Below, one piece after another: positions 1-64,000 of a DNA stretch of 64,000 nucleotides. Source of the DNA: Actinobacteria bacterium IMCC19121. Its GTDB lineage: Bacteria; Actinomycetota; Actinomycetes; Nanopelagicales; Nanopelagicaceae. The notes beneath the pieces are model-generated. The model was given only the letters and a program-made list of their open reading frames with translations, was not told the DNA's origin and did not search any database. A program made the position numbers and the translations under genes. The stretch is from the NCBI GenBank assembly GCA_002284895.1, contig CP015605.1:558001-622000 (forward strand), written 5' to 3'. Within the stretch, counting starts at the first letter, position 1; the number at the start of each line of letters is the position of its first letter.

Positions 1-398
1 GACGTTTAGCTGATGTTAAAAACCCGTCAGATGTTGAATCTATTCGCGCTGAACTACTTGATCGATTCGGAGAATTACCTGAGGAAGCAGTTGCCTTATT
101 AGGAGTTGCCCAACTTCGTGCGCAAGCAAAGATTGCCAAATTAACTGAAGTAGTTATTCAAGGAAAATACCTGCGATTGGCTCCCTTAACATTGCCTGAG
201 TCACGTCAGTTACGTCTGTCACGTTTGTATCCAGGTTCACTCTATAAACCGGCTACGCGCACCGTTTTAGTTGCATTAGCCAAAGGCCCCGCGTGGAATC
301 CGTCCCAGAATGAGCCTGAGATAGTGGATACTTCTCTTCTGGCCTGGGTCGTTGAGGCTGTTAACCAACTAAGCGAAGCACCGAAAGTGAGTTCATAG
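1..398 (+). CDS. mfd: Transcription-repair coupling factor Mfd, C-terminal end (partial)
   Basis: This is the last ~131 codons of a larger gene that begins before the window; the reading frame is open from base 3. The visible protein (RAELLDRFGELPEEAVALLG and onward) matches the C-terminal D7 domain of Mfd, the SF2 translocase that removes stalled RNA polymerase and recruits UvrA. The helicase motor itself lies upstream and is not seen. The stop TAG (396-398) overlaps the GTG start of the lipoprotein by one base, so the two are probably translated together. The assignment rests on the characteristic D7 sequence and on the mfd-SurA-mazG-eno order usual in Actinobacteria. Confidence 0.88.
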   Translation, partial: RLADVKNPSDVESIRAELLDRFGELPEEAVALLGVAQLRAQAKIAKLTEVVIQGKYLRLAPLTLPESRQLRLSRLYPGSLYKPATRTVLVALAKGPAWNPSQNEPEIVDTSLLAWVVEAVNQLSEAPKVSS

Positions 399-1000
399 TG
401 AAGAAGATTCTGGCCCTTGTTGCCGTTGCAACCACGCTCCTACTAACTGGATGTTCCCAAGTTGGTTCTGCAGCAACTTTAGGCAGCACAAAGATTTCAC
501 AAGCCACAGTGCAAAGCAGCATTGATGCAATTCTTGCTTCTCGCCAAGGTGTTGACACTTCACAGATGCAACTTGAAACGGGTGAAGCCCTTAACCGTGG
601 TCAGCTTCGTTTTCACTTATTAACAGCCCTTCTTCGTGAAGTTGGAAAAGAAATCAAACTTTCAGTCTCAAAGGCAGAAATTGATACACGCCGCCAAAGC
701 ATCATTGATCAGGTAGGTGGAGTAGAAGCACTTCCAAACGCACTTGTTGGTGCGGGAATTGCTGAAAAAGATTTTGATCAATACATCGAAGCGATTTCAC
801 TTTCAGACAAAATTAGCCAAGCACTCAGTGCTGCAGGTGTGACTGAGGCTGACATGGGAGCACAGATTCAAAAGCTTGTTGTTGCAAAAGCTAAAGAACT
901 TGGTGTGACTGTTAATCCACGTTACGGCAAGTGGGATGGCACAGTGGCCGATGTTGTTGCCTCTGATGCAGCAGGTACTGCTGTCACTCCAACAGAGTAA
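398..1000 (+). CDS. SurA-like N-terminal domain lipoprotein
   Basis: A 200-aa secreted protein with a lipoprotein signal: MKK, a hydrophobic stretch, then the lipobox LLTGC with Cys19 as the likely lipidated residue. After cleavage, residues ~27-160 resemble the SurA_N/trigger-factor-like helical chaperone domain (a SKAEID..R motif near residue 87). No parvulin isomerase domain follows, so it is a chaperone-only, membrane-anchored form. The start is GTG, overlapping the mfd stop. Actinobacteria commonly carry such a protein between mfd and mazG. A role in folding exported proteins is inferred from the family. Confidence 0.8.
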   Translation: MKKILALVAVATTLLLTGCSQVGSAATLGSTKISQATVQSSIDAILASRQGVDTSQMQLETGEALNRGQLRFHLLTALLREVGKEIKLSVSKAEIDTRRQSIIDQVGGVEALPNALVGAGIAEKDFDQYIEAISLSDKISQALSAAGVTEADMGAQIQKLVVAKAKELGVTVNPRYGKWDGTVADVVASDAAGTAVTPTE

Positions 1001-1011
1001 AGATTTAGTCG

Positions 1012-1662
1012 ATGACGCAGGGTTCACAGCTTCAACGCTTAGTTGAAGTTATGGACCAACTGCGATCTCCTGGGGGTTGTCCTTGGGATGCAGAACAAAC
1101 ACATGAGTCACTTCTTAAATATCTGTTAGAAGAGTCCTACGAGTTTGTTGATGCTGTAGCAGGTGGTGATCGCATTGATATGCGCGAAGAACTCGGTGAT
1201 GTATTACTGCAGGTCTATTTCCATGCTCGTATCGCCGAGGACCATCCAAGTGATCCATTTTCAATTGAAGATGTAGCTCAAGGCATCACTGATAAGTTAA
1301 TTAGACGCCATCCTCATGTCTTTGCTGGAGTTGAGGTAAAAACTTCAGAAGATGTATTGCAAAATTGGGAAGATATAAAAAAGAAAGAAAAGGGCCGCAC
1401 CTCAGCCCTTGATGGGATTGCAATGTCGCAGCCGGCCCTGCCTTTAGTAGAAAAGCTTTTATATCGCGCCGAAAAATACAACGTTGATCTTCACACCCCA
1501 ACCAGCGCAGATATTGATGGAGATGCCGATGAAGGCGCAGTAGGACAAGCATTGTTGGCCGTTATTGCTTGGGCCCATGCCAATGGAATTGATGCTGAGG
1601 CCGCCCTGCGCAAAGAAGCGTTGAAATTGAGCGAACAAGTGAGCACTATCGAGGCACGGTAG
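1012..1662 (+). CDS. mazG: Nucleoside triphosphate pyrophosphohydrolase MazG
   Basis: A 216-aa MazG-family house-cleaning enzyme that hydrolyses (d)NTPs to NMP and pyrophosphate. The N-terminal MazG fold shows the usual GCPWDAEQTHESL segment, the EESYEF metal-binding helix and the REELGDVLLQV second helix, with acidic residues that coordinate magnesium. A second, weaker MazG-like half follows (PALPLVEKLLYRAEK). It is shorter than the ~260-aa E. coli protein but close to the single-and-a-half-domain actinobacterial form. It lies 11 bases after the lipoprotein and upstream of eno, as in mycobacteria. Confidence 0.9.
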   Translation: MTQGSQLQRLVEVMDQLRSPGGCPWDAEQTHESLLKYLLEESYEFVDAVAGGDRIDMREELGDVLLQVYFHARIAEDHPSDPFSIEDVAQGITDKLIRRHPHVFAGVEVKTSEDVLQNWEDIKKKEKGRTSALDGIAMSQPALPLVEKLLYRAEKYNVDLHTPTSADIDGDADEGAVGQALLAVIAWAHANGIDAEAALRKEALKLSEQVSTIEAR

Positions 1663-1726
1663 GATTAGCCCAGAAAAGATTGTGCGATTTCAGCGTTGAG
1701 GTCTACGGCACAAGATGTGTAAGTGA

Positions 1727-3019
<1,293 letters not shown>

Positions 3020-3027
3020 GTGATTTT

Positions 3028-3426
3028 GTGGCGCGTCGACAATTAAATTTCAACCGTCGACGTAACTCGGGGCGTGCATTGGCGCTATGGGCAATATTTT
3101 TTATATTAGCTCTTGCCATTGCACCTCCCGTGAAGCACTACTTCACCCAGCGAGCACAAATAAGCGCACTTAATTCACAACTAGCCTCAGATAACAAAGC
3201 GCTAGATGCTGCGCGTCAAGAACTCTTGTTATGGCAAGATCCTGAATACATAAAGTCACAAGCGCGTGAGCGTTTGCACTTTGTATTACCCGGTGAGCGC
3301 CAATACATAGTCACAGAAAATGGAACTGCATCAAATACTGATGAGGGTACAAAAGTTGCCAACTCGCTCACTGATGGCCAACCGTGGTATTCAAGACTTA
3401 TCGCCTCCATCACAGAAGCGGGTTAA
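3028..3426 (+). CDS. Septum formation initiator FtsB/DivIC family protein
   Basis: A 132-aa bitopic membrane protein. A basic N-terminus (ARRQLNFNRRRNSGR) precedes one membrane segment at about residues 18-35, then a short coiled coil (ISALNSQLASDNKALDAARQ) and the family motif DPEYIKSQARERLHFVLPGE, with a disordered tail. FtsB/DivIC proteins join FtsL and FtsQ in the divisome. The start is GTG, 8 bases after eno. In Actinobacteria the gene after enolase is regularly this family member, followed by DUF501 and ppx, exactly as here. Confidence 0.87.
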   Translation: MARRQLNFNRRRNSGRALALWAIFFILALAIAPPVKHYFTQRAQISALNSQLASDNKALDAARQELLLWQDPEYIKSQARERLHFVLPGERQYIVTENGTASNTDEGTKVANSLTDGQPWYSRLIASITEAG

Positions 3427-3430
3427 TGCT

Positions 3431-3919
3431 TTGCGCGAAGTATCACAAGCAGATTTAGATTGCATCGAAATTCAATTAGGTCGCACACCTCGTGATGTTC
3501 ATGCAATTGCTTATCGCTGTCCATGTGGCAAGCCTGCAGTAGTTGAAACACCACCGCGCCTTGCCGATGGCACACCTTTCCCAACTTTCTATTACGCAAC
3601 CTGCCCGCGTTTAACTGCAGCAATTTCAACCCTTGAAACAACTGGCTTAATGGGTCAGATGAATGAGCGGTTAGAAACCGATGCAGAGTTAGCTGGGGCT
3701 TATCACGCAGCCCATGATGACTACATTGCAGCGCGATCAGCACTTGGCATTGATGTGCCTGAAGTAGACAACGTATCTGCTGGTGGAATGCCAAATCGCG
3801 TGAAATGCCTGCATTCACTTATTGCCCACTCACTTTCAGCCGGTCCAGATGTGAACCCATTAGGCGATGAAGCGCTAGCAAAACTGCCCAAGTGGTGGGA
3901 AGGCAATCCATGCGAGTAG
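3431..3919 (+). CDS. DUF501 family protein
   Basis: About 162 aa, matching the actinobacterial DUF501 family, whose function is unknown. The conserved opening (DLDCIEIQLGRTPRDVHAIA, then RCPCGKPAVVETPPRL) and the TPFPTFYYATCPRL block are present; the paired cysteines suggest metal binding, which is inference. I place the start at TTG 3431, because family members begin a few residues before the LGRTPR motif. An upstream ATG in frame at 3320 would run deep into the FtsB-like gene. The 3' end overlaps ppx by 10 bases, consistent with translational coupling. Confidence 0.8.
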   Translation: MREVSQADLDCIEIQLGRTPRDVHAIAYRCPCGKPAVVETPPRLADGTPFPTFYYATCPRLTAAISTLETTGLMGQMNERLETDAELAGAYHAAHDDYIAARSALGIDVPEVDNVSAGGMPNRVKCLHSLIAHSLSAGPDVNPLGDEALAKLPKWWEGNPCE

Positions 3920-4830
3920 CAGCCATTGATTGCGGCACTAACTCAATACGTTTACTGATTGCAGATATTGAGGGTGAGAGCTTTCGTGAAGTTCTGCGCA
4001 CAATGGAGATTGTTCGCTTAGGTCAAGGCGTTGATGAGACCGGGCAGTTCCACCCAGATGCAATCACTCGCACATTAGCCGCCGTTGATAAGTTTGCTGG
4101 AGAGATTGCAAAGCGCGGAGTAGAAAAGATACGTTTTTGTGCAACAAGTGCCACACGCGATGCAACTAATCGTCACCTATTTGTTGATGGAGTGCGCGAA
4201 CGCTTGGGGATTGAGCCTGAAGTAATTAGTGGGGATGAGGAAGCAGCACTTTCTTTTGCTGGAGCAATCCAAGATTTCCATCCATCTGATGGTCCTTTTC
4301 TTGTCGTTGATATTGGCGGCGGATCAACTGAGTTTGTCTTTGGCACCACAAGCGTTGAATCTGCAAAGTCGGTCAACATAGGTTGTGTGAGAATGACTGA
4401 GCGCCACTTTGCAAATGATCCTGCAGCACAAACACAAGTAGATGCAGCACGAGCCGACATTATTGAGGCGATTGCAAAGGCAGCCAGCATTGTTCCTATT
4501 ACAAAAGCCAAGACATTGATCGCAGTTGCTGGCACAGCAACCACTGTCGCAGCGGCTGCATTGAACTTATCTGAATATGATCGCTATGCAATTCACTTAT
4601 CTCGAATCAGTGCGCAGCAAGTGCATGAAGCTTCGCAGATGTTTTTAACTAAAACCCGAGAAGAACGCTTAACTCTTGGTTATATGCACCCTGGTCGTGT
4701 GGATGTGATTCCTGCAGGTGCATTAGTTCTTTCAGAGATCATGAGAGCAACTGGGGCAAGTGAATTCGTGGCATCTGAATCAGATATCTTGGATGGAATT
4801 GCCCGTTCATTAGCTGGAAAGAACGCTTAG
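3910..4830 (+). CDS. ppx: Exopolyphosphatase / GppA family phosphatase
   Basis: A 306-aa member of the Ppx/GppA branch of the ASKHA fold, hydrolysing polyphosphate or pppGpp. The phosphate-1 loop (AAIDCGTNSIRLLIADI) and phosphate-2 loop (VVDIGGGSTEF) are intact, as is the AGTATT motif near residue 210. It has the short two-domain actinobacterial form without the C-terminal HD-like extension of E. coli Ppx. ATG 3910 is preferred over an in-frame ATG at 3892 because MRVAAIDCGTNS is where the family begins. It ends 31 bases before a tRNA gene. Confidence 0.9.
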   Translation: MRVAAIDCGTNSIRLLIADIEGESFREVLRTMEIVRLGQGVDETGQFHPDAITRTLAAVDKFAGEIAKRGVEKIRFCATSATRDATNRHLFVDGVRERLGIEPEVISGDEEAALSFAGAIQDFHPSDGPFLVVDIGGGSTEFVFGTTSVESAKSVNIGCVRMTERHFANDPAAQTQVDAARADIIEAIAKAASIVPITKAKTLIAVAGTATTVAAAALNLSEYDRYAIHLSRISAQQVHEASQMFLTKTREERLTLGYMHPGRVDVIPAGALVLSEIMRATGASEFVASESDILDGIARSLAGKNA

Positions 4831-4861
4831 AAAAGCAGGGTAGATTTACCCCTTGCACGTG

Positions 4862-4937
4862 GCCCCGATAGCCCAATGGCAGAGGCAGAGGACTTAAAAT
4901 CCTCCCAGTGTGGGTTCGACCCCCACTCGGGGCACCA
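4862..4937 (+). tRNA. tRNA with UAA anticodon (Leu-type), class I fold
   Basis: Folding by eye gives acceptor GCCCCGA/TCGGGGC, a D arm with GGC at the 3' side and GG in the loop, anticodon stem GAGGA/TCCTC around loop CTTAAAA (anticodon TAA), a 5-base variable loop CCAGT, T stem GTGGG/CCCAC with loop TTCGACC, discriminator A and an encoded CCA. UAA reads leucine UUA codons. Every standard element is present, but the variable region is short, so this is a class I tRNA, whereas bacterial tRNA-Leu is normally class II with a long variable arm. The amino acid carried is therefore inferred from the anticodon and A73 only. Confidence 0.88.
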
Positions 4938-4990
4938 TCTTCACATCGCCCGGGAATCTTCTGGGCCTTAAACTTGTTATGCATGGCAAA

Positions 4991-5009
4991 CCACCAGAGG
5001 TTCTGGTGG
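4991..5009 (+). other. Perfect 8-bp hairpin between tRNA and yccA
   Basis: CCACCAGA (4991-4998) and TCTGGTGG (5002-5009) are perfectly complementary around a GGT loop. No T-run follows, so it is not a typical intrinsic terminator. It may act as a 3' processing boundary for the tRNA transcript or as a 5' stabiliser for the next mRNA; neither is shown. Confidence 0.45.
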
Positions 5010-5032
5010 CACTACAAAAGGAGAGAAAAGAT

Positions 5033-5818
5033 ATGCGCAGTTCAAACCCTGTTTTAGGACGGGCGTTTAATCAGCGTGGATACGCTGCATTTGATCCGAG
5101 CACAATTAACTCAGACCCAGCAGCGATGGAAGAACTTTATAACGCACCTGCTGCATCATCGATGCGCACAGGTCGCATGACGATTGACGATGTAGTCACT
5201 CGCACAGGAATTTTATTTGCAGTTCTAGTTTCTGTTGGCGCAGTTGCATGGACACTTAACCTTGGTGGCGGGGCAATGATGCTCGGTGTCTTTGGTGGTT
5301 TTGCACTTGCCATGGTCAACAGCTTTAGCAAAACCGTTAAGCCTGCGCTAGCAATTGCTTATGCAGCTTTTCAAGGTTTAGCTCTTGGAACAATTAGCAA
5401 CATATATAACTCTGCATATTCAGGAATTGTTAGCCAAGCAATCATCGTAACTATCTGTGCATTCACAGGAATGCTCTTTGCATATAAGAGCGGACGCATC
5501 CGTGTGACACCTAAGTTCACCAAGGTGCTCATGACTGCATTGATTGGTTACTTAGTACTGGCGCTGCTTTCCTTCGTTGGTTCATTCTTTGGCGCAAGCA
5601 TCTATAACATCGGTGGTCTTGGTTTAATCATGGCTGCAGGTGGAATGGTTCTTGCAAGCTTCTTCTTGATTCTAGATTTTGATCAGATTCAAAAGGGAAT
5701 CAATGCCGGAGCTCCAGAATCAGAATCATGGCGAGCTGCTTTTGGTTTGATGGTCACAATCGTGTGGCTATATCTAGAAGTTCTGCGTCTGCTTTCAATC
5801 TTGCGCGGCAACGACTAA
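5033..5818 (+). CDS. Bax inhibitor-1 / YccA family membrane protein
   Basis: A 261-aa integral membrane protein with about seven hydrophobic segments after a ~50-aa soluble N-terminus (MRSSNPVLGRAF). It matches the actinobacterial Bax1-I/YccA branch: a TIDDVVTRTGILFAVL start to the first helix, and FDQIQKGINAGAPESESW before the last. Family members have been studied as pH-sensitive calcium leak channels; the role here is inferred. AAAGGAG about 10 bases upstream supports the ATG at 5033. A longer reading from 4910 would run through the tRNA and is rejected. The stop abuts the stop of the convergent MFS gene. Confidence 0.85.
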   Translation: MRSSNPVLGRAFNQRGYAAFDPSTINSDPAAMEELYNAPAASSMRTGRMTIDDVVTRTGILFAVLVSVGAVAWTLNLGGGAMMLGVFGGFALAMVNSFSKTVKPALAIAYAAFQGLALGTISNIYNSAYSGIVSQAIIVTICAFTGMLFAYKSGRIRVTPKFTKVLMTALIGYLVLALLSFVGSFFGASIYNIGGLGLIMAAGGMVLASFFLILDFDQIQKGINAGAPESESWRAAFGLMVTIVWLYLEVLRLLSILRGND

Positions 5819-7042
5819 TTACAGATCTTCATCGAGGGGCCTCAGGTTATTAACCTGGGGCTCTTCGACATTTCTGGTCTCTGGTATTTGATAGACCAAG
5901 ACAAGAGCAATAACAAATATGGCAGCCGACATGCCAAATGCTGCGCGATAAGAATAGATATCTGAAACTGCGCCAATAATGATTGGCCCGACCATCATTC
6001 CGGCATCACCTGCCATCTGGAAGATTGCAATTACCTTGCCACCTTTGCCTTTAATAACATCGCCCACGATGCTGGCTGGAGAAGTTGAAAGAAAAGCGCC
6101 ACCAAAACCAAGGGTTGCCATTGCTAATAAATACATCCATATGTGAACTGAGAATGTAAGCAATAAGACTCCGAGCAAAACGACCTGTGCACCAATAATT
6201 GATGCAGCCCTGCGCCCCTTCTCATCAGAGTATCTGCCAGCGCGTAGCAAGATTGCGCCTTGAATAACTGCTGAGAGTGCAAGTCCATAACCAACAACTG
6301 CGGTTGTTGATTTTAATTCCTCAGTAACGAAAATCGGCAAAATCGATGCACGAAGTCCAAAGAAAACCCAACTACCAATGAATGCAAGAACTAGTGCAAT
6401 TCGATAAGGCTTCATCGCTAACGCTTCGCGCACAGTCGTGTGATCTGATGTGTCCACGCTCTTATCAACTTTGCCGATTTTCTCGCCCTTGAGGAAAAAG
6501 AAAGCGACAGTGCCCGAGCAAAGAAGCATTCCTGAATAAACAAAGAAAGGTGCACGAAGGGAGATAACTGAGAGTAGTCCACCGATTGCAGGACCTGCGA
6601 TACCACCTAGAAGAAATGAACCTTGATAGACAGATTGAGCCCGGCCACGATGGGCATCATCAACAGATCGCATAATCACTGAACCAGCAGCCACAGAAAA
6701 CATTGAAGAACCAAGGCCGCCAGCTGCACGAAAGAAGAGGAGTTGTTCATAGCTTTGTGAAAGACCAGCTAGGAAAGTGAAGAGTGAGACCATGAATACG
6801 CCAGATGAAAACACTGCACGTTCGCCAAATTTATCTACTAACGTGCCAGAGATGAGTCCAGAGGCAAAGCGGGTAATTGCAAAAGCAGAGACCATGAGGC
6901 CAATTGCAGCGTTATTGACGCCAAAAGACTTAGCAAAGACGGGGATTGCAGGTAATACGATTCCAAAACCAACTGCTACAAAAAAGGATGCCGCGACAAG
7001 TATGGAAACTTCTCGCGGCAGATCCTTAAATGGAGATTGCAT
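5819..7042 (-). CDS. MFS transporter (12-TM drug exporter type)
   Basis: A 407-aa major facilitator with about twelve hydrophobic helices. Motif A-like residues occur after TM2 (SGTLVDKFGERAVF) and in the second half (AGRYSDEKGRRAA); the overall pattern fits the DHA1/multidrug subset, and the substrate cannot be read. Its ATG overlaps the stop of the upstream DHA2 transporter by one base (TAATG), so the two exporters form one transcript. The C-terminus ends exactly where the convergent yccA gene ends. The pair sits beside a DrrAB-like ABC exporter, which suggests an efflux neighbourhood. Confidence 0.85.
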   Translation of the reverse strand: MQSPFKDLPREVSILVAASFFVAVGFGIVLPAIPVFAKSFGVNNAAIGLMVSAFAITRFASGLISGTLVDKFGERAVFSSGVFMVSLFTFLAGLSQSYEQLLFFRAAGGLGSSMFSVAAGSVIMRSVDDAHRGRAQSVYQGSFLLGGIAGPAIGGLLSVISLRAPFFVYSGMLLCSGTVAFFFLKGEKIGKVDKSVDTSDHTTVREALAMKPYRIALVLAFIGSWVFFGLRASILPIFVTEELKSTTAVVGYGLALSAVIQGAILLRAGRYSDEKGRRAASIIGAQVVLLGVLLLTFSVHIWMYLLAMATLGFGGAFLSTSPASIVGDVIKGKGGKVIAIFQMAGDAGMMVGPIIIGAVSDIYSYRAAFGMSAAIFVIALVLVYQIPETRNVEEPQVNNLRPLDEDL

Positions 7043-8655
7043 TAACCCAGTGATTCTCCTGCTGCATCTTCACGCGCTGCCGCGTAATCCTCAGAGGTGC
7101 GAAGTGGAGTCTCACGCAACATGAATGCTAGAAGCAAGCCCAATAGAGTCACTGGGGCTGCTGCATAGAACACAACATGGAATGAGTTTACGAATGCCTC
7201 AAGTGCTGTTGCTTTGATTACTGGAGGGAACGTCTGCAAAACAGCAGTGTTGTTTGTAAGGCCAGCTAACTTAGTTGTATCAAAGCCAGCAAGGGCACTT
7301 GGGTTAGTTTTCGCTAAGTCGCCAAAACCAGTTGCCATGTAGTGCACAACGCGGTTAGTCAAAATACTTCCAAAGATTGCAGTTCCAAAGACTGAGCCAA
7401 GTGAGCGGAAGAAAGTATTAGAGCTCGTTGCAACGCCCATATCTTTGAATTCAACTGCATTTTGAAGGGCGATAACAATGGTCTGCATTGAAAGACCAAG
7501 GCCAGCACCAACCATGATTGCATAGATTGAGATCTGCCAATAAGGCGTATCAATTTGCAAACGAGTCATGAGCAAGATACCAACTGTCATAATCGCTGTT
7601 CCCATGATTGGGAAGCGCTTGTAGTGGCCATGCTTTGAAATCATTTTGCCTGAGACAATTGATGTTGAAACAATTCCAAGCATCAATGGGATCAATTTAA
7701 GTCCAGCCTCAGTTGCGGTGTAACCCTTAACAACCTGGAAGTAGAGTGGCAACATAACGATTGCGCCAAACATGCCTGCGCCAATCACAGCACCTAAGAG
7801 TGAAGTAATAGAGAAGGTGTGATTCTTAAATAGATACAAAGGCAGAATTGGCTCTTTAGCTTTGCCTTCCCACATCAGGAAGAGCACGGCAAGGATTACA
7901 CCAATGACTGCATACATGATTGTGCGGCTATCACCCCAACCATATTGAGGTCCATAGATTGAAGCTGAAAGCAGAATTAAACAGACAGAGACAACCATTA
8001 ATACAGCGCCTAAGTAGTCAATAGAATGCTCGCGCTTGACCTTAGGGATGTGTAGAACAGCTGAAGTAATAATCAGTGATGCAATTCCAATAGGTAGGTT
8101 GATGTAGAAAATCCAACGCCATCCAGTAATACCAAGAATTTGTGTGTGGTCAGAGAAGAAGCCACCAAGAAGTGGACCGGCAACCGAAGACAAGCCCCAG
8201 ACCGCGCCAAAATAACCCTGATACTTACCGCGCTCGCGCGGAGGAACAATGTCACCAATGATCACGAAAGTTAACGCCATCAATCCACCGGCGCCAAGGC
8301 CCTGTAGTGCACGAGTTGCAATGAGCTGCTCCATGTTTTGTGAAGCACCAGCAAGTAGTGAACCTAGTAAGAAGGTAACAATTGCGAACTGGAAGACAAT
8401 ACGACGGCCGTAGATATCTGAAATCTTTCCGTATAGCGGAGTAGATGCCGTTGATGTCAGTAGGTATGCGGTGACTACCCATGTGTAGTGGTTGAGACCA
8501 TCAAATTCTTCAACAATGTTTTTAAGCGCAGTTGAAACGATTGTTTGGTCAAGGGCTGCAAGGAGCATTCCAGTCATAAGACCGCCCAGGATGATCATGA
8601 TTTCCTTGTGGGTATGGGCCTTTGCTGATGCGTTTATTGGAGGGTTTTTAGACAT
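7042..8655 (-). CDS. DHA2 family MFS multidrug transporter (EmrB/QacA type)
   Basis: A 537-aa transporter with about fourteen predicted helices, matching the DHA2 family of proton-driven drug exporters. The helix-1 motif [20 protein letters not shown] and the [11 protein letters not shown] motif A after TM2 are diagnostic, as is the [20 protein letters not shown] segment. The longer loop between the last two helices (~residues 440-490) is typical of this group. The gene reads away from the drrA homologue across only 17 bases, with a TAACCT -10-like hexamer 7 bases before its ATG (leaderless). Substrate unknown. Confidence 0.88.
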
Positions 8656-8672
8656 AGAGGTAAGGTTACCGT
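8656..8672. promoter_or_regulatory. 17-bp divergent leaderless promoter, DHA2 transporter / ABC exporter
   Basis: The whole intergenic space is 17 bases. The + strand hexamer TAAGGT (8661-8666) ends 6 bases before the GTG at 8673. The - strand hexamer TAACCT (complement of 8663-8668) ends 7 bases before the ATG at 8655. The two -10 elements overlap inside the near-palindrome GGTAAGGTTACC, so polymerase should not be able to open both at once. Both transcripts would start at or next to the start codon. Confidence 0.6.
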
Positions 8673-9656
8673 GTGAAGTCAGTTATCGCCGAACATCTAG
8701 TGAAGACCTATCGCAATGGCGAGGTTAAAGCCTTAGATGATCTCTCTCTTGATGTTGAAGAAGGCACTGTTTTAGGCGTATTAGGCCCTAATGGTGCAGG
8801 TAAAACAACAACTGTGAGAATACTCGCAACGTTATTAAAACCAGATTCAGGTATTGCAACTGTTGCAGGAATCGATGTAATCAAACATCCTGACAAAGTT
8901 CGTGAATTAATTGGTTTATCAGGTCAATATGCAGCAGTTGATGAGACTTTAACTGGCTGGGATAACTTAGTGATGTTTGGTCGTTTGTATCACTTAGGTA
9001 AAGCTGCATCTGTAAAGCGAGCTGAGGAATTACTGGAAAGATTTTCACTCACTGATAGTGCTCGCCGTCCAATCAAGACTTATTCAGGTGGAATGCGCCG
9101 TCGTTTAGATTTAGCTGCATCATTAATTGTGCAACCAAAAGTTCTCTTCCTCGATGAACCAACAACTGGCCTTGACCCACGCGGTCGCCAAGAGATGTGG
9201 GGAGTCATTCAAGAGTTAGTTAAAGGTGGCGTAACACTGCTTCTAACAACTCAATACCTAGAAGAAGCCGATCAATTAGCTGATGAGATTGCTGTGATTG
9301 ATCACGGAAAAGTAATTGCTCGTGGAACTTCAGATGCTTTAAAGAAGCAGGTGGGTGGAGAGCGTTTAGAGATTACAGTTGAAAATGCCGACATCGATAA
9401 AACCCAAGAGATTGTTTCTAGAATCAGCACAAGTGCAATTCATACTGATATTCGCACCATTTCAGCACCAGTCACAACTGGATCTATTGCTCTTATGGAG
9501 GCGTTACGCGCTCTGGATGAAGCAAAGATTCACCCACTAGATATTGGACTCAAGCGCCCTTCACTCGATGATGTGTTCTTATCTCTTACTGGCCATGTGG
9601 CAGAAGAGGAAGTTATTGCCCAGCCGGTAAAGAAAAAGAGAGGGGGCAAGAAATGA
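8673..9656 (+). CDS. ABC transporter ATP-binding protein (DrrA family)
   Basis: A 327-aa ATPase of the daunorubicin-resistance DrrA type. Walker A ([10 protein letters not shown], ~residue 39), Q-loop region, signature [11 protein letters not shown], Walker B ([12 protein letters not shown]) and a DrrA-specific C-terminal domain (residues ~230-310, DVFLSLTGH) are present, followed by a lysine-rich tail (KKKRGGKK). It pairs with the permease whose ATG overlaps its stop by 4 bases. Together they would export a hydrophobic compound or lipid; the substrate is unknown. The start is GTG directly after a TAAGGT hexamer, consistent with a leaderless mRNA. Confidence 0.9.
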
Positions 9657-10447
9657 AATATGTCATTAGTGATGTCATGACAATTACTAAGCGCCAACTG
9701 CTCCAGCTTGCTCGAATCCCTGAAGTTCTAGTTTTCTCAACTATTCAGCCAGTGATGTTTGTGCTTCTTTTCCGTTTTGTATTTGGCGGCTCAATTTCTA
9801 CTGGCCAGCCAGGGGGATATGTTCAACTTCTTATGCCTGGAATCTTCGTTCAGACTGTGGCATTTACTTTGGCGGCAACTGCAGTTGGCTTAGCTGAAGA
9901 TATGAAGAAGGGCCTCATCGATCGCTTTAGATCTTTGCCAATTTCAAGAGGCGCAGTTGTCATTGGTCGCACCTTTGGTGATGCACTTCTTAACATTCTT
10001 GTCTTAACTGTTATGGCAGCTGCTGGATATGCCGTTGGTTGGCGTCCAACATCAGGCTCACTTTCAATCGCTTTAGCTTTCTTATTCTTATTTATGTTTG
10101 GTTATGCCCTCTCATGGATTGGTATCTATGTTGGCTTAGCCGTTAAAGAGGCACGAACTGTGCAGAGTGTGGGTTTCTTAGTTACTTTCCCGCTAACTTT
10201 TCTTTCAAATGCCTTTGCACCAACTACTGGAATGCCAAAAGCGCTGCAGTACTTTGCTGAATGGAACCCAGTTTCAACAATGGTGGCTGCGTGCCGTCAG
10301 CTCTTTGGTCTAAAAAATGAGTTTGGGGCAACAGCTAGCTCTTGGCCTAGCCAGCATCCATTGGAGACATCATTGCTCTATATGGTTTTGCTAATGGTGG
10401 TATTTATCCCACTGAGTATTAGAAAGTATAAAAATACTTCTAATTAA
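9653..10447 (+). CDS. ABC-2 type transporter permease (DrrB family)
   Basis: A 264-aa integral membrane protein with about six hydrophobic helices, matching the ABC2_membrane family: an N-terminal soluble stretch (MTITKRQLLQLARIPEVLVF), then VMFVLLFRFVFGG, and LIDRFRSLPISRGAVV in the coupling loop. It is the partner of the upstream DrrA-like ATPase, with an ATGA overlap that couples translation. Length is normal for DrrB. The last codons overlap the stop of convergent greA by 4 bases. Confidence 0.88.
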   Translation: MKYVISDVMTITKRQLLQLARIPEVLVFSTIQPVMFVLLFRFVFGGSISTGQPGGYVQLLMPGIFVQTVAFTLAATAVGLAEDMKKGLIDRFRSLPISRGAVVIGRTFGDALLNILVLTVMAAAGYAVGWRPTSGSLSIALAFLFLFMFGYALSWIGIYVGLAVKEARTVQSVGFLVTFPLTFLSNAFAPTTGMPKALQYFAEWNPVSTMVAACRQLFGLKNEFGATASSWPSQHPLETSLLYMVLLMVVFIPLSIRKYKNTSN

Positions 10448-10920
10448 GAATAAAACTCGGCAGCTTTAATTACTACCTTAATCTCACGCCCATTAGGTGC
10501 GGTGTATGAAACGCTCGCACCGATCTCTGCGCCCATCACTGCAGCACCAAGTGGTGATTTCTCGCTATAGACATCGAGATCTCCTGATGCAATTTCACGT
10601 GAACCCAAAAGGAACTTCATTTCATCTCCAGCAATTTCTGCAGTGACAACCATGCCTGCGCCAACTTTGCCATCGGCAGCAGCTGGTGGAGTTCCAATGT
10701 GAGCATTTTCTAACATCTGCTTGAGCTGGCGGATGCGCGCTTCCATCTTGCCCTGCTCATCGCGGGCTGCGTGGTAACCACCGTTTTCTTTTAAGTCACC
10801 TTCAGCTCGCGCAGCTTCAATCTTTGCTGTGACATCTTTGCGGCCATGCTGTTCTAAGTTTTCTAATTCGGCGCGCAAACGATCTGCAGCTTCCTGCGTT
10901 AACCATGTTTGTGCGCTCAT
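10444..10920 (-). CDS. greA: Transcription elongation factor GreA
   Basis: A 158-aa GreA: N-terminal coiled coil (DRLRAELENLEQHGRKDVTA and KMEARIRQLKQMLENA) with the acidic tip residues DLKENGGYHAARDEQ, then a C-terminal FKBP-like domain (SPLGAAVMGAEIGASVSY). It stimulates transcript cleavage by backtracked RNA polymerase. Upstream on its strand TACCTT lies 8 bases before the ATG, consistent with a leaderless promoter. In mycobacteria greA is next to the DUF4307 gene, as here. Its stop overlaps that of the convergent permease. Confidence 0.95.
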   Translation of the reverse strand: MSAQTWLTQEAADRLRAELENLEQHGRKDVTAKIEAARAEGDLKENGGYHAARDEQGKMEARIRQLKQMLENAHIGTPPAAADGKVGAGMVVTAEIAGDEMKFLLGSREIASGDLDVYSEKSPLGAAVMGAEIGASVSYTAPNGREIKVVIKAAEFYS

Positions 10921-10958
10921 AAGGCGTAAAGGTACTAGGTGGGTGTAGCTCCTACAAC

Positions 10959-11348
10959 TTATTTAATGCGACAGGCAACCACATCAGCATTAACGCCTTG
11001 GCTACGCGTAGGAATATCAGTGTTTTTCTGCACCACTGTGCGGCCTGGCCCGATTTCATCTTCAATCTGTCCTACGACAGTTTTATCGTAATCTCTGGCA
11101 ACCAAGGTGCACGTTAAAACCTGATTTTTATCTTTTCTGACTACTTCATATCTAATCGACATTTCACGATCTGTTGTGGCAGTAAATGAAATAACAGAGG
11201 CTCGAATATTGGGGTTTGAATGGTGAAGTCCTACCCACACCAGCCAGCTCATTCCAATAACAGCGATAACTATGGCCGGGGCCACCCAGCCCTTGGTTGG
11301 GCGCACGCCATAGCGATCCTCGTAGGAGAACTCGGGGCCTGATTGCAT
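10959..11348 (-). CDS. DUF4307 domain membrane protein
   Basis: A 129-aa protein with a short cytosolic N-terminus (EDRYGVRPTKGW), one membrane helix (VAPAIVIAVIGMSWLVWVGL, ~residues 22-41) and an extracytoplasmic beta-rich domain ending ADVVACRIK. This matches the DUF4307 family found beside greA and the mycothiol conjugate amidase gene mca in Actinobacteria. Function unknown. It is divergent from a 45-aa membrane protein across only 14 bases, with a CATAAT hexamer 6 bases before its ATG. Confidence 0.8.
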   Translation of the reverse strand: MQSGPEFSYEDRYGVRPTKGWVAPAIVIAVIGMSWLVWVGLHHSNPNIRASVISFTATTDREMSIRYEVVRKDKNQVLTCTLVARDYDKTVVGQIEDEIGPGRTVVQKNTDIPTRSQGVNADVVACRIK

Positions 11349-11362
11349 GCAATGATTATGCC

Positions 11363-11500
11363 ATGCAAAAAAACTATGAGGTGGGTGCCGCAGGTTCTCT
11401 TACCATTGCTATTTTGATTATCGCTGTAGTTTTCTTGATGCGCAGTTTCTATAAGCGCTTTATGGGTGTTGATCGAAGCGATGACGGCGCAGACCAGTAA
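11363..11500 (+). CDS. Small single-pass membrane protein (45 aa)
   Basis: A 45-aa ORF with one hydrophobic helix (SLTIAILIIAVVFLMRSFYK) and a polar C-terminal tail. It sits where mycobacteria have a small membrane protein next to mca, divergent from the DUF4307 gene, and its 3' end overlaps the SURF1 gene by 20 bases. Its position, start ATG and positive-inside topology make it credible despite its size. No function is assigned. The alternative reading from 11297 overlaps the DUF4307 gene and is rejected. Confidence 0.6.
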   Translation: MQKNYEVGAAGSLTIAILIIAVVFLMRSFYKRFMGVDRSDDGADQ

Positions 11501-12197
11501 CTCACTTTTATCCAAAATAGCTCAAGGCTTAGCAGTCCTGCTTGTTGTAGTCATCTTTTTCTCACTTGGCCTGTGGCAGTTAGATAGAGCTAAAGCGTTA
11601 AAAGAAAGTTTGGTAACTGCTACTCACGTTGATACAAATATCGTGCCACTGACATCTATTGCCACTGTAAGGCAGCCTCTTGCGCCAGAAGCTTTTAATC
11701 GGATGGTTGAAGTTTCAGGTCACTACGTTGCAACCTATAGAGCTCCCAACCAATTTGATGCAAATAAAGTGATGAACGATTGGGAAGTGGGTTTGCTCCA
11801 AATTGGAACAAACCAAGGAATTTTGGTTGTGAAGGGTTTGTGGTCAGAGCGATTGCTTAACCCAGATATTTCACAGGCCATGGTTATAGATATCCAGGGG
11901 CAGTTACGTGCATCTCAATCCGAGGATCGTTCAATTAATGGTGATGGGGCGATTTCGCGCCTGGATAGCTCTGTGATTGTGGGATTAACTGATTTAGATT
12001 TATTTGATGGCTATGTAATGGCAACTTCTGAATCACACAACGGCTCACAATTACTTCGCCAGCGCCTGAGCCCAGAGAAGTTAAGCTCTCGCATCCCAGG
12101 CTATTACTGGCAACACATCTCCTATGTGGTGATCTGGTGGCTTATGGCAGCGGTGGTGCTTTACCTTCCCTTCTATCGCCGTAGAGTTAAGCCATGA
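11481..12197 (+). CDS. SURF1 family cytochrome oxidase biogenesis protein
   Basis: A 238-aa protein with the SURF1 architecture: an N-terminal helix (~15-35) with the FFSLGLWQLDRAKALKES signature, an extracytoplasmic domain, and a C-terminal helix (YYWQHISYVVIWWLMAA) ending in a basic tail (YRRRVKP). SURF1 assists heme A insertion or assembly of aa3 oxidase. A GTG at 11466 is an alternative start; ATG 11481 is chosen because it gives a normal N-terminus. It overlaps the small membrane ORF before it and the DUF3817 ORF after it. Confidence 0.87.
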   Translation: MTAQTSNSLLSKIAQGLAVLLVVVIFFSLGLWQLDRAKALKESLVTATHVDTNIVPLTSIATVRQPLAPEAFNRMVEVSGHYVATYRAPNQFDANKVMNDWEVGLLQIGTNQGILVVKGLWSERLLNPDISQAMVIDIQGQLRASQSEDRSINGDGAISRLDSSVIVGLTDLDLFDGYVMATSESHNGSQLLRQRLSPEKLSSRIPGYYWQHISYVVIWWLMAAVVLYLPFYRRRVKP

Positions 12198-12493
12198 AAT
12201 CTAGCCTTGCGCGTTTTAGAGTAATGGCCATTACGGCCGGCGTCATGTCCTTGCTTTTGTGGTTTGTAGATCTGCCTGTGGCTTATCTATTGAATAACCC
12301 AGACTGGAAGGCAGCCGTTGCCTGGATTCCATTTGTTCATGGATGGGTCTATTTCGTTTATGTGATTGCCGCACTTCAATTTTCCGTAAAGGCCAAGTGG
12401 CCAATAAGCAAGATTCTTTGGCTACTTTTGGCCGGCACACTTCCAGTTGCCTCACTGATTGCAGAACGTCGAGTTGTTCGCGCTTATTCGTAA
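12194..12493 (+). CDS. DUF3817 domain membrane protein
   Basis: A 99-aa integral membrane protein with three hydrophobic segments. The middle contains FVHGWVYFVYVIAALQF and the end AGTLPVASLIAERRVV, both typical of DUF3817. Actinobacteria often carry it near cytochrome oxidase assembly genes. Its ATGA overlaps the SURF1 stop. The function is unknown; the context suggests a role linked to the respiratory chain, but this is inference. Confidence 0.8.
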   Translation: MKSSLARFRVMAITAGVMSLLLWFVDLPVAYLLNNPDWKAAVAWIPFVHGWVYFVYVIAALQFSVKAKWPISKILWLLLAGTLPVASLIAERRVVRAYS

Positions 12494-13250
12494 ACTCATT
12501 AAATCTTTGCTCTATCCACTCTATGAGTGGCGTTTAGTTCGAGCATTAGATTTCACTAAGACTCCCCACCATGTTGGTGTCATTCTCGACGGCAATCGCC
12601 GGTGGGCAAAAGCTAATCCCAGCAATAGCGATCCCAATGGCCATAAAGCTGGGGCCAATAAAATTATTGAGTTTTTAGGTTGGTGTGATGATGCCGATGT
12701 TCGGGTTGTGACGCTGTGGTTGCTATCAACGGATAACTTCAAAAGAAGCTCGGATGAGATTGAAGAGCTGCTCAAGATTATTGGCGACACTGTCGATGAG
12801 TTAGCGGCAACGGGCCGTTGGAATATTAAAGCGGTGGGGGCTCTAGATCTCTTGCCTCCATGGCTGAGTGAAAAACTAGCTGGACTAAAGCCCATCCGAA
12901 ATGATGGCGTTGAAGTAAACGTTGCCATTAGTTATGGGGGCCGGCGCGAAATTGTTGATGCCGTGAAGTCATATCTTGGCGAAGAAGAAAAGTCAGGCCA
13001 TTCTCTTAATCAAGCTAAAGAGAAGTTGACTGCCGATGATATTTCTAAGTTTTTATACACCGCAGGCCAACCAGATCCAGAGCTGTTGATTAGAACATCT
13101 GGAGAGCAACGCCTGGGAGGATTTCTTTTGTGGCAAAGCGCGCTATCTGAGTTCTACTTCTGTGAGGCGTATTGGCCAGATTTTCGCCGGTTGGATTTCT
13201 TACGTGCTCTACGTGCCTATTCACTACGACAACGCCGTTTCGGCAGTTGA
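12459..13250 (+). CDS. uppS: Isoprenyl diphosphate synthase, cis-prenyl transferase (UPPS family)
   Basis: A ~250-263 aa cis-prenyl transferase that builds the polyprenyl phosphate carrier for cell-wall synthesis. The catalytic Asp motif (GVILDGNRRWAKAN), the VTLWLLSTDNFKR segment, SYGGRREIVDA and the C-terminal RTSGEQRLGGFLLWQS with FYFCEAYWPDF are intact. The N-terminal LYPLYEWRLVRAL matches the short-chain actinobacterial type. The start is uncertain: ATG 12459 overlaps DUF3817 by 35 bases, and TTG codons at 12474 and 12504 are plausible. It could make Z,E-farnesyl or decaprenyl diphosphate; the sequence alone does not decide. Confidence 0.88.
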   Translation: MQNVELFALIRKLIKSLLYPLYEWRLVRALDFTKTPHHVGVILDGNRRWAKANPSNSDPNGHKAGANKIIEFLGWCDDADVRVVTLWLLSTDNFKRSSDEIEELLKIIGDTVDELAATGRWNIKAVGALDLLPPWLSEKLAGLKPIRNDGVEVNVAISYGGRREIVDAVKSYLGEEEKSGHSLNQAKEKLTADDISKFLYTAGQPDPELLIRTSGEQRLGGFLLWQSALSEFYFCEAYWPDFRRLDFLRALRAYSLRQRRFGS

Positions 13251-13317
13251 GATTTTCACCAAAAACGTCAACAAGATTTAACTTTTCTAGAGCGCGTGTT
13301 GCCACAGAGTTAGCCTC

Positions 13318-13335
13318 AAGGTGTTCTACCTTTTT
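13318..13335 (+). terminator. Weak hairpin with T-run after the prenyl transferase gene
   Basis: AAGGT (13318-13322) and ACCTT (13328-13332) pair around GTTCT, followed by more T residues. The 5-bp stem is short, so this is a weak candidate terminator for the SURF1-DUF3817-uppS transcript. The rest of the 138-base gap (13251-13388) shows only the GAGGAG ribosome site of the next gene at its end. Confidence 0.3.
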
Positions 13336-13388
13336 ACATATCCAAAGCACCACCCCACGAGTACAACTAAAAATGAGGAGTCCAGCCA

Positions 13389-14705
13389 TTGGCTTCCAAG
13401 AGTCAAAGCTCTAGAAAGACTTTTGTTTTAGATACCAGCGTTTTATTAGCTGATCCTGGTGCCCTGCACAGATTTGCCGAACATGAAGTAATCATTCCTA
13501 TCGCTGTTATTGGCGAACTTGAGACCAAACGCGATCACCCAGAACTGGGCTACTTTGCCCGCGCAGCCCTGCGTGCTTTAGATGATCTTCGCATTACCCA
13601 TGGCCGACTTGATCAGCCGCTGACTGTGACACCTGAAGGTGGCACGCTTTCTGTGGAACTCAACCACACCGACCTTTCCACCTTGCCCCATGGCTTTTTG
13701 CGAGATGGCACAAACGACTCTCGAATCCTGGCCATTGCTAAGAACTTAATGTCAGATGGCAAGAACGTTGTTTTAGTTACTAAGGATTTACCGCTTCGAG
13801 TTAAAGCATCATCGGTGGGTGTTGAGGCCCAAGAGTATTTGGCAGAGCTGGTTGCCAATAGCGGTTGGACTGGAATTGAAGAGCTCACCGTTGGCTCATC
13901 GGTTATCGATGATCTCTACTCTTCTGATCGGGCCGATCATGAAGCTGCCCATAGCCTTCCGATTCACACCGGAGTTGTTTTGCACTCAGATCGTGGCAGC
14001 GCACTTGCCCGAGTAACGGCCGATAAGCAGCTGCAGTTAATTAGGGGAGACCGCTCAGCTTTTGGTTTGCATGGGCGAAGCGCCGAACAGCGCATTGCGC
14101 TCGACCTACTTCTAGATGACTCCATCGGAATTGTTTCAATGGGCGGACGGGCTGGAACTGGTAAGTCGGCGTTGGCGTTGTGCGCAGGTCTTGAAGCAGT
14201 GATGGAAAAGCGCATCCATAAAAAGGTAGTTATCTTCCGGCCCCTCTATCCAGTGGGCGGCCAGGAACTTGGATACTTGCCAGGAAGTGAGGGTGAAAAG
14301 ATGTCGCCCTGGGCCCAGGCAGTCTTTGACACTTTAGGCGCACTTGTTAGCCAGCCAGTTATTGATGAGATCGTGGACCGAGGCTTAATTGAGGTTCTAC
14401 CTCTGACCCACATCCGCGGACGTTCCCTTCATGACTCCTTTGTCATCGTCGATGAAGCTCAGTCTTTGGAGCGCGGAGTTCTTTTAACCGTGCTCTCCAG
14501 AATCGGCACCGCCTCCAGAGTCGTTTTGACCCATGACATTGGCCAGAGGGACAACCTTCGAGTCGGTCGCCATGATGGTGTGGTCGCAGTTGTTGAAACT
14601 TTGAAGGGACACCCCCTCTTTGCCCACGTGACCTTGACTCGAAGCGAGCGCTCGCCGATTGCAGCCCTTGTGACCGAGATGCTGGAAGGTCCATTACCGG
14701 GCTAA
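13389..14705 (+). CDS. phoH2: PIN-domain PhoH-like ATPase (PhoH2)
   Basis: A 438-aa fusion. Residues ~10-140 form a PIN nuclease domain ([15 protein letters not shown], then [12 protein letters not shown]), and residues ~225-430 a PhoH ATPase with Walker A ([12 protein letters not shown]) and Walker B ([10 protein letters not shown]). Mycobacterial PhoH2 is an RNA helicase/ribonuclease of this architecture. The start is TTG 13389, supported by GAGGAG 8-10 bases upstream. It stands between a cell-wall lipid gene and a secreted lytic protein. Length is typical. Confidence 0.9.
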
Positions 14706-14717
14706 AAGAAAGTCACA

Positions 14718-14898
14718 GTCACATTTAGGGCAATTCGGACATTCCCCTAAGTGACCTGCGGTTTTACCCCATCCACAGCTTCACCTTCTCTGTGAATCTG
14801 CGACTTAGGCCTAGTTAGATTTGCCGATGTCAGTCCTAGGCGCCACTCTAAAGCCATTCCCCGTTAGTTATGAAGCCTCACATCGAGGCTGATGGCTT
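14718..14898 (+). promoter_or_regulatory. Structured leader upstream of the transglycosylase-like gene
   Basis: The 232-base gap contains nested inverted repeats in series. GTCAC + TTAGGG (14718-14730) pair with CCCTAA + GTGAC (14745-14755). CACAG (14774-14778) pairs with CTGTG (14790-14794). GCCTAG (14809-14814) pairs with CTAGGC (14836-14841). AAGCCAT (14851-14857) pairs with ATGGCTT (14892-14898), and encloses AGCCTC/GAGGCT (14874-14879/14885-14890). This looks like a structured 5' leader. Actinobacterial cell-wall lytic genes often carry ydaO (c-di-AMP) riboswitches, but I could not match the conserved ydaO cores. The class is therefore unassigned. Confidence 0.45.
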
Positions 14899-14937
14899 GC
14901 GGTCAGGTGATGCGGGTGAGAGAAAAGGAGTAGAGCT

Positions 14938-15525
14938 ATGACGATCAAGCGCAAGAGTATTGCGATCTGGAGCATCGTTGCCTCCATGCTCTTTTTATCC
15001 TCGGCCCTGCCAAGTGCTTATGGTCTGGAATTTCCAATGACCTCTGCCGTTGAAATTGAAGGCGATGCCACAATTTTGGCAGCGGCCGTAAATCCCATCG
15101 ATAGCGCTGCAGCCCTATATGGCTCCATCAATTTAGCCTCCACACCAGTCGGTGCCATGTTCTCCTCAGATTTAGCGTTGGTCTCTGCCATTAGCGCTTC
15201 AGTTGAAATGGCTCGCACCGCAATAGGTGCTAAAAAAGTTGCTCAGGCGATTTTGACCCAAGAGTATGGCTTTGATGATTCTCAGTTCTCATGCTTGAAC
15301 TCACTTTGGACAAAAGAGAGCCACTGGAACTACAAGGCTCACAACTACCGCTCCGGCGCACATGGGATTGCTCAAGCTCTTCCAGCTGAGAAGATGAGTG
15401 TGGTGGGAACAGATTGGCGCACAAACCCAGTCACACAGATTCGCTGGGGAATTCGCTACATCACCATGCGCTATGACACTCCATGCAAAGCATGGGCTAA
15501 GTGGAAATCACATCGTTACTACTAA
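14938..15525 (+). CDS. Secreted transglycosylase SLT-like protein
   Basis: A 195-aa exported protein. A signal peptide (KRKSIAIWSIVASMLFLSSA, cleavage likely near AYG) is followed by a ~75-aa spacer. The C-terminal domain, about residues 105-195, resembles a lysozyme-like transglycosylase seen in Actinobacteria: SQFSCLNSLWTKESHWNY with the candidate catalytic Glu, AHGIAQALPAEKM, and WGIRYI. AAAGGAG 7-8 bases upstream supports the ATG. A peptidoglycan-cleaving or resuscitation-type role is inferred. The preceding structured leader suggests riboregulation. Confidence 0.82.
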   Translation: MTIKRKSIAIWSIVASMLFLSSALPSAYGLEFPMTSAVEIEGDATILAAAVNPIDSAAALYGSINLASTPVGAMFSSDLALVSAISASVEMARTAIGAKKVAQAILTQEYGFDDSQFSCLNSLWTKESHWNYKAHNYRSGAHGIAQALPAEKMSVVGTDWRTNPVTQIRWGIRYITMRYDTPCKAWAKWKSHRYY

Positions 15526-15531
15526 AAGCTT

Positions 15532-17184
15532 TTAAGGTTTCGTTCCAATAGTTAGTGGCTTTGAGGTTTCGGCAAAGAAATCATTTCCTTTATCGTCCAC
15601 CACAATAAATGCTGGGAAATCCACAACATCGATTTTCCAGACCGCTTCCATTCCTAGCTCTTCATAATCTAGGACTTCGACTTTCTTAATACAGTCCTGT
15701 GCCAATCTGGCGGCAGGACCACCAATGGATCCTAAATAGAAACCACCATGGGTTTTGCAGGCATCAGTCACAGCCTTTGATCTATTTCCTTTTGCCAGCA
15801 TCACATGTGAGCCGCCCTTGGATTGGAAATACTCAACGTAGGAATCCATACGACCTGCAGTTGTTGGACCAAAAGAACCAGAGGCATAACCGGCAGGAGT
15901 CTTTGCAGGACCTGCGTAATACACGGCGTATTTCTTTAAATATTCTGGCATTGGAGCACCAGCATCCATCGCCTCTTTAATCTTTGCATGAGCTAAATCG
16001 CGAGCAACGACCAATGTGCCAGTCAATGACAGTCGAGTCTTTACAGGGTATTGAGAAAGCTGGGCCCTAATGGCCTCCATTGGCTGATTTAAATCAATGG
16101 CCACAACATCATCGTGTAAATGCTCATCAGTTGTTTCAGGCAAGAAGTGGGCTGGATCTTGCTCTAATTGCTCAAGGAATATGCCCTCTTTAGTGATCTT
16201 GGCCTTGGCCTGGCGATCGGCTGAACAGGACACCGCAATGGCGATAGGAAGAGATGCACCATGTCTTGGCAATCTCACAACTCGAACATCGTGGCAGAAA
16301 TACTTGCCACCAAATTGGGCGCCGATTCCAAGTGTTCTTGTCAGCTCTAGTACTTGTTTCTCTAACTCAAGGTCGCGGAAACCATGACCAGTTGTGGCAT
16401 CACCTTTTGTAGGAAGGGAATCCAAATACTTAGTACTAGCTAGCTTGGCAGTTTTAACTGTGTGCTCGGCACTCGTTCCACCGATGACAATTGCTAAGTG
16501 ATAAGGAGGACAAGCTGCCGTTCCAATAGAGCGCAGCTTTTCATCTAGCCAGGCCATGAAGGACTTGGGATTGAGAATTGCTTTAGTCTCTTGATAGAGG
16601 AAAGACTTATTAGCACTTCCGCCACCTTTGGCGATGAATAAGAAGTTGTATTCATCGGCGTGATCGCTGTCGGCATAGATTTCAATCTGGGCTGGCAGGT
16701 TATTGCCAGTGTTTTTCTCTTCCCAGGTTGTGAGCGGTGCCATCTGCGAATAGCGCAGATTCAAATTCGTATAGGCATCATAAATACCTTGTGAGATAGC
16801 TACTTCATCATTAGATGTGGTTAATACGTGTTGGCCTTTTTTAGCCATGACAAGGGCGGTGCCAGTGTCTTGGCACATCGGCAAGATTCCACCGGCAGAG
16901 ATGTTGGCATTTTTTAAAAGGTCGGTTGCAACAAAGCGATCATTAGGTGAGGCCTCTGGATCCTTGATGATATTTGCCAACTGCTGCAAATGATCTGGGC
17001 GCAAGTAATGCGAAATATCGTGGATTGCCTCAGCCGTTAGCTTTGAAAGTGCTTCTGGTGAAACTTCTAGAAACTGCCTATCACCTAGCTTTACAACCTT
17101 CACGCCCTCTTTGCTAACAAGACGGTATTTCGTCTCATCTTTTCCAAGGGGGAGAAGTTGTGAGTAGGAAAAAGTAGGCGACAT
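15532..17184 (-). CDS. fumA: Fumarate hydratase, class I (Fe-S)
   Basis: A 550-aa oxygen-sensitive class I fumarase with the alpha and beta parts fused, hydrating fumarate to malate in the TCA cycle. The cluster-ligating cysteine motif [12 protein letters not shown] is at ~residue 100, other conserved blocks are [18 protein letters not shown] and [14 protein letters not shown], and the C-terminus has [14 protein letters not shown]. Actinobacteria may use class I or class II; here the class I enzyme is visible. It ends 6 bases from the convergent transglycosylase gene. xseB lies 6 bases upstream, so fum may share the xseA-xseB transcript. Confidence 0.93.
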
Positions 17185-17190
17185 TGTTTT

Positions 17191-17388
17191 TTACTTCGCC
17201 GCCGGCTTTGCAGAATCTAACTTCTTCTTGGCGCCATCTAGCCATTCCTGACAGATCTTGGCTAGCTCTTCACCGCGCTCCCAGAGCTTGAGTGATTCTT
17301 CCAAAGTGGCACTGCCATCTTCGAGGGATTCAACAACGTCAGCTAACTCATCTCGGGCAGCCTCGTAAGAAATCTTCTTTTCACTCAT
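17191..17388 (-). CDS. xseB: Exodeoxyribonuclease VII small subunit
   Basis: A 65-aa helical protein, the usual size for XseB. SYEAARDELADVVESLEDG and TLEESLKLWERGEELAK match the family. It binds the large subunit XseA, encoded 9 bases upstream on the same strand, to form the ssDNA exonuclease VII. The lysine/alanine tail is unremarkable. The order xseA-xseB, divergent from ispH, repeats the mycobacterial arrangement. Confidence 0.93.
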   Translation of the reverse strand: MSEKKISYEAARDELADVVESLEDGSATLEESLKLWERGEELAKICQEWLDGAKKKLDSAKPAAK

Positions 17389-17397
17389 GGGCTAAAT

Positions 17398-18612
17398 CTA
17401 CTCCTTTGTATTATTCGGCGTCACTGTGGCATTGGTCTCGCCCTTTGCAAGGCGCAAGCGCAATACATCGCCTGTTTTTAACTTCGTTGCATCTCGGGCA
17501 ATATCACCATTAGCTAACTGAACTACTGAGTAACCACGATCCAAGGTTGCCTGCGGTGATAGAGCTCGAACACGGGCCTTGATTTGCACTAACTCTTCTT
17601 TGGCTAACTTCACATGGCCAGCAAAAGAGCGATGGGCACGATCTTTAAGCGCCACAATGATTTCAGCACGAGAGGTGATGATCACGTGAGGATCTTTCAT
17701 CACTGGGCGATCTTTGAAGGATTTAATGCGGGTGGATTCCATTTCAATGCGAGCCAGCAAAGTGCGACGAGCTCTATCGGTGAGCTTTGAAATCATCTCT
17801 ATCTCTTCGGCAATATCTGGCACTACGCGCTTTGCTGCATCGGTGGGAGTCGATGCTCGAAAATCTGCAACGAGATCAAGTAGCGGTGAATCCTTCTCGT
17901 GACCAATGGCGCTGACAATCGGAGTTAAACAGGATGCTGCAAGTCGCACTAATGACTCATCGCTAAAGGGCAGTAGATCTTCAAAGGATCCGCCGCCTCT
18001 AGTAATGATGATGACTTCAACATCTTTATTTGCCTCTAGTTCGCGCAGCGCCTCTGATACTTCAGATACTGCTGCAGCGCCCTGCACAGTGACTTCACGG
18101 ATTTCAAATTCCACACTAGGCCAGCGGCGCTTAACGTTTTCAACAACATCTTTTTCAGCATCGGTATTGCGACCGCAGATAAGGCCAATCTTTTTTGGCA
18201 GCAGTGGCAAACTAACTTTTCGATCTGAATCAAAGAGACCTTGCGATGCAAGCAGAGTTTTTAGCGCTTCAAGGCGGGCAAGTAATTCACCGACACCTAC
18301 TTGGCGGATTTCACGGGCAGATAAAGTAAGGGAGCCGTTTTTTGTGTACCACGATGGCTTTGCATACATCACTACTCGCGCATTAGCTGGCAGCGGTTGA
18401 ATAGCTGCAATAACTGATTTGTGACACATGACCGATAGGGACATATCAACGCTGGGATCGCGCAGGCGAATAAAAGCCATCATGCCGCTGCGTTCATTGA
18501 GTTCTGAGATTTCACCTTCCACCCAGATAGGGCCAAGGCGATCTACATATTCTTTGATTGCTTCAGTAACCACCCGCACAGGCGCGGGGGATTCACTTGA
18601 AGTTTCGAACAT
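17398..18612 (-). CDS. xseA: Exodeoxyribonuclease VII large subunit
   Basis: A 404-aa XseA. An N-terminal OB fold (WVEGEISELNERSGMMAFIR) binds ssDNA, and the central catalytic domain has GLICGRNTDAEKDV, ITRGGGSFEDLLPFSDE and SAIGHEKDSPLLDLVADFRAS, the last in two conserved segments. The C-terminal coiled coil and SPQATLDRGYSVVQ motif follow. It degrades ssDNA to acid-soluble oligonucleotides in repair. The ATG lies 6 bases from a TAGGCT hexamer on its strand, giving a leaderless start divergent from ispH. Confidence 0.95.
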   Translation of the reverse strand: MFETSSESPAPVRVVTEAIKEYVDRLGPIWVEGEISELNERSGMMAFIRLRDPSVDMSLSVMCHKSVIAAIQPLPANARVVMYAKPSWYTKNGSLTLSAREIRQVGVGELLARLEALKTLLASQGLFDSDRKVSLPLLPKKIGLICGRNTDAEKDVVENVKRRWPSVEFEIREVTVQGAAAVSEVSEALRELEANKDVEVIIITRGGGSFEDLLPFSDESLVRLAASCLTPIVSAIGHEKDSPLLDLVADFRASTPTDAAKRVVPDIAEEIEMISKLTDRARRTLLARIEMESTRIKSFKDRPVMKDPHVIITSRAEIIVALKDRAHRSFAGHVKLAKEELVQIKARVRALSPQATLDRGYSVVQLANGDIARDATKLKTGDVLRLRLAKGETNATVTPNNTKE

Positions 18613-18637
18613 GTGCCCAGCCTAATAGACTCCCCTC
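18613..18637. promoter_or_regulatory. 25-bp divergent leaderless promoter xseA / ispH
   Basis: The shared core AGCCTAATAGACT (18619-18631) carries a - strand -10 (TAGGCT, complement of 18619-18624) and a + strand -10 (TAGACT, 18626-18631). Each ends 6 bases before a start codon. The identical 13-base core is found again between the PIG-L gene and pcrA at 52290-52302. The two -35 regions must lie inside the opposite coding sequences. Confidence 0.65.
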
Positions 18638-19591
18638 ATGGCTAAGAGAGTTCTACTTGCTGCGCCCCGCGGATATTGCGCAGGTGTTGACCGCGCTGTT
18701 ATCACGGTCGAAAAAGCCTTGGCGCTCTATGGAGCACCTGTCTATGTCAGAAAGCAGATTGTTCACAACGTCCACGTTGTTGCCAGTTTGGAATCAAAAG
18801 GCGCGATCTTTGTTGATGAAACAGATGAAGTTCCAGAGGGCAAGACCGTTGTTTTCTCAGCCCATGGTGTTGCACCACTCGTTCACGAACAAGCAGCTGC
18901 CAGGTCACTCAAAACTATTGATGCAACATGTCCACTAGTAACTAAAGTGCATATGGAAGCAAAACGTTTTGCTGCAGAAGATGCTGAAATCTTGCTCATT
19001 GGTCACCACGGCCATGAAGAAGTTGAGGGCACAGCCGGTGAAGCCATTGGTCAGGTCAGAATTGTTGATGGTCTAGATGGTGCTAGAAGCGTGCAACCAA
19101 CTCCAGGTAAAAAACTTGTCTGGCTATCGCAAACCACACTGAGCGTTGATGAGACTCTGGACGCCGTTGCCATCTTAAAAGAGCGCTTTCCAGAGATTCA
19201 AAATCCTCCCAGTGATGATATTTGCTATGCCACACAAAATCGCCAAGAAGCAATCAAAGCTATTGCTCCTCAAGCCGACCTTGTCATTGTTGTTGGATCA
19301 CAAAACTCTTCGAACTCTGTGCGCTTAGCCGAAGTTGCACTGGAATATGGCGCAAAAGTTTCACATCTGATCGACTATGCCGAAGAAATTCAAGATCATT
19401 GGTTTAACGGAGTTGAAACTATTGGTTTAACTAGCGGTGCTTCAGTACCTGAGATTTTGGTGACTGATGTTTTAAAGACTCTGGCTGAGCATGGTTACAC
19501 CGATGTTGAAACTATTACAGCAACCGAAGAATCACTGCTCTTTGCGCTGCCACCAGAGCTTAGAAAAGATATGAAAGCAGCTGGGATTTAA
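18638..19591 (+). CDS. ispH: 4-hydroxy-3-methylbut-2-enyl diphosphate reductase
   Basis: A 317-aa IspH, the last enzyme of the MEP pathway, making IPP and DMAPP with a [4Fe-4S] cluster. The three cluster cysteines lie in GYCAGVDRA (residue ~13), [11 protein letters not shown] and [13 protein letters not shown]; the catalytic Glu region EVEGTAGEA is intact. Length is typical. It begins leaderless, 6 bases after TAGACT. Its stop overlaps that of the convergent DUF6542 gene by 4 bases. It would feed the prenyl transferase encoded 6 kb earlier. Confidence 0.96.
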
Positions 19592-19998
19592 TCTCTACGG
19601 GCTTTTGAAGGCTTAGTTTTTGCCTTTGCATTTAAGTAAACAAACCAGCCATAAGCAGTGCCAATAATAAGAAACGGTGCCACACTCGCAAGGGCTGCAA
19701 TGAAATCAATACCAACACGTGATGGTCTAAAGCCATCAAAGATTACGATCCAAAAAAGAGCATTGGCGGCAAAAGCTAGGGGTGGAGTAACAACAGAGAC
19801 ATAGGTTGTGCCAGGGCGACCAAAGCGAAGTGCGCCATAGAATGAAAGAAGAATCATTGAGCCAGTGAGGATTCCAACACCGCTGCGCAGCCAGAGTTCA
19901 ACGAAAGTAAAAAAACCAATAAAGAAGCTCTGCAGCACGACGATGCCTTGTTTTTTAAGTCCAGGACCTTGAATCGCCATTTTAGTTGCTGTGCTCAT
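19588..19998 (-). CDS. DUF6542-like membrane protein
   Basis: A 136-aa protein with about four hydrophobic helices ([72 protein letters not shown]) and a basic tail ([10 protein letters not shown]). A membrane protein of this type regularly sits between ispH and ychF in Actinobacteria. The family name is from recall and the function is unknown. It ends inside the ispH stop and starts directly next to the stop of rmuC (19999), so it is transcribed with rmuC. Confidence 0.68.
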
Positions 19999-21150
19999 TT
20001 ACTTATCTCCATCTGTTATCTCTTCTGCATCAATGAAATCATCATCGCCTAGTTCATCACTTTTAAGCTCACGAACAGATGCTGGTGCCTCTGGGTATTC
20101 AATAGCCAGTTTATCTTTATCGCCAGTAACACCCAAGTTATGGATGCGACGGGCCGGGCTAAGAACAGTCTTTTCAGCCGTTGGAACTAGATCTTCATAG
20201 GCTTTAGATGTTGATGAAATCGCTTTACCAACTGCCACAATCTTGGTGTGTAGGAGAGTGATATTTTTCAAGAAGGTGCTGGCAACCTTTTGAATCTCAT
20301 CAGCATTCTCAGCCAACTTATTGCGTGTGAAGATATAGCCAATGGTGCGAAGTAGCGCCATCATGGAAGTTGGCGTTGCAACAGTTACACCTACTTTAAA
20401 AGCCTTTTCAAGCAGATTTGAATCAAGGCGAAGGGCTTCAGATAACAAAGTTTCAAAAGGAACAAAGAGAACGACGAAATCTGGAGAGCCTTGGGACTTG
20501 TGATAGCCGCGCTTAGCTAAGGCTTCGATGTGCTTGAGCAAATCTTTAGTGTGGGCTTGTAAGAACTCATCACGATCTGCCTCATTAGCTGGATCAAATG
20601 CTTCTAAGAAGCGATCAAAGGGAAACTTTGAATCAATAAAGATATGACTGCCACCAGGCATCTTCACAGTGATATCTGGAATACCTGATGAATCTGAATC
20701 AGTCGTTGATTTCTGGCGGAAATATTCATGATCTTCGCGAAGACCAGCACCTTGAAGTAAGAGTTCAAGTTGGGCTTCACCAAACTTGCCGCGAGTTTGA
20801 GAGTTAGAAAGTGCGCCAGCAATCTTTTTTGTCTCATCAAAGATGGATTCAGAGGCACGGCGCATCTCAAGAATAGTTGTATTTAACTTTGCTTCAGCCT
20901 CTGTGCGAATGCGGTTTGCCTCATTGGCTTGGGTTGAGAGTTTTTCAACTGACTCTTTCATTGCAACGAGCTCAGCATTTAACTTAACGGCTGACTCTGT
21001 TTTGCTGCGCTCTGCTTCTAACTGAGATTTGTAATCATCGAGAAGTGCGCGATCTGCAACAGAGGATGCAGATTTAAGGCGTGCAACTAGATATCCAATA
21101 GCGGCACCGGCCATTAGGCCTATGAGAAGGGTTACTACGTATGCGGGCAT
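19999..21150 (-). CDS. rmuC: DNA recombination protein RmuC
   Basis: A 383-aa RmuC-family protein: an N-terminal membrane anchor (VVTLLIGLMAGAAIGYLVARL), a coiled coil to about residue 100, and the RmuC domain with SNSQTRGKFGEAQLELLLQ, DSKFPFDRFLEAFD and DFVVLFVPFETLLSEAL. The fold relates to restriction endonuclease-like nucleases, and RmuC is linked to limiting inversions at repeats. The C-terminus is acidic (DELGDDDFIDAEEI). It is divergent from ychF across 51 bases. Confidence 0.9.
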   Translation of the reverse strand: MPAYVVTLLIGLMAGAAIGYLVARLKSASSVADRALLDDYKSQLEAERSKTESAVKLNAELVAMKESVEKLSTQANEANRIRTEAEAKLNTTILEMRRASESIFDETKKIAGALSNSQTRGKFGEAQLELLLQGAGLREDHEYFRQKSTTDSDSSGIPDITVKMPGGSHIFIDSKFPFDRFLEAFDPANEADRDEFLQAHTKDLLKHIEALAKRGYHKSQGSPDFVVLFVPFETLLSEALRLDSNLLEKAFKVGVTVATPTSMMALLRTIGYIFTRNKLAENADEIQKVASTFLKNITLLHTKIVAVGKAISSTSKAYEDLVPTAEKTVLSPARRIHNLGVTGDKDKLAIEYPEAPASVRELKSDELGDDDFIDAEEITDGDK

Positions 21151-21186
21151 TGGCCTATCGTGGCAGTTTGCACTGACAATCCCGCG

Positions 21187-21192
21187 TAGGCT
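21187..21192 (+). promoter_or_regulatory. Leaderless -10 element of ychF
   Basis: TAGGCT ends 9 bases before the ATG at 21202, with no Shine-Dalgarno sequence between. This places the transcript start at or next to the start codon, as at other genes in the window. Confidence 0.5.
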
Positions 21193-21201
21193 CTACCCAC
21201 T

Positions 21202-22275
21202 ATGAGCCTGTCTATCGGAATCGTCGGTCTGCCAAATGTGGGTAAATCCACCCTTTTCAACGCATTGACCAAGAACAACGTCCTAGCTGCTAACTATCCC
21301 TTTGCAACCATTGAGCCCAACGTTGGAGTTGTTGGTGTGCCTGATGATCGCTTGGCAAAGCTGGCAACTATCTATGGCTCACAAAAGCTTTTACCTGCCG
21401 CCCTTTCCTTTGTTGATATCGCAGGAATTGTTAAAGGTGCATCAGAAGGTGCTGGTCTTGGCAATAAGTTCCTAGCAAATATCCGTGAAACCGATGCGAT
21501 CTGCCAAGTTATCCGAGTATTTAACGATGGCGATGTTGTTCACGTTGATGGCCGTATTGATCCAGCCAGTGATATTGAAACCATTAATACTGAGTTAGCC
21601 CTGGCTGACCTGCAAACAATTGAAAAGGCAATCCCTCGTCTTGAAAAAGAAGTACGTGTTGCTAAAGAGAAAGCACCAGCACTTGAGGCAGCAAAGGCTG
21701 CAAATGAATGGTTGCAATCTGGTCGCCCTCTTTCACAAAGTTCTATTAACCGAGAAGATCTAGCTGAGCTTCACCTACTTACTGCGAAGCCATTTTTATA
21801 TGTTTTCAACGTCGATGCTGCGGAATTAAATGACGGAGAGCTTCGTAAGAAGCTCCAAGAGTTAGTTTCACCAGCAGAGGCAATCTTTTTAGATGCAAAG
21901 ACTGAAGCAGAGTTAGCAGAACTCAGTGATGAAGATGCACTCGAGCTGTTGCAATCAATTGGTTTAGAAGAGCCTGGGCTAGCAACTTTGGCCCACGTTG
22001 GTTTTAGAACTCTGGGTTTGCAAACTTACTTAACTGCAGGTCCAAAAGAGGTTCGTGCATGGACAATTCATAAAGGTGACACCGCACCAGTTGCTGCAGG
22101 TGTTATTCACACAGATTTCCAAAAGGGCTTTATTAAGGCTGAGATTGTTTCATTTGCTGATTTGATGGAAGCGGGATCAGTTGCCGAAGCGCGCTCTAAA
22201 GGAAAAGTGCGCATGGAAGGCAAAGATTACGTAATGGCAGATGGAGATGTTGTTGAATTTAGGTTCAACGTCTAA
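21202..22275 (+). CDS. ychF: Redox-regulated ATPase YchF (Obg family)
   Basis: A 357-aa YchF/OLA1. G1 is [13 protein letters not shown]3 is [18 protein letters not shown], the inserted helical domain spans ~residues 120-195, the G4-like region is [11 protein letters not shown], and a C-terminal TGS domain contains [17 protein letters not shown]. YchF prefers ATP over GTP and interacts with ribosomes. Length is typical. The stop overlaps that of the convergent aminotransferase (CTAA, 22272-22275). Confidence 0.95.
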
Positions 22276-23624
22276 TTGCCGGTGTAATACTTTCCAATTT
22301 CGCTCAAAGCCTTATCCAACATCTCAAGACCAAGCTTGGCATCTTCAACTGAAATATTGCATGGTGGGCACAAGTGAATGCGGTTGAAGTTATTAAATGG
22401 CATTAAGCCATGCTTCTTACATGCAGCCACTAATTCATTCATTGCAGGACTTGATGCACCGTATGGAGCTAGAGGTTCATGTGTTGCACGATCAGAGACC
22501 ATATCCACGCCCCAGAAAACACCTGCGCCGCGGATATCGCCAATAACTTTGTGCTTCTTAGCTAACTCTTTTAAGCCAGGACCAAGGATGGTTTCGCCAA
22601 TCATTGTGGCGTTTTCTAGCATCTTCTCTTCCTTCATGACATCGATAGTTGCAACTGCCGTTGCACATGCCAATGGGTGACCCATATATGTCAGGCCGCC
22701 AGGAAATACTTTTTCATCAAATGTTTTTGCGATTGCATCGCTGATTACAACGCCACCAAGTTGGACATAACCAGAGGTAACACCCTTAGCAAAAGTAATC
22801 AGATCTGGAACAGCTGCGCCATGTTGGTATGCAAACCACTTACCTGTGCGACCAAAGCCAGACATCACTTCATCTGCAATCCATAGAATCTTGTATTTAT
22901 CGCACAACGCACGGATTCCTTCTAGATAACCCTTAGGTGGCATTAACACACCAGCAGTTCCTGGAACAGATTCAATCAAGATTGCAGCAATTGTTCCTGG
23001 ACCTTCAAAGATAATTGTTTGTTCAAGATGCTCTAGAGCACGCTTGCACTCTTCTTCTTCAGTTGTTGCCCAGAAGTTAGTGCGATAGAGATAGGGACCA
23101 AAGAAGTGAACATGGCCAAAAGCAAACTCATTAGGGAATCTACGTGGATCTCCAGTTGCATTAATAGCAGCACCTGTGTTGCCGTGATAGGAACGATAAG
23201 TAGAGAGCACTTTGTGCTTGTGAGTGTGTAAGCGGGCCATGCGAATAGCATTTTCAATCGCATCTGCGCCGCCGTTAGTAAAGAAAACCTTTGCAAAGTG
23301 ATCACCAGCTAATTCAACAACTCGCTGGGCTGCTTCATTGCGGGCATCATTGGCATGTTGCGGTGCAATGGTTGTTAGAACTTCGGCTTGATCTTGAATA
23401 GCTTTAACTACTTTTGGATGTTGGTGGCCAATGTTTGTGAAAACAAGCTGTGATGAGAAATCTAAATAAACTTTGCCTGCATGGTCCCAAAACCTTGATC
23501 CTGAACCACTTGCAACTGGCATAGGCGAAATTGCACCTTGGGCAGACCATGAGTGAAATACATATTTATGGTCAGCAGCACTTACGGCCTCTTGCTTTGC
23601 TGGATCGCTCTTTGGTGCACTCAT
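22272..23624 (-). CDS. Class III PLP-dependent aminotransferase
   Basis: A 450-aa class III (omega) aminotransferase. The PLP signature LWIADEVMSGFGRTGKWF is followed by LITFAKGVTSGYVQLGG with the Schiff-base lysine in FAKGV; the FFTNGGADAIENAIRMAR segment binds the cofactor phosphate. Such enzymes use beta-alanine, taurine or gamma-amino acids with pyruvate or oxoglutarate. The divergent mmsA neighbour suggests beta-alanine or beta-aminoisobutyrate breakdown to a semialdehyde. I use ATG 23624 (MSAPKSDPAK); a longer frame to 23702 would overlap mmsA and lacks support. Confidence 0.88.
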   Translation of the reverse strand: MSAPKSDPAKQEAVSAADHKYVFHSWSAQGAISPMPVASGSGSRFWDHAGKVYLDFSSQLVFTNIGHQHPKVVKAIQDQAEVLTTIAPQHANDARNEAAQRVVELAGDHFAKVFFTNGGADAIENAIRMARLHTHKHKVLSTYRSYHGNTGAAINATGDPRRFPNEFAFGHVHFFGPYLYRTNFWATTEEEECKRALEHLEQTIIFEGPGTIAAILIESVPGTAGVLMPPKGYLEGIRALCDKYKILWIADEVMSGFGRTGKWFAYQHGAAVPDLITFAKGVTSGYVQLGGVVISDAIAKTFDEKVFPGGLTYMGHPLACATAVATIDVMKEEKMLENATMIGETILGPGLKELAKKHKVIGDIRGAGVFWGVDMVSDRATHEPLAPYGASSPAMNELVAACKKHGLMPFNNFNRIHLCPPCNISVEDAKLGLEMLDKALSEIGKYYTGN

Positions 23625-23672
23625 GAAAGTTAGCCTTTTATCTAGTAGGTAGCGCCATCTTAACGCCTCAAG

Positions 23673-23678
23673 TAGATT
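23673..23678 (+). promoter_or_regulatory. Leaderless -10 element of mmsA
   Basis: TAGATT ends 6 bases before the ATG at 23685, in the 60-base space between mmsA and the divergent aminotransferase. No ribosome-binding site is visible, so a leaderless mRNA is likely. Confidence 0.5.
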
Positions 23679-23684
23679 GCACCT

Positions 23685-25169
23685 ATGACTCAGATTACGC
23701 ATTGGATCAACGGCGCCCTCGATACCAAAAAGCCAGAACGCACGGGAGATATCTATAACCCAGCCACTGGAAAAGTAACTGGGACTGTGGCCTTTGGAAA
23801 TGCCGCCACCGTTGATTCAGCCGTATCTGCAGCAACAGCAGCTTTCGCCGAATGGCGCCATAGCTCACTAACTAAGCGCGCACAGGTTCTTTTTGCTTTT
23901 CGTGAGTTAGTTGCACAAAATAAAGAAAAGATTGCAGCTCTTATCACTGCAGAGCACGGAAAAGTATTAAGTGATGCTGCAGGTGAAGTAACACGTGGTC
24001 TTGAAGTTGTTGAGTTTGCTTGTGGCATTCCACATCTACTCAAAGGTGGTTTTTCAGAGGAAGTATCAACTGGAGTAGATGTTTACTCAATCCGCCAAGC
24101 ACTTGGCCCAGTTGCAATCATCTCTCCCTTTAACTTCCCAGCAATGGTGCCAATGTGGTTCTTCCCAGTGGCAATTGCTTGCGGAAACACCGTTGTTGTT
24201 AAGCCTTCTGAGAAAGATCCATCTGCTGCAATGTTTATGGCGCAGTTATGGAAAGAAGCAGGATTGCCAGATGGTGTTTTCAATATTGTTCATGGAGATA
24301 AAGAAGTTGTAGATGCACTCCTTGTTCACCCAGGAATCAAATCAATTTCATTTGTGGGTTCAACTCCTATTGCGCGCTATGTCTATGAAACCGGAACTAA
24401 AGCCGGAAAGCGCGTTCAAGCATTGGGCGGGGCTAAAAACCACATGATCGTTCTTCCAGATAGCGATCTAGAACTAGCAGCAGATGCTGCCATTAACGCA
24501 GGCTTTGGTTCTGCAGGAGAGCGCTGCATGGCAATCTCTGCAATCGTTGCTGTTGAACCTATTGGAAATGCATTGGTTGCACGTATTAAATCCCGTATGG
24601 CCAACATTGTTACAGGCGATGGCACAAAGGGCAGCGACATGGGCCCACTTGTGACAGCAGTTCACCGTGACAAAGTTGCTTCTTATATTCAAGCCGGAGC
24701 TAAAGAAGGTGCAACTGTTGTTGTTGATGGCCGCGATCTAAAAGTTGATGGCGATGGATTCTTCCTTGGGCCTACTCTGCTCGATAACGTGAGCCCAAAG
24801 ATGTCGGTCTATACCGATGAAATCTTCGGTCCAGTTCTAAGCATTCTTCGCGTTAATACCTATGACGAGGCATTGAATTTAGTTAACTCACATCAATATG
24901 GAAATGGCACAGCAATCTTCACAAATGATGGTGGAGCTGCACGTCGTTTCCAGAATGAAGTAGAAGTAGGAATGGTCGGAATCAACGTTCCTATTCCTGT
25001 GCCAATGGCGTATTACTCATTTGGTGGATGGAAGAACTCATTATTTGGTGATTCACATGCACATGGCACTGAAGGTGTTCATTTCTTTACTCGCGGCAAA
25101 GTTGTTACAAGCCGCTGGTTAGATCCAAGCCATGGTGGAATTAACTTAGGTTTCCCACAAAACGACTAA
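23685..25169 (+). CDS. mmsA: CoA-acylating methylmalonate-semialdehyde dehydrogenase
   Basis: A 494-aa MmsA-type aldehyde dehydrogenase. The family-specific ISPFNFPAMVPMWFFPVAIA segment, the ALGGAKNHMIVLPDSD block and the catalytic cysteine in GSAGERCMA are present, and PIPVPMAYYSFGGWKNSLFG is diagnostic. It oxidises methylmalonate or malonate semialdehyde to propionyl- or acetyl-CoA in valine, thymine and beta-alanine catabolism. Next to it a divergent class III aminotransferase could supply the semialdehyde. The stop overlaps the luxR-type gene by 4 bases. Confidence 0.93.
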   Translation: MTQITHWINGALDTKKPERTGDIYNPATGKVTGTVAFGNAATVDSAVSAATAAFAEWRHSSLTKRAQVLFAFRELVAQNKEKIAALITAEHGKVLSDAAGEVTRGLEVVEFACGIPHLLKGGFSEEVSTGVDVYSIRQALGPVAIISPFNFPAMVPMWFFPVAIACGNTVVVKPSEKDPSAAMFMAQLWKEAGLPDGVFNIVHGDKEVVDALLVHPGIKSISFVGSTPIARYVYETGTKAGKRVQALGGAKNHMIVLPDSDLELAADAAINAGFGSAGERCMAISAIVAVEPIGNALVARIKSRMANIVTGDGTKGSDMGPLVTAVHRDKVASYIQAGAKEGATVVVDGRDLKVDGDGFFLGPTLLDNVSPKMSVYTDEIFGPVLSILRVNTYDEALNLVNSHQYGNGTAIFTNDGGAARRFQNEVEVGMVGINVPIPVPMAYYSFGGWKNSLFGDSHAHGTEGVHFFTRGKVVTSRWLDPSHGGINLGFPQND

Positions 25170-25918
25170 GCAGATTGTCTGAAAGAGCTCTTGTTGTACT
25201 TTTGAATAGCTTCTTTGCGCCCGGAGACCTGTAGAATTTCATACATACGCATGCTCTCTTGACGAATAGTTGATTCACTAAACCCTAAGTCATTTGCAAT
25301 TTGCAGGTTTGTTAGTCCATCTGCCATACCATGCAGAATTTCACGTTGGCGCCTAGTTAAGAGTTTTATTACATCCTCTTGTGCCACCTTATTAGTTTCT
25401 AATGACTCGCGAGAAATTTGAAGTGCAATTAATGACCCAACTGCTTCCAAGAAAGAAACTTCATCTGGTGTGGGTCGGCGAGTTTCATGTAAGAGAATTC
25501 CTAAAACACACATGCTTGAATTACGCGCACTGATTGGCCAAGTAATAAAAGTTTTCATCACTGCATCAATAGGAAATTGCGCCAGCCTTGGGTAATCTCG
25601 ACGCCAGTCTTCATTATCAGCAATCCAAATCAGTGAGTTATTTTTAATTGCATCAGTTGATGGGAGTTCATCGTTTATTGAATAACTCTGCCAGCCGCTA
25701 GTCATGTATTCATCAAAACCACAGTGAGCAAGAGGTACCACATTTCCATTTTCATTTAATCGGGAGATAAACATGTCAGTGGGATTCAAATGCGCGAAAA
25801 TCCGCGTTTTTACAAACTTACAGAGGTCATCGAGATCTGGATTGTTTACACCCAGGTATTCAGTTAGCTCTGAAATCTTTGCTAAGTAATTAATATTCTT
25901 GTTGGGCATTGTGCGCAC
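25166..25918 (-). CDS. GAF-domain LuxR-family transcriptional regulator
   Basis: A 250-aa regulator. Residues ~25-165 look like a GAF-type sensor (FAHLNPTDMFISRLNENGNV; VMKTFITWPISARNSSMCV), and the C-terminal ~60 residues are a LuxR helix-turn-helix (LTRRQREILHGMADGLTNLQ, then IANDLGFSESTIRQ). No transmitter, receiver or autoinducer-binding domain is seen. The signal is unknown. It diverges from the giant surface-protein gene across 173 bases and may control it; this is inference from position. ATG 25909 is an alternative start. Confidence 0.82.
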   Translation of the reverse strand: MRTMPNKNINYLAKISELTEYLGVNNPDLDDLCKFVKTRIFAHLNPTDMFISRLNENGNVVPLAHCGFDEYMTSGWQSYSINDELPSTDAIKNNSLIWIADNEDWRRDYPRLAQFPIDAVMKTFITWPISARNSSMCVLGILLHETRRPTPDEVSFLEAVGSLIALQISRESLETNKVAQEDVIKLLTRRQREILHGMADGLTNLQIANDLGFSESTIRQESMRMYEILQVSGRKEAIQKYNKSSFRQSA

Positions 25919-26091
25919 TCACCTCCCTCTCCATGGAAATTTGTCCTTTGTACTCTTCAATTGCTTGAAATGACCTGATAATGACCAAAGGGTGACTAGT
26001 AGGGGTTAATAAGCCTTTCACGGAGGCAGGAGAATTACAACCAGACTCACACGCGTGAGCCCCCCGTGAGCGAAGCGAGATTTAAGCCGAA
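25919..26091. promoter_or_regulatory. Divergent intergenic region, luxR-type gene / surface protein
   Basis: The 173-base space has an inverted repeat CTCAC/GTGAG (26046-26050/26055-26059) and two direct copies of CGTGAGC (26054-26060 and 26065-26071), 11 bases apart, about one helical turn. This spacing is what a dimeric helix-turn-helix protein would favour. A purine-rich GGAGGCAGGAG (about 26021-26031) looks like a ribosome site but no start codon follows it. No clear -35/-10 pair was found. Confidence 0.35.
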
Positions 26092-28197
26092 TTGATAGAA
26101 GGCATTGCCGCAGGATTACGAAGCAGGGTGCTGCGACGTAGGGAAAAAACCTACGCTTTTAAGGTAAGCAGAACTTCCAAGATTTTTACATCCCTCATAA
26201 TTATTTTCGCTCAGATCCTTGCGGGATTGTCACTACAGGTAATGGTTGCACCTAGTGCAAGTGCAGCCTGCGCAACAGGATTTCCAACTGTTGGTTGGCA
26301 GGCAATACGAACTACAGCGGGTGTGGAATTAACAGATCCTAATAATGATTTTACGCCTTACCCTTCTGGCGGCACCGCCGATATTTCCTCAGTAACTGGA
26401 TCGCCTATGGATTGGTTTTCATCTGGTGATGGTTGTGATTTCTTTTTTAGGTTACGACTTAAAGGCGACCCTCGAGCTGGAACTGGTTTAGATAATAACT
26501 TTTATGTAGTTGCGATTGGTAGAGGCACAACACCCTTAGTTTGGGTTGGCATTAATGGCGGTGGAAATAATAAAACATCATATGTCTATGCATATAACCC
26601 TTCAACTTCAAGCTACTTGAACAACGCGGCAGTTAATTCGAATGATGGCACCGATAAAATCAAAGTCCAAGCTGTAACGGTTGGAGCTACAACCGAATAC
26701 TATCTTCAGTGGAGAATTGCAAATTCAATTCTTCCAGCCAGTGTATTCACTTCACCAGTTGGCCTTTTTGCTGGAACTTCGCAGTCTAATGTTGTAACAA
26801 CAATAAATGCAGACTGCGTGGATTCTTTAATAACTAGTGGATCTTGTACTCCCAAATATGATGGAACTCTTGCCGTAGACTTAACAAAAAATACTGATTC
26901 GGCAATTCGCCCAAACATAACCTCAGTTACTCCATCCAAGGGCACTACGGCTGGGGGAACTTCAGTTTCTATAGCTGGAACCAACTTAGCTAATACCTCT
27001 CAAGTGTATTTCGGCGGTAAAGCCGCAACCATTACATCATCCACAAATACAGCGGTAAACGTCTCTGTTTCAACTCCAGCTAGTGGATCTACCGGTCCTG
27101 TTGATGTCTTTATCGTTAACCCCGGAGGCACTTCTAACACATTGGTTAATGCTTACACGTATATCACTGCTCCTGTGGTTAGTACTATCGCCGCATCTGG
27201 AGTCACGGGCACTAGTGCACAATTAAATGCAGACATAAATCCAGGAGCAGATCTACTGACGGCCGCAAGTTTTTGCTATGGACCTACCTCTAATTTAACT
27301 GGGTGTACATCTGTTCCCCTAACTTCTGACGAACTTACATCCATTGGATCTGGAACCTCGAATGTTCGAATTACCAAGCCATTGAGCGGATTAGACACCG
27401 GTTCGACTTATTATTTTAGAGTTTCTGCAACCAACTCGATTGGTATCACAACTGGTTCAACCTTAAGTTTTACACCTGCAAATGCAACTTTATCTATCAC
27501 GACTGGTTCACTTGCAAATGGAACATATGGCGTTGCTTATTCCCTTTCTCTCACGGCAACCGGTGGTTCAGGTACATATAGTGCTTGGGCTCTGACGTCA
27601 GGAAGTTTGGCTGCAGGACTTACTCTTAACACCACAACAGGAGTTATTTCAGGTACTCCAACCGCAACTGCATCGGCAACTCCACTCACCTTTAGAGTTA
27701 CTGATTCAGTTAATGCAACTGCAAGCAAAAACTTCACCTTAACAATCGCTGCAGGACCACCAGTTGCAACGACAAGTGATCCAACCTCAATTGGAGCCAC
27801 TTCAGTAACTTTGAATGGATCTGTTACTGCCAACGGGGCAACTACTTCAATTCTATTCTGCTTAGCCACAAGTGGTGTAACGAATGCTTCTGGTGCACTA
27901 ACTTGTATTTCGAATCCGACTGCTTCAACCACTTCAACTAACTCATCAGCCACAGTTACTTCAGCAGTTACTGGTCTCACTTCAGGAACTATTTACTATT
28001 ATCAAATTTACGCAACAACAGTTTCTGCTGGCAACGATTACGGTTCTGTGAAGAGCTTCATTCCAGCAAGTGCACCTTCTGTATCTACAGGTTCAGCAAG
28101 TTCGATTAGTTCCTCGGGTGCAACTCTTAATGGCTCTGTCACAGCCAATGGCTCCAGTGCAGCTATTTCTTTCTGTCTAGCCACATCAAGTGCCTAA
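26092..28197 (+). CDS. Giant secreted repeat protein, N-terminal part (ends at in-frame stop)
   Basis: 701 codons from TTG 26092 to TAA 28195-28197. A GTG at 26128 is an alternative start with a shorter N-region. A basic stretch (RRREK), a hydrophobic core (KIFTSLIIIFAQILAGLSL) and cleavage site PSASA-AC near residue 58 form a signal peptide. Then come a ~200-aa unassigned domain, an IPT/TIG domain (26905-27160), an FN3-like repeat (27170-27475), a putative-Ig repeat ending FTLTI (27485-27755), and FN3-like repeats with FCLATSG and ALTCISNP motifs. The stop falls inside the second of these, at a position filled by a sense codon (Thr) in the preceding copy. Reading continues in the same frame for 1,523 more codons. 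Threonine/serine richness is typical of extracellular adhesins. Confidence 0.8.
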   Translation: MIEGIAAGLRSRVLRRREKTYAFKVSRTSKIFTSLIIIFAQILAGLSLQVMVAPSASAACATGFPTVGWQAIRTTAGVELTDPNNDFTPYPSGGTADISSVTGSPMDWFSSGDGCDFFFRLRLKGDPRAGTGLDNNFYVVAIGRGTTPLVWVGINGGGNNKTSYVYAYNPSTSSYLNNAAVNSNDGTDKIKVQAVTVGATTEYYLQWRIANSILPASVFTSPVGLFAGTSQSNVVTTINADCVDSLITSGSCTPKYDGTLAVDLTKNTDSAIRPNITSVTPSKGTTAGGTSVSIAGTNLANTSQVYFGGKAATITSSTNTAVNVSVSTPASGSTGPVDVFIVNPGGTSNTLVNAYTYITAPVVSTIAASGVTGTSAQLNADINPGADLLTAASFCYGPTSNLTGCTSVPLTSDELTSIGSGTSNVRITKPLSGLDTGSTYYFRVSATNSIGITTGSTLSFTPANATLSITTGSLANGTYGVAYSLSLTATGGSGTYSAWALTSGSLAAGLTLNTTTGVISGTPTATASATPLTFRVTDSVNATASKNFTLTIAAGPPVATTSDPTSIGATSVTLNGSVTANGATTSILFCLATSGVTNASGALTCISNPTASTTSTNSSATVTSAVTGLTSGTIYYYQIYATTVSAGNDYGSVKSFIPASAPSVSTGSASSISSSGATLNGSVTANGSSAAISFCLATSSA

Positions 28198-28209
28198 ACT
28201 GGCAGCGCC

Positions 28210-31200
28210 TTGACCACATGTATCTCTAATCCAACCTCTAGCCCAGCCGCAACTTTAAGTACCTCGACAGTCACTGCCACTACAGGTGGCCTAACAAATG
28301 GCACAACTTATTATTTTCAGGCATATGCAACGAACTCAACTGGAACGACCTACGGTTCTGTGCTCAGTTTTACTGTCACGGCAACAACTACAACTACTGT
28401 AACTGCTTCGCCAACTGCAACTACTTTGGGTAAAGTTGTAAATCTCTCCACAACTATTTCACCTAGTGCCGCAACAGGCTCAGTAGTTTTCAAGGATGCA
28501 TCTAACAATATTCTCTGTACAGTTGCCTCTCTAAGTTCGGGTGCTGGAAACTGTAATTGGACTCCTGGATCAGCTGCCAGTTATGTTGTGACCGCATATT
28601 TCACATCAGATAATGTGAATGCTTATACAAGCTCGACTTCTTCTACTACAACAGTCACTGTTAATGCAGCAGTCACAGTTTCTGGTGGATCAAGTGCATC
28701 AACGACTTATGGAACAGCAACAACGTCTACTGCCTTTTCTTCTTCGGGAGGAACGGGAACTAAAACTTGGACAGTTGCTTTAACTTCGGGCTCAGGAGCA
28801 GTCAGTGGAATCACCATAAGCAGCGGAGGCGTTATATCTGTTGCGGCAACAACTACTGTTGGAACTTACTCTATGACTGTTACCGCAACGGATATAGTCG
28901 GAGCGATAGGTACAAAAACTACAACTATCACAGTCAATCCTGCAGCTTTAACGATCACTTCTACAACAACAAGTTCGTCAAAAGTGTATGGAACTGCAAA
29001 TCCAACGTTTTCCTTCACTTCAAGTGGGCTCAAAAATTCAGAGACTATTTCATCCGTTACTAATACTTTTACTGGAACAGGTTCATACAACTCCACTACA
29101 CCACCGTCAAATGTAGGAACTTATACATTGACCCCTTCAGCTGCAGTATTTGCTGGTAGTGCAAGTGCATCGAATTACACAATCACTTATGCAACCGTTG
29201 CGTATTCAATTACAAAAGCAACACAGTCGGTTCTTTGGAGCCCTACAACCACGTATCAAACTTCAGCACAGCCAGTTACATGGTCGAGCGAGGCGACTGG
29301 TTTCGGAGCAATTACTTACGCAGTTACCACAGCTGGAACATCACTTGGCTGCACCCTTTCCAGCGGATCTGTGCAATTGAGTTGGACAACTGGCGCAACT
29401 GGGTCGTGTGTAGTTACCGCCTCAGCAGCAGGTACTTCAAATTATGATCCAGGGTCAATTGCAAAGACTTTTACAGTTACTTCTCTTTCAATTCAGACAA
29501 TTACTTTCAATTCCCCAGGTAATCAGACATACGGAACTACTTTCACCGTTTCAGCAACTGCTTCACCTTCAGGTTTGCCTGTCACTATTTCGACCTCAGG
29601 TGGTGGTTGTACTGGATCTGGAACAAGTACTTCAGGCAGTACGGTTACTTTAACTGCTAGTGCCGGTGGTACTGGAAACTGCAGCATCACCGCTTCGCAA
29701 GCCGGAGATGGAACCTATGCACCAGCTTCTGATGTAACTCATGCAATCGACATTAATAAGGCAAGTCGCGCAATTACCCTGACTGCTGGCTCAACCACAA
29801 TTGCCTATTACGCAACTACCAGTATTACTTTAGCCGCTTATTCTGGGACTGGTTCAATTTCTTACAGTGTTGGCACTGGATGCTCATTGGATGCAGGGAC
29901 TCTCACTTCTTTAACTTCTTCAGGAACTTGTGCGGTCACAGCGACTTTATCAACTGATGATAATTACCTTGAAGCTATTTCTAATACCTTAACTATTATA
30001 AGAACTACTGCGCTACTCACAATTACGGCAACGAGCAGCGCGGCTAGTAAAAATTATGGTGCCGCTGATCCAACTTTTTCATTTAGTAGTGGCTCACTCA
30101 AAAATTCAGAGTCGATTTCAGAAGTTGTCAAAACTTTCACAGGAACCGGTTCATACAATTCGACGACGCCCCCATCAAATGCAGGTACCTACACAATTAC
30201 GCCTTCTGGTGCGACAATTTCAGGAGGCGGTGCGACCAATTACACAATTAGCTATGTAACCGCTTCGTACCAAATTGTTCAGATAAGTCAGACAATTAGT
30301 TTCACTTCTCCGGGAAATAAGAATTATGGAGCTACTTTCACCGCCACTGCAACTTCAGATTCAGGCCTTGCAGTCACTATTACAGCAACGGGTGATTGCA
30401 GCGGAACCGGAACGAGCCCTGTAACTGTAACCCCAACAGCTGTTGGCACTAACTGTGTACTCACTGCATCGCAAGCTGGCAATGGAAATTATTTAGTCGC
30501 CACTAATGTTGTTAATACAATTTCAATTTTATCTGGCGATCTTGCTAATCAGAGTGAATTAGTATTATCAGTTACACCGATTTCAAAGAGTTATCCATAC
30601 ACTCAAGTTTTAAGTCTGTCCGCTTCCGGTGGTTCTATTGATCCAGGTACCGTTACTTATGCCATTGCATCAGGTGGAACTGCTACTGGGTGCGCGCTGT
30701 CCAACTCATCATCCACTGCAACCATTACATCTACTACAACCGGAACTTGTCTAATAGCTGCAACAAAGGCAGGCAATGGAGCTTATAACCCGGTTACAAG
30801 TTCAAATGTGACATTTACCTTTACCCAAGCAACTCAAACCATTTCATTTACAACGCCATCGGCTATGACTGTGGGAGATGCCAACCAAGCGCTTACATTC
30901 TCTGCATCAAGTGGACTAACAGTCACGCTCACATCTAATTCAACTGCTATATGTGTAATTTCATCCTCGTCCGTAGTGGCAGAGGATGAGGGAACTTGCT
31001 CAATTACTGCAAGTCAGGCTGGAAATAGTAATTACTCTGCAGCTGCTTCGATTACACGCACATTCTCGATTAGTCCAGCAACTTCTAATTCTTCTGGAGG
31101 TGCGAAAACTGATCCTGAGCTAATTTGGTATGACCCAGAATATATAAAATTTGGAACAGCGATAAGTTCACGTCAACTAAATGCAAGAGCTTCAGTGCCT

Positions 31201-32769
31201 GGTAGCTATATCTATTCAGCCACAATCGGAACAATCTTGCCAGTAGGCAACCATGTCATCTCAGTAATTTTTATCCCAAGTAATAAAACAAAATATAATA
31301 CAATTATCGCTAAAGTCACCGTTACTGTGTTGGGTCAAGTGACAACTCCTACACCAACCCCAACCCCAACCCCAACGCCAACGCCAACGCCAACGCCTAA
31401 ACAAACAATTGATCCAAAGGCAAAGGGCGTTATAACAACAGGTGCACAAACAGTTGTTGCTTCCGTCGTGAATGTGAATTCAAATGCTGTAGTTAAATCC
31501 ACTACGACTTCCTTTACAGCTACAGCCACCCCAACTTCAACTCCTAGTGCAACTCAATCTTCTTCACCACGACCAACATCAACGCCTAGTGCCTCAGCCA
31601 CCCCAACTTCAACTCCTAGTGCAACTCCAACTGCTTCACCACGACCAACTTCAACACCGAGTGCAACTCCACGACCAACTTCAACACCGAGTGCAACTCC
31701 ACGACCAACATCAACACCTAGTGCCTCAGCCGAGCCAACCTCAACACCAAGTGCAACTTCCCGACCAACATCAACGCCTAGTGCCTCAGCCGAGCCAACC
31801 TCAACACCAAGTGCAACTTCCCGACCAACATCAACGCCTAGTGCCTCAGCCGAGCCAACCTCAACACCGAGTGCAACTTCCCGACCAACCTCAACACCAA
31901 GTGCTACTCCAACTGCTTCACCACGACCAACGTCAACTCCTAGTGCAACTCCAACTTCTTCAGCAACTGCCACTGCACAACCAACAGCAAGTAGCACACC
32001 AACACCAACTCCTACCCCAACCCCTGCAACCATTACTGACGTAAAGCGCCCAGTTGGAGAAGGAATTTCACGCGTATCAGTTTCTGGTACAAACGTCTCC
32101 GTGACTCCACAAAAGAGTTTTAGCGGAATTACTAGTGTGGCTGTGAACGTTAAGCAAGATGGTCAAACTAAAGAAGTAATAATTCCAGTTACAGTATTAC
32201 CTGAGGCTCCAAAGACTCCAGTATTTGTTCCAAAATCTCTGGAAGAAACTGTCATATCTTGGAAATTATCTCCTAATGCCACTAGTTATGATGTTCTAGT
32301 AAAAGGCCAAATTGTTTGTCAGACAACCGCATCATCATGTTCAGCTGCCGTAACAGTTGGACCTAAGACTCCTGTCGAAATTGTGGCTAAAGGCGGGGAC
32401 AATTTGAAGGCTGTAGTGACTCCGATCTATCAACCAGTCAAGCCAATTCCTGCAATAACAGTCAATTTTGCTACGAATTCTTCTGTGCTCAGTGCAGCAC
32501 AAAAAGCTGAACTTAATAAGATTGCTAAATACATTACCGAAGAAGGCTTCATGCGCTTAGTTGTCTATGGATTCACAGATTCACGTGGTGGTGTGGACAA
32601 CCAAGCACTCTCTGTTGCACGTGCTCAATCCACTGCCGATTACCTTGCAAAATTAGCTCCAGGAATTGATTTTGTGGTCTCTGGTTTTGGCCCTTCAAAT
32701 CCTGTGGCATCAAATAAAACAGCCGCAGGAATGGCGGCTAATCGACGTGCTGAACTATCGCTCTGGTAG
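28210..32769 (+). CDS. Giant secreted repeat protein, C-terminal part with OmpA-like domain
   Basis: Same frame as the preceding ORF, separated only by one TAA. TTG 28210 is a formal start with no ribosome site and no signal peptide, so this half is probably not made alone. In order it has the rest of the FN3-like repeat, a bacterial Ig-like repeat (28380-28660), a putative-Ig repeat, two MBG-type domains sharing TFTGTGSYNSTTPPSN (about 28940-29210 and 30010-30270), further Ig-like repeats, a Pro/Thr/Ser-rich linker (31340-32030), and an OmpA-like peptidoglycan-binding domain (about 32447-32766: VNFATNSSVLSAAQKAEL; YGFTDSRGG; ANRRAELSLW). It would anchor the protein to peptidoglycan. Confidence 0.78.
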   Translation: MTTCISNPTSSPAATLSTSTVTATTGGLTNGTTYYFQAYATNSTGTTYGSVLSFTVTATTTTTVTASPTATTLGKVVNLSTTISPSAATGSVVFKDASNNILCTVASLSSGAGNCNWTPGSAASYVVTAYFTSDNVNAYTSSTSSTTTVTVNAAVTVSGGSSASTTYGTATTSTAFSSSGGTGTKTWTVALTSGSGAVSGITISSGGVISVAATTTVGTYSMTVTATDIVGAIGTKTTTITVNPAALTITSTTTSSSKVYGTANPTFSFTSSGLKNSETISSVTNTFTGTGSYNSTTPPSNVGTYTLTPSAAVFAGSASASNYTITYATVAYSITKATQSVLWSPTTTYQTSAQPVTWSSEATGFGAITYAVTTAGTSLGCTLSSGSVQLSWTTGATGSCVVTASAAGTSNYDPGSIAKTFTVTSLSIQTITFNSPGNQTYGTTFTVSATASPSGLPVTISTSGGGCTGSGTSTSGSTVTLTASAGGTGNCSITASQAGDGTYAPASDVTHAIDINKASRAITLTAGSTTIAYYATTSITLAAYSGTGSISYSVGTGCSLDAGTLTSLTSSGTCAVTATLSTDDNYLEAISNTLTIIRTTALLTITATSSAASKNYGAADPTFSFSSGSLKNSESISEVVKTFTGTGSYNSTTPPSNAGTYTITPSGATISGGGATNYTISYVTASYQIVQISQTISFTSPGNKNYGATFTATATSDSGLAVTITATGDCSGTGTSPVTVTPTAVGTNCVLTASQAGNGNYLVATNVVNTISILSGDLANQSELVLSVTPISKSYPYTQVLSLSASGGSIDPGTVTYAIASGGTATGCALSNSSSTATITSTTTGTCLIAATKAGNGAYNPVTSSNVTFTFTQATQTISFTTPSAMTVGDANQALTFSASSGLTVTLTSNSTAICVISSSSVVAEDEGTCSITASQAGNSNYSAAASITRTFSISPATSNSSGGAKTDPELIWYDPEYIKFGTAISSRQLNARASVPGSYIYSATIGTILPVGNHVISVIFIPSNKTKYNTIIAKVTVTVLGQVTTPTPTPTPTPTPTPTPTPKQTIDPKAKGVITTGAQTVVASVVNVNSNAVVKSTTTSFTATATPTSTPSATQSSSPRPTSTPSASATPTSTPSATPTASPRPTSTPSATPRPTSTPSATPRPTSTPSASAEPTSTPSATSRPTSTPSASAEPTSTPSATSRPTSTPSASAEPTSTPSATSRPTSTPSATPTASPRPTSTPSATPTSSATATAQPTASSTPTPTPTPTPATITDVKRPVGEGISRVSVSGTNVSVTPQKSFSGITSVAVNVKQDGQTKEVIIPVTVLPEAPKTPVFVPKSLEETVISWKLSPNATSYDVLVKGQIVCQTTASSCSAAVTVGPKTPVEIVAKGGDNLKAVVTPIYQPVKPIPAITVNFATNSSVLSAAQKAELNKIAKYITEEGFMRLVVYGFTDSRGGVDNQALSVARAQSTADYLAKLAPGIDFVVSGFGPSNPVASNKTAAGMAANRRAELSLW
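31351..31398 (+). repeat. (CCAACN)n simple repeat coding for Pro-Thr
   Basis: About seven units of CCAACC/CCAACG encode an alternating Pro-Thr linker inside the surface protein. Codons vary at the third position (ACC then ACG), in two blocks. Such tracts are prone to slippage; whole-unit changes would stay in frame. Confidence 0.85.
31531..31940 (+). repeat. Tandem Ser/Thr/Pro-coding minisatellite, 30/60-bp units
   Basis: Units coding for PTSTPSA-type heptads are repeated across the linker. Bases 31741-31800 and 31801-31860 are an exact 60-bp tandem duplication, with 31681-31740 a near copy. All units are multiples of three, so copy-number change would alter linker length without breaking the frame. 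Long opposite-strand frames here are composition shadows. Confidence 0.9.
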
Positions 32770-32813
32770 AGCCTGAAATAGGCCTTAATTAGTCCTTATC
32801 AACGCTCTAAAGG

Positions 32814-32819
32814 TAAGAT
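32814..32819 (+). promoter_or_regulatory. Candidate -10 element of the typA transcript
   Basis: TAAGAT lies 7 bases before a GTG-ATG (32827-32832) that opens a 21-codon ORF, and 86 bases before the typA start. It follows the TAnnnT spacing of the leaderless genes in this window. Confidence 0.4.
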
Positions 32820-32826
32820 TGCCCCT

Positions 32827-32892
32827 GTGATGGCCGGTAACTTGGCCTCAAGTAATGTTTTGTTGATCAGTAGAAACCAACGGTTTCCTTAG
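32827..32892 (+). CDS. Candidate 21-aa leader peptide upstream of typA
   Basis: GTG-ATG at 32827 opens a 21-codon frame (MMAGNLASSNVLLISRNQRF + P) ending at TAG 32890-32892, 13 bases before the typA GTG. The leaderless-type -10 placement is the only positive support. The frame runs through two overlapping hairpins, GAAACC/GGTTTC (32873-32887) and TTTCC/GGAAA (32884-32896). The second would cover the likely typA ribosome site AGGAAA. It could be a translational leader or coincidence. Confidence 0.3.
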   Translation: MMAGNLASSNVLLISRNQRFP

Positions 32893-32905
32893 GAAAGTAG
32901 TTTTC

Positions 32906-34804
32906 GTGGCCAAGACTCAAGCACATCTTAAAGACCTGCCTGTTAAAAAGCGCGAAAACCTTCGCAACGTTGCCATCATCGCTCACGTTGACCACGGTAA
33001 AACAACTCTCGTTGATGCCATGTTGTGGCAGTCAGGTGCTTTTGCTGCCTATAAGAAGCAAGACGATAGCCAAGATCGCATGATGGATTCAATGGATCTA
33101 GAGCGCGAAAAGGGAATTACGATTCTTGCTAAGAACACTGCTGTTAAGCGCGGTGACACGATCGTTAACATTATTGACACACCAGGCCACGCAGATTTTG
33201 GTGGCGAAGTTGAACGTGGACTTGAAATGGTGGATGGCGTTATCTTGTTAGTGGATGCATCAGAAGGTCCACTTCCTCAAACTCGTTTCGTTTTGCGCAA
33301 AGCGCTAGAGAAGAACTTGCCAGTTATCTTGTTAATCAACAAGGTTGACCGTCCCGATTCACGTATTGCTGAAGTTGTTGATGAAGCATATGAATTGTTC
33401 TTAGATCTAGATGCAACAGAATCACAGATTGAATTCCCAGTTGTCTATGCATCAGCTAAAGCTGGTCGTGCATCACTCAAGCGTCCAGCAGATGGTGGAA
33501 TGCCAGAAGAAGAAAACCTGGATGTTTTATTCGACACTATCTTCTCTGCAATTCCAGCACCTGAATATCACGAAGGTGCACCACTTCAAGCACACGTAAC
33601 AAACCTTGACTCTTCACCATTCCTTGGGCGTTTGGCGCTATGCCGCGTGCGCGAAGGTGTTATTAAAAAGGGTCAATCAGTTACTTGGATTAAGACTGAT
33701 GGAACTACCGAGCGCGTGAAGGTTTCAGAGCTTTTGATTACTGAAGCACTCGATCGTGTTCCAGCGCTAGAGGCTCACCCAGGTGACATCATCGCTGTGG
33801 CAGGTATTGAAACAATTACTTTGGGTGAAACCCTTGCAGATCTAGAAAATCCACATGCATTGCCTTTAATCATCGTTGATGAACCATCAATTTCTATGAC
33901 AATTGGTATCAATACATCTCCTCTTGCAGGCAAGAGTGGAAAACTGCTTACAGCACGCCAAGTTAAGGGCCGACTGGATGCAGAGCTAGTAGGTAACGTT
34001 TCATTGCGCGTGTTAAACACAGAACGTCCAGATACATGGGAAGTTCAAGGTCGCGGAGAACTCCAGCTTGCTGTTCTTGTTGAAATCATGAAGCGCGAAG
34101 GTTTTGAACTAACTGTTGGTAAGCCACAGGTAGTTATTAAGAAGATTGATGGAAAGATCCATGAACCGATGGAGCGTTTAACAATTGATGCACCTGAAGA
34201 ATATTTAGGTGTTCTCACTCAGTTGATGGCACTTCGTAAGGGACGCATGGAACAAATGGTTAACCACGGAACCGGTTGGATTCGTCTTGACTACAAGGTT
34301 CCTTCTCGTGGACTTATTGGATTTAGAACAGAGTTCTTAACTGAAACTCGTGGAACAGGATTACTGCACCACGTATTTGATGGTTACGAGCCTTGGTATG
34401 GCGATATCCGCACACGTGGAACAGGTTCACTTGTTTCAGACCGTATGGGAACAGTTACTTCTTACGCACTCTATGGAACACAAGATCGCGGAACAATATT
34501 TGTTGAGCCAGGCGATGAAGTCTATGAAGGTATGGTTATTGGCGAGAACTCTCGTTCAGATGACATGGATGTGAACTGTGTTCGTGAGAAAAAATTGACA
34601 AACATGCGCGCTTCAGGCACAGATGAATCAGAGCGTTTGATTCCGCCTAAGAAGCTCAACATGGAAGGTGCTCTTGAGTTCTGCCGTGAAGATGAGTGCG
34701 TTGAAGTTACGCCAGCTGTAGTTCGTATCCGCAAGGTTGTTCTTGATGGTGACGAGCGTGCCCGTACTACTGCGCGCCAGAAGAAGGCGAACCTGAACGC
34801 TTAA
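32906..34804 (+). CDS. typA: Ribosome-associated GTPase TypA/BipA
   Basis: A 632-aa translational GTPase: G1 AHVDHGKTTL, switch region EREKGITILAKNTAV, G3 DTPGHADFGGEVERGL, G4 NKVDRPD and G5 YASAKAG, then EF-G-like domains II, III and V and the BipA-specific C-terminus (RIRKVVLDGDERART). It binds ribosomes and helps assembly or stress adaptation. The start is GTG 32906; AGGAAA about 9 bases upstream is the likely ribosome site. A 136-base leader holds a candidate short ORF and alternative hairpins. Confidence 0.95.
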   Translation: MAKTQAHLKDLPVKKRENLRNVAIIAHVDHGKTTLVDAMLWQSGAFAAYKKQDDSQDRMMDSMDLEREKGITILAKNTAVKRGDTIVNIIDTPGHADFGGEVERGLEMVDGVILLVDASEGPLPQTRFVLRKALEKNLPVILLINKVDRPDSRIAEVVDEAYELFLDLDATESQIEFPVVYASAKAGRASLKRPADGGMPEEENLDVLFDTIFSAIPAPEYHEGAPLQAHVTNLDSSPFLGRLALCRVREGVIKKGQSVTWIKTDGTTERVKVSELLITEALDRVPALEAHPGDIIAVAGIETITLGETLADLENPHALPLIIVDEPSISMTIGINTSPLAGKSGKLLTARQVKGRLDAELVGNVSLRVLNTERPDTWEVQGRGELQLAVLVEIMKREGFELTVGKPQVVIKKIDGKIHEPMERLTIDAPEEYLGVLTQLMALRKGRMEQMVNHGTGWIRLDYKVPSRGLIGFRTEFLTETRGTGLLHHVFDGYEPWYGDIRTRGTGSLVSDRMGTVTSYALYGTQDRGTIFVEPGDEVYEGMVIGENSRSDDMDVNCVREKKLTNMRASGTDESERLIPPKKLNMEGALEFCREDECVEVTPAVVRIRKVVLDGDERARTTARQKKANLNA

Positions 34805-34842
34805 GCCCAGTTTCGTCAGCCCTCTAGGGTTGAATTGTCACT

Positions 34843-37800
34843 GTGAGTAAAGCGCCTTTTTCCTTCGTTGCAACTAGCGCTCCTCGAACCATACCTGCGC
34901 TTTCCCCTGATCAGCAAAGCGCAGTTACACATCGCGGATCGCCATTAGTTATACATGGTGGACCCGGCACAGGTAAAACAACTGTTTTAGTTGAAGCAGC
35001 ACTTGCTCGCATCCAAGAGGGCCAAAATCCGGATTCTATTTTGCTGCTTACTTTTGGTCGCGAACGCGCTTCTGAATTACGTGATGCCATCGCACTTCGC
35101 ACAACAAAAACTATGTTTGAGCCTTTAGCTAGAACATTTCACTCACTTGCTTTTTCAATAATTAAGATGAAAGCAAAGGATGATCCAGAACCAATTCTGC
35201 TCAGTGGTCCAGAACAAGAGAGCTATATCAAAGAGCTCTTACAAGGTGACATTGCAGATGGCTATAAAGAGTGGCCTGAAGATTTACATGCAGCGCTAAC
35301 CACTAATGGTTTTGCCCGTGAGCTTCGCGATTTAATCTTGCGTGCCTCTGAGCGAGGTATTGGACCAGATGATCTAGAAAAGCTTGGAACATCTGAGAGC
35401 GAGAAGTATTGGTCAGCTGCAGCAAAGTTTTGGAAGCGCTATTTAAATTCAATGGTGATGCGCGAAATCAGTGCAACTGATGCAAAGCTGCGCATTGACC
35501 CATCTGAACTAGTCTCACGAGCTGCAATTCATCTTCACAACAACCCAGATGTTCTCTCAGCTCTGCGTGCGCGCTTTACGACAATCATGGTTGATGAATT
35601 CCAAGAATCTGATCCTGCCCAGCGCGCACTGCTGGCCATGCTCACCGGCAATGATGTCATCATCGCTGCTGATGCAGACTCTGCGGTTGGTCGCTTTCGC
35701 GGAGCAGATCCTGATGGTTTATCTGCTGCCCTTGATCCTTATCGAGTGAAAGAGATTGTTTTAAATACAGGCTTTAGAAATTCTTCAAGTATTTTTGATG
35801 TGGGCTTGAGCTTTGCTAAGAATATGAAAGGCTCGCAGACTACGCGCAAACGCAGCTGTGGCAATGAAAATATGGGCCAAGTGCAGGTCCACCGCTTTAG
35901 ATCAGGGGCAGAAGAGGCTGCCTTTATCGCCCATCAATTCCGTAGTGCGCATCTGCGAGAAGGTATTTCATATAGCAACATGGCAGTTATTTTGCGCAGC
36001 CCTGGAATACAAGCATCATCACTGCGACGAGGATTTTCACAAGTTGGTATTCCAGTTGCATCTGAACTCCAAGCGCTAGCTGGCAATCCCGCAATTGCGC
36101 CTTTCCTTCTACTTGCCCGTGTTGCACTTAAACAACAACCACTTAACTTTGATACTGCTGAGCGTCTACTGATGAGTGAATTTGGTGGGGCAGATTCGAT
36201 TTCATTACGTCGAATTCGCAGAGCACTCATTGCAGCTCGCCCAGATGGTGACGATCGCACGGGAACTCAGTTGCTCATTGCCGCCCTTGATTCTGGTGAA
36301 TTGTTTATTGAAGGTGCAGTTGAGATTGTGCGCGTGCATGAGCTGCTTGAGAAAGCTCGAGCAGTTGCCAGAAACAAGAAAGCAACTGCCGATGAATTGC
36401 TGTGGGCAATTTGGGATAATGCAGCTACAAGTGATGGAGCAAAATTAGCTAGCACGTGGCGCAATCAAGCGTTACGTCCTGGAGTTCGCGGGGCAGCAGC
36501 AGATCGTGATCTTGATGCAATGATGCAGTTGTTTGAAAGTGCTGCTAGATATTCAGAGCGCTTCCCACTCTCTGGTCCAGGGGCATTCATTGCTGAGATT
36601 GCAACGGAGGATATTGCTGGCGATGTTATTACGGCAAAAGGTGTGAGACCAGATTTCGTTGAAATTCTCACAGTTCACAGCGCCAAGGGACGTGAATGGG
36701 ATTTAGTTGCCATTGCCGGATTACAAGAAGGTGCCTGGCCAAACCTTAAGCAACGCTCCTCACTACTTGGAGCAGAGCGCTTAGTTGAGCGCCAACGCAA
36801 CCCTGATATCGCCCGCGATCAACTCGATGTCATTGCTGCCAGCGGTCTATTACAAGATGAAGAGCGCTTGTTTCATGTGGCCCTAACCCGCGCCAAACAA
36901 TCACTATTTGTTACTGCTGTGCAGCGAGATGATGAAGAGCCTTCAGCGTTCTTTGAATCTGTTGAAGTTCTAGTAAAGAAGATTGATGAAGGGCTAGAGC
37001 CGGAGTTAACCGAAATACCAAGGCCTATTACGGCCCCTGCCTTAGTGGCAGAACTTCGAAGTCAGTTAGATGGCGAACATGCAAAAGAAGCTGCTTCCCT
37101 GTTAAAGATTATGGCAGCTGAAGGAATCTATTTGGCAGATCCTGCGAATTGGATTGGATCTGTGCCACTGAGTACAGATGCTCCAGTCATTGATCCTGAT
37201 TTAGAAGTCGTTGTGTCTCCTAGTGGAGCTGAATCATTTGTTGAGTGTGGAGTCAAATGGTTCCTACAAAATAATGGTGGCACCGATGGTGATAGTACGG
37301 CGCAAGTTTTAGGTTCTGCCATTCACGCATTTGCTGCCAAGATGGTGCAAGAGCCAGGAACATCTAAGCAAGATTTGATTGCCAATCTAGAGAGTTCATG
37401 GAAGCTCATAGATCCAGAGTCTGGGTGGGTCAGTGCTTCACATTTAGAGAACGCGGTAACAATGCTTGAGAAGTTTGTTACCTATCACAATGAATCCAAG
37501 CGAGAAGTTGTGGATGCTGAAATTAGATTTGATGTGAAATTAGGTCGTGCTCGAATTCGAGGAAGTGTGGATCGTTTAGAGGTTGAAGCCAATGGTTCAC
37601 TTTTCATTATTGATTTCAAAACTGGTGGAACTGCCATTTCACTCAAGGATGCAAAAGAGAATCTGCAGTTAGCTAGTTACCAAGTGGGAATTGCCGAAGG
37701 TGGCTTTTCTCAAGGCAATGTCAGTGCCGGCGCAGAGCTGGTGTATCTGGGCACAAGCACTGCAGGTGCAACTCTTAGGCCACAACACGTCATTGATGTT

Positions 37801-37947
37801 GAGGCGACAAAAGAAAAATTAAATGAGATTGCCGACGGCATGGGAGCAGCTACTTTCTTTGCCACCGTAAATAAGCGCTGTAAAGGCTGCCCAGTGCGCA
37901 AATCTTGCCCCGTTCAAAATGATGGACGGACGGTGATTGAGCAGTGA
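34843..37947 (+). CDS. adnA: AdnA-like helicase-nuclease subunit
   Basis: A 1034-aa UvrD/Rep-type motor fused to a RecB-like nuclease. Walker A is GGPGTGKTT (residues 39-47), motif II is VDEFQESD, and the C-terminal nuclease has IIDFKTGG (Asp924). Four cysteines, C802 and then C1013, C1016 and C1022 in CKGCPVRKSC, match an AddB/AdnA-style Fe-S clasp. AdnA pairs with AdnB for double-strand break end resection in mycobacteria. AdnB follows with a 4-base overlap, confirming the pairing. The start is GTG, 38 bases after typA. Confidence 0.9.
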   Translation: MSKAPFSFVATSAPRTIPALSPDQQSAVTHRGSPLVIHGGPGTGKTTVLVEAALARIQEGQNPDSILLLTFGRERASELRDAIALRTTKTMFEPLARTFHSLAFSIIKMKAKDDPEPILLSGPEQESYIKELLQGDIADGYKEWPEDLHAALTTNGFARELRDLILRASERGIGPDDLEKLGTSESEKYWSAAAKFWKRYLNSMVMREISATDAKLRIDPSELVSRAAIHLHNNPDVLSALRARFTTIMVDEFQESDPAQRALLAMLTGNDVIIAADADSAVGRFRGADPDGLSAALDPYRVKEIVLNTGFRNSSSIFDVGLSFAKNMKGSQTTRKRSCGNENMGQVQVHRFRSGAEEAAFIAHQFRSAHLREGISYSNMAVILRSPGIQASSLRRGFSQVGIPVASELQALAGNPAIAPFLLLARVALKQQPLNFDTAERLLMSEFGGADSISLRRIRRALIAARPDGDDRTGTQLLIAALDSGELFIEGAVEIVRVHELLEKARAVARNKKATADELLWAIWDNAATSDGAKLASTWRNQALRPGVRGAAADRDLDAMMQLFESAARYSERFPLSGPGAFIAEIATEDIAGDVITAKGVRPDFVEILTVHSAKGREWDLVAIAGLQEGAWPNLKQRSSLLGAERLVERQRNPDIARDQLDVIAASGLLQDEERLFHVALTRAKQSLFVTAVQRDDEEPSAFFESVEVLVKKIDEGLEPELTEIPRPITAPALVAELRSQLDGEHAKEAASLLKIMAAEGIYLADPANWIGSVPLSTDAPVIDPDLEVVVSPSGAESFVECGVKWFLQNNGGTDGDSTAQVLGSAIHAFAAKMVQEPGTSKQDLIANLESSWKLIDPESGWVSASHLENAVTMLEKFVTYHNESKREVVDAEIRFDVKLGRARIRGSVDRLEVEANGSLFIIDFKTGGTAISLKDAKENLQLASYQVGIAEGGFSQGNVSAGAELVYLGTSTAGATLRPQHVIDVEATKEKLNEIADGMGAATFFATVNKRCKGCPVRKSCPVQNDGRTVIEQ

Positions 37948-40900
37948 CATTTACAAACATGGAGCGAGTAGCTAAATATTCACCCGAAGAGATAGTTGCA
38001 AAGCTTGGGCTCAAGCCTGTTACAACATATCAATCCGAAATTATTAGTAGTCCACTAGAGCCTTCAGTTGTCATTGCTGGTGCTGGTTCAGGTAAGACTG
38101 AAACGATGTCTAATCGTGTGTTGTATTTGGTAGCAAACGGCTTTGTCACACCTGATCAAATTCTTGGCCTTACTTTTACGCGCAAAGCCGCAGGAGAACT
38201 TTCTGTTCGTATTCGAAAGCGTTTGCGTCAATTAGCCGCACTCCCTGAGTTCAAACACATTACTTCTACTTCTACATCTGTTACTACCTATCACTCCTAT
38301 GCAGGCAAGCTACTAAGTGAGCATGCAATTCGCTATGGCATTGATGCAGATGCAGAGCCATTGGGTGAAGCAGCAATTTGGCAGATTGCATCAGATGTCG
38401 TGCGCAACTGGTCAGATGATTCTTATCGAAATCAAAGCGCGGTCAGTACTGTCATCAAAGATTTGTTGGGGCTATCTAAGTTAATGCTGGAGCATCAAGT
38501 AAAGGCCGAAGACATTGAGCGAATCGGCAATGAAGTTTTAGCATCTTTAGAACCTCTAACTGGAAGCAGTAACGCTGAAGTTCGAGATGTTGCTAAAGCT
38601 ATGCGCCAGCGAAACTCGCTGCTTCCTATGGTTGAAACCTTTATGCAACGTCGCAAAGCAGCCGGTGAGTTCTCCTTTGATGATCAGATGTCATTAGCTG
38701 CAGATATCGCTCAGAACTTTGAAGATGTTGGTGTGTTAGAGCGCGGTAAGTACAAAGTTGTTTTGCTCGATGAATATCAAGACACATCCCAATCACAGGT
38801 GCGAATGCTTTCATCTCTCTATGGGGGTGGTCATCCAGTAATGGCTGTGGGAGACCCATCACAAGCCATTTACACCTGGCGCGGAGCCTCTGCCGGCACC
38901 ATGGCATCTTTTGCTACCTATTTCCCTAAGAACGTTGATCAAGTGGGCAAAGCTCAGTTCTCACTTCCAACAACCTTTCGCAATGATGAAATGATTTTGT
39001 CGGTTGCTAATCGCATTAGTGGTGAAATTAAGTTAGCGGGTGGGCAACAAGTTGTTGAACTAGAGGCGCGACCAAAAGCTGGCAAAGGCGAAGTCGCCTA
39101 CGGAATCTTTGAAACTATTGATGCTGAAGCACAGGCAATTACTGAATATGTTCAAAAGAACTGGGCTCCCTCTACTGGAAAGACATGCGCCGTGCTTGTG
39201 CGAAAGCGCAGTCAGATAACAGCAATAGAAGCAGCGTTGCATGAAGCTGGAATAGCAGTGGAAGTCATTGGAATCGGTGGATTGATTCACGTTCCAGAGG
39301 TGGCCGATGTTGTGACAATGTTAAAGATAATTACTGACCCTGATGCTGGTTCTGCACTTATGCGTCATTTAACTGGACCACGAATTAACTTAGGACCACG
39401 CGACATCGCAGCACTTGGCACATTCTCTAGAGATCGCGCTAAAGCTATGCATGCTGATTCCAAGACTTTTATTAAAAAGATTGCTGCCGGCAACCCAGAA
39501 CAGTTAGAGGCCGATGATCAATTTGCAGGATCGATTATCGATGCTCTAGATGAAATTGCCGATGCAAAGAAGTTTGGTTTTAGCGATATTGGATATCAAC
39601 GCCTGGTTCGATTTGCTAGTGACTTGCGTCGATTACGTGCCAGAGCAGGCGGACAGGTAACTGATCTGATTAGTGAGATCGAAAACTACTTAACCCTAGA
39701 AAGTGAAATAACTCTGCGCGATGGCAATCAATCTGGTCGCAGACACTTAGATCGCTTCCTTGATGAAGCAGCAAAGTTTGAGCGCACAGGCGGAACAGTC
39801 TCAGCCTTCCTTGTGTGGCTAGATATAGCTGCCGATGCTGAAGGCGGACTAAAGGCTGGAGCACCTGAAATTCGCAGTGATGTCGTGCAGATATTGACCA
39901 TTCACATGGCAAAAGGTGCTGAGTGGGATGTTGTTGTTGTGCCCGGTTTGGCTGAAGGAACATTTCCTGGCGGAAATACTGGTGATTCAGATAATTGGCT
40001 TAAGAATGAAAAGCATGTGCCCTTTGAGCTGCGCGGAGATGCACATGAGCTTCCACGATTTTCTCTAGATGGCATAACCAAAAACAGTGATGCAGCAAAG
40101 GCAATCAAAGCCTTTGGTAAGGATTGCACTAATAACATCAAGATGCGTGAAGAGATGCGCCTTGCCTACGTTGCTATCACGCGTGCTAAATCGCATCTGC
40201 TCTGCACGACATCATGGTGGCGAGATGGCACACAATCTGTAGCACCAAGTGAGATCTTCACAATGATTGCAGCAGCGGCAAGTGGGTTAGGTGGCTTGTT
40301 AGTAAGTGATGTTGCAGCACCTGAAGATGGCGCAGAAAACCCAACGATTGAAAATCCAATCTCTGCTAAGTGGCCCCGTGATCCACTGGGCAATCGCCGC
40401 CAAGCATTTGATGCTGCCATTGAATTAGTAAAATCTGCGCCCATCCATTCACTGCAAGAATCTAATTCTGATGAGGTTAACTCCTGGATTGGTGATGCTC
40501 AGGCATTAATTAACGAACAACGTAAGGTGAAAGATCAAACTATTCGCGTTGCACTACCTCCACGTCTTTCAACTTCCACACTTGTTGCCTTGCATAAAGA
40601 TCCACAAGAACTTGCACTCAATATTCGCCGTCCAATGCCGCGTGGTCAAGATCAATATTCACGTCGTGGCACTGCATTCCACTTATGGGTTGAACGCCAA
40701 TTCACTGATGCTGCAACATTATTTGGTGATGAGTACTTAGATTACTTAGATCCGTTGGAAGAAGATTCAAAGTTAGAAGATTTAAAGAAAGCATGGCTGG
40801 GCAGCGAATATGCCAATCGCACACCAGCTCGCGTTGAAGTCCCCTTTGAGACAACTATTGGCGGCATTTTGGTGCGTGGTCGCATCGATGCCGTCTATGC

Positions 40901-41141
40901 AACAGCTGATGGTTTTGAAGTAGTGGACTGGAAAACTGGATCAACGAAGTTGGATGCATCAGCTGCCGTTCAGTTGGCGATGTATCGATTGGCTTGGGCA
41001 AAGCTCTCAGGCACAGATATCTCAAAGATAAGCGCAGCTTTTCACTATGTTCCTACTTCTGTCACTGATCGCCCAGCAGACTTACTCGATGAAAGCGCCC
41101 TTATTGCATTAATTACAAATGCAAGTAAAGAATCGGCTTAA
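37944..41141 (+). CDS. adnB: AdnB-like helicase-nuclease subunit
   Basis: A 1065-aa second subunit. Walker A AGAGSGKTE (residues 45-53), motif Ia LTFTRKAAGEL, motif II LLDEYQDTSQSQ, GDPSQAIYTWRGAS (motif III), HMAKGAEWD and YVAITRAKSHL (motifs V-VI) are intact. The C-terminal nuclease has VVDWKTGS (Asp995). In AdnAB, AdnB supplies the leading motor. The GTG start overlaps the adnA stop (GTGA). Its stop overlaps the convergent EEP-family gene by 4 bases (41138-41141). Confidence 0.92.
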   Translation: MTFTNMERVAKYSPEEIVAKLGLKPVTTYQSEIISSPLEPSVVIAGAGSGKTETMSNRVLYLVANGFVTPDQILGLTFTRKAAGELSVRIRKRLRQLAALPEFKHITSTSTSVTTYHSYAGKLLSEHAIRYGIDADAEPLGEAAIWQIASDVVRNWSDDSYRNQSAVSTVIKDLLGLSKLMLEHQVKAEDIERIGNEVLASLEPLTGSSNAEVRDVAKAMRQRNSLLPMVETFMQRRKAAGEFSFDDQMSLAADIAQNFEDVGVLERGKYKVVLLDEYQDTSQSQVRMLSSLYGGGHPVMAVGDPSQAIYTWRGASAGTMASFATYFPKNVDQVGKAQFSLPTTFRNDEMILSVANRISGEIKLAGGQQVVELEARPKAGKGEVAYGIFETIDAEAQAITEYVQKNWAPSTGKTCAVLVRKRSQITAIEAALHEAGIAVEVIGIGGLIHVPEVADVVTMLKIITDPDAGSALMRHLTGPRINLGPRDIAALGTFSRDRAKAMHADSKTFIKKIAAGNPEQLEADDQFAGSIIDALDEIADAKKFGFSDIGYQRLVRFASDLRRLRARAGGQVTDLISEIENYLTLESEITLRDGNQSGRRHLDRFLDEAAKFERTGGTVSAFLVWLDIAADAEGGLKAGAPEIRSDVVQILTIHMAKGAEWDVVVVPGLAEGTFPGGNTGDSDNWLKNEKHVPFELRGDAHELPRFSLDGITKNSDAAKAIKAFGKDCTNNIKMREEMRLAYVAITRAKSHLLCTTSWWRDGTQSVAPSEIFTMIAAAASGLGGLLVSDVAAPEDGAENPTIENPISAKWPRDPLGNRRQAFDAAIELVKSAPIHSLQESNSDEVNSWIGDAQALINEQRKVKDQTIRVALPPRLSTSTLVALHKDPQELALNIRRPMPRGQDQYSRRGTAFHLWVERQFTDAATLFGDEYLDYLDPLEEDSKLEDLKKAWLGSEYANRTPARVEVPFETTIGGILVRGRIDAVYATADGFEVVDWKTGSTKLDASAAVQLAMYRLAWAKLSGTDISKISAAFHYVPTSVTDRPADLLDESALIALITNASKESA

Positions 41142-41941
41142 TCAACTTCAATCTGTAGAGGTAAGTGATCACTCATTCCTGAGTGAGGGTATTGAATGTG
41201 GCGCACATCTTTTGAAGTTAACTTTTGCGAAAGAAAATAGTCTATCTGCACCTTTGGATACCAACTTGGAAAGGTGCGCATCGCTGCCAGAGATCTCCAT
41301 TTAAAACCTCGGGCAAATATGGCAAAGGGAATATTGAGATCTCCCATGATTAGAATCTTAGATTTATCTGTTACACCCAAAGTATTTGCCCAACGCTTAA
41401 TCTTAATTAATTGGGCGAGCGAAAATCCCGGCACAAATGAAAGATGAGTATTAATAATGAGCCAGCCATTATCTAATTTGGCAGCAAGTGCACTTCGTGG
41501 ATGGTCTCTGACATAGACACGTTTTAACTTTCCATCAACTGGAAATGCCATCAAGACACCAACGGGCGAACCCTTAAGATCTAAGCGGTGCCAGGAATCA
41601 ACTGGAATCTTTGAAGCCATTCCAATTCCATAAGATCCTGGTGCTACATCACTTTTATTTGTAATGAGCTTGTCATCATTTTTGTTTGGATTACGCCAAT
41701 CTTCATCCGGTGATCCCATAAGAGATGGAGCAAAGGCCCAATCTTTTGCGCCCACAATTGATGCAACATTGCCCGTTTGATTGTGACTTCCTGATCGCTC
41801 AAGGAAGTAATCGACTTCCTGCAGGCCTATGACATCAGTGGCTAGCTGGCTAAGGGCTGCAGAAAGCAAAGCCTGCGGGTCGGCTTCTTCATCGGGGGGA
41901 ATGGGCAGCCCGTGCAGCAGATTCCACGATGTTATGCGCAT
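41138..41941 (-). CDS. Endonuclease/exonuclease/phosphatase (EEP) family protein
   Basis: A 267-aa metal-dependent EEP-fold hydrolase. The ordered motifs TSWNLLHG (residue ~4), GLQEVDYFLERSG, IINTHLSF, ILIMGDLNIPF and SDHLPLQIEV supply the Asn, Glu, Asp and His residues of the active site. Substrates in the family range from abasic DNA to phospholipids and inositol phosphates, so none is named. No signal peptide is seen, and proximity to adnAB suggests but does not prove DNA repair. A TAGCAT hexamer lies 6 bases before its ATG. Confidence 0.82.
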   Translation of the reverse strand: MRITSWNLLHGLPIPPDEEADPQALLSAALSQLATDVIGLQEVDYFLERSGSHNQTGNVASIVGAKDWAFAPSLMGSPDEDWRNPNKNDDKLITNKSDVAPGSYGIGMASKIPVDSWHRLDLKGSPVGVLMAFPVDGKLKRVYVRDHPRSALAAKLDNGWLIINTHLSFVPGFSLAQLIKIKRWANTLGVTDKSKILIMGDLNIPFAIFARGFKWRSLAAMRTFPSWYPKVQIDYFLSQKLTSKDVRHIQYPHSGMSDHLPLQIEVD

Positions 41942-41968
41942 GGGGCGATGCTAGTAGCGTTCACCCCT
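41942..41968. promoter_or_regulatory. 27-bp divergent leaderless promoter, EEP gene / nudC
   Basis: In ATGCTAGTAGCGT the - strand TAGCAT (complement of 41948-41953) ends 6 bases before the ATG at 41941. The + strand TAGCGT (41955-41960) ends 8 bases before the ATG at 41969. The two -10s are separated by one base. No ribosome-binding sequence is present on either side. Confidence 0.6.
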
Positions 41969-42916
41969 ATGAGCGCGCGCAATCAATCCTTATCCCCGAT
42001 TAATCGCGCTAGCCACCTGCGCACAGATGCCACGGCCTTAAAAGATCTCTGGAAAAAGGCAATGATCGTGCAGATCATCGATGGGCGAATTAGTGCAACT
42101 GATGATGCTCTTGTTTTTTGTGATGCAGCCACAGTTTCTGCACAAATGGATTCATTTATAGAAGGTGATCGCTTTTTCTTAGGCCTTGGCCGTGATGACA
42201 ACACACCATATTTCGCCTGGCGAACATCGTGGATAAACGAACCTGCTACCAAAGAAGAAAAGTATGAAGGTTTTGCAACTCTTCGCGAACTGGGAAGCAG
42301 TTTGAATGAAGTTGAAATTTCATTAGCAATGCATGCAGTTGGTCTTGCTAACTGGCATGCAACACATCCATGTTGTGCACGGTGCGGTGCTGCCACTGTC
42401 AGTGATTTAGGAGGATCGGTTCGCGTGTGTGTTGAAGACTCAACACAACATCACCCACGAACAGATCCAGCAGTAATTGTTTTAGTGAAAGATTCAACGG
42501 ACCGAATCTTGTTAGGTCATCAACCAGTATGGCCAGAAAAGCGTTTCTCAACTTTTGCTGGCTTTGTTGAACCAGGTGAATCTTTTGAAGAGTGCGTATC
42601 GCGTGAAGTTTTTGAAGAAGCTGGTGTGTATTGCAACGATATTAATTACTTACGCTCACAAGCCTGGCCTTTTCCAGCATCCATCATGATTGCCTTTGAA
42701 GCAATTACAGATCACCCAGAAAATGCGCGGCCTGACGGTGAAGAAATCACTGAGATTCGTTGGTTCACAAGAGATGAAATGAAGAAGGCTGTGGCAAGTA
42801 GTGACATTTTGTTGCCACCATCAATCTCTGTTGCTCGCAAAATGATTACAGCTTGGTATGTTGGCAAAGAAGGCTATGTTGTTAGTGATTTAACTGGCGG
42901 GGAATCCTGGCGTTAA
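41969..42916 (+). CDS. nudC: NAD(+) diphosphatase NudC
   Basis: A 315-aa NudC. The Nudix box GFVEPGESFEECVSREVFEE, continuing EAGV, is complete, and the SQAWPFPAS motif that selects NADH/NAD caps follows it. The zinc ribbon before it keeps CCARCGA, but the second half has one Cys and a HH pair (RVCVEDSTQHHPR), so metal binding may differ from E. coli. NudC can hydrolyse NAD(H) or remove NAD caps from RNA. ATG 41969 fits the leaderless promoter; the longer frame from 41912 overlaps the EEP gene. TAATG links it to the helicase gene. Confidence 0.9.
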   Translation: MSARNQSLSPINRASHLRTDATALKDLWKKAMIVQIIDGRISATDDALVFCDAATVSAQMDSFIEGDRFFLGLGRDDNTPYFAWRTSWINEPATKEEKYEGFATLRELGSSLNEVEISLAMHAVGLANWHATHPCCARCGAATVSDLGGSVRVCVEDSTQHHPRTDPAVIVLVKDSTDRILLGHQPVWPEKRFSTFAGFVEPGESFEECVSREVFEEAGVYCNDINYLRSQAWPFPASIMIAFEAITDHPENARPDGEEITEIRWFTRDEMKKAVASSDILLPPSISVARKMITAWYVGKEGYVVSDLTGGESWR

Positions 42917-44589
42917 TGTCAGATCTTCGCGCAGAAGAGATTTTAGAATCTCTCGATAACGAACAAAGAGCCGTTGCTCTAGCTACACGTGGTCCTGTGT
43001 GTGTTATTGCTGGCGCTGGAACTGGAAAAACTCGGGCAATTACTCACCGCATTGCATATGCCGCAGCAATTAATGTGATGGATCCACACAAAGTATTAGC
43101 TCTTACCTTTACTGCCCGTGCTGCTGGAGAGATGCGCATGCGCCTTCGCTCCCTTGGCGTGCCATCGGTTGCTGCGCGCACTATTCACGCAGCTGCCCTT
43201 AAGCAGCTCACCTTTTTTTGGCCACAAGTATTTGGTGGTCGCACACCAGATCTCATTACCTCAAAGACTGCCTTTATCACTGAGGCAATCAAGCGCGCTG
43301 AGTTAACAGGGGAGTTATCGATTACTTCGCGCGATTTGATGCGAGATATCGCCTCTGAGATTGAGTGGTCAAAGGTCAGTGAAGTTGCACCAGTTGATTA
43401 CTTATCTGAGCTGGGAAAGCGCACGGTAAAGCCTCGAATCAATCCAGAACAAATGGCCAAGGTTTACACGGCCTATGAATCAGTAAAACATCAAGAGCGC
43501 GCAATGGATTTTGAAGATGTTTTGCTTCTTACAACGGCCATGATTGAGCAAGAGCGTGAAGTAAGAGAGCGCGTGCAGGATCAATACCGATTCTTTACTG
43601 TGGATGAATATCAGGATATTTCCCCACTACAACAGCGCCTGATAAATGCTTGGCTAGGTTCACGCCAAGAGATCTGTGTTGTCGGTGATCCTGCACAAAC
43701 GATCTATTCATTTGCTGGTGCGACTCCTGTTTTCCTCAATTCATTTACGCAGCGCTTTCCAGAAGCCGAAGTAGTTCGCCTTACTACTGGGTATCGATCA
43801 ACTCCTGAAATTACTTTCATGGCTAACTCTGTTTTGCGCAAAGCTCAGATGGGCCAAGAGTTAGTTGCCCTCAATGATCATGGCGATAAGCCATCAGTAG
43901 ATGCATACAACGATGAGTTATCAGAGATTGCAGGAATCATTAGCTCAATTACTCAGTTAATTTCTCAAGGAACCGCACCACAGGAAATTGCGGTCTTGGC
44001 TCGTACCAATAGTCAGCTCAATGCAGTTGAACGTGCCATGAATGCCGCAAAAGTTCCCTACCAAGTGCGCAACAGTGAAAGATTCTTTGATCGCTCAGAT
44101 GTTCGTGAATTTCTTAAACTTGTTCGCAACGCCTCAGTTATTCCAACGGAAGGTGTTTCCTGGCTAGATGAGCTGCGCACTCTTGCACAACCATTTTTAA
44201 CTGGAGCGCACATTGATGGAATTGCAGCGCTGTTGCACTTGGCTCGCGAACTTGATGCAGATAGTGGCCTCACACCAAAGAATTTGCGCACATATTTACG
44301 TGAGCTAGAAGATCGTGTTCAGCAAAATAACCCACCAACAATGCCCGTAACAACCCTTGCTACGTTGCATGCTGCAAAGGGTCTTGAATGGGAGCGCGTA
44401 TTTTTAATGGGCGTGAGCGAAGGACTGCTTCCACTTGAAAATAACTCAACAACAGGTGATCAAGCATCTATTGATGAAGAGCGCCGCTTATTTTATGTTG
44501 GAATCACGCGGGCAAAAGTAGATCTACACATGAGCTATTCCAAGAAAGCCTCACGCTTCTTGGCAGAGGCTGGCCTTATCACCCCTTAA
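42916..44589 (+). CDS. uvrD2: UvrD2-like SF1 helicase, short form
   Basis: A 557-aa UvrD/PcrA-like helicase. The Q motif and Walker A (NEQRAVALATRGP; IAGAGTGKTRAI), motif Ia ALTFTARAAGEM, motif II VDEYQDISPLQQ, VVGDPAQTIYSFAGA, TLHAAKGLEWERVF and VGITRAKVDLHMSYS are intact. The gene order nudC-uvrD2-whiB7 matches mycobacteria. Mycobacterial UvrD2 is about 700 aa and carries an HRDC domain plus a tetracysteine tail; both are missing, the protein ending soon after motif VI. It is a trimmed version rather than an obvious truncation. Confidence 0.85.
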   Translation: MSDLRAEEILESLDNEQRAVALATRGPVCVIAGAGTGKTRAITHRIAYAAAINVMDPHKVLALTFTARAAGEMRMRLRSLGVPSVAARTIHAAALKQLTFFWPQVFGGRTPDLITSKTAFITEAIKRAELTGELSITSRDLMRDIASEIEWSKVSEVAPVDYLSELGKRTVKPRINPEQMAKVYTAYESVKHQERAMDFEDVLLLTTAMIEQEREVRERVQDQYRFFTVDEYQDISPLQQRLINAWLGSRQEICVVGDPAQTIYSFAGATPVFLNSFTQRFPEAEVVRLTTGYRSTPEITFMANSVLRKAQMGQELVALNDHGDKPSVDAYNDELSEIAGIISSITQLISQGTAPQEIAVLARTNSQLNAVERAMNAAKVPYQVRNSERFFDRSDVREFLKLVRNASVIPTEGVSWLDELRTLAQPFLTGAHIDGIAALLHLARELDADSGLTPKNLRTYLRELEDRVQQNNPPTMPVTTLATLHAAKGLEWERVFLMGVSEGLLPLENNSTTGDQASIDEERRLFYVGITRAKVDLHMSYSKKASRFLAEAGLITP

Positions 44590-44608
44590 TTACCCGTGGG
44601 TATGCGGG

Positions 44609-44649
44609 ATTTAATTAACTTGCACGAGGTTGACCCCATGCTTTACCCT
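44609..44649 (+). promoter_or_regulatory. Candidate WhiB7-type promoter of the whiB7 leader
   Basis: TTGCAC (44620-44625) and TACCCT (44644-44649), 18 bases apart, make a plausible -35/-10. Immediately upstream of the -35 is the AT-rich run ATTTAATTAA (44609-44618). WhiB7-dependent promoters are known for an AT-rich box just upstream of the -35, read by the WhiB7 AT-hook, so autoregulation is likely. The rest of the gap includes a hairpin CGTTTTC/GGAAACG (44660-44678). Confidence 0.5.
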
Positions 44650-44701
44650 TGCCTTTCATCGTTTTCATGGCGGAAACGAAGTGAATAGAGGGGAAGCGAA
44701 T

Positions 44702-44860
44702 ATGTCTAACAGCTCATTCGTTCCAGCAAACGCATTGCGTTCTGCTGTCATTCCTTCTGCTCATACAACCAATAAGCCTGCTGCTTGGCATACAACAAAG
44801 CCTGCGTTTTACGCAGCGTTTTATGCCGGATACGAGGCCACTGGTGGTTCTACTCGATAA
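44702..44860 (+). CDS. 52-aa leader peptide (uORF) of whiB7
   Basis: ATG 44702 follows GAGGGG about 8 bases upstream. The 52-codon frame encodes a Ala/Thr/Tyr-rich peptide (AHTTNKPAAWHTTKPAF, then YAAFYAGYEATGG) with no signal or membrane segment. It ends 22 bases before a strong intrinsic terminator in front of a whiB7 homologue. Its last codons include GGATACGAGGCC (44828-44839), which pairs with the terminator 5' arm. In mycobacteria a uORF upstream of whiB7 couples impaired translation to read-through, and the same role is inferred here. The peptide itself is likely a stall sensor rather than a functional protein. Confidence 0.72.
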   Translation: MSNSSFVPANALRSAVIPSAHTTNKPAAWHTTKPAFYAAFYAGYEATGGSTR

Positions 44861-44897
44861 CATCGAATAAGAACTAGAAGCCAAAGGCCTCGAATCC
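44828..44897 (+). promoter_or_regulatory. Candidate antiterminator: uORF 3' end paired with terminator arm
   Basis: GGATACGAGGCCACTGG (44828-44844), inside the leader ORF, is complementary to CCAAAGGCCTCGAATCC (44881-44897). Fourteen of 17 positions pair, including 11 of 12 in the core. The second partner is the 5' arm of the whiB7 leader terminator, so the two folds exclude each other. A ribosome finishing the uORF would cover the first partner and let the terminator form. A stalled or absent ribosome would allow the antiterminator. Confidence 0.6.
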
Positions 44898-44920
44898 ACA
44901 AGGATTCGGGCCTTTTTTAT
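44883..44920 (+). terminator. Intrinsic terminator in the whiB7 leader
   Basis: AAAGGCC + CGAATCC (44883-44897, T44890 bulged) pairs with GGATTCG + GGCCTTT (44902-44915) around ACAA, a 14-bp stem, followed by TTTATTT. It is the strongest intrinsic terminator in the window. It lies between the leader ORF and whiB7, so it would block whiB7 unless overridden. Confidence 0.85.
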
Positions 44921-44974
44921 TTCCCCAACAAAAGAAACCACAGCAAGACCTAACAGGAAGAAGAGGTGAGAACT

Positions 44975-45325
44975 ATGAGCGTTCTCTTCAGTGAACTACT
45001 AGTACCAGGCTGGGCAGATGAAAAGATTGGTTTAGATGCAGTAACGGGCACCTATTCCGATGGTTCATCATTTAATTTGCCATGCCATACAGCAGATCCA
45101 GAACTCTTCTTCTCTGAAGCAGATCTTGCTATCGCAGAAGCCAAGTCCCTCTGCGGTGGATGTCCTGTGCGCGCACAATGTCTTGAAGGTGCGATATCAC
45201 GCGCAGAACCTGCGGGTGTATGGGGCGGAGAACTATTTGAAGATGGTCGAGTTATTGCAAAGAAGCGCAAAGCTGGACGACCATCACTGAGCGAAGTTGC
45301 TGCACGTGAGGAAGAAGCTGCTTAG
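44975..45325 (+). CDS. whiB7: WhiB7-like transcriptional regulator
   Basis: A 116-aa WhiB protein. Cluster cysteines C37, C60, C63 and C69 (LPCH; CGGCPVRAQC), the G(V/I)WGG turn at 81-85 preceded by RAEPA, and a basic KKRKAGRP segment (96-103) resembling the WhiB7 AT-hook are present. WhiB7 binds sigma-A and activates intrinsic antibiotic-resistance genes in mycobacteria. Location next to uvrD2 and nudC fits the same orthologue. AGGAAGAAGAGG precedes the ATG by 8 bases; GTG 44966 is an alternative start. The preceding uORF and terminator suggest attenuation control. Confidence 0.87.
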   Translation: MSVLFSELLVPGWADEKIGLDAVTGTYSDGSSFNLPCHTADPELFFSEADLAIAEAKSLCGGCPVRAQCLEGAISRAEPAGVWGGELFEDGRVIAKKRKAGRPSLSEVAAREEEAA

Positions 45326-45334
45326 TTTTTGGTC

Positions 45335-45367
45335 GATGACTTGGTGCTTCGTACTCACCAAGTCATC
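45335..45367. other. Perfect 12-bp inverted repeat after whiB7
   Basis: GATGACTTGGTG (45335-45346) and CACCAAGTCATC (45356-45367) are exact complements around a 9-base loop. It begins 10 bases after the whiB7 stop but no T-run follows, so it may be an actinobacterial-style terminator without a T-tail or an mRNA 3' stabiliser. The remaining gap up to 45544 holds another hairpin (45451-45471) and no supported gene. Confidence 0.6.
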
Positions 45368-45450
45368 CACTCGAAATGAACTACTTCTCAGGCAAATTCA
45401 CGCTTGTAAGTTAGTGATGCAGTATTCATCCTCTCCATCCTGGGTAATTC

Positions 45451-45471
45451 CCCGTTTTTAAGGAAAACGGG
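45451..45471. other. Perfect 8-bp hairpin in the gap before the orphan gene end
   Basis: CCCGTTTT (45451-45458) and AAAACGGG (45464-45471) pair around TAAGG. The stem is symmetrical and lies 74 bases past the stop of the - strand orphan gene and 126 bases past whiB7. No T-run follows on either strand beyond the stem, so terminator function is uncertain. Confidence 0.4.
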
Positions 45472-45544
45472 TTATAAGAGTGAAAGTACTGTTGAATTAC
45501 TATCATTGCAATACACCCATGACGGGATAAAAAGCGTAGTCCTC

Positions 45545-46579
45545 CTAATTTATGCCAAGTCGCTCCCTATGAGCCTTTGAGGAAAGCTTGATGTCAGACT
45601 TAAGAATTCCGCGTCGCTCTACACACCACTCGACGTCAATTTTTAGATTTGGATCAGAATCCTTATAAGCATCATCAAATATTGATTCGAACTCATTAGC
45701 AAATTTCGGTGGAAAAGTCAGTCCCTGAATATTCCAAGAAGTCGCATGCAGATACCGAGTGCTCCAGATACTGATCCATAAACTTTTCATAACCGCGTTA
45801 TAGGAACCCGGACCAGCCACAGCCTTTGCATTTACATCCTTGCCTTCTAGCCGCTTAGAAATCTCTTGAGGGATACCCGGGTTTAGAGGATAAATCTTTT
45901 TATTGAGCCAACCTATTTTTTCCTCGTGAACTACGAGTAGAACTCTTACGACGTCGTAGTCGTCAAATTGTTCACTCCATTCTTCGGGGGTATAGGCCTC
46001 TTTCATATATTCATCCATTTGGAGGTTTCGAACTGTATCTTCAATAAGATAGACACGATAGCTGCCAAAGTGAAGTGGGATGTCAACAAAGACATTTCCG
46101 GATCCTCGCTGAGAGCTACTATCGAATACAAAAAGCAGATCATCGACCGTAAGATCTGCAACGTAAGATATACGTTTTCCGCTAACTAATTGCTCCTGTT
46201 GATCAGGAAAGTAGCCAAGAGTAAAAGAAGATAAGTTAACAATGCCGTCACCACTTTCCTCCACCAATGTCTTATGACAGAAGTCATCGAATCCTCTGAA
46301 GAAGGGGATGCAGATCCCCCACGCTTTCCTTTGTGGATTAGGGTCATCAATCCATGCAGCTTCATCTAGCGCAAAAACTGGGTAATCTCCGTCGCCATCT
46401 CCCGTTTGAATAGAAAATGTATTTGGCCCCGCTGTTCCCTCGTTAGTTTCTGGAATCTTAGTTGCGATACGCAACTCTGCGGTTTCGATATTTACTACTC
46501 CGTACCATAAGGCGTCCGAAAGCTCAGGGAAGCTTATGCTTTCTGCTCCTTTTGGAATCACTCGCTTGAAAAGTCCCAT
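45545..46579 (-). CDS. Hypothetical protein, unrecognised family (344 aa)
   Basis: I do not recognise this protein. It is 344 aa, acidic, without signal peptide or clear membrane helices. Visible features are a start MGLFKRVIPKG, a run of Asp/Glu-rich segments (QTGDGDGDYPVFALDEAAW), a DDLLFVFDSSSQRGSGNVF stretch, and a C-terminal half with tryptophans (KSLWISIWSTRYLHATSW). It looks soluble and cytosolic. TATTGT lies 7 bases before its ATG, like other leaderless genes here. It stands alone between whiB7 and the gua cluster, flanked by gaps of 219 and 112 bases, unlike the compact surroundings. It is probably an accessory gene. Confidence 0.75.
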   Translation of the reverse strand: MGLFKRVIPKGAESISFPELSDALWYGVVNIETAELRIATKIPETNEGTAGPNTFSIQTGDGDGDYPVFALDEAAWIDDPNPQRKAWGICIPFFRGFDDFCHKTLVEESGDGIVNLSSFTLGYFPDQQEQLVSGKRISYVADLTVDDLLFVFDSSSQRGSGNVFVDIPLHFGSYRVYLIEDTVRNLQMDEYMKEAYTPEEWSEQFDDYDVVRVLLVVHEEKIGWLNKKIYPLNPGIPQEISKRLEGKDVNAKAVAGPGSYNAVMKSLWISIWSTRYLHATSWNIQGLTFPPKFANEFESIFDDAYKDSDPNLKIDVEWCVERRGILKSDIKLSSKAHRERLGIN

Positions 46580-46678
46580 AGCTCAAACAATAAGCCATAC
46601 ACCCAATCACATCAAGATTAGACTGAGTCTCAGTGAGCACCGTTTCTGGGTGAATTTAGGGAAAAGAAAATTCTGAGT

Positions 46679-46684
46679 TAATCT
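46679..46684 (+). promoter_or_regulatory. Leaderless -10 element of the membrane protein before guaB
   Basis: TAATCT ends 7 bases before the ATG at 46692. A short inverted repeat ACTGAG/CTCAGT (46622-46634) lies upstream in the same 112-base gap. Confidence 0.45.
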
Positions 46685-46691
46685 CTCTTCC

Positions 46692-47078
46692 ATGACACAA
46701 GATCCTGCCAAAGCTGCCAAGGCTCGCGCACTAGTGGCATCCCTATTGATTTTTGAATCAGTTGTGATTGCATCACTAGGTGTATGGCTCATTATTTTGA
46801 CTCTCACTGCAGATAGCGTAGAAATACGTCCCCTGCTTGGAGAACTGATTTTTGTTGCTTTGGGATCTGGAGGGTTATTCGCAGCAGCAGCTGGTTATCG
46901 CAAGGGAAAATACTTTGGTCGTGCGCCAGCTTTACTAGCAAATTTGATTGCAATTGGTGTTTCTAAATATCAATTTGCCGCTGGCCTCTACATAGTCGCA
47001 ATTCCGCTCTTTATTCTGGCCGTTGTAACGGTGGTTTCTGTCTTACGGGCTATTCCCGATAGACTCCCGACTTCTTAA
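46692..47078 (+). CDS. Small four-helix membrane protein upstream of guaB
   Basis: A 128-aa protein with four hydrophobic helices (LIFESVVIASLGVWLIILTL; LGELIFVALGSGGLFAAAAG; APALLANLIAIGVSKYQ; LYIVAIPLFILAVVTVVSVL) and short polar ends. I cannot name a family with confidence. It is 27 bases upstream of guaB on the same strand and probably shares its transcript. Such short membrane ORFs are common in Actinobacteria but their roles are mostly unknown. Confidence 0.72.
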   Translation: MTQDPAKAAKARALVASLLIFESVVIASLGVWLIILTLTADSVEIRPLLGELIFVALGSGGLFAAAAGYRKGKYFGRAPALLANLIAIGVSKYQFAAGLYIVAIPLFILAVVTVVSVLRAIPDRLPTS

Positions 47079-49325
<2,247 letters not shown>

Positions 49326-49333
<8 letters not shown>

Positions 49334-50876
49334 TGATCGCGGCGTACTTGTAGTCGATTTCGGGGCGCAGTATGCCCAGTTGATTGCCCGTCGAGTTCGT
49401 GAAGCAAATGTTTATAGTGAAATTGTTCCTTCAACAATTACTGCAGCACAAGTGCGCGAGAAGAATCCTTCGGCCATTATTTTATCTGGTGGACCTTCAA
49501 GTGTTTACGCCGAAAATGCACCACAATTTGATGCAGCAATTCTTAAATTAGGAATCCCAGTTTTTGGAATTTGTTATGGTTTTCAAGTAATGGCTGCTGC
49601 CCTTGGTGGAGTTGTTAGTCAGACTGGTAAATCAGAGTTCGGTCGTACGGACGTTAGCGCGCAAACTGCTTCAAAGATTTTTAGCGGTCTTCCAGCCCAG
49701 CAAAAAGTATGGATGTCACATGGTGATGCAGTAACTACCGCACCTGCTGGATTTAGCATCTGTGCTGTCACTGCTGACACACCTATCGCAGCCTTTGAAG
49801 ATGCAACAGGGCAAATGGCTGGAGTTCAATTTCACCCAGAGGTTTTACATAGTGAACATGGCCAAGCAATCCTTCGCAATTGGTTAATCAACACCGCAAA
49901 GTGCGATGCAACATGGACTACTGGAAACATTGCACAGACTGAAGTAGCTAAAGCCAAACAAGTAATTGGTGACAAAAGAGTCATCTGCGGTTTATCTGGT
50001 GGAGTAGATTCAGCAGTTGCCGCAGCCATAATTCAGAAAGCAGTTGGCAAGCAGTTAACATGTGTTTTTGTTGATCACGGACTATTGCGCAAGGGTGAGG
50101 CAGAACAAGTAGAGCGAGATTTCGTAGCTTCAACTGGCGTTCAATTAGTAGTTGTTGATGCAAAGAAACAGTTTTTGGATGCACTTAAGGGCGTAACTGA
50201 TCCAGAAGAAAAGCGAAAGATTATTGGCCGTGAGTTCATACGATCTTTTGAAGCTGCGGCCCGCGATATCGCTGCCGGTGGGGATGTTGAATTTTTAGTA
50301 CAGGGCACGTTGTATCCAGATGTAGTTGAGTCCGGTGGCGGCAGCGGAACTGCCAACATTAAATCCCACCATAATGTTGGTGGATTACCGGATGATTTGA
50401 AATTCACTTTAGTTGAACCACTTCGCACTCTTTTTAAGGATGAAGTTCGACAAGTTGGCCTTGAGCTAGGACTGCCTGAAGAAATTGTCTGGCGCCAACC
50501 TTTCCCAGGCCCAGGCCTTGGAATTCGCATCGTTGGAGAAGTAACACAAGAGCGTCTTGATTTATTGCGCGAAGCCGATGCAATTGCCCGCTTTGAGTTA
50601 AAAGCCGCTGGTCTGGATCGTGATATTTGGCAGTGCCCAGTGGTGCTCTTGGCTGATGTGCGAAGTGTTGGCGTGCAGGGAGATGGTCGAACATACGGTC
50701 ATCCAATTGTGTTGCGCCCGGTATCTAGTGAAGATGCAATGACTGCTGATTGGTCTCGCATACCATATGAAGTTCTTGAGAAGATTTCGACTCGTATAAC
50801 AAATGAAGTTCGTGAAGTTAATAGAGTTGTGTTGGATGTGACAAGTAAACCGCCAGGAACGATTGAATGGGAATAA
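49326..50876 (+). CDS. guaA: GMP synthase (glutamine-hydrolysing)
   Basis: A 516-aa GuaA converting XMP to GMP. Residues ~1-195 form the class I glutamine amidotransferase ([13 protein letters not shown]; nucleophile Cys in [11 protein letters not shown]; His-Glu in [14 protein letters not shown]). The ATP-pyrophosphatase domain follows with [12 protein letters not shown], and the dimerisation domain ends in KPPGTIEWE. Length is typical. The start is GTG ([13 protein letters not shown]), overlapping guaB3. Confidence 0.97.
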
Positions 50877-51556
50877 ACGTGAAGAAGTTATCTTTGGTAT
50901 TAGCAGTGGTCTTAGTTTCAGCATTGTCAGTTGCACCGATACAAGCAGCAGAGAAACCAACAACTGTTTCAGGTTGCAAGGCGCCAACTGCAAAAGCACA
51001 TACTCCGGCAACTGTTAAAGAGCCGATGTCAGTTTCAAAGTCACTGCCAAAGACAATGACTATCGATACTAACTGCGGAGCAATAGTGATCTCACTACTC
51101 ACGACGAAAGCGCCTTTAACTATTACTAAGTTGTCTGCACTTGCAAAGGCTAAGTATTTCGATCTTTCTTTCTGCCACAGACTCACAACTGAAGGTTTAT
51201 TTGTTTTGCAGTGCGGAGATCCAACAGCTTCTGGCTCTGGAAATCCAACTGGCTGGAAAGGCTTTAAAGATGAAAATCTGCCAGCCAACAAACCTAACAA
51301 TTACCCAGTAGGCACTGTTGCTATGGCCAACTCTGGGCCAGGCACAAATGGTTCACAGTTCTTCATCATTTACGCAGACACCACACTTGGCCCTAATTAC
51401 TCAATATGGGGCAAGGTGACCAAAGGTTTAGATCTTGTAAAGAAGATTGGTGAAGTTGGAGCTTACAAACTTAACCCGAGCGATAACAAGCCTTATTACG
51501 CCAATGACGGCTATCCAATTCAAACTGTTGAAATTAGAAAAGTTAGCGTTAAATAA
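50867..51556 (+). CDS. Secreted cyclophilin-type peptidyl-prolyl isomerase
   Basis: A 229-aa exported PPIase. A signal peptide ([20 protein letters not shown], cleavage near IQAAE) precedes the cyclophilin domain from about residue 60: [36 protein letters not shown], and [16 protein letters not shown]. The usual FHR(I/V) Arg is kept as CHR. It would assist folding outside the membrane. ATG 50867 overlaps guaA by 10 bases; GTG 50879 gives a more standard MKK signal start and is equally possible. It abuts the convergent PIG-L gene (TAATTA). Confidence 0.87.
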
Positions 51557-52282
51557 TTAATTCGTATTAACTATTTTAAATGCTTCAGCGATACGACCTT
51601 CAGGTAACCCACCAATTCCAGCATTTCGCTGGCCCCATTCGCGGACCATATTTTCTAATTCTGGGTTATGAGCGGTTTGAGATGCATGTGCGTGCAAAGC
51701 CTTCATCTTTAAATCAAATGTATCTGTGATGTCTACGAAGTGATCTGGGTAGGCATAGGCGCTGACCCATACTTCTTTTACTCGCCAAGGCTGTAAACCT
51801 TCTTGATCAAGTAAATCTGTAAATGCAAAAGGATTTCGAGCATCTGGATAAACCGCTTGAATTGCTGCCTCACCTGCAGCTAAGTGATCTGGATGACTTG
51901 CACCTATGCGATCCCAATTTCTTTCAGGACTTTGGCAGACCATGCGATCTGGTTGTGATTTTCGGATCTGTCGAACTAAATCTTTTCTAAGACCGATCGT
52001 TGCCTCAAGATGGCCATCAACGTAATTAAGAAAAGTAATATCAGTAACGCCGATGGCTGCACCAGCTGCGCGTTGTTCACGTTGCCTAATTGCAGGCATC
52101 TCTTCTTTTGTGAAACCAGACTCTTCGCCACCTTGATCGCCATTAGTACAAAAAACATAGGCAACTTCAATGCCCTTTTTCACCCACTGGGCAATGGTTC
52201 CTGATGCTCCAAAATCTGAATCATCTGGGTGGGCACTAACGACCAAGACGCGCTTGATCTCACTATCGGCGATGGGTTCCAT
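51557..52282 (-). CDS. PIG-L / LmbE-type deacetylase
   Basis: A 241-aa metal-dependent N-deacetylase of the LmbE family. The zinc-binding AHPDDSDFG motif (residue ~17), CTNGDQGGEESG, and SHPDHLAAGEA further on, carry the His/Asp ligands. Mycothiol enzymes MshB and Mca belong here but are longer (about 290-300 aa), so this may be a generic sugar or amide deacetylase. The mca locus expected beside greA and DUF4307 is empty in this window. A TAGGCT hexamer lies 7 bases before its ATG. Confidence 0.85.
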   Translation of the reverse strand: MEPIADSEIKRVLVVSAHPDDSDFGASGTIAQWVKKGIEVAYVFCTNGDQGGEESGFTKEEMPAIRQREQRAAGAAIGVTDITFLNYVDGHLEATIGLRKDLVRQIRKSQPDRMVCQSPERNWDRIGASHPDHLAAGEAAIQAVYPDARNPFAFTDLLDQEGLQPWRVKEVWVSAYAYPDHFVDITDTFDLKMKALHAHASQTAHNPELENMVREWGQRNAGIGGLPEGRIAEAFKIVNTN

Positions 52283-52309
52283 GTCGCTTAGCCTAATAGA
52301 CTCACCACC
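52283..52309. promoter_or_regulatory. 27-bp divergent leaderless promoter, PIG-L gene / pcrA
   Basis: AGCCTAATAGACT (52290-52302) repeats the core seen between xseA and ispH. The - strand TAGGCT (52290-52295) ends 7 bases before the ATG at 52282. The + strand TAGACT (52297-52302) ends 7 bases before the ATG at 52310. No ribosome site is present on either side. Confidence 0.65.
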
Positions 52310-54550
52310 ATGACGAGTACTGATCCGCTGCTAGCTGGGCTCAACCCTCAGCAAGCAGAAGCAGTTACTCATGCAGGTGGTCCATTACTTGTTGTGGCTG
52401 GTGCTGGTTCAGGTAAAACTCGTGTTTTGACGCGTCGAATTGCATATTTAATGTCACGGAGAAATGTCGCTCCGTATCAGATTCTTGCAATTACTTTCAC
52501 CAATAAAGCTGCCGGGGAAATGAAAGAGCGCGTTGCCGAATTGGTAGGACCCATTGCAAAATCAATGTGGGTTTCCACTTTCCACTCAGCCTGTGTTCGC
52601 ATACTGCGACAGGAAGCTATGCGCCTTGGCTATAGCAATTCATTCTCAATTTATGACTCAGCAGATTCACTTCGCCTCATCACAATTGTTGCCAAAGAGC
52701 TCAATTTAGATGCCAAGCGTTATCCAGCTCGTCAGTTCCAAGCAATGATTTCAAATGCCAAAAACGAACTCCTAGGACCGCAAGATTACATAAATGCTGC
52801 AAGCAATCAATTTGAACAAGTAGTAGCTGATGTTTATACGATCTATCAACAACGGTTACAGCGTGCCAACGCTATGGATTTCGATGACTTGATTCTAAAA
52901 ACAGTTGAAGTACTACAACGTTACCCAGAAGCCAAAGCGCGTTTTAGATCACGCTTTCGCCATGTGTTGGTAGATGAGTATCAGGACACAAATCATGCCC
53001 AATACATATTAGTTAAAGAGTTAGTTGGCACAGAAGCCGAAGGAATTCCACTTGCTGAGCTTTGCGTAGTGGGGGATGCCGACCAAAGTATCTATGGTTT
53101 TCGCGGTGCAACGATTCGTAATATCTTGCAATTTGAACTTGACTACCCAAATGCCAGCACGGTCTTACTTGAGCAAAACTATCGTTCCACTCAAAATATT
53201 CTAAATGCCGCTAATGCAGTTATCACCCGGAATGAAAGTCGTAAAGAAAAGAATTTGTGGTCAGATGCCGGATCTGGTGCACCCCTTGTCGGCTATGTGG
53301 CCGAGAGTGAACATGATGAAGCAGTTTTTATCGCTGATGAAATTCGTCAACTGCAGAAGGAATCAAAATCTCAACCCGGAGATACTGCAATCTTCTATAG
53401 AACTAATGCCCAGTCACGTGTTTTTGAAGAAGTATTCATGCGAAATGCCCTGCCTTATAAGGTCGTTGGCGGTTTGCGCTTCTATGAGCGCCGAGAAGTT
53501 AAGGACTTACTTGCCTATTTGCGCGTCTTGGCCAACCTAGAAGATGAGATTTCTCTGCGCCGCATTATCAATGTCCCTAAACGAGGCATCGGTGATACAT
53601 CTTTAGATTATGTAGATGCATTTGCAAACGCGAACTCCATTTCATTTTGGCAAGGTTTGCTTCGTTGCGCAGAAGCTCCAGGATTACCCTCACGTGCTGC
53701 GCAAGCGATTAATGATTTCACCTCCATGATTAGCGCCTTAAATGTCTTAGTTGAGGCAAAAACCAGACCATCAGTCATTGTTGAAGCAGCTCTTGAGCAA
53801 TCTGGGTTGCTAAAAGAATTAGCCGATAGCGTTGATCCACAAGATGAAGTGCGAGTTGAAAACTTAAAGGAATTAGTCGCAGTTTCAATGGAATATGAAG
53901 AGCGACCAATTGAGGAATTAGGCGAAGATGAAGAAATCTCATTAGCTGGTTTTCTAGAAAAGGTTTCTTTGGTTGCTGATGCTGATGAGATTCCAGAAGG
54001 TGAAGACCATGGTGGTGTTGTAACAATGATGACTTTACATACTGCTAAAGGTCTTGAGTTCCCAACTGTTTTTCTAACTGGAATGGAAGATGGAATATTT
54101 CCTCATTCACGAACACTTGGTGAAAAAGATGAGATTGAAGAAGAGCGCCGGCTTGCCTATGTTGGTTTAACTCGTGCACGTCAACGTTTGTATATTTCAC
54201 GTGCTGAATATCGTTCAACTTGGGGTGCACCAAATTACAATCCGCCTTCACGTTTTCTAGATGAAATTCCAGAGGATGTTATTGAGTGGCGCAATCAAGG
54301 TGGTGCATCTTTAACTCCATCGCTAGTGCGCAAATCACGTGTAGCAACTGCTCCACCACCACGAGCGACGGGTAAGAAGATTTCAGTAATGGAGCTGCAA
54401 ATTGGAGATCGTGTGTCACATGACACATTTGGCTTAGGCTCTGTTGTTGCAGTTGCAGGCGAGGCAGAAAAGGCTGAAGCCACAATTAACTTTGGCCAGT
54501 ACGGAGAGAAGCGATTACTACTGCGCTATGCACCCGTTGAGAAGCTCTAG
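52310..54550 (+). CDS. pcrA: ATP-dependent DNA helicase PcrA/UvrD1
   Basis: A 746-aa SF1A helicase with all motifs: Q motif LNPQQAEAVTH, Walker A GAGSGKTRVL, Ia AITFTNKAAGEM, II LVDEYQDTNHAQY, III GDADQSIYGFRGA, IV LEQNYRST, V TLHTAKGLEF, and VI VGLTRARQRLYI. The C-terminal tail ends in a KOW/Tudor-like segment (GDRVSHDTFGLGSVVAV) that binds RNA polymerase in PcrA/UvrD. It acts in nucleotide excision repair and replication conflicts. It starts leaderless after TAGACT. The uvrD1-sucC-sucD order follows mycobacteria. Confidence 0.95.
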   Translation: MTSTDPLLAGLNPQQAEAVTHAGGPLLVVAGAGSGKTRVLTRRIAYLMSRRNVAPYQILAITFTNKAAGEMKERVAELVGPIAKSMWVSTFHSACVRILRQEAMRLGYSNSFSIYDSADSLRLITIVAKELNLDAKRYPARQFQAMISNAKNELLGPQDYINAASNQFEQVVADVYTIYQQRLQRANAMDFDDLILKTVEVLQRYPEAKARFRSRFRHVLVDEYQDTNHAQYILVKELVGTEAEGIPLAELCVVGDADQSIYGFRGATIRNILQFELDYPNASTVLLEQNYRSTQNILNAANAVITRNESRKEKNLWSDAGSGAPLVGYVAESEHDEAVFIADEIRQLQKESKSQPGDTAIFYRTNAQSRVFEEVFMRNALPYKVVGGLRFYERREVKDLLAYLRVLANLEDEISLRRIINVPKRGIGDTSLDYVDAFANANSISFWQGLLRCAEAPGLPSRAAQAINDFTSMISALNVLVEAKTRPSVIVEAALEQSGLLKELADSVDPQDEVRVENLKELVAVSMEYEERPIEELGEDEEISLAGFLEKVSLVADADEIPEGEDHGGVVTMMTLHTAKGLEFPTVFLTGMEDGIFPHSRTLGEKDEIEEERRLAYVGLTRARQRLYISRAEYRSTWGAPNYNPPSRFLDEIPEDVIEWRNQGGASLTPSLVRKSRVATAPPPRATGKKISVMELQIGDRVSHDTFGLGSVVAVAGEAEKAEATINFGQYGEKRLLLRYAPVEKL

Positions 54551-54581
54551 GATTAGGGCCTAATTAGGATGTGGAGCACCA

Positions 54582-55745
54582 GTGGATCTCTTTGAATATC
54601 AAGCTCGCGATCTCTTTGAAAAGCATGGAGTACCTGTTTTGGCAGCTGCAATTGCAACAACTGCAGACGAAGCAGAAGCTGCCGCTACAAAGATCGGTGG
54701 CAAAGTAGTTGTTAAGGCCCAAGTAAAAGTTGGTGGCCGAGGTAAAGCTGGCGGCGTAAAGCTTGCAGAGAACCCAACAGATGCTCGTGAAAAAGCTGGC
54801 GCAATTCTTGGAATGGACATCAAAGGTCATGTAGTTCGCACAGTAATGATTGCTGCGGCTGCCCCAATTGAATCTGAATACTACTTAGCAATTTTGCTTG
54901 ATCGTTCTAACCGCACATTTCTAGTTATGGCATCAGTATCTGGTGGAATGGATATTGAAGAAGTAGCGCACACTGCTCCTGAAAAGCTAGCAAAGATCCC
55001 AGTATCTGCAGTTGATGGAATTAGCGCAGCTAAGGCTAAAGAGATTATTAGCGCAGCTAATTTCCCAGCAGATGTTGCCGATCAAGTTGCCAACGTCCTT
55101 GTGAAATTGTGGGAAGTCTTCCAGTCAGAAGATGCAACTTTGGTTGAAGTTAACCCATTAGTTAAAACTAAAGATGGCAAAGTTATTGCACTCGATGGCA
55201 AAGTAACTCTTGATGACAATGCAGATTTTCGTCAACCAGATCATGAAGCACTCATAGATCAAGCCACTGAAAATCCACTAGAAGCAGCAGCTAAAGAAAA
55301 AGGTCTTAACTACGTCAAGCTAGAAGGCGAAGTTGGAATCATTGGTAATGGTGCTGGTTTGGTCATGAGCACACTAGATGTTGTTGCTTATGCTGGTGAA
55401 AAGCATGGCGGAGTCCGCCCAGCAAACTTCCTTGATATTGGTGGCGGTGCATCAGCACAAGTAATGGCTGACGGACTTTCAATCATTTTGGGTGATAAAG
55501 ACGTAAAGAGCGTTTTTGTTAACGTATTTGGTGGAATTACTGCGTGTGATGCCGTAGCAACAGGGATCGTTCAAGCCCTTGAATTACTTGGTTCTAAGGC
55601 CACTAAGCCAATCGTTGTTCGCCTTGATGGCAATAACGTCATGGAAGGCCGAGCAATTTTGAATAAAGCAGCACACCCATTGGTGCAGCAGCTCGACACA
55701 ATGGATGGCGCAGCTGATCGTGCTGCAGAATTGGCGGCAAAATAA
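54582..55745 (+). CDS. sucC: Succinyl-CoA ligase, beta subunit
   Basis: A 387-aa ADP/GDP-forming succinyl-CoA synthetase beta subunit. The ATP-grasp N-terminus ([18 protein letters not shown]), [25 protein letters not shown] and the C-terminal CoA-ligase domain ([26 protein letters not shown]) are intact. It catalyses the substrate-level phosphorylation step of the TCA cycle with SucD. The start is GTG; GTGGAG 5 bases before it could be a ribosome site, and TAGGAT (54565-54570) is a candidate -10. sucD starts at the base after its stop. Confidence 0.96.
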
Positions 55746-56627
55746 ATGTCTATCTTCTTAAATGAGAACACCAAGGTAATTGTTCAGGGAATGACTGGCT
55801 CTGAAGGAACTAAGCACACTCGCCGTATGTTGGCTTCTGGCACAAAGATTGTTGGCGGAGTTACACCTGGTAAAGGTGGACAGGTTGTCGATATTGATGG
55901 CCATCAACTTCCAGTCTTTAATACAGTTGCCGAAGCAATGAGTGCAACTGGTGCTAATGCATCAGTAGTTTTTGTTCCACCTAAGTTTGCTAAAGCTGCA
56001 GTTATCGATGCTATTGATGCTGCGATGCCTTTAGTAGTTGTTATCACTGAAGGAATTCCAGTTCACGACTCTGCAAGTTTCTATGCATATTCACTTACTA
56101 AGGGCACAACCCGCATTGTTGGGCCAAACTGTCCAGGTTTAATTAGCCCAGGAAAATCTAACATTGGAATTATTCCGGCAGATATCACTGGTGCTGGCCC
56201 AATTGGTTTGGTATCAAAATCAGGAACTCTTACTTACCAAATGATGTATGAACTAAGAGATATTGGTTTTAGTACAGCAGTAGGTATCGGTGGAGATCCA
56301 GTGATTGGAACTACACACATTGACTGCCTTCGCGCTTTCCAAGATGACCCTGACACACAAGCAATTGTGATGATTGGTGAAATCGGCGGCGATGCTGAAG
56401 AGCGCGCAGCTGCATTTATCGCCGAGTATGTAACTAAGCCGGTTGTTGGTTACGTCGCAGGATTTACAGCACCTGAAGGAAAGACCATGGGTCATGCTGG
56501 TGCGATTGTTTCTGGATCTTCAGGAACTGCTCAAGGAAAGAAAGATGCCCTTGAAGCAGCTGGTGTGAAAGTTGGGCAAACTCCAAGTGAAACCGCGCGT
56601 TTATTGCGCGCGATACTAGGCCGCTAA
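55746..56627 (+). CDS. sucD: Succinyl-CoA ligase, alpha subunit
   Basis: A 293-aa alpha subunit. The CoA-binding Rossmann part ([19 protein letters not shown]), [33 protein letters not shown], and the phosphorylated His in [17 protein letters not shown] (the H in MGHAGA) are present. The ATG lies immediately after the sucC stop (TAAATG), so the two subunits are co-translated. Confidence 0.97.
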
Positions 56628-56631
56628 GACC

Positions 56632-57708
56632 ATGTTTGGCCGCGTACTTGGAACCACTATGGTCCAAGTCGCGCGCAGCATCGCCTTTGTTCTATTCCCA
56701 ATTTCTTTCATAGCACTCCTTGCTTGGGCAACTGCAGGAAGTGCAACTGGAAATACAGGAGATCCATTACGTGCAGCGCTATGGATTTGGCTAGGTGCAC
56801 ATCAGGTGCCATTTTCTTTAGCGCTACCACCAGCAAATATCGCTGGATATCTTTCCTACTTGCCTTTAGGTGCAGTGGTTCTACCAATTTTTGCAATACG
56901 GAGTGGAATTAATCGAGTCATTGATCGCTTAGATAATGACACTTCTTTATTGCCATTAGCGCGTCTTCTTTTTGCCATTGAGTACAGCGTTGCCGCAATG
57001 CTTCTTTCTTATTTCTCATCGACACAATCGGTTAAACCGGTTTGGTATTTGGCACCAGTTTTCGTCTTTCCACTAGTACTAGTTACTGCAGCAACTGTTG
57101 GTCGCCGTCTGGTTTTTGGTCAGGCAGTTTTATATGGTTCCAGAGCGTTAGCGCTATTACTCGGCATTTCTTCAATCATTCTAGGAATATCAATTTTCAC
57201 TCATCTCTCAACAGTTAAGAACCTCACTACAGTATTAGAGCCAGGAATACTTGGTGGGCTGTTATTACTTCTTCTTAACATTCTCTATATTCCAAATGCT
57301 GTGGTTGCAACCTTGGGTTATTTCTCTGGTGCTGGTTTTGCAGTGGGATCTGGAACGATGGTTGCGCCTTGGAGATTTGACCTCAATTCAATTCCAGCTT
57401 TTCCTTTGCTCGGTGCGTTGCCAACAGGTAAGTCACTCTTTGCACTATTTGGAATCGTTCTAGTAATTCTGGCAGGAGCGCTGTTGGCCAGTTGGACTAT
57501 TGATTTGAATATGAAAATCTTGGTTCAGAGTTTGGTTGTTAGCGCACTTATGTGTGTAGTAATTGGAATTGCTGGAAGCGGTGCACTTTTAACTGATGCG
57601 ATGTCTGCAGTTGGCGTTTCACCGTGGAAATTCACTCTGACATTAGTTGCTGAACTATCTTTGGGTGCATTTCTGGCCCTATATTTGCCTCGTCTTGGAA
57701 GGCGCTAA
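56632..57708 (+). CDS. perM: DUF6350 / PerM-like membrane protein
   Basis: A 358-aa polytopic membrane protein with about nine or ten hydrophobic segments. Position between sucD and purN and the SLALPPANIAGYLSYLPLG region match the actinobacterial DUF6350 family, whose mycobacterial member PerM is linked to cell division and persistence. Motifs GAGFAVGSGTMVAPW and FPLLGALPTG recur in the family as I recall it. Molecular activity unknown. It starts 4 bases after sucD and its stop overlaps the purN ATG by one base. Confidence 0.8.
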   Translation: MFGRVLGTTMVQVARSIAFVLFPISFIALLAWATAGSATGNTGDPLRAALWIWLGAHQVPFSLALPPANIAGYLSYLPLGAVVLPIFAIRSGINRVIDRLDNDTSLLPLARLLFAIEYSVAAMLLSYFSSTQSVKPVWYLAPVFVFPLVLVTAATVGRRLVFGQAVLYGSRALALLLGISSIILGISIFTHLSTVKNLTTVLEPGILGGLLLLLLNILYIPNAVVATLGYFSGAGFAVGSGTMVAPWRFDLNSIPAFPLLGALPTGKSLFALFGIVLVILAGALLASWTIDLNMKILVQSLVVSALMCVVIGIAGSGALLTDAMSAVGVSPWKFTLTLVAELSLGAFLALYLPRLGRR

Positions 57709-58271
57709 TGGCTGCTCGCGTTGTGTTGTTGGCGTCAGGTTCAGGCACTCTTGCCCAAGCAATCATCGATGCAAAAGAACTCGAAATTGAAATTGTTGCA
57801 CTCATTAGTGATAACCCAGATGCGCAAGCTTTAACACGGGCAAAAGAAGCTAACATCCAGACCTTTGTCATACCTATGAAGAATTCACGCGATGAGTGGA
57901 ACCAAGGAATCATTCAAACCGTTGTTTCACTATCAGTTGACCTGGTTGTGAGCACTGGCTTTATGCGAATTCTGCCCCCAGATTTTGTGAATCGCTTTCC
58001 AACTATCAATTCTCACCCAGCACTTCTGCCACAGTTTCCCGGTGCGCATGCCGTTCGTGATGCGCTGGCAGCTGGAGTTTCAGTAACTGGGACCACGGTT
58101 CATTGGGTTGATGATGGTGTTGATACAGGCCCAATCATTACTCAGATGGAAGTACCAGTGCTGCCAGGAGATGATGAGGCCACACTTCATGAGAGAATTA
58201 AGAAAGTAGAACGCGGTCTCATTGTTGCGACCATCGCCCTAATTCTTCCAACTTTGGAGCGCAATGTCTGA
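57708..58271 (+). CDS. purN: Phosphoribosylglycinamide formyltransferase
   Basis: A 187-aa GART enzyme, the third step of purine synthesis, using 10-formyl-THF. LLASGSGTLAQAII binds the phosphate of GAR. The catalytic triad area is visible: FMRILPPDFVNRFP, NSHPALLPQFPGAH (His), and WVDDGVDTGPII (Asp). The 10-formyl-THF could come from FolD encoded downstream. It overlaps purH by 8 bases. Confidence 0.95.
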   Translation: MAARVVLLASGSGTLAQAIIDAKELEIEIVALISDNPDAQALTRAKEANIQTFVIPMKNSRDEWNQGIIQTVVSLSVDLVVSTGFMRILPPDFVNRFPTINSHPALLPQFPGAHAVRDALAAGVSVTGTTVHWVDDGVDTGPIITQMEVPVLPGDDEATLHERIKKVERGLIVATIALILPTLERNV

Positions 58272-59802
58272 TCGCAAATCTTTACGTCGAGCACTGGTAA
58301 GTGTCTATGACAAAGATCGCTTGCTAGAAATAGGAAATGCTCTCAGTGGTGCTGGGGTTGAGATTCTTTCAACAGGATCAACTGCAAAAACATTACAAGC
58401 TGCCGGTATTGCAGTGACAGAAGTAAGTGCATACACGGGTTTTCCAGAGATTATGGGTGGGCGAGTAAAGACCCTGCATCCACGCGTGCACTCAGGAATT
58501 TTGGCTGACCAAAACAATCCCGAGCATTTAGCTGCGATTAAAGATTTAGATATCAAACCCTTTGATTTAGTAATCATTAACCTCTATCCCTTTGCTGCCA
58601 CCATCGCATCGGGAGCTGACTTTGCTGAATGCATAGAACAAATTGATATTGGTGGTCCTTCTATGCTGCGAGGGGCGGCTAAAAACCACGGTTCTGTTGC
58701 TGTTATTTGCAAGCCCGCCCAATATGACCAGTTGCTCTCCGCAATTAAAGCTGGGGGATTCACCCAAGCAGAGCGCAAGCAATTAGCACTCGAGGTATTT
58801 AGAACTACAGCCGAATACGATTTAACGATTGCCAATTGGCTGGGTCAAAACGATGAACTGCCTGAATGGTTTGGACGAATTTGGAATCGTGAAAACGTCT
58901 TGCGTTACGGAGAGAATCCTCATCAAAGCGCAGCGATTTATTCAGGCGGACCCGTTGGAATCGTTAATGCAGTTCAACTGCATGGAAAAGAAATGTCTTT
59001 TAACAACTACACCGACGCTGAATCTGCATGGCGGGCAGTGCTCGATCACCGTGATCCAGCGGTGGCAATTATGAAACACGCTAACCCTTGTGGCATTGCG
59101 GTGTGTGCTCTAGGTGTTGCAGTTGCTTACAAGCATGCCCATGAGTGCGATCCAGTTTCAGCCTTTGGCGGAGTCGTAGCGGCAAATCGTAAAGTGGATC
59201 TTGCAATGGCAACTCCGCTTTCAGATGTTTTCACTGAAGTATTAATCGCCCCTGATTATGACCAGGATGCCTTAGAGCTTCTCATGAAAAAACCTTCAAT
59301 TCGAATTCTCAAGTGTGCAATTCCTTCGGTTGCTCCACTTGAACTGCGTCCTGTATCAGGCGGAATACTTGTGCAAGAGACTGATCTAATTGATGCGCCA
59401 GGTGATTCACCAAGTAATTGGAAGCAAGTTAGTGGTAGACCAGTTAATGAACAAACTATGAAAGATCTCGAGTTTGCATGGCGGAGTGTGAGAAGTGTTA
59501 AAAGCAATGCAATTTTGTTAGCAAAAATGACCGCATCAGTTGGAATTGGAATGGGTCAAGTTAATCGTGTTGATTCTGCGAAATTAGCTGTAGATAGAGC
59601 AGGTGAGAGAGTAAAAGGCTCTGTTGCTGCAAGTGATGCTTTCTTCCCATTTGCTGATGGGTTGCAGATTCTGATTGATGCTGGAGTGGTTGCAATAGTG
59701 CAACCAGGTGGCAGCGTGCGTGATGAAGAGGTGATTGCTGCAGCTAAAGGGGCTGGCATTGCGATGTTCTTCACAGGCGTACGTCATTTCTCTCACGCCT
59801 AA
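58264..59802 (+). CDS. purH: Bifunctional AICAR transformylase / IMP cyclohydrolase
   Basis: A 512-aa PurH. The N-terminal IMP cyclohydrolase (SVYDKDRLLEIG, STGSTAKTLQ, GFPEIMGGRVKTLHPRVH) and the C-terminal AICAR transformylase (LRYGENPHQSAA, SFNNYTDAESAW, MKHANPCGIAV, and SDAFFPFADG) are complete. It makes IMP, the substrate of the GuaB encoded 11 kb upstream. The last residues (FTGVRHFSHA) match the family end RHFRH. Confidence 0.97.
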   Translation: MSDRKSLRRALVSVYDKDRLLEIGNALSGAGVEILSTGSTAKTLQAAGIAVTEVSAYTGFPEIMGGRVKTLHPRVHSGILADQNNPEHLAAIKDLDIKPFDLVIINLYPFAATIASGADFAECIEQIDIGGPSMLRGAAKNHGSVAVICKPAQYDQLLSAIKAGGFTQAERKQLALEVFRTTAEYDLTIANWLGQNDELPEWFGRIWNRENVLRYGENPHQSAAIYSGGPVGIVNAVQLHGKEMSFNNYTDAESAWRAVLDHRDPAVAIMKHANPCGIAVCALGVAVAYKHAHECDPVSAFGGVVAANRKVDLAMATPLSDVFTEVLIAPDYDQDALELLMKKPSIRILKCAIPSVAPLELRPVSGGILVQETDLIDAPGDSPSNWKQVSGRPVNEQTMKDLEFAWRSVRSVKSNAILLAKMTASVGIGMGQVNRVDSAKLAVDRAGERVKGSVAASDAFFPFADGLQILIDAGVVAIVQPGGSVRDEEVIAAAKGAGIAMFFTGVRHFSHA

Positions 59803-59810
59803 GCCGCTAT

Positions 59811-59816
59811 TAGGAT
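59811..59816 (+). promoter_or_regulatory. Leaderless -10 element of folD
   Basis: TAGGAT ends 7 bases before ATG 59824. It overlaps the first of two candidate ATGs (59815), which argues for the second as the real start. Confidence 0.45.
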
Positions 59817-59823
59817 GAGCGCT

Positions 59824-60663
59824 ATGAGCGCACAAATTCTGGATGGAAAAGCTTTAGCTGCAAAAATCAAGGCCGAATTAGCTATTCGTGTTACAGAACT
59901 TAAATCGCGTGGAATCACTCCAGGTCTTGGAACTGTTCTAGTTGGTGATGATCCAGGATCGCATTCATATGTTGGTGGAAAACATCGCGACTGCCAAGAA
60001 ATTGGAATCAATTCAATTCGTGTGGATCTACCAGAGAGTGCAAGTGAAGCCGATGTTATGGCGGCAATAAAAGATTTGAATTCATCTCCTGAATGCACCG
60101 GTTACATCGTGCAACTTCCATTGCCAAAAGGAATTAACACTCAAAGAGTTCTAGAAGCTATTGATCCATCAAAGGATGCTGATGGCTTGCACCCAATGAA
60201 CTTAGGTCGCTTAGTTTCAGGTTATGACGCTCCTCTACCTTGCACACCTCATGGAATTGTTGAACTCTTAACTCACTATGGAATTAGTACCAAAGGTGCC
60301 GAAGTAACTGTTATTGGTCGTGGATTAACTGTTGGCCGACCACTTGGATTATTGCTCACTCGTAAACAAGAAAATGCGACTGTAACTTTGACTCACACTG
60401 GAACAAAAGATTTAACAATGCATACCAAAAACGCCGACATCATTGTTGCTGCAATTGGGCAAGCCCATTTCTTGAAATCGTCAATGATTAAACCTGGCGC
60501 TGTAGTAATTGATGTTGGTATTTCACGCACTGATAAAGGTTTACTTGGAGACGTTGATCCATCTGTAATGGAAATAGCTTCATGGGTTGCGCCAATGCCA
60601 GGTGGAGTGGGTCCAATGACGCGCGCGATGTTAGTTAAGAATGTTGTTGATGCATGCCAATAA
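59824..60663 (+). CDS. folD: Methylenetetrahydrofolate dehydrogenase / cyclohydrolase
   Basis: A 279-aa bifunctional FolD interconverting 5,10-methylene- and 10-formyl-THF with NADP. The catalytic Lys region is [17 protein letters not shown], with a conserved [20 protein letters not shown] block. The Rossmann part has [16 protein letters not shown], and the end has [18 protein letters not shown] chose ATG 59824 ([11 protein letters not shown]) because the alternative ATG 59815 lies within the TAGGAT promoter hexamer. It supplies formyl groups for PurN and PurH. Confidence 0.95.
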
Positions 60664-60875
60664 ATGATCGCCTCTTAACTCTTGCCAGCAATGTCGCAAT
60701 TCTGATTGGGATTGCATTAGGCATCTTTGGAATAGTGCGAGGTGCGTCACTTTTCATAGCCGCTGGAACCGCAGGAATGGCCATAAAGGCTCGAAATCAA
60801 CGTAAATTCGACTTCTATTTCCCACTGCTAATAGCTATAGCCCTCTTTGCATTGGCAATTGCACTTCCTCGCTGA
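60654..60875 (+). CDS. DUF3017-like small membrane protein
   Basis: A 73-aa protein with two hydrophobic helices ([40 protein letters not shown]) and a basic loop (KARNQRKF). A DUF3017 membrane protein regularly follows folD in Actinobacteria, and its size and topology agree. Function unknown. The ATG overlaps the folD stop region by 10 bases. Confidence 0.72.
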
Positions 60876-60878
60876 CGG

Positions 60879-60884
60879 TAGAGT
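60879..60884 (+). promoter_or_regulatory. Candidate -10 element of mdh
   Basis: TAGAGT lies 30 bases before the mdh ATG, and AAGGAG (60903-60908) is a good ribosome site 6 bases before it. Unlike many neighbours, mdh would have a short leader. TATTGT (60890-60895) is an alternative hexamer. Confidence 0.35.
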
Positions 60885-60914
60885 TGCCGTATTGTCGAAT
60901 GTAAGGAGTACGCC

Positions 60915-61865
60915 ATGGGCGGAAAAGTCACAGTAGTCGGTGCAGGTTTTTATGGTTCAACAACTGCGCTTCGTTTAGCTGAATACAACATCTTCGACAC
61001 CGTAGTTCTGACCGACATTGTTGAAGGTAAGCCTGAAGGTCTAGCCCTAGATATGAACCAATCTCGTTCAATCGAAGGCTTTGAGACAAAAATTATTGGG
61101 GCAACAACATCACCTGAAGGCGCTGGTTATGAAGCAACAGCTAACTCTGATGTAGTTGTCATCACTGCAGGACTTCCACGTAAGCCCGGCATGAGCCGTA
61201 TGGATCTCATCGGTGTTAACGCAGGAATCGTTCGCGGAGTTGCTGAAAATATTGCTAAGCATTCTCCTAATGCGGTAATTATTGTGGTTTCAAATCCATT
61301 GGATGAAATGACTGCACTTGCACAGATAGCAACGAAGTTTCCAAAAAACCGAGTTATGGGCCAAGCAGGAATGCTCGATACTGCCCGCTTCACTAACTTT
61401 GTTGCAGAAAAGCTGAATGTAAAGGTTGGTTCAGTCAAGACTCTCACTCTGGGTTCACACGGTGACACGATGGTTCCAGTGCCAAGTCGTTGCACAGTAG
61501 ATGGCAAGCCACTGAGTGATTTGCTATCACAAGTTGAAATTGATGAATTAGTTGATCGCACACGCAATGGTGGTGCCGAAGTAGTTGCACTTCTTAAGAC
61601 AGGATCTGCTTACTACGCACCTTCTGCAGCAGCGGCCCGAATGGCAAAAGCTGTTATCGAAGATTCAGGTGCGGTAATGCCAGTGTGTGCATGGGTTGAT
61701 GGAGAATATGGAATTTCAGGTGTCTATCTAGGCGTCGAAGCCCAGATTGGCCGAAGTGGAATCAAGAAAGTTGTTGAAAGTAAGTTGACCGATTCTGAAG
61801 TTGAAGCCCTTAAGGCAGCAGCTGAAGCGGTTCGTGCAAAGCAAGCAGACGTACAAACACTCTAA
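60915..61865 (+). CDS. mdh: Malate dehydrogenase (LDH-like type)
   Basis: A 316-aa NAD-dependent malate dehydrogenase of the LDH-like group. The dinucleotide-binding [17 protein letters not shown], the substrate-specificity loop [14 protein letters not shown] with the Arg typical of malate rather than lactate, SNPLDEMT, and the catalytic His in [14 protein letters not shown] are visible. It oxidises malate from the fumarase encoded at 15.5 kb. icd follows after 13 bases. Confidence 0.93.
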
Positions 61866-61878
61866 GGGAGCGCATCAC

Positions 61879-63093
61879 ATGGCCAAGATCAAAGTTGAAG
61901 GAACTGTTGTTGAACTAGATGGTGACGAGATGACTCGCATCATGTGGCAGTTCATCAAAGACTCATTAATCCTTCCTTATTTGGACGTCAATCTTGAGTA
62001 CTACGACCTTGGTATGGAAAACCGTGATGCCACAGATGATCAAGTAACTATTGATTCAGCTCATGCGATTCAAAAGCATGGCGTGGGAATCAAGTGCGCA
62101 ACTATCACTCCTGATGAGGCTCGCGTTGAAGAATTTGGCCTAAAGAAGATGTGGAAGTCTCCTAATGGAACAGTGCGTAATATCTTGGGCGGTGTAATTT
62201 TCCGTGAACCAATCATTATTAGCAACGTTCCACGTTTAGTTCCACATTGGACTAAGCCAATTGTTATCGGCCGTCACGCATTTGGTGATCAATACCGTGC
62301 AACAGATTTCAAGGTTCCTGGTCCAGGCAAGCTAACAATGTCATTTGTTCCAGAAGATGGATCTGGGCCAATCGAGCACACTGTCTATGACTTCAAGTCA
62401 TCAGGCGTTGCTATGGGTATGTATAACTTGGATGAATCAATCCGTGATTTTGCTCGTGCATCTTTAAACTACGGACTTATTCGTAAGTATCCAGTTTATC
62501 TCTCAACTAAGAACACAATTTTGAAGGCCTATGACGGTCGATTCAAAGATATCTTTGAAGAGATTTACCAAGCAGAGTTCAAGAGCGCATTTGATGCTGC
62601 AGGCATTTGGTATGAGCACCGCCTCATCGATGACATGGTTGCTATGTCACTTCGTATGGAAGGTGGCTATGTCTGGGCGTGTAAGAACTATGACGGCGAT
62701 GTTCAATCAGACACCGTTGCACAGGGATATGGCTCACTAGGTTTAATGACTTCAGTGCTGATGACACCAGATGGAAAGATTGTTGAATCAGAGGCTGCAC
62801 ACGGAACTGTTACTCGTCACTATCGTGATCACCAAAAGGGTAAAGCAACTTCTACAAATCCAATTGCATCAATCTTTGCGTGGACTCGTGGACTTGCACA
62901 CCGTGCAAAGCTTGATAACAACCCTGATCTAGCTAAGTTCTGTGACGTTCTCGAGCGCGTTTGTATTGAGACTGTTGAGCAAGGCAAGATGACTAAAGAC
63001 TTATCTTTGCTGATCTCAAAAGAAGCTCCGTATCAAACAACTCAGGAATTCCTCAATTCAATTGATGAAAACCTTAAGAAGGCAATGGCCTAA
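61879..63093 (+). CDS. icd: NADP-dependent isocitrate dehydrogenase (homodimeric, eukaryote-like)
   Basis: A 404-aa IDH of the eukaryote-like dimeric type ([51 protein letters not shown]), decarboxylating isocitrate to 2-oxoglutarate. The active-site Arg/Lys/Asp residues in these blocks are present, and length is typical. GGGAGC 9 bases upstream precedes ATG 61879. A longer frame from 61801 would overlap mdh and is rejected. The gene ends at a strong terminator. Confidence 0.96.
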
Positions 63094-63105
63094 AAATTAG
63101 ATAAA

Positions 63106-63138
63106 AAAACCCGCCGTATAGATACGGCGGGTTTTCTT
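63106..63138. terminator. Bidirectional terminator between icd and the ABC transporter gene
   Basis: AAAACCCGCCGTA (63106-63118) and TACGGCGGGTTTT (63123-63135) form a 13-bp stem around TAGA, with A-rich sequence on one side and T-rich on the other. It can terminate both the mdh-icd transcript and the convergent - strand transcript. It is the only clear terminator at a convergent junction in the window. Confidence 0.88.
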
Positions 63139-63148
63139 ATTTAATAGC

Positions 63149-64000
63149 TTAAATACGCTCTCCAGTTGTTGAGTTAAACAAGTGAACTGCACTTGGATTT
63201 GCAGTAACAGTGATTGTTTGACCAGCCTTTGGAGGATTCTTTGGATCCCAGCGAACAATGATCTGTGCGCCCTCATCTGTTGCGTTTGCGAACTTAACAT
63301 TTGTATCAGCTGGCTTTCCATAAACGAAAGCATCTGAACCAAGTTCTTCAACTACTTCAACCAAAACATGGAATCCCTCAGTTGATGGTGTGAAGCCTTC
63401 TGGGCGAACACCAACAGTTACTTCATTTCCAGCAGAGGCTGGAACTGCAAGTCCAAGATTTCCAAGCATTGCCTTGCCGCCCACTATTGGAGCGTTGAGC
63501 AAGTTCATGGCAGGAGATCCAATAAAGCCTGCAACGAAAGCATTTGCTGGGTTGTCATAGAGATTACGAGGTGTGTCTACTTGCTGGAGCAAGCCATCCT
63601 TAAGAACTGCAACACGATCACCCATAGTCATAGCTTCAACCTGGTCGTGTGTTACATAAACAGTTGTGATTCCTAAGCGACGCTGCAATGCAGCGATCTG
63701 TGTACGAGTTGCAACGCGCAACTTCGCATCAAGGTTTGATAGAGGTTCGTCCATAAGGAAAACCTGAGGTTCGCGAACAATTGCGCGACCCATAGCAACG
63801 CGCTGACGTTGTCCACCTGAAAGAGCTTTTGGCTTGCGCTCTAGGTATGGCTCAAGGTCGAGCAACTTAGCTGCTTCAAGAACGCGGCGTTCACGTTCCT
63901 CTTTTGGAGTTCCAGCGATCTTTAGTGCGAAGCCCATGTTTTCTGCAACTGTCATGTGTGGGTACAACGCATATGACTGGAACACCATCGCGATATCGCG
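63149..64000 (-). CDS. Sugar ABC transporter ATP-binding protein, MalK/UgpC type (partial)
   Basis: The C-terminal ~284 codons of a transporter ATPase; the Walker A region and start lie beyond the window. Visible are the Q-loop MVFQSYALYPHMTVAENMG, signature ALSGGQRQRVAMGRAIV, Walker B VFLMDEPLSNLDAKLR, the His switch VTHDQVEAMT, and a C-terminal MOP-like domain (NEVTVGVRPEGF, HLFNSTTGERI) typical of MalK/UgpC/MsmK. It energises import of sugars or glycerol phosphate; the substrate cannot be read. Confidence 0.92.
   Translation of the reverse strand, partial: RDIAMVFQSYALYPHMTVAENMGFALKIAGTPKEERERRVLEAAKLLDLEPYLERKPKALSGGQRQRVAMGRAIVREPQVFLMDEPLSNLDAKLRVATRTQIAALQRRLGITTVYVTHDQVEAMTMGDRVAVLKDGLLQQVDTPRNLYDNPANAFVAGFIGSPAMNLLNAPIVGGKAMLGNLGLAVPASAGNEVTVGVRPEGFTPSTEGFHVLVEVVEELGSDAFVYGKPADTNVKFANATDEGAQIIVRWDPKNPPKAGQTITVTANPSAVHLFNSTTGERI

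Follow-up and report, generated by a model that had tools for sequence, protein, structure and literature searches.

A class I tRNA-Leu(UAA) gene and the decoding of UUA in Actinomycetota

The long variable arm is given, in the part of a 2023 review that treats it, as a feature of tRNA-Leu everywhere except in animal mitochondria. The arm is not required for leucine identity in Escherichia coli, which is set by A73, A15-U48, G18G19 and A20a, and C2-G71 serves in the same organism as an antideterminant against SerRS (both from the relevant section of PMC9976931). The excerpt available of PMC4932002 gives a single UUA tRNA for each of six Streptomyces genomes. The nearest published case of a short-armed form, in the portion of PMC6582537 that describes it, is one cluster-borne short-loop tRNA-Leu(UAG) in two Mycobacterium species. 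In the accessible part of PMC11541572, tRNA-Leu-2, -3 and -5 of M. tuberculosis have a long variable loop, which fits the other leucine tRNAs of that species being short, although this is our own reading of the source. A search of the open-access literature turned up no paper in which a class I tRNA-Leu is a regular member of a bacterial tRNA set, and the sections seen of PMC8629427, PMC8450103, PMC7609411, PMC4033280 and PMC4810241 do not mention one. Class I tRNA-Leu may be known to database curators.

The gene described here lies in a 64,000-nucleotide stretch, called the window throughout (positions 558001-622000), of a one-contig actinobacterial genome of 1,506,415 bases that is 99.95% complete. 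Judging by close loci, among them those of Candidatus Planktophila and IMCC26103, the organism is a freshwater actinobacterium of the Nanopelagicales type. It is very probably the ordinary, sole UUA-decoding tRNA-Leu of its genome in class I form, a reading that takes in both its charging and the switching of classes at its locus. A class I sole UUA reader contradicts the long-arm rule as worded in that part of the 2023 review.

The tRNA gene and its leucine identity

At 4862-4937 lies the gene for a well-formed class I tRNA that has anticodon UAA and A73 (Table 1). It is called as tRNA-Leu(taa) on the plus strand by ARAGORN, and it belongs to the Rfam tRNA family RF00005, for which it scores 58.9 bits (E 3.5e-10) where the gathering score is 29. 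The acceptor stem has 7 bp, the D stem 3 bp and a C13.A22 mismatch, and the anticodon and T stems 5 bp each; the anticodon loop reads CUUAAAA. When folded freely, the sequence surpasses its dinucleotide shuffles in stability (z = -2.99, with 1 of 200 as good), although the minimum-energy fold is an imperfect cloverleaf. The long variable arm of class II tRNA-Leu (~10 nt or more) is missing, its place being taken by a loop of 5 nt, and the core has A9 with C12-G23 rather than the class II G9 with G12-C23. An allo-tRNA of the 8/4 or 9/3 kind is ruled out by the 7-bp acceptor and the 5-bp T stem. The coordinates, loop size, anticodon and A73 given in the initial annotation proved exact by ARAGORN, RF00005 and the arm parse, and the arm parse also confirmed its central observation of a class I shape with a leucine anticodon and A73.

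Table 1. Features of the window at and around the tRNA gene. The gene names eno, ftsB-like, DUF501-like, ppx and bax are used as labels.
Feature	Position	Strand	Basis
Gene for class I tRNA-Leu(UAA), CCA encoded	4862..4937	+	ARAGORN; RF00005 58.9 bits; arm parse
Anticodon UAA (positions 34-36)	4895..4897	+	ARAGORN; sequence
Variable loop CCAGU, 5 nt (44-48), U48 last, replacing the long class II arm	4905..4909	+	Arm parse
Discriminator A73	4934..4934	+	Arm parse
ppx (Ppx/GppA-type phosphatase), immediately upstream of the tRNA and conserved as its neighbour	3892..4830	+	ORF; tblastn synteny
eno, ftsB-like and DUF501-like genes, conserved upstream block	1742..3919	+	ORFs; synteny
bax (Bax-inhibitor-1-like membrane protein), conserved downstream neighbour	5033..5818	+	ORF (ATG 5033 taken as start); synteny

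The window tRNA keeps A73, A14, A15-U48, G18G19, A20a and C2-G71, and its anticodon is of the leucine type NAR. The combination of A14-A15, U48, the 13.22 mismatch and A73 is present in all four Leu-anticodon tRNAs of the genome and in none of the other 34, whereas A15-U48 alone is not leucine-specific there, since it is also found in Trp, Arg-ACG, Ala-UGC, Gly-UCC and others. One LeuRS scores above the family cut-off in the genome, and it is the enzyme that most likely charges the window tRNA, judging from these sequence features. The enzyme would read A73 together with the hinge of the tRNA (A14, A15-U48, G18G19 and A20a, with the 3-bp D stem and the 13.22 mismatch). Since recognition of this kind needs no arm, the arm would be free to be lost. 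C2-G71 and A73 would help to exclude SerRS, and the arm-less tRNA would go on decoding UUA as usual.

Two classes of tRNA-Leu(UAA), their locus and their origin

The initial annotation took class I leucine-anticodon tRNAs in actinomycetes to be rare. They are common: in a sample of 246 genomes of the class, one or more class I Leu matches occur in 185 and one or more class II Leu matches in 245, the anticodons among the class I matches listed including UAA, CAA, UAG and some CAG. In the source family, Nanopelagicaceae, the class I UAA pattern has matches in 56 of 61 genomes, and for at least one of these, G042 (sole match at L049), the match is due to chance. The gene is present in at least 117 stretches, which among the matches listed come from Mycobacterium, Mycolicibacter, Mycolicibacterium, Nocardia, Gordonia, Corynebacterium, Williamsia, Millisia, Rhodococcus, Kocuria, Nanopelagicaceae, one Rubrobacteraceae MAG and two Planctomycetota MAGs. 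Several MAGs titled Bifidobacterium breve (among L204, L220, L224, L258, L268 and L301) have Nanopelagicales-like genes at the locus, so that the titles are probably wrong, and L250 is titled Rhodococcus and filed by taxonomy under Gloeocapsa. In E. coli, no match to the window tRNA was found in 20,395 records at E 0.01. Class I tRNAs with anticodon UAG occur in families f82 and f99 (e.g., G366:C143:21154 and G423:C71:90859), which gives short-arm Leu tRNAs for the CUN box too.

Across 296 genomes of Actinomycetota there were 68 class I UAA matches, of which 58 were kept, 9 were set aside as chance and 1 (G244) was treated apart as a split gene; the class II UAA pattern was matched in 115. No genome has both kinds intact, compared with 22.5 expected if relatedness is ignored; because the patterns miss many genes, with 123 of the 296 genomes matching neither, this exclusion is measured only on the genes found. 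The discarded matches (G120, G240, G326, G256, G279, G128, G185, G345 and G225) were judged by their matched letters, three of them also by ARAGORN (L075, a Cys tRNA, and L076 and L077, no tRNA) and the remaining six from the letters alone. G141 was kept as class I despite an ARAGORN anticodon shift to aaa (L082), and G223 was kept although the contig end cuts its gene (L135). A further pattern search gave 58 matches, mostly chance-like, and only the clear tRNA-like ones were used. All 18 genomes reached via class I loci have class II Leu tRNAs (GAG, CAG, UAG or CAA), and none of the 18 has a class II UAA match.

Outside Actinomycetota, the class I Leu pattern occurs in 32 of 199 sampled genomes of Planctomycetota, some with three genes in ~1 kb or less. 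A Phycisphaeraceae genome has class II readers with UAG, GAG, CAG and CAA, no class II UAA match and a class I UAA gene, a set that makes contamination a less likely cause of the Planctomycetota matches. In G646:C199, G653:C78 and G728:C89 (Planctomycetota) and in L326, two to three class I Leu tRNAs with differing anticodons lie within ~1 kb; those of L326 sit inside a long tRNA array.

The class I gene follows eno-ftsB-DUF501-ppx directly at many Nanopelagicales loci and at loci of Corynebacterium, Rhodococcus and Millisia, and in Nocardia and Kocuria the block is ~2-5 kb away; at the Mycobacterium loci no such block was seen within the stretches examined. Synteny by tblastn supports the earlier suggestion that the position following ppx is a locus common to other actinobacteria as well. 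Class II UAA genes also directly follow DUF501-ppx (L111-L114 and L101), lie in a stretch with ppx, ndh and bax (the Streptomyces-like genome G083) or adjoin ndh and bax (G264); for those of families f10, f48, f39 and f30, and one of f17, no probed neighbour was close by. In position, the window tRNA corresponds to class II tRNA-Leu(UAA) genes, of which Streptomyces bldA is an example. Since both kinds occupy the same eno-ftsB-DUF501-ppx-bax neighbourhood in different lineages, the class of this tRNA appears to have switched repeatedly in Actinomycetota; we infer the direction and the number of the switches.

One family shows both kinds at one spot. In Rubrobacteraceae (f19), the position after DUF501/ftsB holds a class I gene in G136 and a class II gene in G125, G287, G297 and G319; the acceptor and T arms of the two are identical and the anticodon arms nearly so, the differences lying at position 9, in the D stem and in the variable region. 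With classes cut at a variable loop of 6 nt and only loci below L326 compared, unique class I UAA genes have C12-G23 in 65 of 65 and A9 in 62 (the other three have G9), and 4 of the 65 parse without U48. Unique class II UAA genes have G12-C23 and G9 in 37 of 37, from a search pattern that forced a pyrimidine at position 23 and left positions 9 and 12 free. As the two classes differ at 9 and 12-23 besides the arm, a switch would rebuild the tertiary core too.

A LeuRS tree of 29 of 30 genomes (G070, with no LeuRS match, was dropped) needs at least 10 class-label changes on its 29 rows, 8 of them forced by well-supported branches; shuffled labels need no more (mean 8.5), and because class I/class II pairs were picked from the same families on purpose, the count shows only a lack of agreement between the class label and LeuRS. 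Across the class sampled, LeuRS is of two quite different types, which do not track the class of tRNA-Leu(UAA). In L115 (G000:C1:1325443-1327923), leuS directly follows tRNA-Ala(GGC).

How one class can replace the other at a locus may be seen in the Rubrobacteraceae contig set apart above (L309, G244:C290:1-9000). Within 1603-5607, a class I tRNA-Leu(UAA) is split in its anticodon loop: the 5' half lies at 5607-5573 on the minus strand, just after DUF501, and the 3' half, ~3.9 kb away, starts from 1643. Within the insert lie a gene for an HNH endonuclease (PF01844, 25.8 bits; cut-off 21.4) and, at 5054-5137, a class II tRNA-Leu(UAA) that is complete; the HNH frame runs into this tRNA and stops at its UAA anticodon. 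A comparable layout is seen in phage T5, in which HNH genes overlap tRNA genes; the tRNA-Leu(UAG) of T5 is class II. This one contig of one genome, in which misassembly is possible, can be read as the result of a cassette that interrupted the class I gene at the site and brought a class II gene with it. The class would then have been exchanged at least once via an inserted tRNA-bearing cassette. When halves of class I genes were sought at 19 class II loci, only this one was positive.

Class I Leu tRNAs are also found outside chromosomes. At E 0.01, 90 of 50,697 phage records match the window tRNA, and so do 5 of 72,556 plasmid records; the phage matches are not exclusively leucine (one is annotated as tRNA-Lys). 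Each of twelve places, chosen for variety from the 45 listed, holds a Leu-anticodon tRNA whose variable loop has 5 or 6 nt; they include class I Leu tRNAs from phages of seven host genera: Pseudomonas, Acinetobacter, Prochlorococcus, Salmonella, Erwinia, Rhodococcus and Streptomyces. Phages on hosts with an ordinary LeuRS carry such tRNAs, which suggests that common LeuRS enzymes may accept them. At least 120 stretches match in IMG/VR. In Acinetobacter phage vB_AciJM_313 (L338), class I Leu tRNAs with UAA and UAG are neighbours in one phage tRNA array. In plasmid 5 of Tsukamurella tyrosinosolvens (L345), a class I tRNA-Leu(CAA) adjoins a site-specific integrase gene and is a likely attachment site.

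These phage and plasmid copies, the one beside an integrase included, together with the chromosomal gene split by a cassette carrying an HNH gene and a class II tRNA, are what could be expected if a mobile class I Leu tRNA family had travelled with phages, plasmids, tRNA arrays or endonuclease cassettes and had become domesticated as the UUA or UUG reader in several lineages. This account is possible but on balance doubtful: the chromosomal locus is conserved in several actinobacterial groups, the G244 snapshot runs from class I to class II, and phages may have taken the gene from their hosts. One could consider a wider proposal, which is tentative and held with rather less than even confidence. 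In much of Actinomycetota and in a part of Planctomycetota, an unrecognised, partly mobile family of class I Leu tRNAs, present in phages, plasmids, arrays and chromosomes, would have displaced class II as the sole reader of UUA, often of UUG and sometimes of UAG-read codons. Endonuclease cassettes that carry a tRNA, and that split the tRNA already in place in its anticodon loop, would have aided the exchange at one locus; the pressure behind it may have come from toxins that target tRNAs or from anticodon nucleases.

It is unlikely that the class I form goes back to a different class I tRNA whose anticodon changed, rather than to a class II tRNA-Leu. Its core (A9, C12-G23 and C13) is unlike that of class II tRNA-Leu, and both origins are left standing by the tRNA tree of 116 rows, whose 65 columns are too few to decide on a single origin of class I Leu and in which 6-nt loops (e.g., L347) were filed as class II. 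Against an anticodon change, the D arm of the tRNA is of the leucine kind (a stem of 3 bp, the 13.22 mismatch and GGNA with A20a), A15-U48 is present, and the identical acceptor and T arms and near-identical anticodon arms at the Rubrobacteraceae locus tie the two classes together.

UUA decoding in the source genome

The tRNA inventory of the whole genome comprises 38 Rfam tRNA loci, each parsed with ARAGORN. The leucine set among them consists of UAA and CAA in class I form and GAG and UAG in class II form, and Rfam and ARAGORN found no second UUA reader among the 38. When the Rfam search was loosened to E 10, it gave only two extra 15-bit matches, neither a leucine tRNA, and a class II pattern for all Leu anticodons returned two genes, the known GAG and UAG ones. 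UUA is a common codon in the window, as the initial annotation had noted (295 of 13,848 codons in 28 ORFs). With a sole UUA reader and no class II UAA gene, UUA decoding depends on the window class I gene. For UUG, the only CAA-anticodon tRNA in the genome is also class I (G000:C1:967188-967260, L017:189-262, variable loop ACAGU). A second tRNA-Val(UAC) at G000:C1:813860 (L016:361-435), with an unpaired D stem, T73 and 41.6 bits, stands alongside a normal tRNA-Val(UAC) and is odd or decaying.

The initial annotation had expected a normal class II tRNA-Leu(UAA) elsewhere in the genome and had considered the window tRNA extra, specialised or mischarged. The class I shape is unexpected for leucine, and some planctomycete genomes and phages do have class I Leu tRNAs in arrays with other tRNAs. 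Even so, a regulatory, suppressor-like or degenerate class I tRNA beside a normal class II one is very improbable and is rejected for the source genome as assembled: the inventory above holds no such partner, the tRNA retains the leucine identity set, UUA codons of leuS stand opposite leucine in the LeuRS alignment, and none of the 173 typed genomes has both intact kinds. It had also been allowed that the tRNA would simply be the standard one if no other UUA reader existed and LeuRS charged it efficiently; the genomic half of this is what was found, and the charging half is the prediction made above.

The meaning of the codons was read from an alignment of the organism's leuS with those of 10 genomes using class II UAA tRNAs. 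Leucine fills 56% of 180 cells in the UUA columns (18 codons), 70% of 80 cells in the UUG columns (8 codons) and 49% of 410 cells in the CUN columns (41 codons). As UUA and UUG columns are Leu as often as CUN columns, UUA and UUG are, by this comparison, leucine in the source organism. A class I body could in principle suit other synthetases, but the charging of the window tRNA by one of them, with UUA (and UUG) reassigned or ambiguous, is scarcely credible and is rejected on this alignment and on the leucine identity set.

Significance and comparison with known systems

Whole bacterial groups, mycobacteria and corynebacteria included, have a sole UUA reader without the textbook long arm. They offer natural tests of how LeuRS and SerRS discriminate tRNAs and of how a tRNA changes its structural class with its amino acid kept. 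The tRNA-targeting toxins and drugs studied in mycobacteria meet a leucine tRNA set of unexpected shapes, and in annotation, class-based isotype checks can misjudge class I Leu tRNA genes. In Streptomyces, development is regulated through the UUA tRNA (bldA), and a comparable neighbourhood carries the other class in related lineages.

Among tRNAs of mobile or accessory character, the tRNA-Leu(UAG) of the Mycobacterium tRNA cluster likewise has a short variable loop, with an HNH endonuclease gene in the cluster; as described in the relevant part of PMC6582537, it is an extra isoacceptor beside the normal one, whereas the window tRNA is the only reader of its codon. The class I tRNA-Leu genes of phages (ZC03, P-RSM6, vB_AciJM_313, Trina, Genie2, SunLIRen, SB18 and GiJojo) have the same architecture of D arm and short loop with Leu anticodons, but they are phage-borne and accessory to the host set, unlike the window tRNA.

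Other tRNAs without the arm are more distant. In the section of PMC9976931 that treats them, animal mitochondrial tRNA-Leu(UUR) likewise lacks a long arm and is leucylated mainly via A73 and A14, and E. coli tRNA-Leu without variable and anticodon arms is described there as active with LeuRS. The mitochondrial tRNA is organellar with a floppy fold, whereas the window tRNA is bacterial and GC-rich with the bacterial hinge set, and the arm-less E. coli tRNAs are laboratory constructs, whereas the window tRNA is natural and fixed. The archaeal and eukaryal class I tRNA-Tyr is, in the same section, a type II tRNA whose arm was lost in some domains; it concerns tyrosine and one or two deep losses, whereas class I tRNA-Leu shows patchy switching inside one phylum.

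The closest relative remains the class II tRNA-Leu(UAA) such as Streptomyces bldA, which shares with the window tRNA the anticodon, A73, A14, A15-U48, the 3-bp D stem, the role of sole UUA reader and, in sampled genomes, the neighbourhood of ppx, bax and ndh. The two differ in that the class II form has a variable arm of 13-19 nt, G9 and G12-C23, whereas the window tRNA has 5 nt, A9 and C12-G23.

Follow-up and report, generated by a model that had tools for sequence, protein, structure and literature searches.

Premature stops in surface protein genes

The anchor of Listeria monocytogenes internalin A is of the LPXTG type. Premature stop codons in its gene, inlA, yield a truncated, secreted internalin A (PMC10299213, whose reference list includes Nightingale et al. 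2005 as a study of these stops). In Bartonella henselae, the badA gene of certain strains carries premature stops, and so does a long badA-like open reading frame next to it (PMC8859334). A third point of comparison lies closer to hand, in the OmpA-anchored Ig/FN3-repeat proteins of the genus studied here, which are built from a signal-like N terminus, Ig-like repeats and a C-terminal OmpA-like domain.

The gene described below lies in a 64,000-nucleotide stretch of the genome of Actinobacteria bacterium IMCC19121 (the window). As in inlA, a single in-frame nonsense codon lies upstream of an otherwise intact anchor, taking the C-terminal anchor away and leaving a signal-bearing N-terminal fragment; the inlA alleles, however, come from many strains and are accompanied by phenotype data, whereas here there is one genome and a different protein, with an OmpA-like domain. 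Like badA, the gene is giant and repetitive, encodes a surface protein and lies in a variable island; BadA, though, belongs to the trimeric autotransporters and comes from a diderm, and in two strains its lesions are frameshifts (PMC8859334). The gene has the overall plan of the OmpA-anchored proteins of its own genus; unlike it, all 16 complete genes of that class are uninterrupted, and their repeats and N-terminal domains differ.

A long reading frame with one internal stop

The features to which the text refers are as follows.

25166–25918, minus strand: LuxR-family regulator with a weak GAF match (Pfam GerE, 4e-11; GAF_2, 1e-4, below cut-off), divergent from the surface gene, within the accessory insert and missing from the empty site of G088
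25170–32786, no strand: accessory insert between mmsA and typA (blastn of the window against the G088 and G015 loci; flanks ~25 bases apart in G088)
26092–28197, plus strand: N-terminal part, with signal-like segment, unique N-terminal domain, TIG, He_PIG and FN3-like repeats, ending in TAA
28195–28197, plus strand: TAA, the only in-frame stop inside the gene; it lies in the second FN3-like copy, within a variable loop
28198–32769, plus strand: C-terminal part in the same frame, with the remainder of the FN3-like repeat, Big_3_5, MBG_2, a Ser/Thr/Pro-rich linker and the OmpA-like domain, lacking an export signal of its own
32460–32766, plus strand: complete OmpA-like domain (peptidoglycan-binding type), approximate limits (Pfam OmpA, 6.4e-12, profile positions 2–98 of 98)

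Translation of 26092–32769 gives one frame of 2226 codons with two stops, the TAA at codon 702 and the terminal TAG. The start is uncertain: it may be the TTG at 26092, as given, or the GTG at 26128, which retains the signal-like stretch. Codon-usage log-odds prefer this same frame in 22 of 22 consecutive 100-codon blocks, on both sides of the TAA, with means of 0.077 upstream and 0.075 downstream. The open run after the stop, 1523 codons, is far beyond chance, since the longest run in 300 mononucleotide shuffles is 234 codons. These results bear out a preliminary description of the sequence, which had reported two long open reading frames in one frame, split by this TAA alone, with 1,523 codons and an intact OmpA-like anchor beyond it.

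The protein carries an array of Ig-like and FN3-like domains. Upstream of the stop Pfam finds TIG and He_PIG, and downstream MBG_2, all over their cut-offs; a Big_3_5 match, also downstream, has a bit score under its curated cut-off. The N-terminal part holds the strongest hydrophobic stretch, residues 34–48; it is followed by an A-S-A type site, and the two, read by eye, may form a signal peptide. No comparable hydrophobic stretch was found near the start of the C-terminal part. Judged by its domains, the gene before its interruption is of the OmpA-anchored repeat surface protein class, having the OmpA domain and the repeat array, with the export signal now in a separate chain, before the stop, from the OmpA domain after it.

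Two FN3-like copies lie next to each other, and the stop falls in a loop of the second. Across ~60 aligned copies, a set to which overlapping loci contribute some copies more than once, the residues of this loop vary widely. Around the stop the preceding copy can be aligned locally with no gap, and it has Thr at this position. The preliminary description had placed the stop inside such a repeat and noted this Thr, both correctly; it had also given the two copies the same length, whereas they measure 103 and 102 residues as we cut them.

A variable site shared with a LuxR-type regulator

In G088, the closest species found, blastn matches the flanks of the insert at 92.4% (8698–25168) and 96.7% (32787–33295) identity, and these flanks lie ~25 bases apart; the site is therefore empty there. 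The mmsA–typA interval holds a different gene of ~500 codons in G015 and other, unrelated genes in G024, G054 and G057. On these comparisons the contents of the interval vary from genome to genome.

At five further loci in the genus (L194, L199, L202, L203 and L210) a LuxR-type gene (GerE, weak GAF) and a surface-type gene that is rich in repeats or bears a signal are arranged head to head, and the pair in the window is thus a recurring arrangement. Pfam finds adhesive-type or TIG domains at two of the five, and the regulator occurs in tandem copies in several of these genomes, with a maximum of five in L203. This suggests that regulator and surface gene form a recurring cassette. A comparison of the intergenic regions between LuxR-type and surface genes revealed no clear common motif.

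Relatives of the interrupted gene

The unique N-terminal domain has no match in the 134 other species genomes of the genus. A homologue of this domain, 59–61% identical, is found in a different genus (G289; L116, G289:C60) beside ychF and rmuC, near the same conserved genes as the window gene. That contig stops within the TIG domain, short of the stop position, and a search of G289 for the C-terminal part gave no match. Together with the absence across the genus, the homologue indicates that the gene is likely old in the family, yet patchy. No allele covering codon 702 was found in the genus (135 genomes), in a family sample (296), in genome-contig scans or in a pattern scan of viral contigs. 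The sole genome-contig match, in a Cytophagales metagenome-assembled genome (86% over 46 residues), was rejected as generic FN3-like repeat similarity.

The 16 complete OmpA-anchored surface genes of the genus (~20,500 codons) are all unbroken from the signal-like N terminus, identified by eye, to the OmpA domain; the longest in-frame segment upstream of any of them is 115 codons. They establish the existence of uninterrupted genes of this class and do not name the codon that would restore the frame in the window gene. Another giant surface-type gene with TIG repeats, 2256 codons long, is found intact in the same genome as the window gene (L120 6990–13757; G000:C1 about 472990–479757). From this survey, the split is peculiar to the window surface gene and is not a conserved design. 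The second giant gene adjoins other genes that have a common C-terminal 'ITCVKGK..KKV' motif.

Origin of the stop

We favour, with a probability of about 0.62, a recent nonsense mutation in a dispensable accessory surface gene, leaving at most an unanchored exported fragment. Before the mutation, the gene would have encoded a long surface protein with a signal peptide, Ig/FN3 repeats and a C-terminal OmpA-like domain as its anchor. It is an accessory gene, lying with its divergent LuxR-type regulator gene in the variable mmsA–typA site, and would recently have gained one nonsense mutation. Translation would end at codon 702, giving a fragment of ~700 residues; with the stop at this codon, at most an exported fragment lacking stalk and anchor could result. 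The C-terminal part would not be exported and probably would not be made. Support comes from the single stop in a coding signal unbroken in every block, from the 16 uninterrupted relatives and the empty G088 site between flanks 92–97% identical, and from the decoding machinery: none of the genome's 38 tRNA genes, which cover all 20 amino acids, has a UAA-reading anticodon (ochre suppressor), and two RF-1-family release-factor genes, most simply RF1 and RF2, are both intact. With a signal-like segment before the stop and the anchor after it, the N-terminal fragment would probably be secreted and unanchored, a fate that the preliminary description had already, and fairly, proposed.

The most serious competitor, which we regard as possible but clearly less probable, is an error of one base in sequencing or consensus, the living organism having an intact gene of 2225 codons. 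This would agree with the difference being a lone one of the substitution type, in a gene whose repeats can lead short-read mapping or polishing astray, with 16 of 16 complete relatives being intact, and with 1523 downstream codons free of further lesions. The assembly, however, consists of a single closed 1.5 Mb contig with a completeness of 99.95%, and over the ~53 kb of the window that could be compared with the sister genomes G088 and G015 no other conserved gene is interrupted, which makes the assembly look clean; where other window genes seemed to contain stops, these all preceded the true start or belonged to an antisense or spurious frame. The two FN3-like copies also seem to differ enough to make cross-mapping an unlikely source of the TAA codon. 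The clean comparison favours a real base, short of proof: it says little on rare base errors, because only ~3.8% (about 1 in 26) of the possible single substitutions in the surface gene create a stop. We infer that the TAA base is real. A very recent change and a sequencing error, both raised in the preliminary description, are the readings that this evidence leaves standing.

It is doubtful that the truncation is tolerated or adaptive, with release of the N-terminal domain without its anchor benefiting the cell and selection keeping the stop. The N-terminal part does retain its signal-like segment and complete domains as far as the interrupted repeat, but the stop breaks up a repeat instead of marking a domain boundary, and none of the 16 complete relatives has this organization. 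As there is one lesion and no others, decay and tolerated truncation look the same.

Very unlikely is a leaky or programmed stop at which rare read-through gives the full anchored protein, as the preliminary description had also suggested: the frame past the stop is still open and coding-like, but the lack of an ochre suppressor and the two intact release-factor genes speak against it, as do the RNA around the stop, which has no stable structure or downstream stem and is less structured than shuffles (z +1.67), and the lack of any such arrangement among the 16 relatives. Least probable of all is that selection keeps the stop to set, by UAA read-through, the ratio of released N-terminal head to rare full-length anchored protein. 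Independent restart of the C-terminal part was also considered and rejected: on visual inspection, the candidate start codons that closely follow the TAA lack a clear ribosome site, and no signal peptide lies downstream.

Discussion

Set beside inlA stops and broken badA alleles, the single stop may most simply be taken as a known kind of event and not as a new translational switch. It has no bearing on the genetic code or on translation, and serves mainly as a caution that a lone stop in one assembly should not be read as a mechanism. If real, the recent nonsense mutation would be one more case in which a streamlined bacterium loses a cell-surface anchor encoded in a variable island, where surface genes may turn over fast, perhaps under pressure from phages or grazers.
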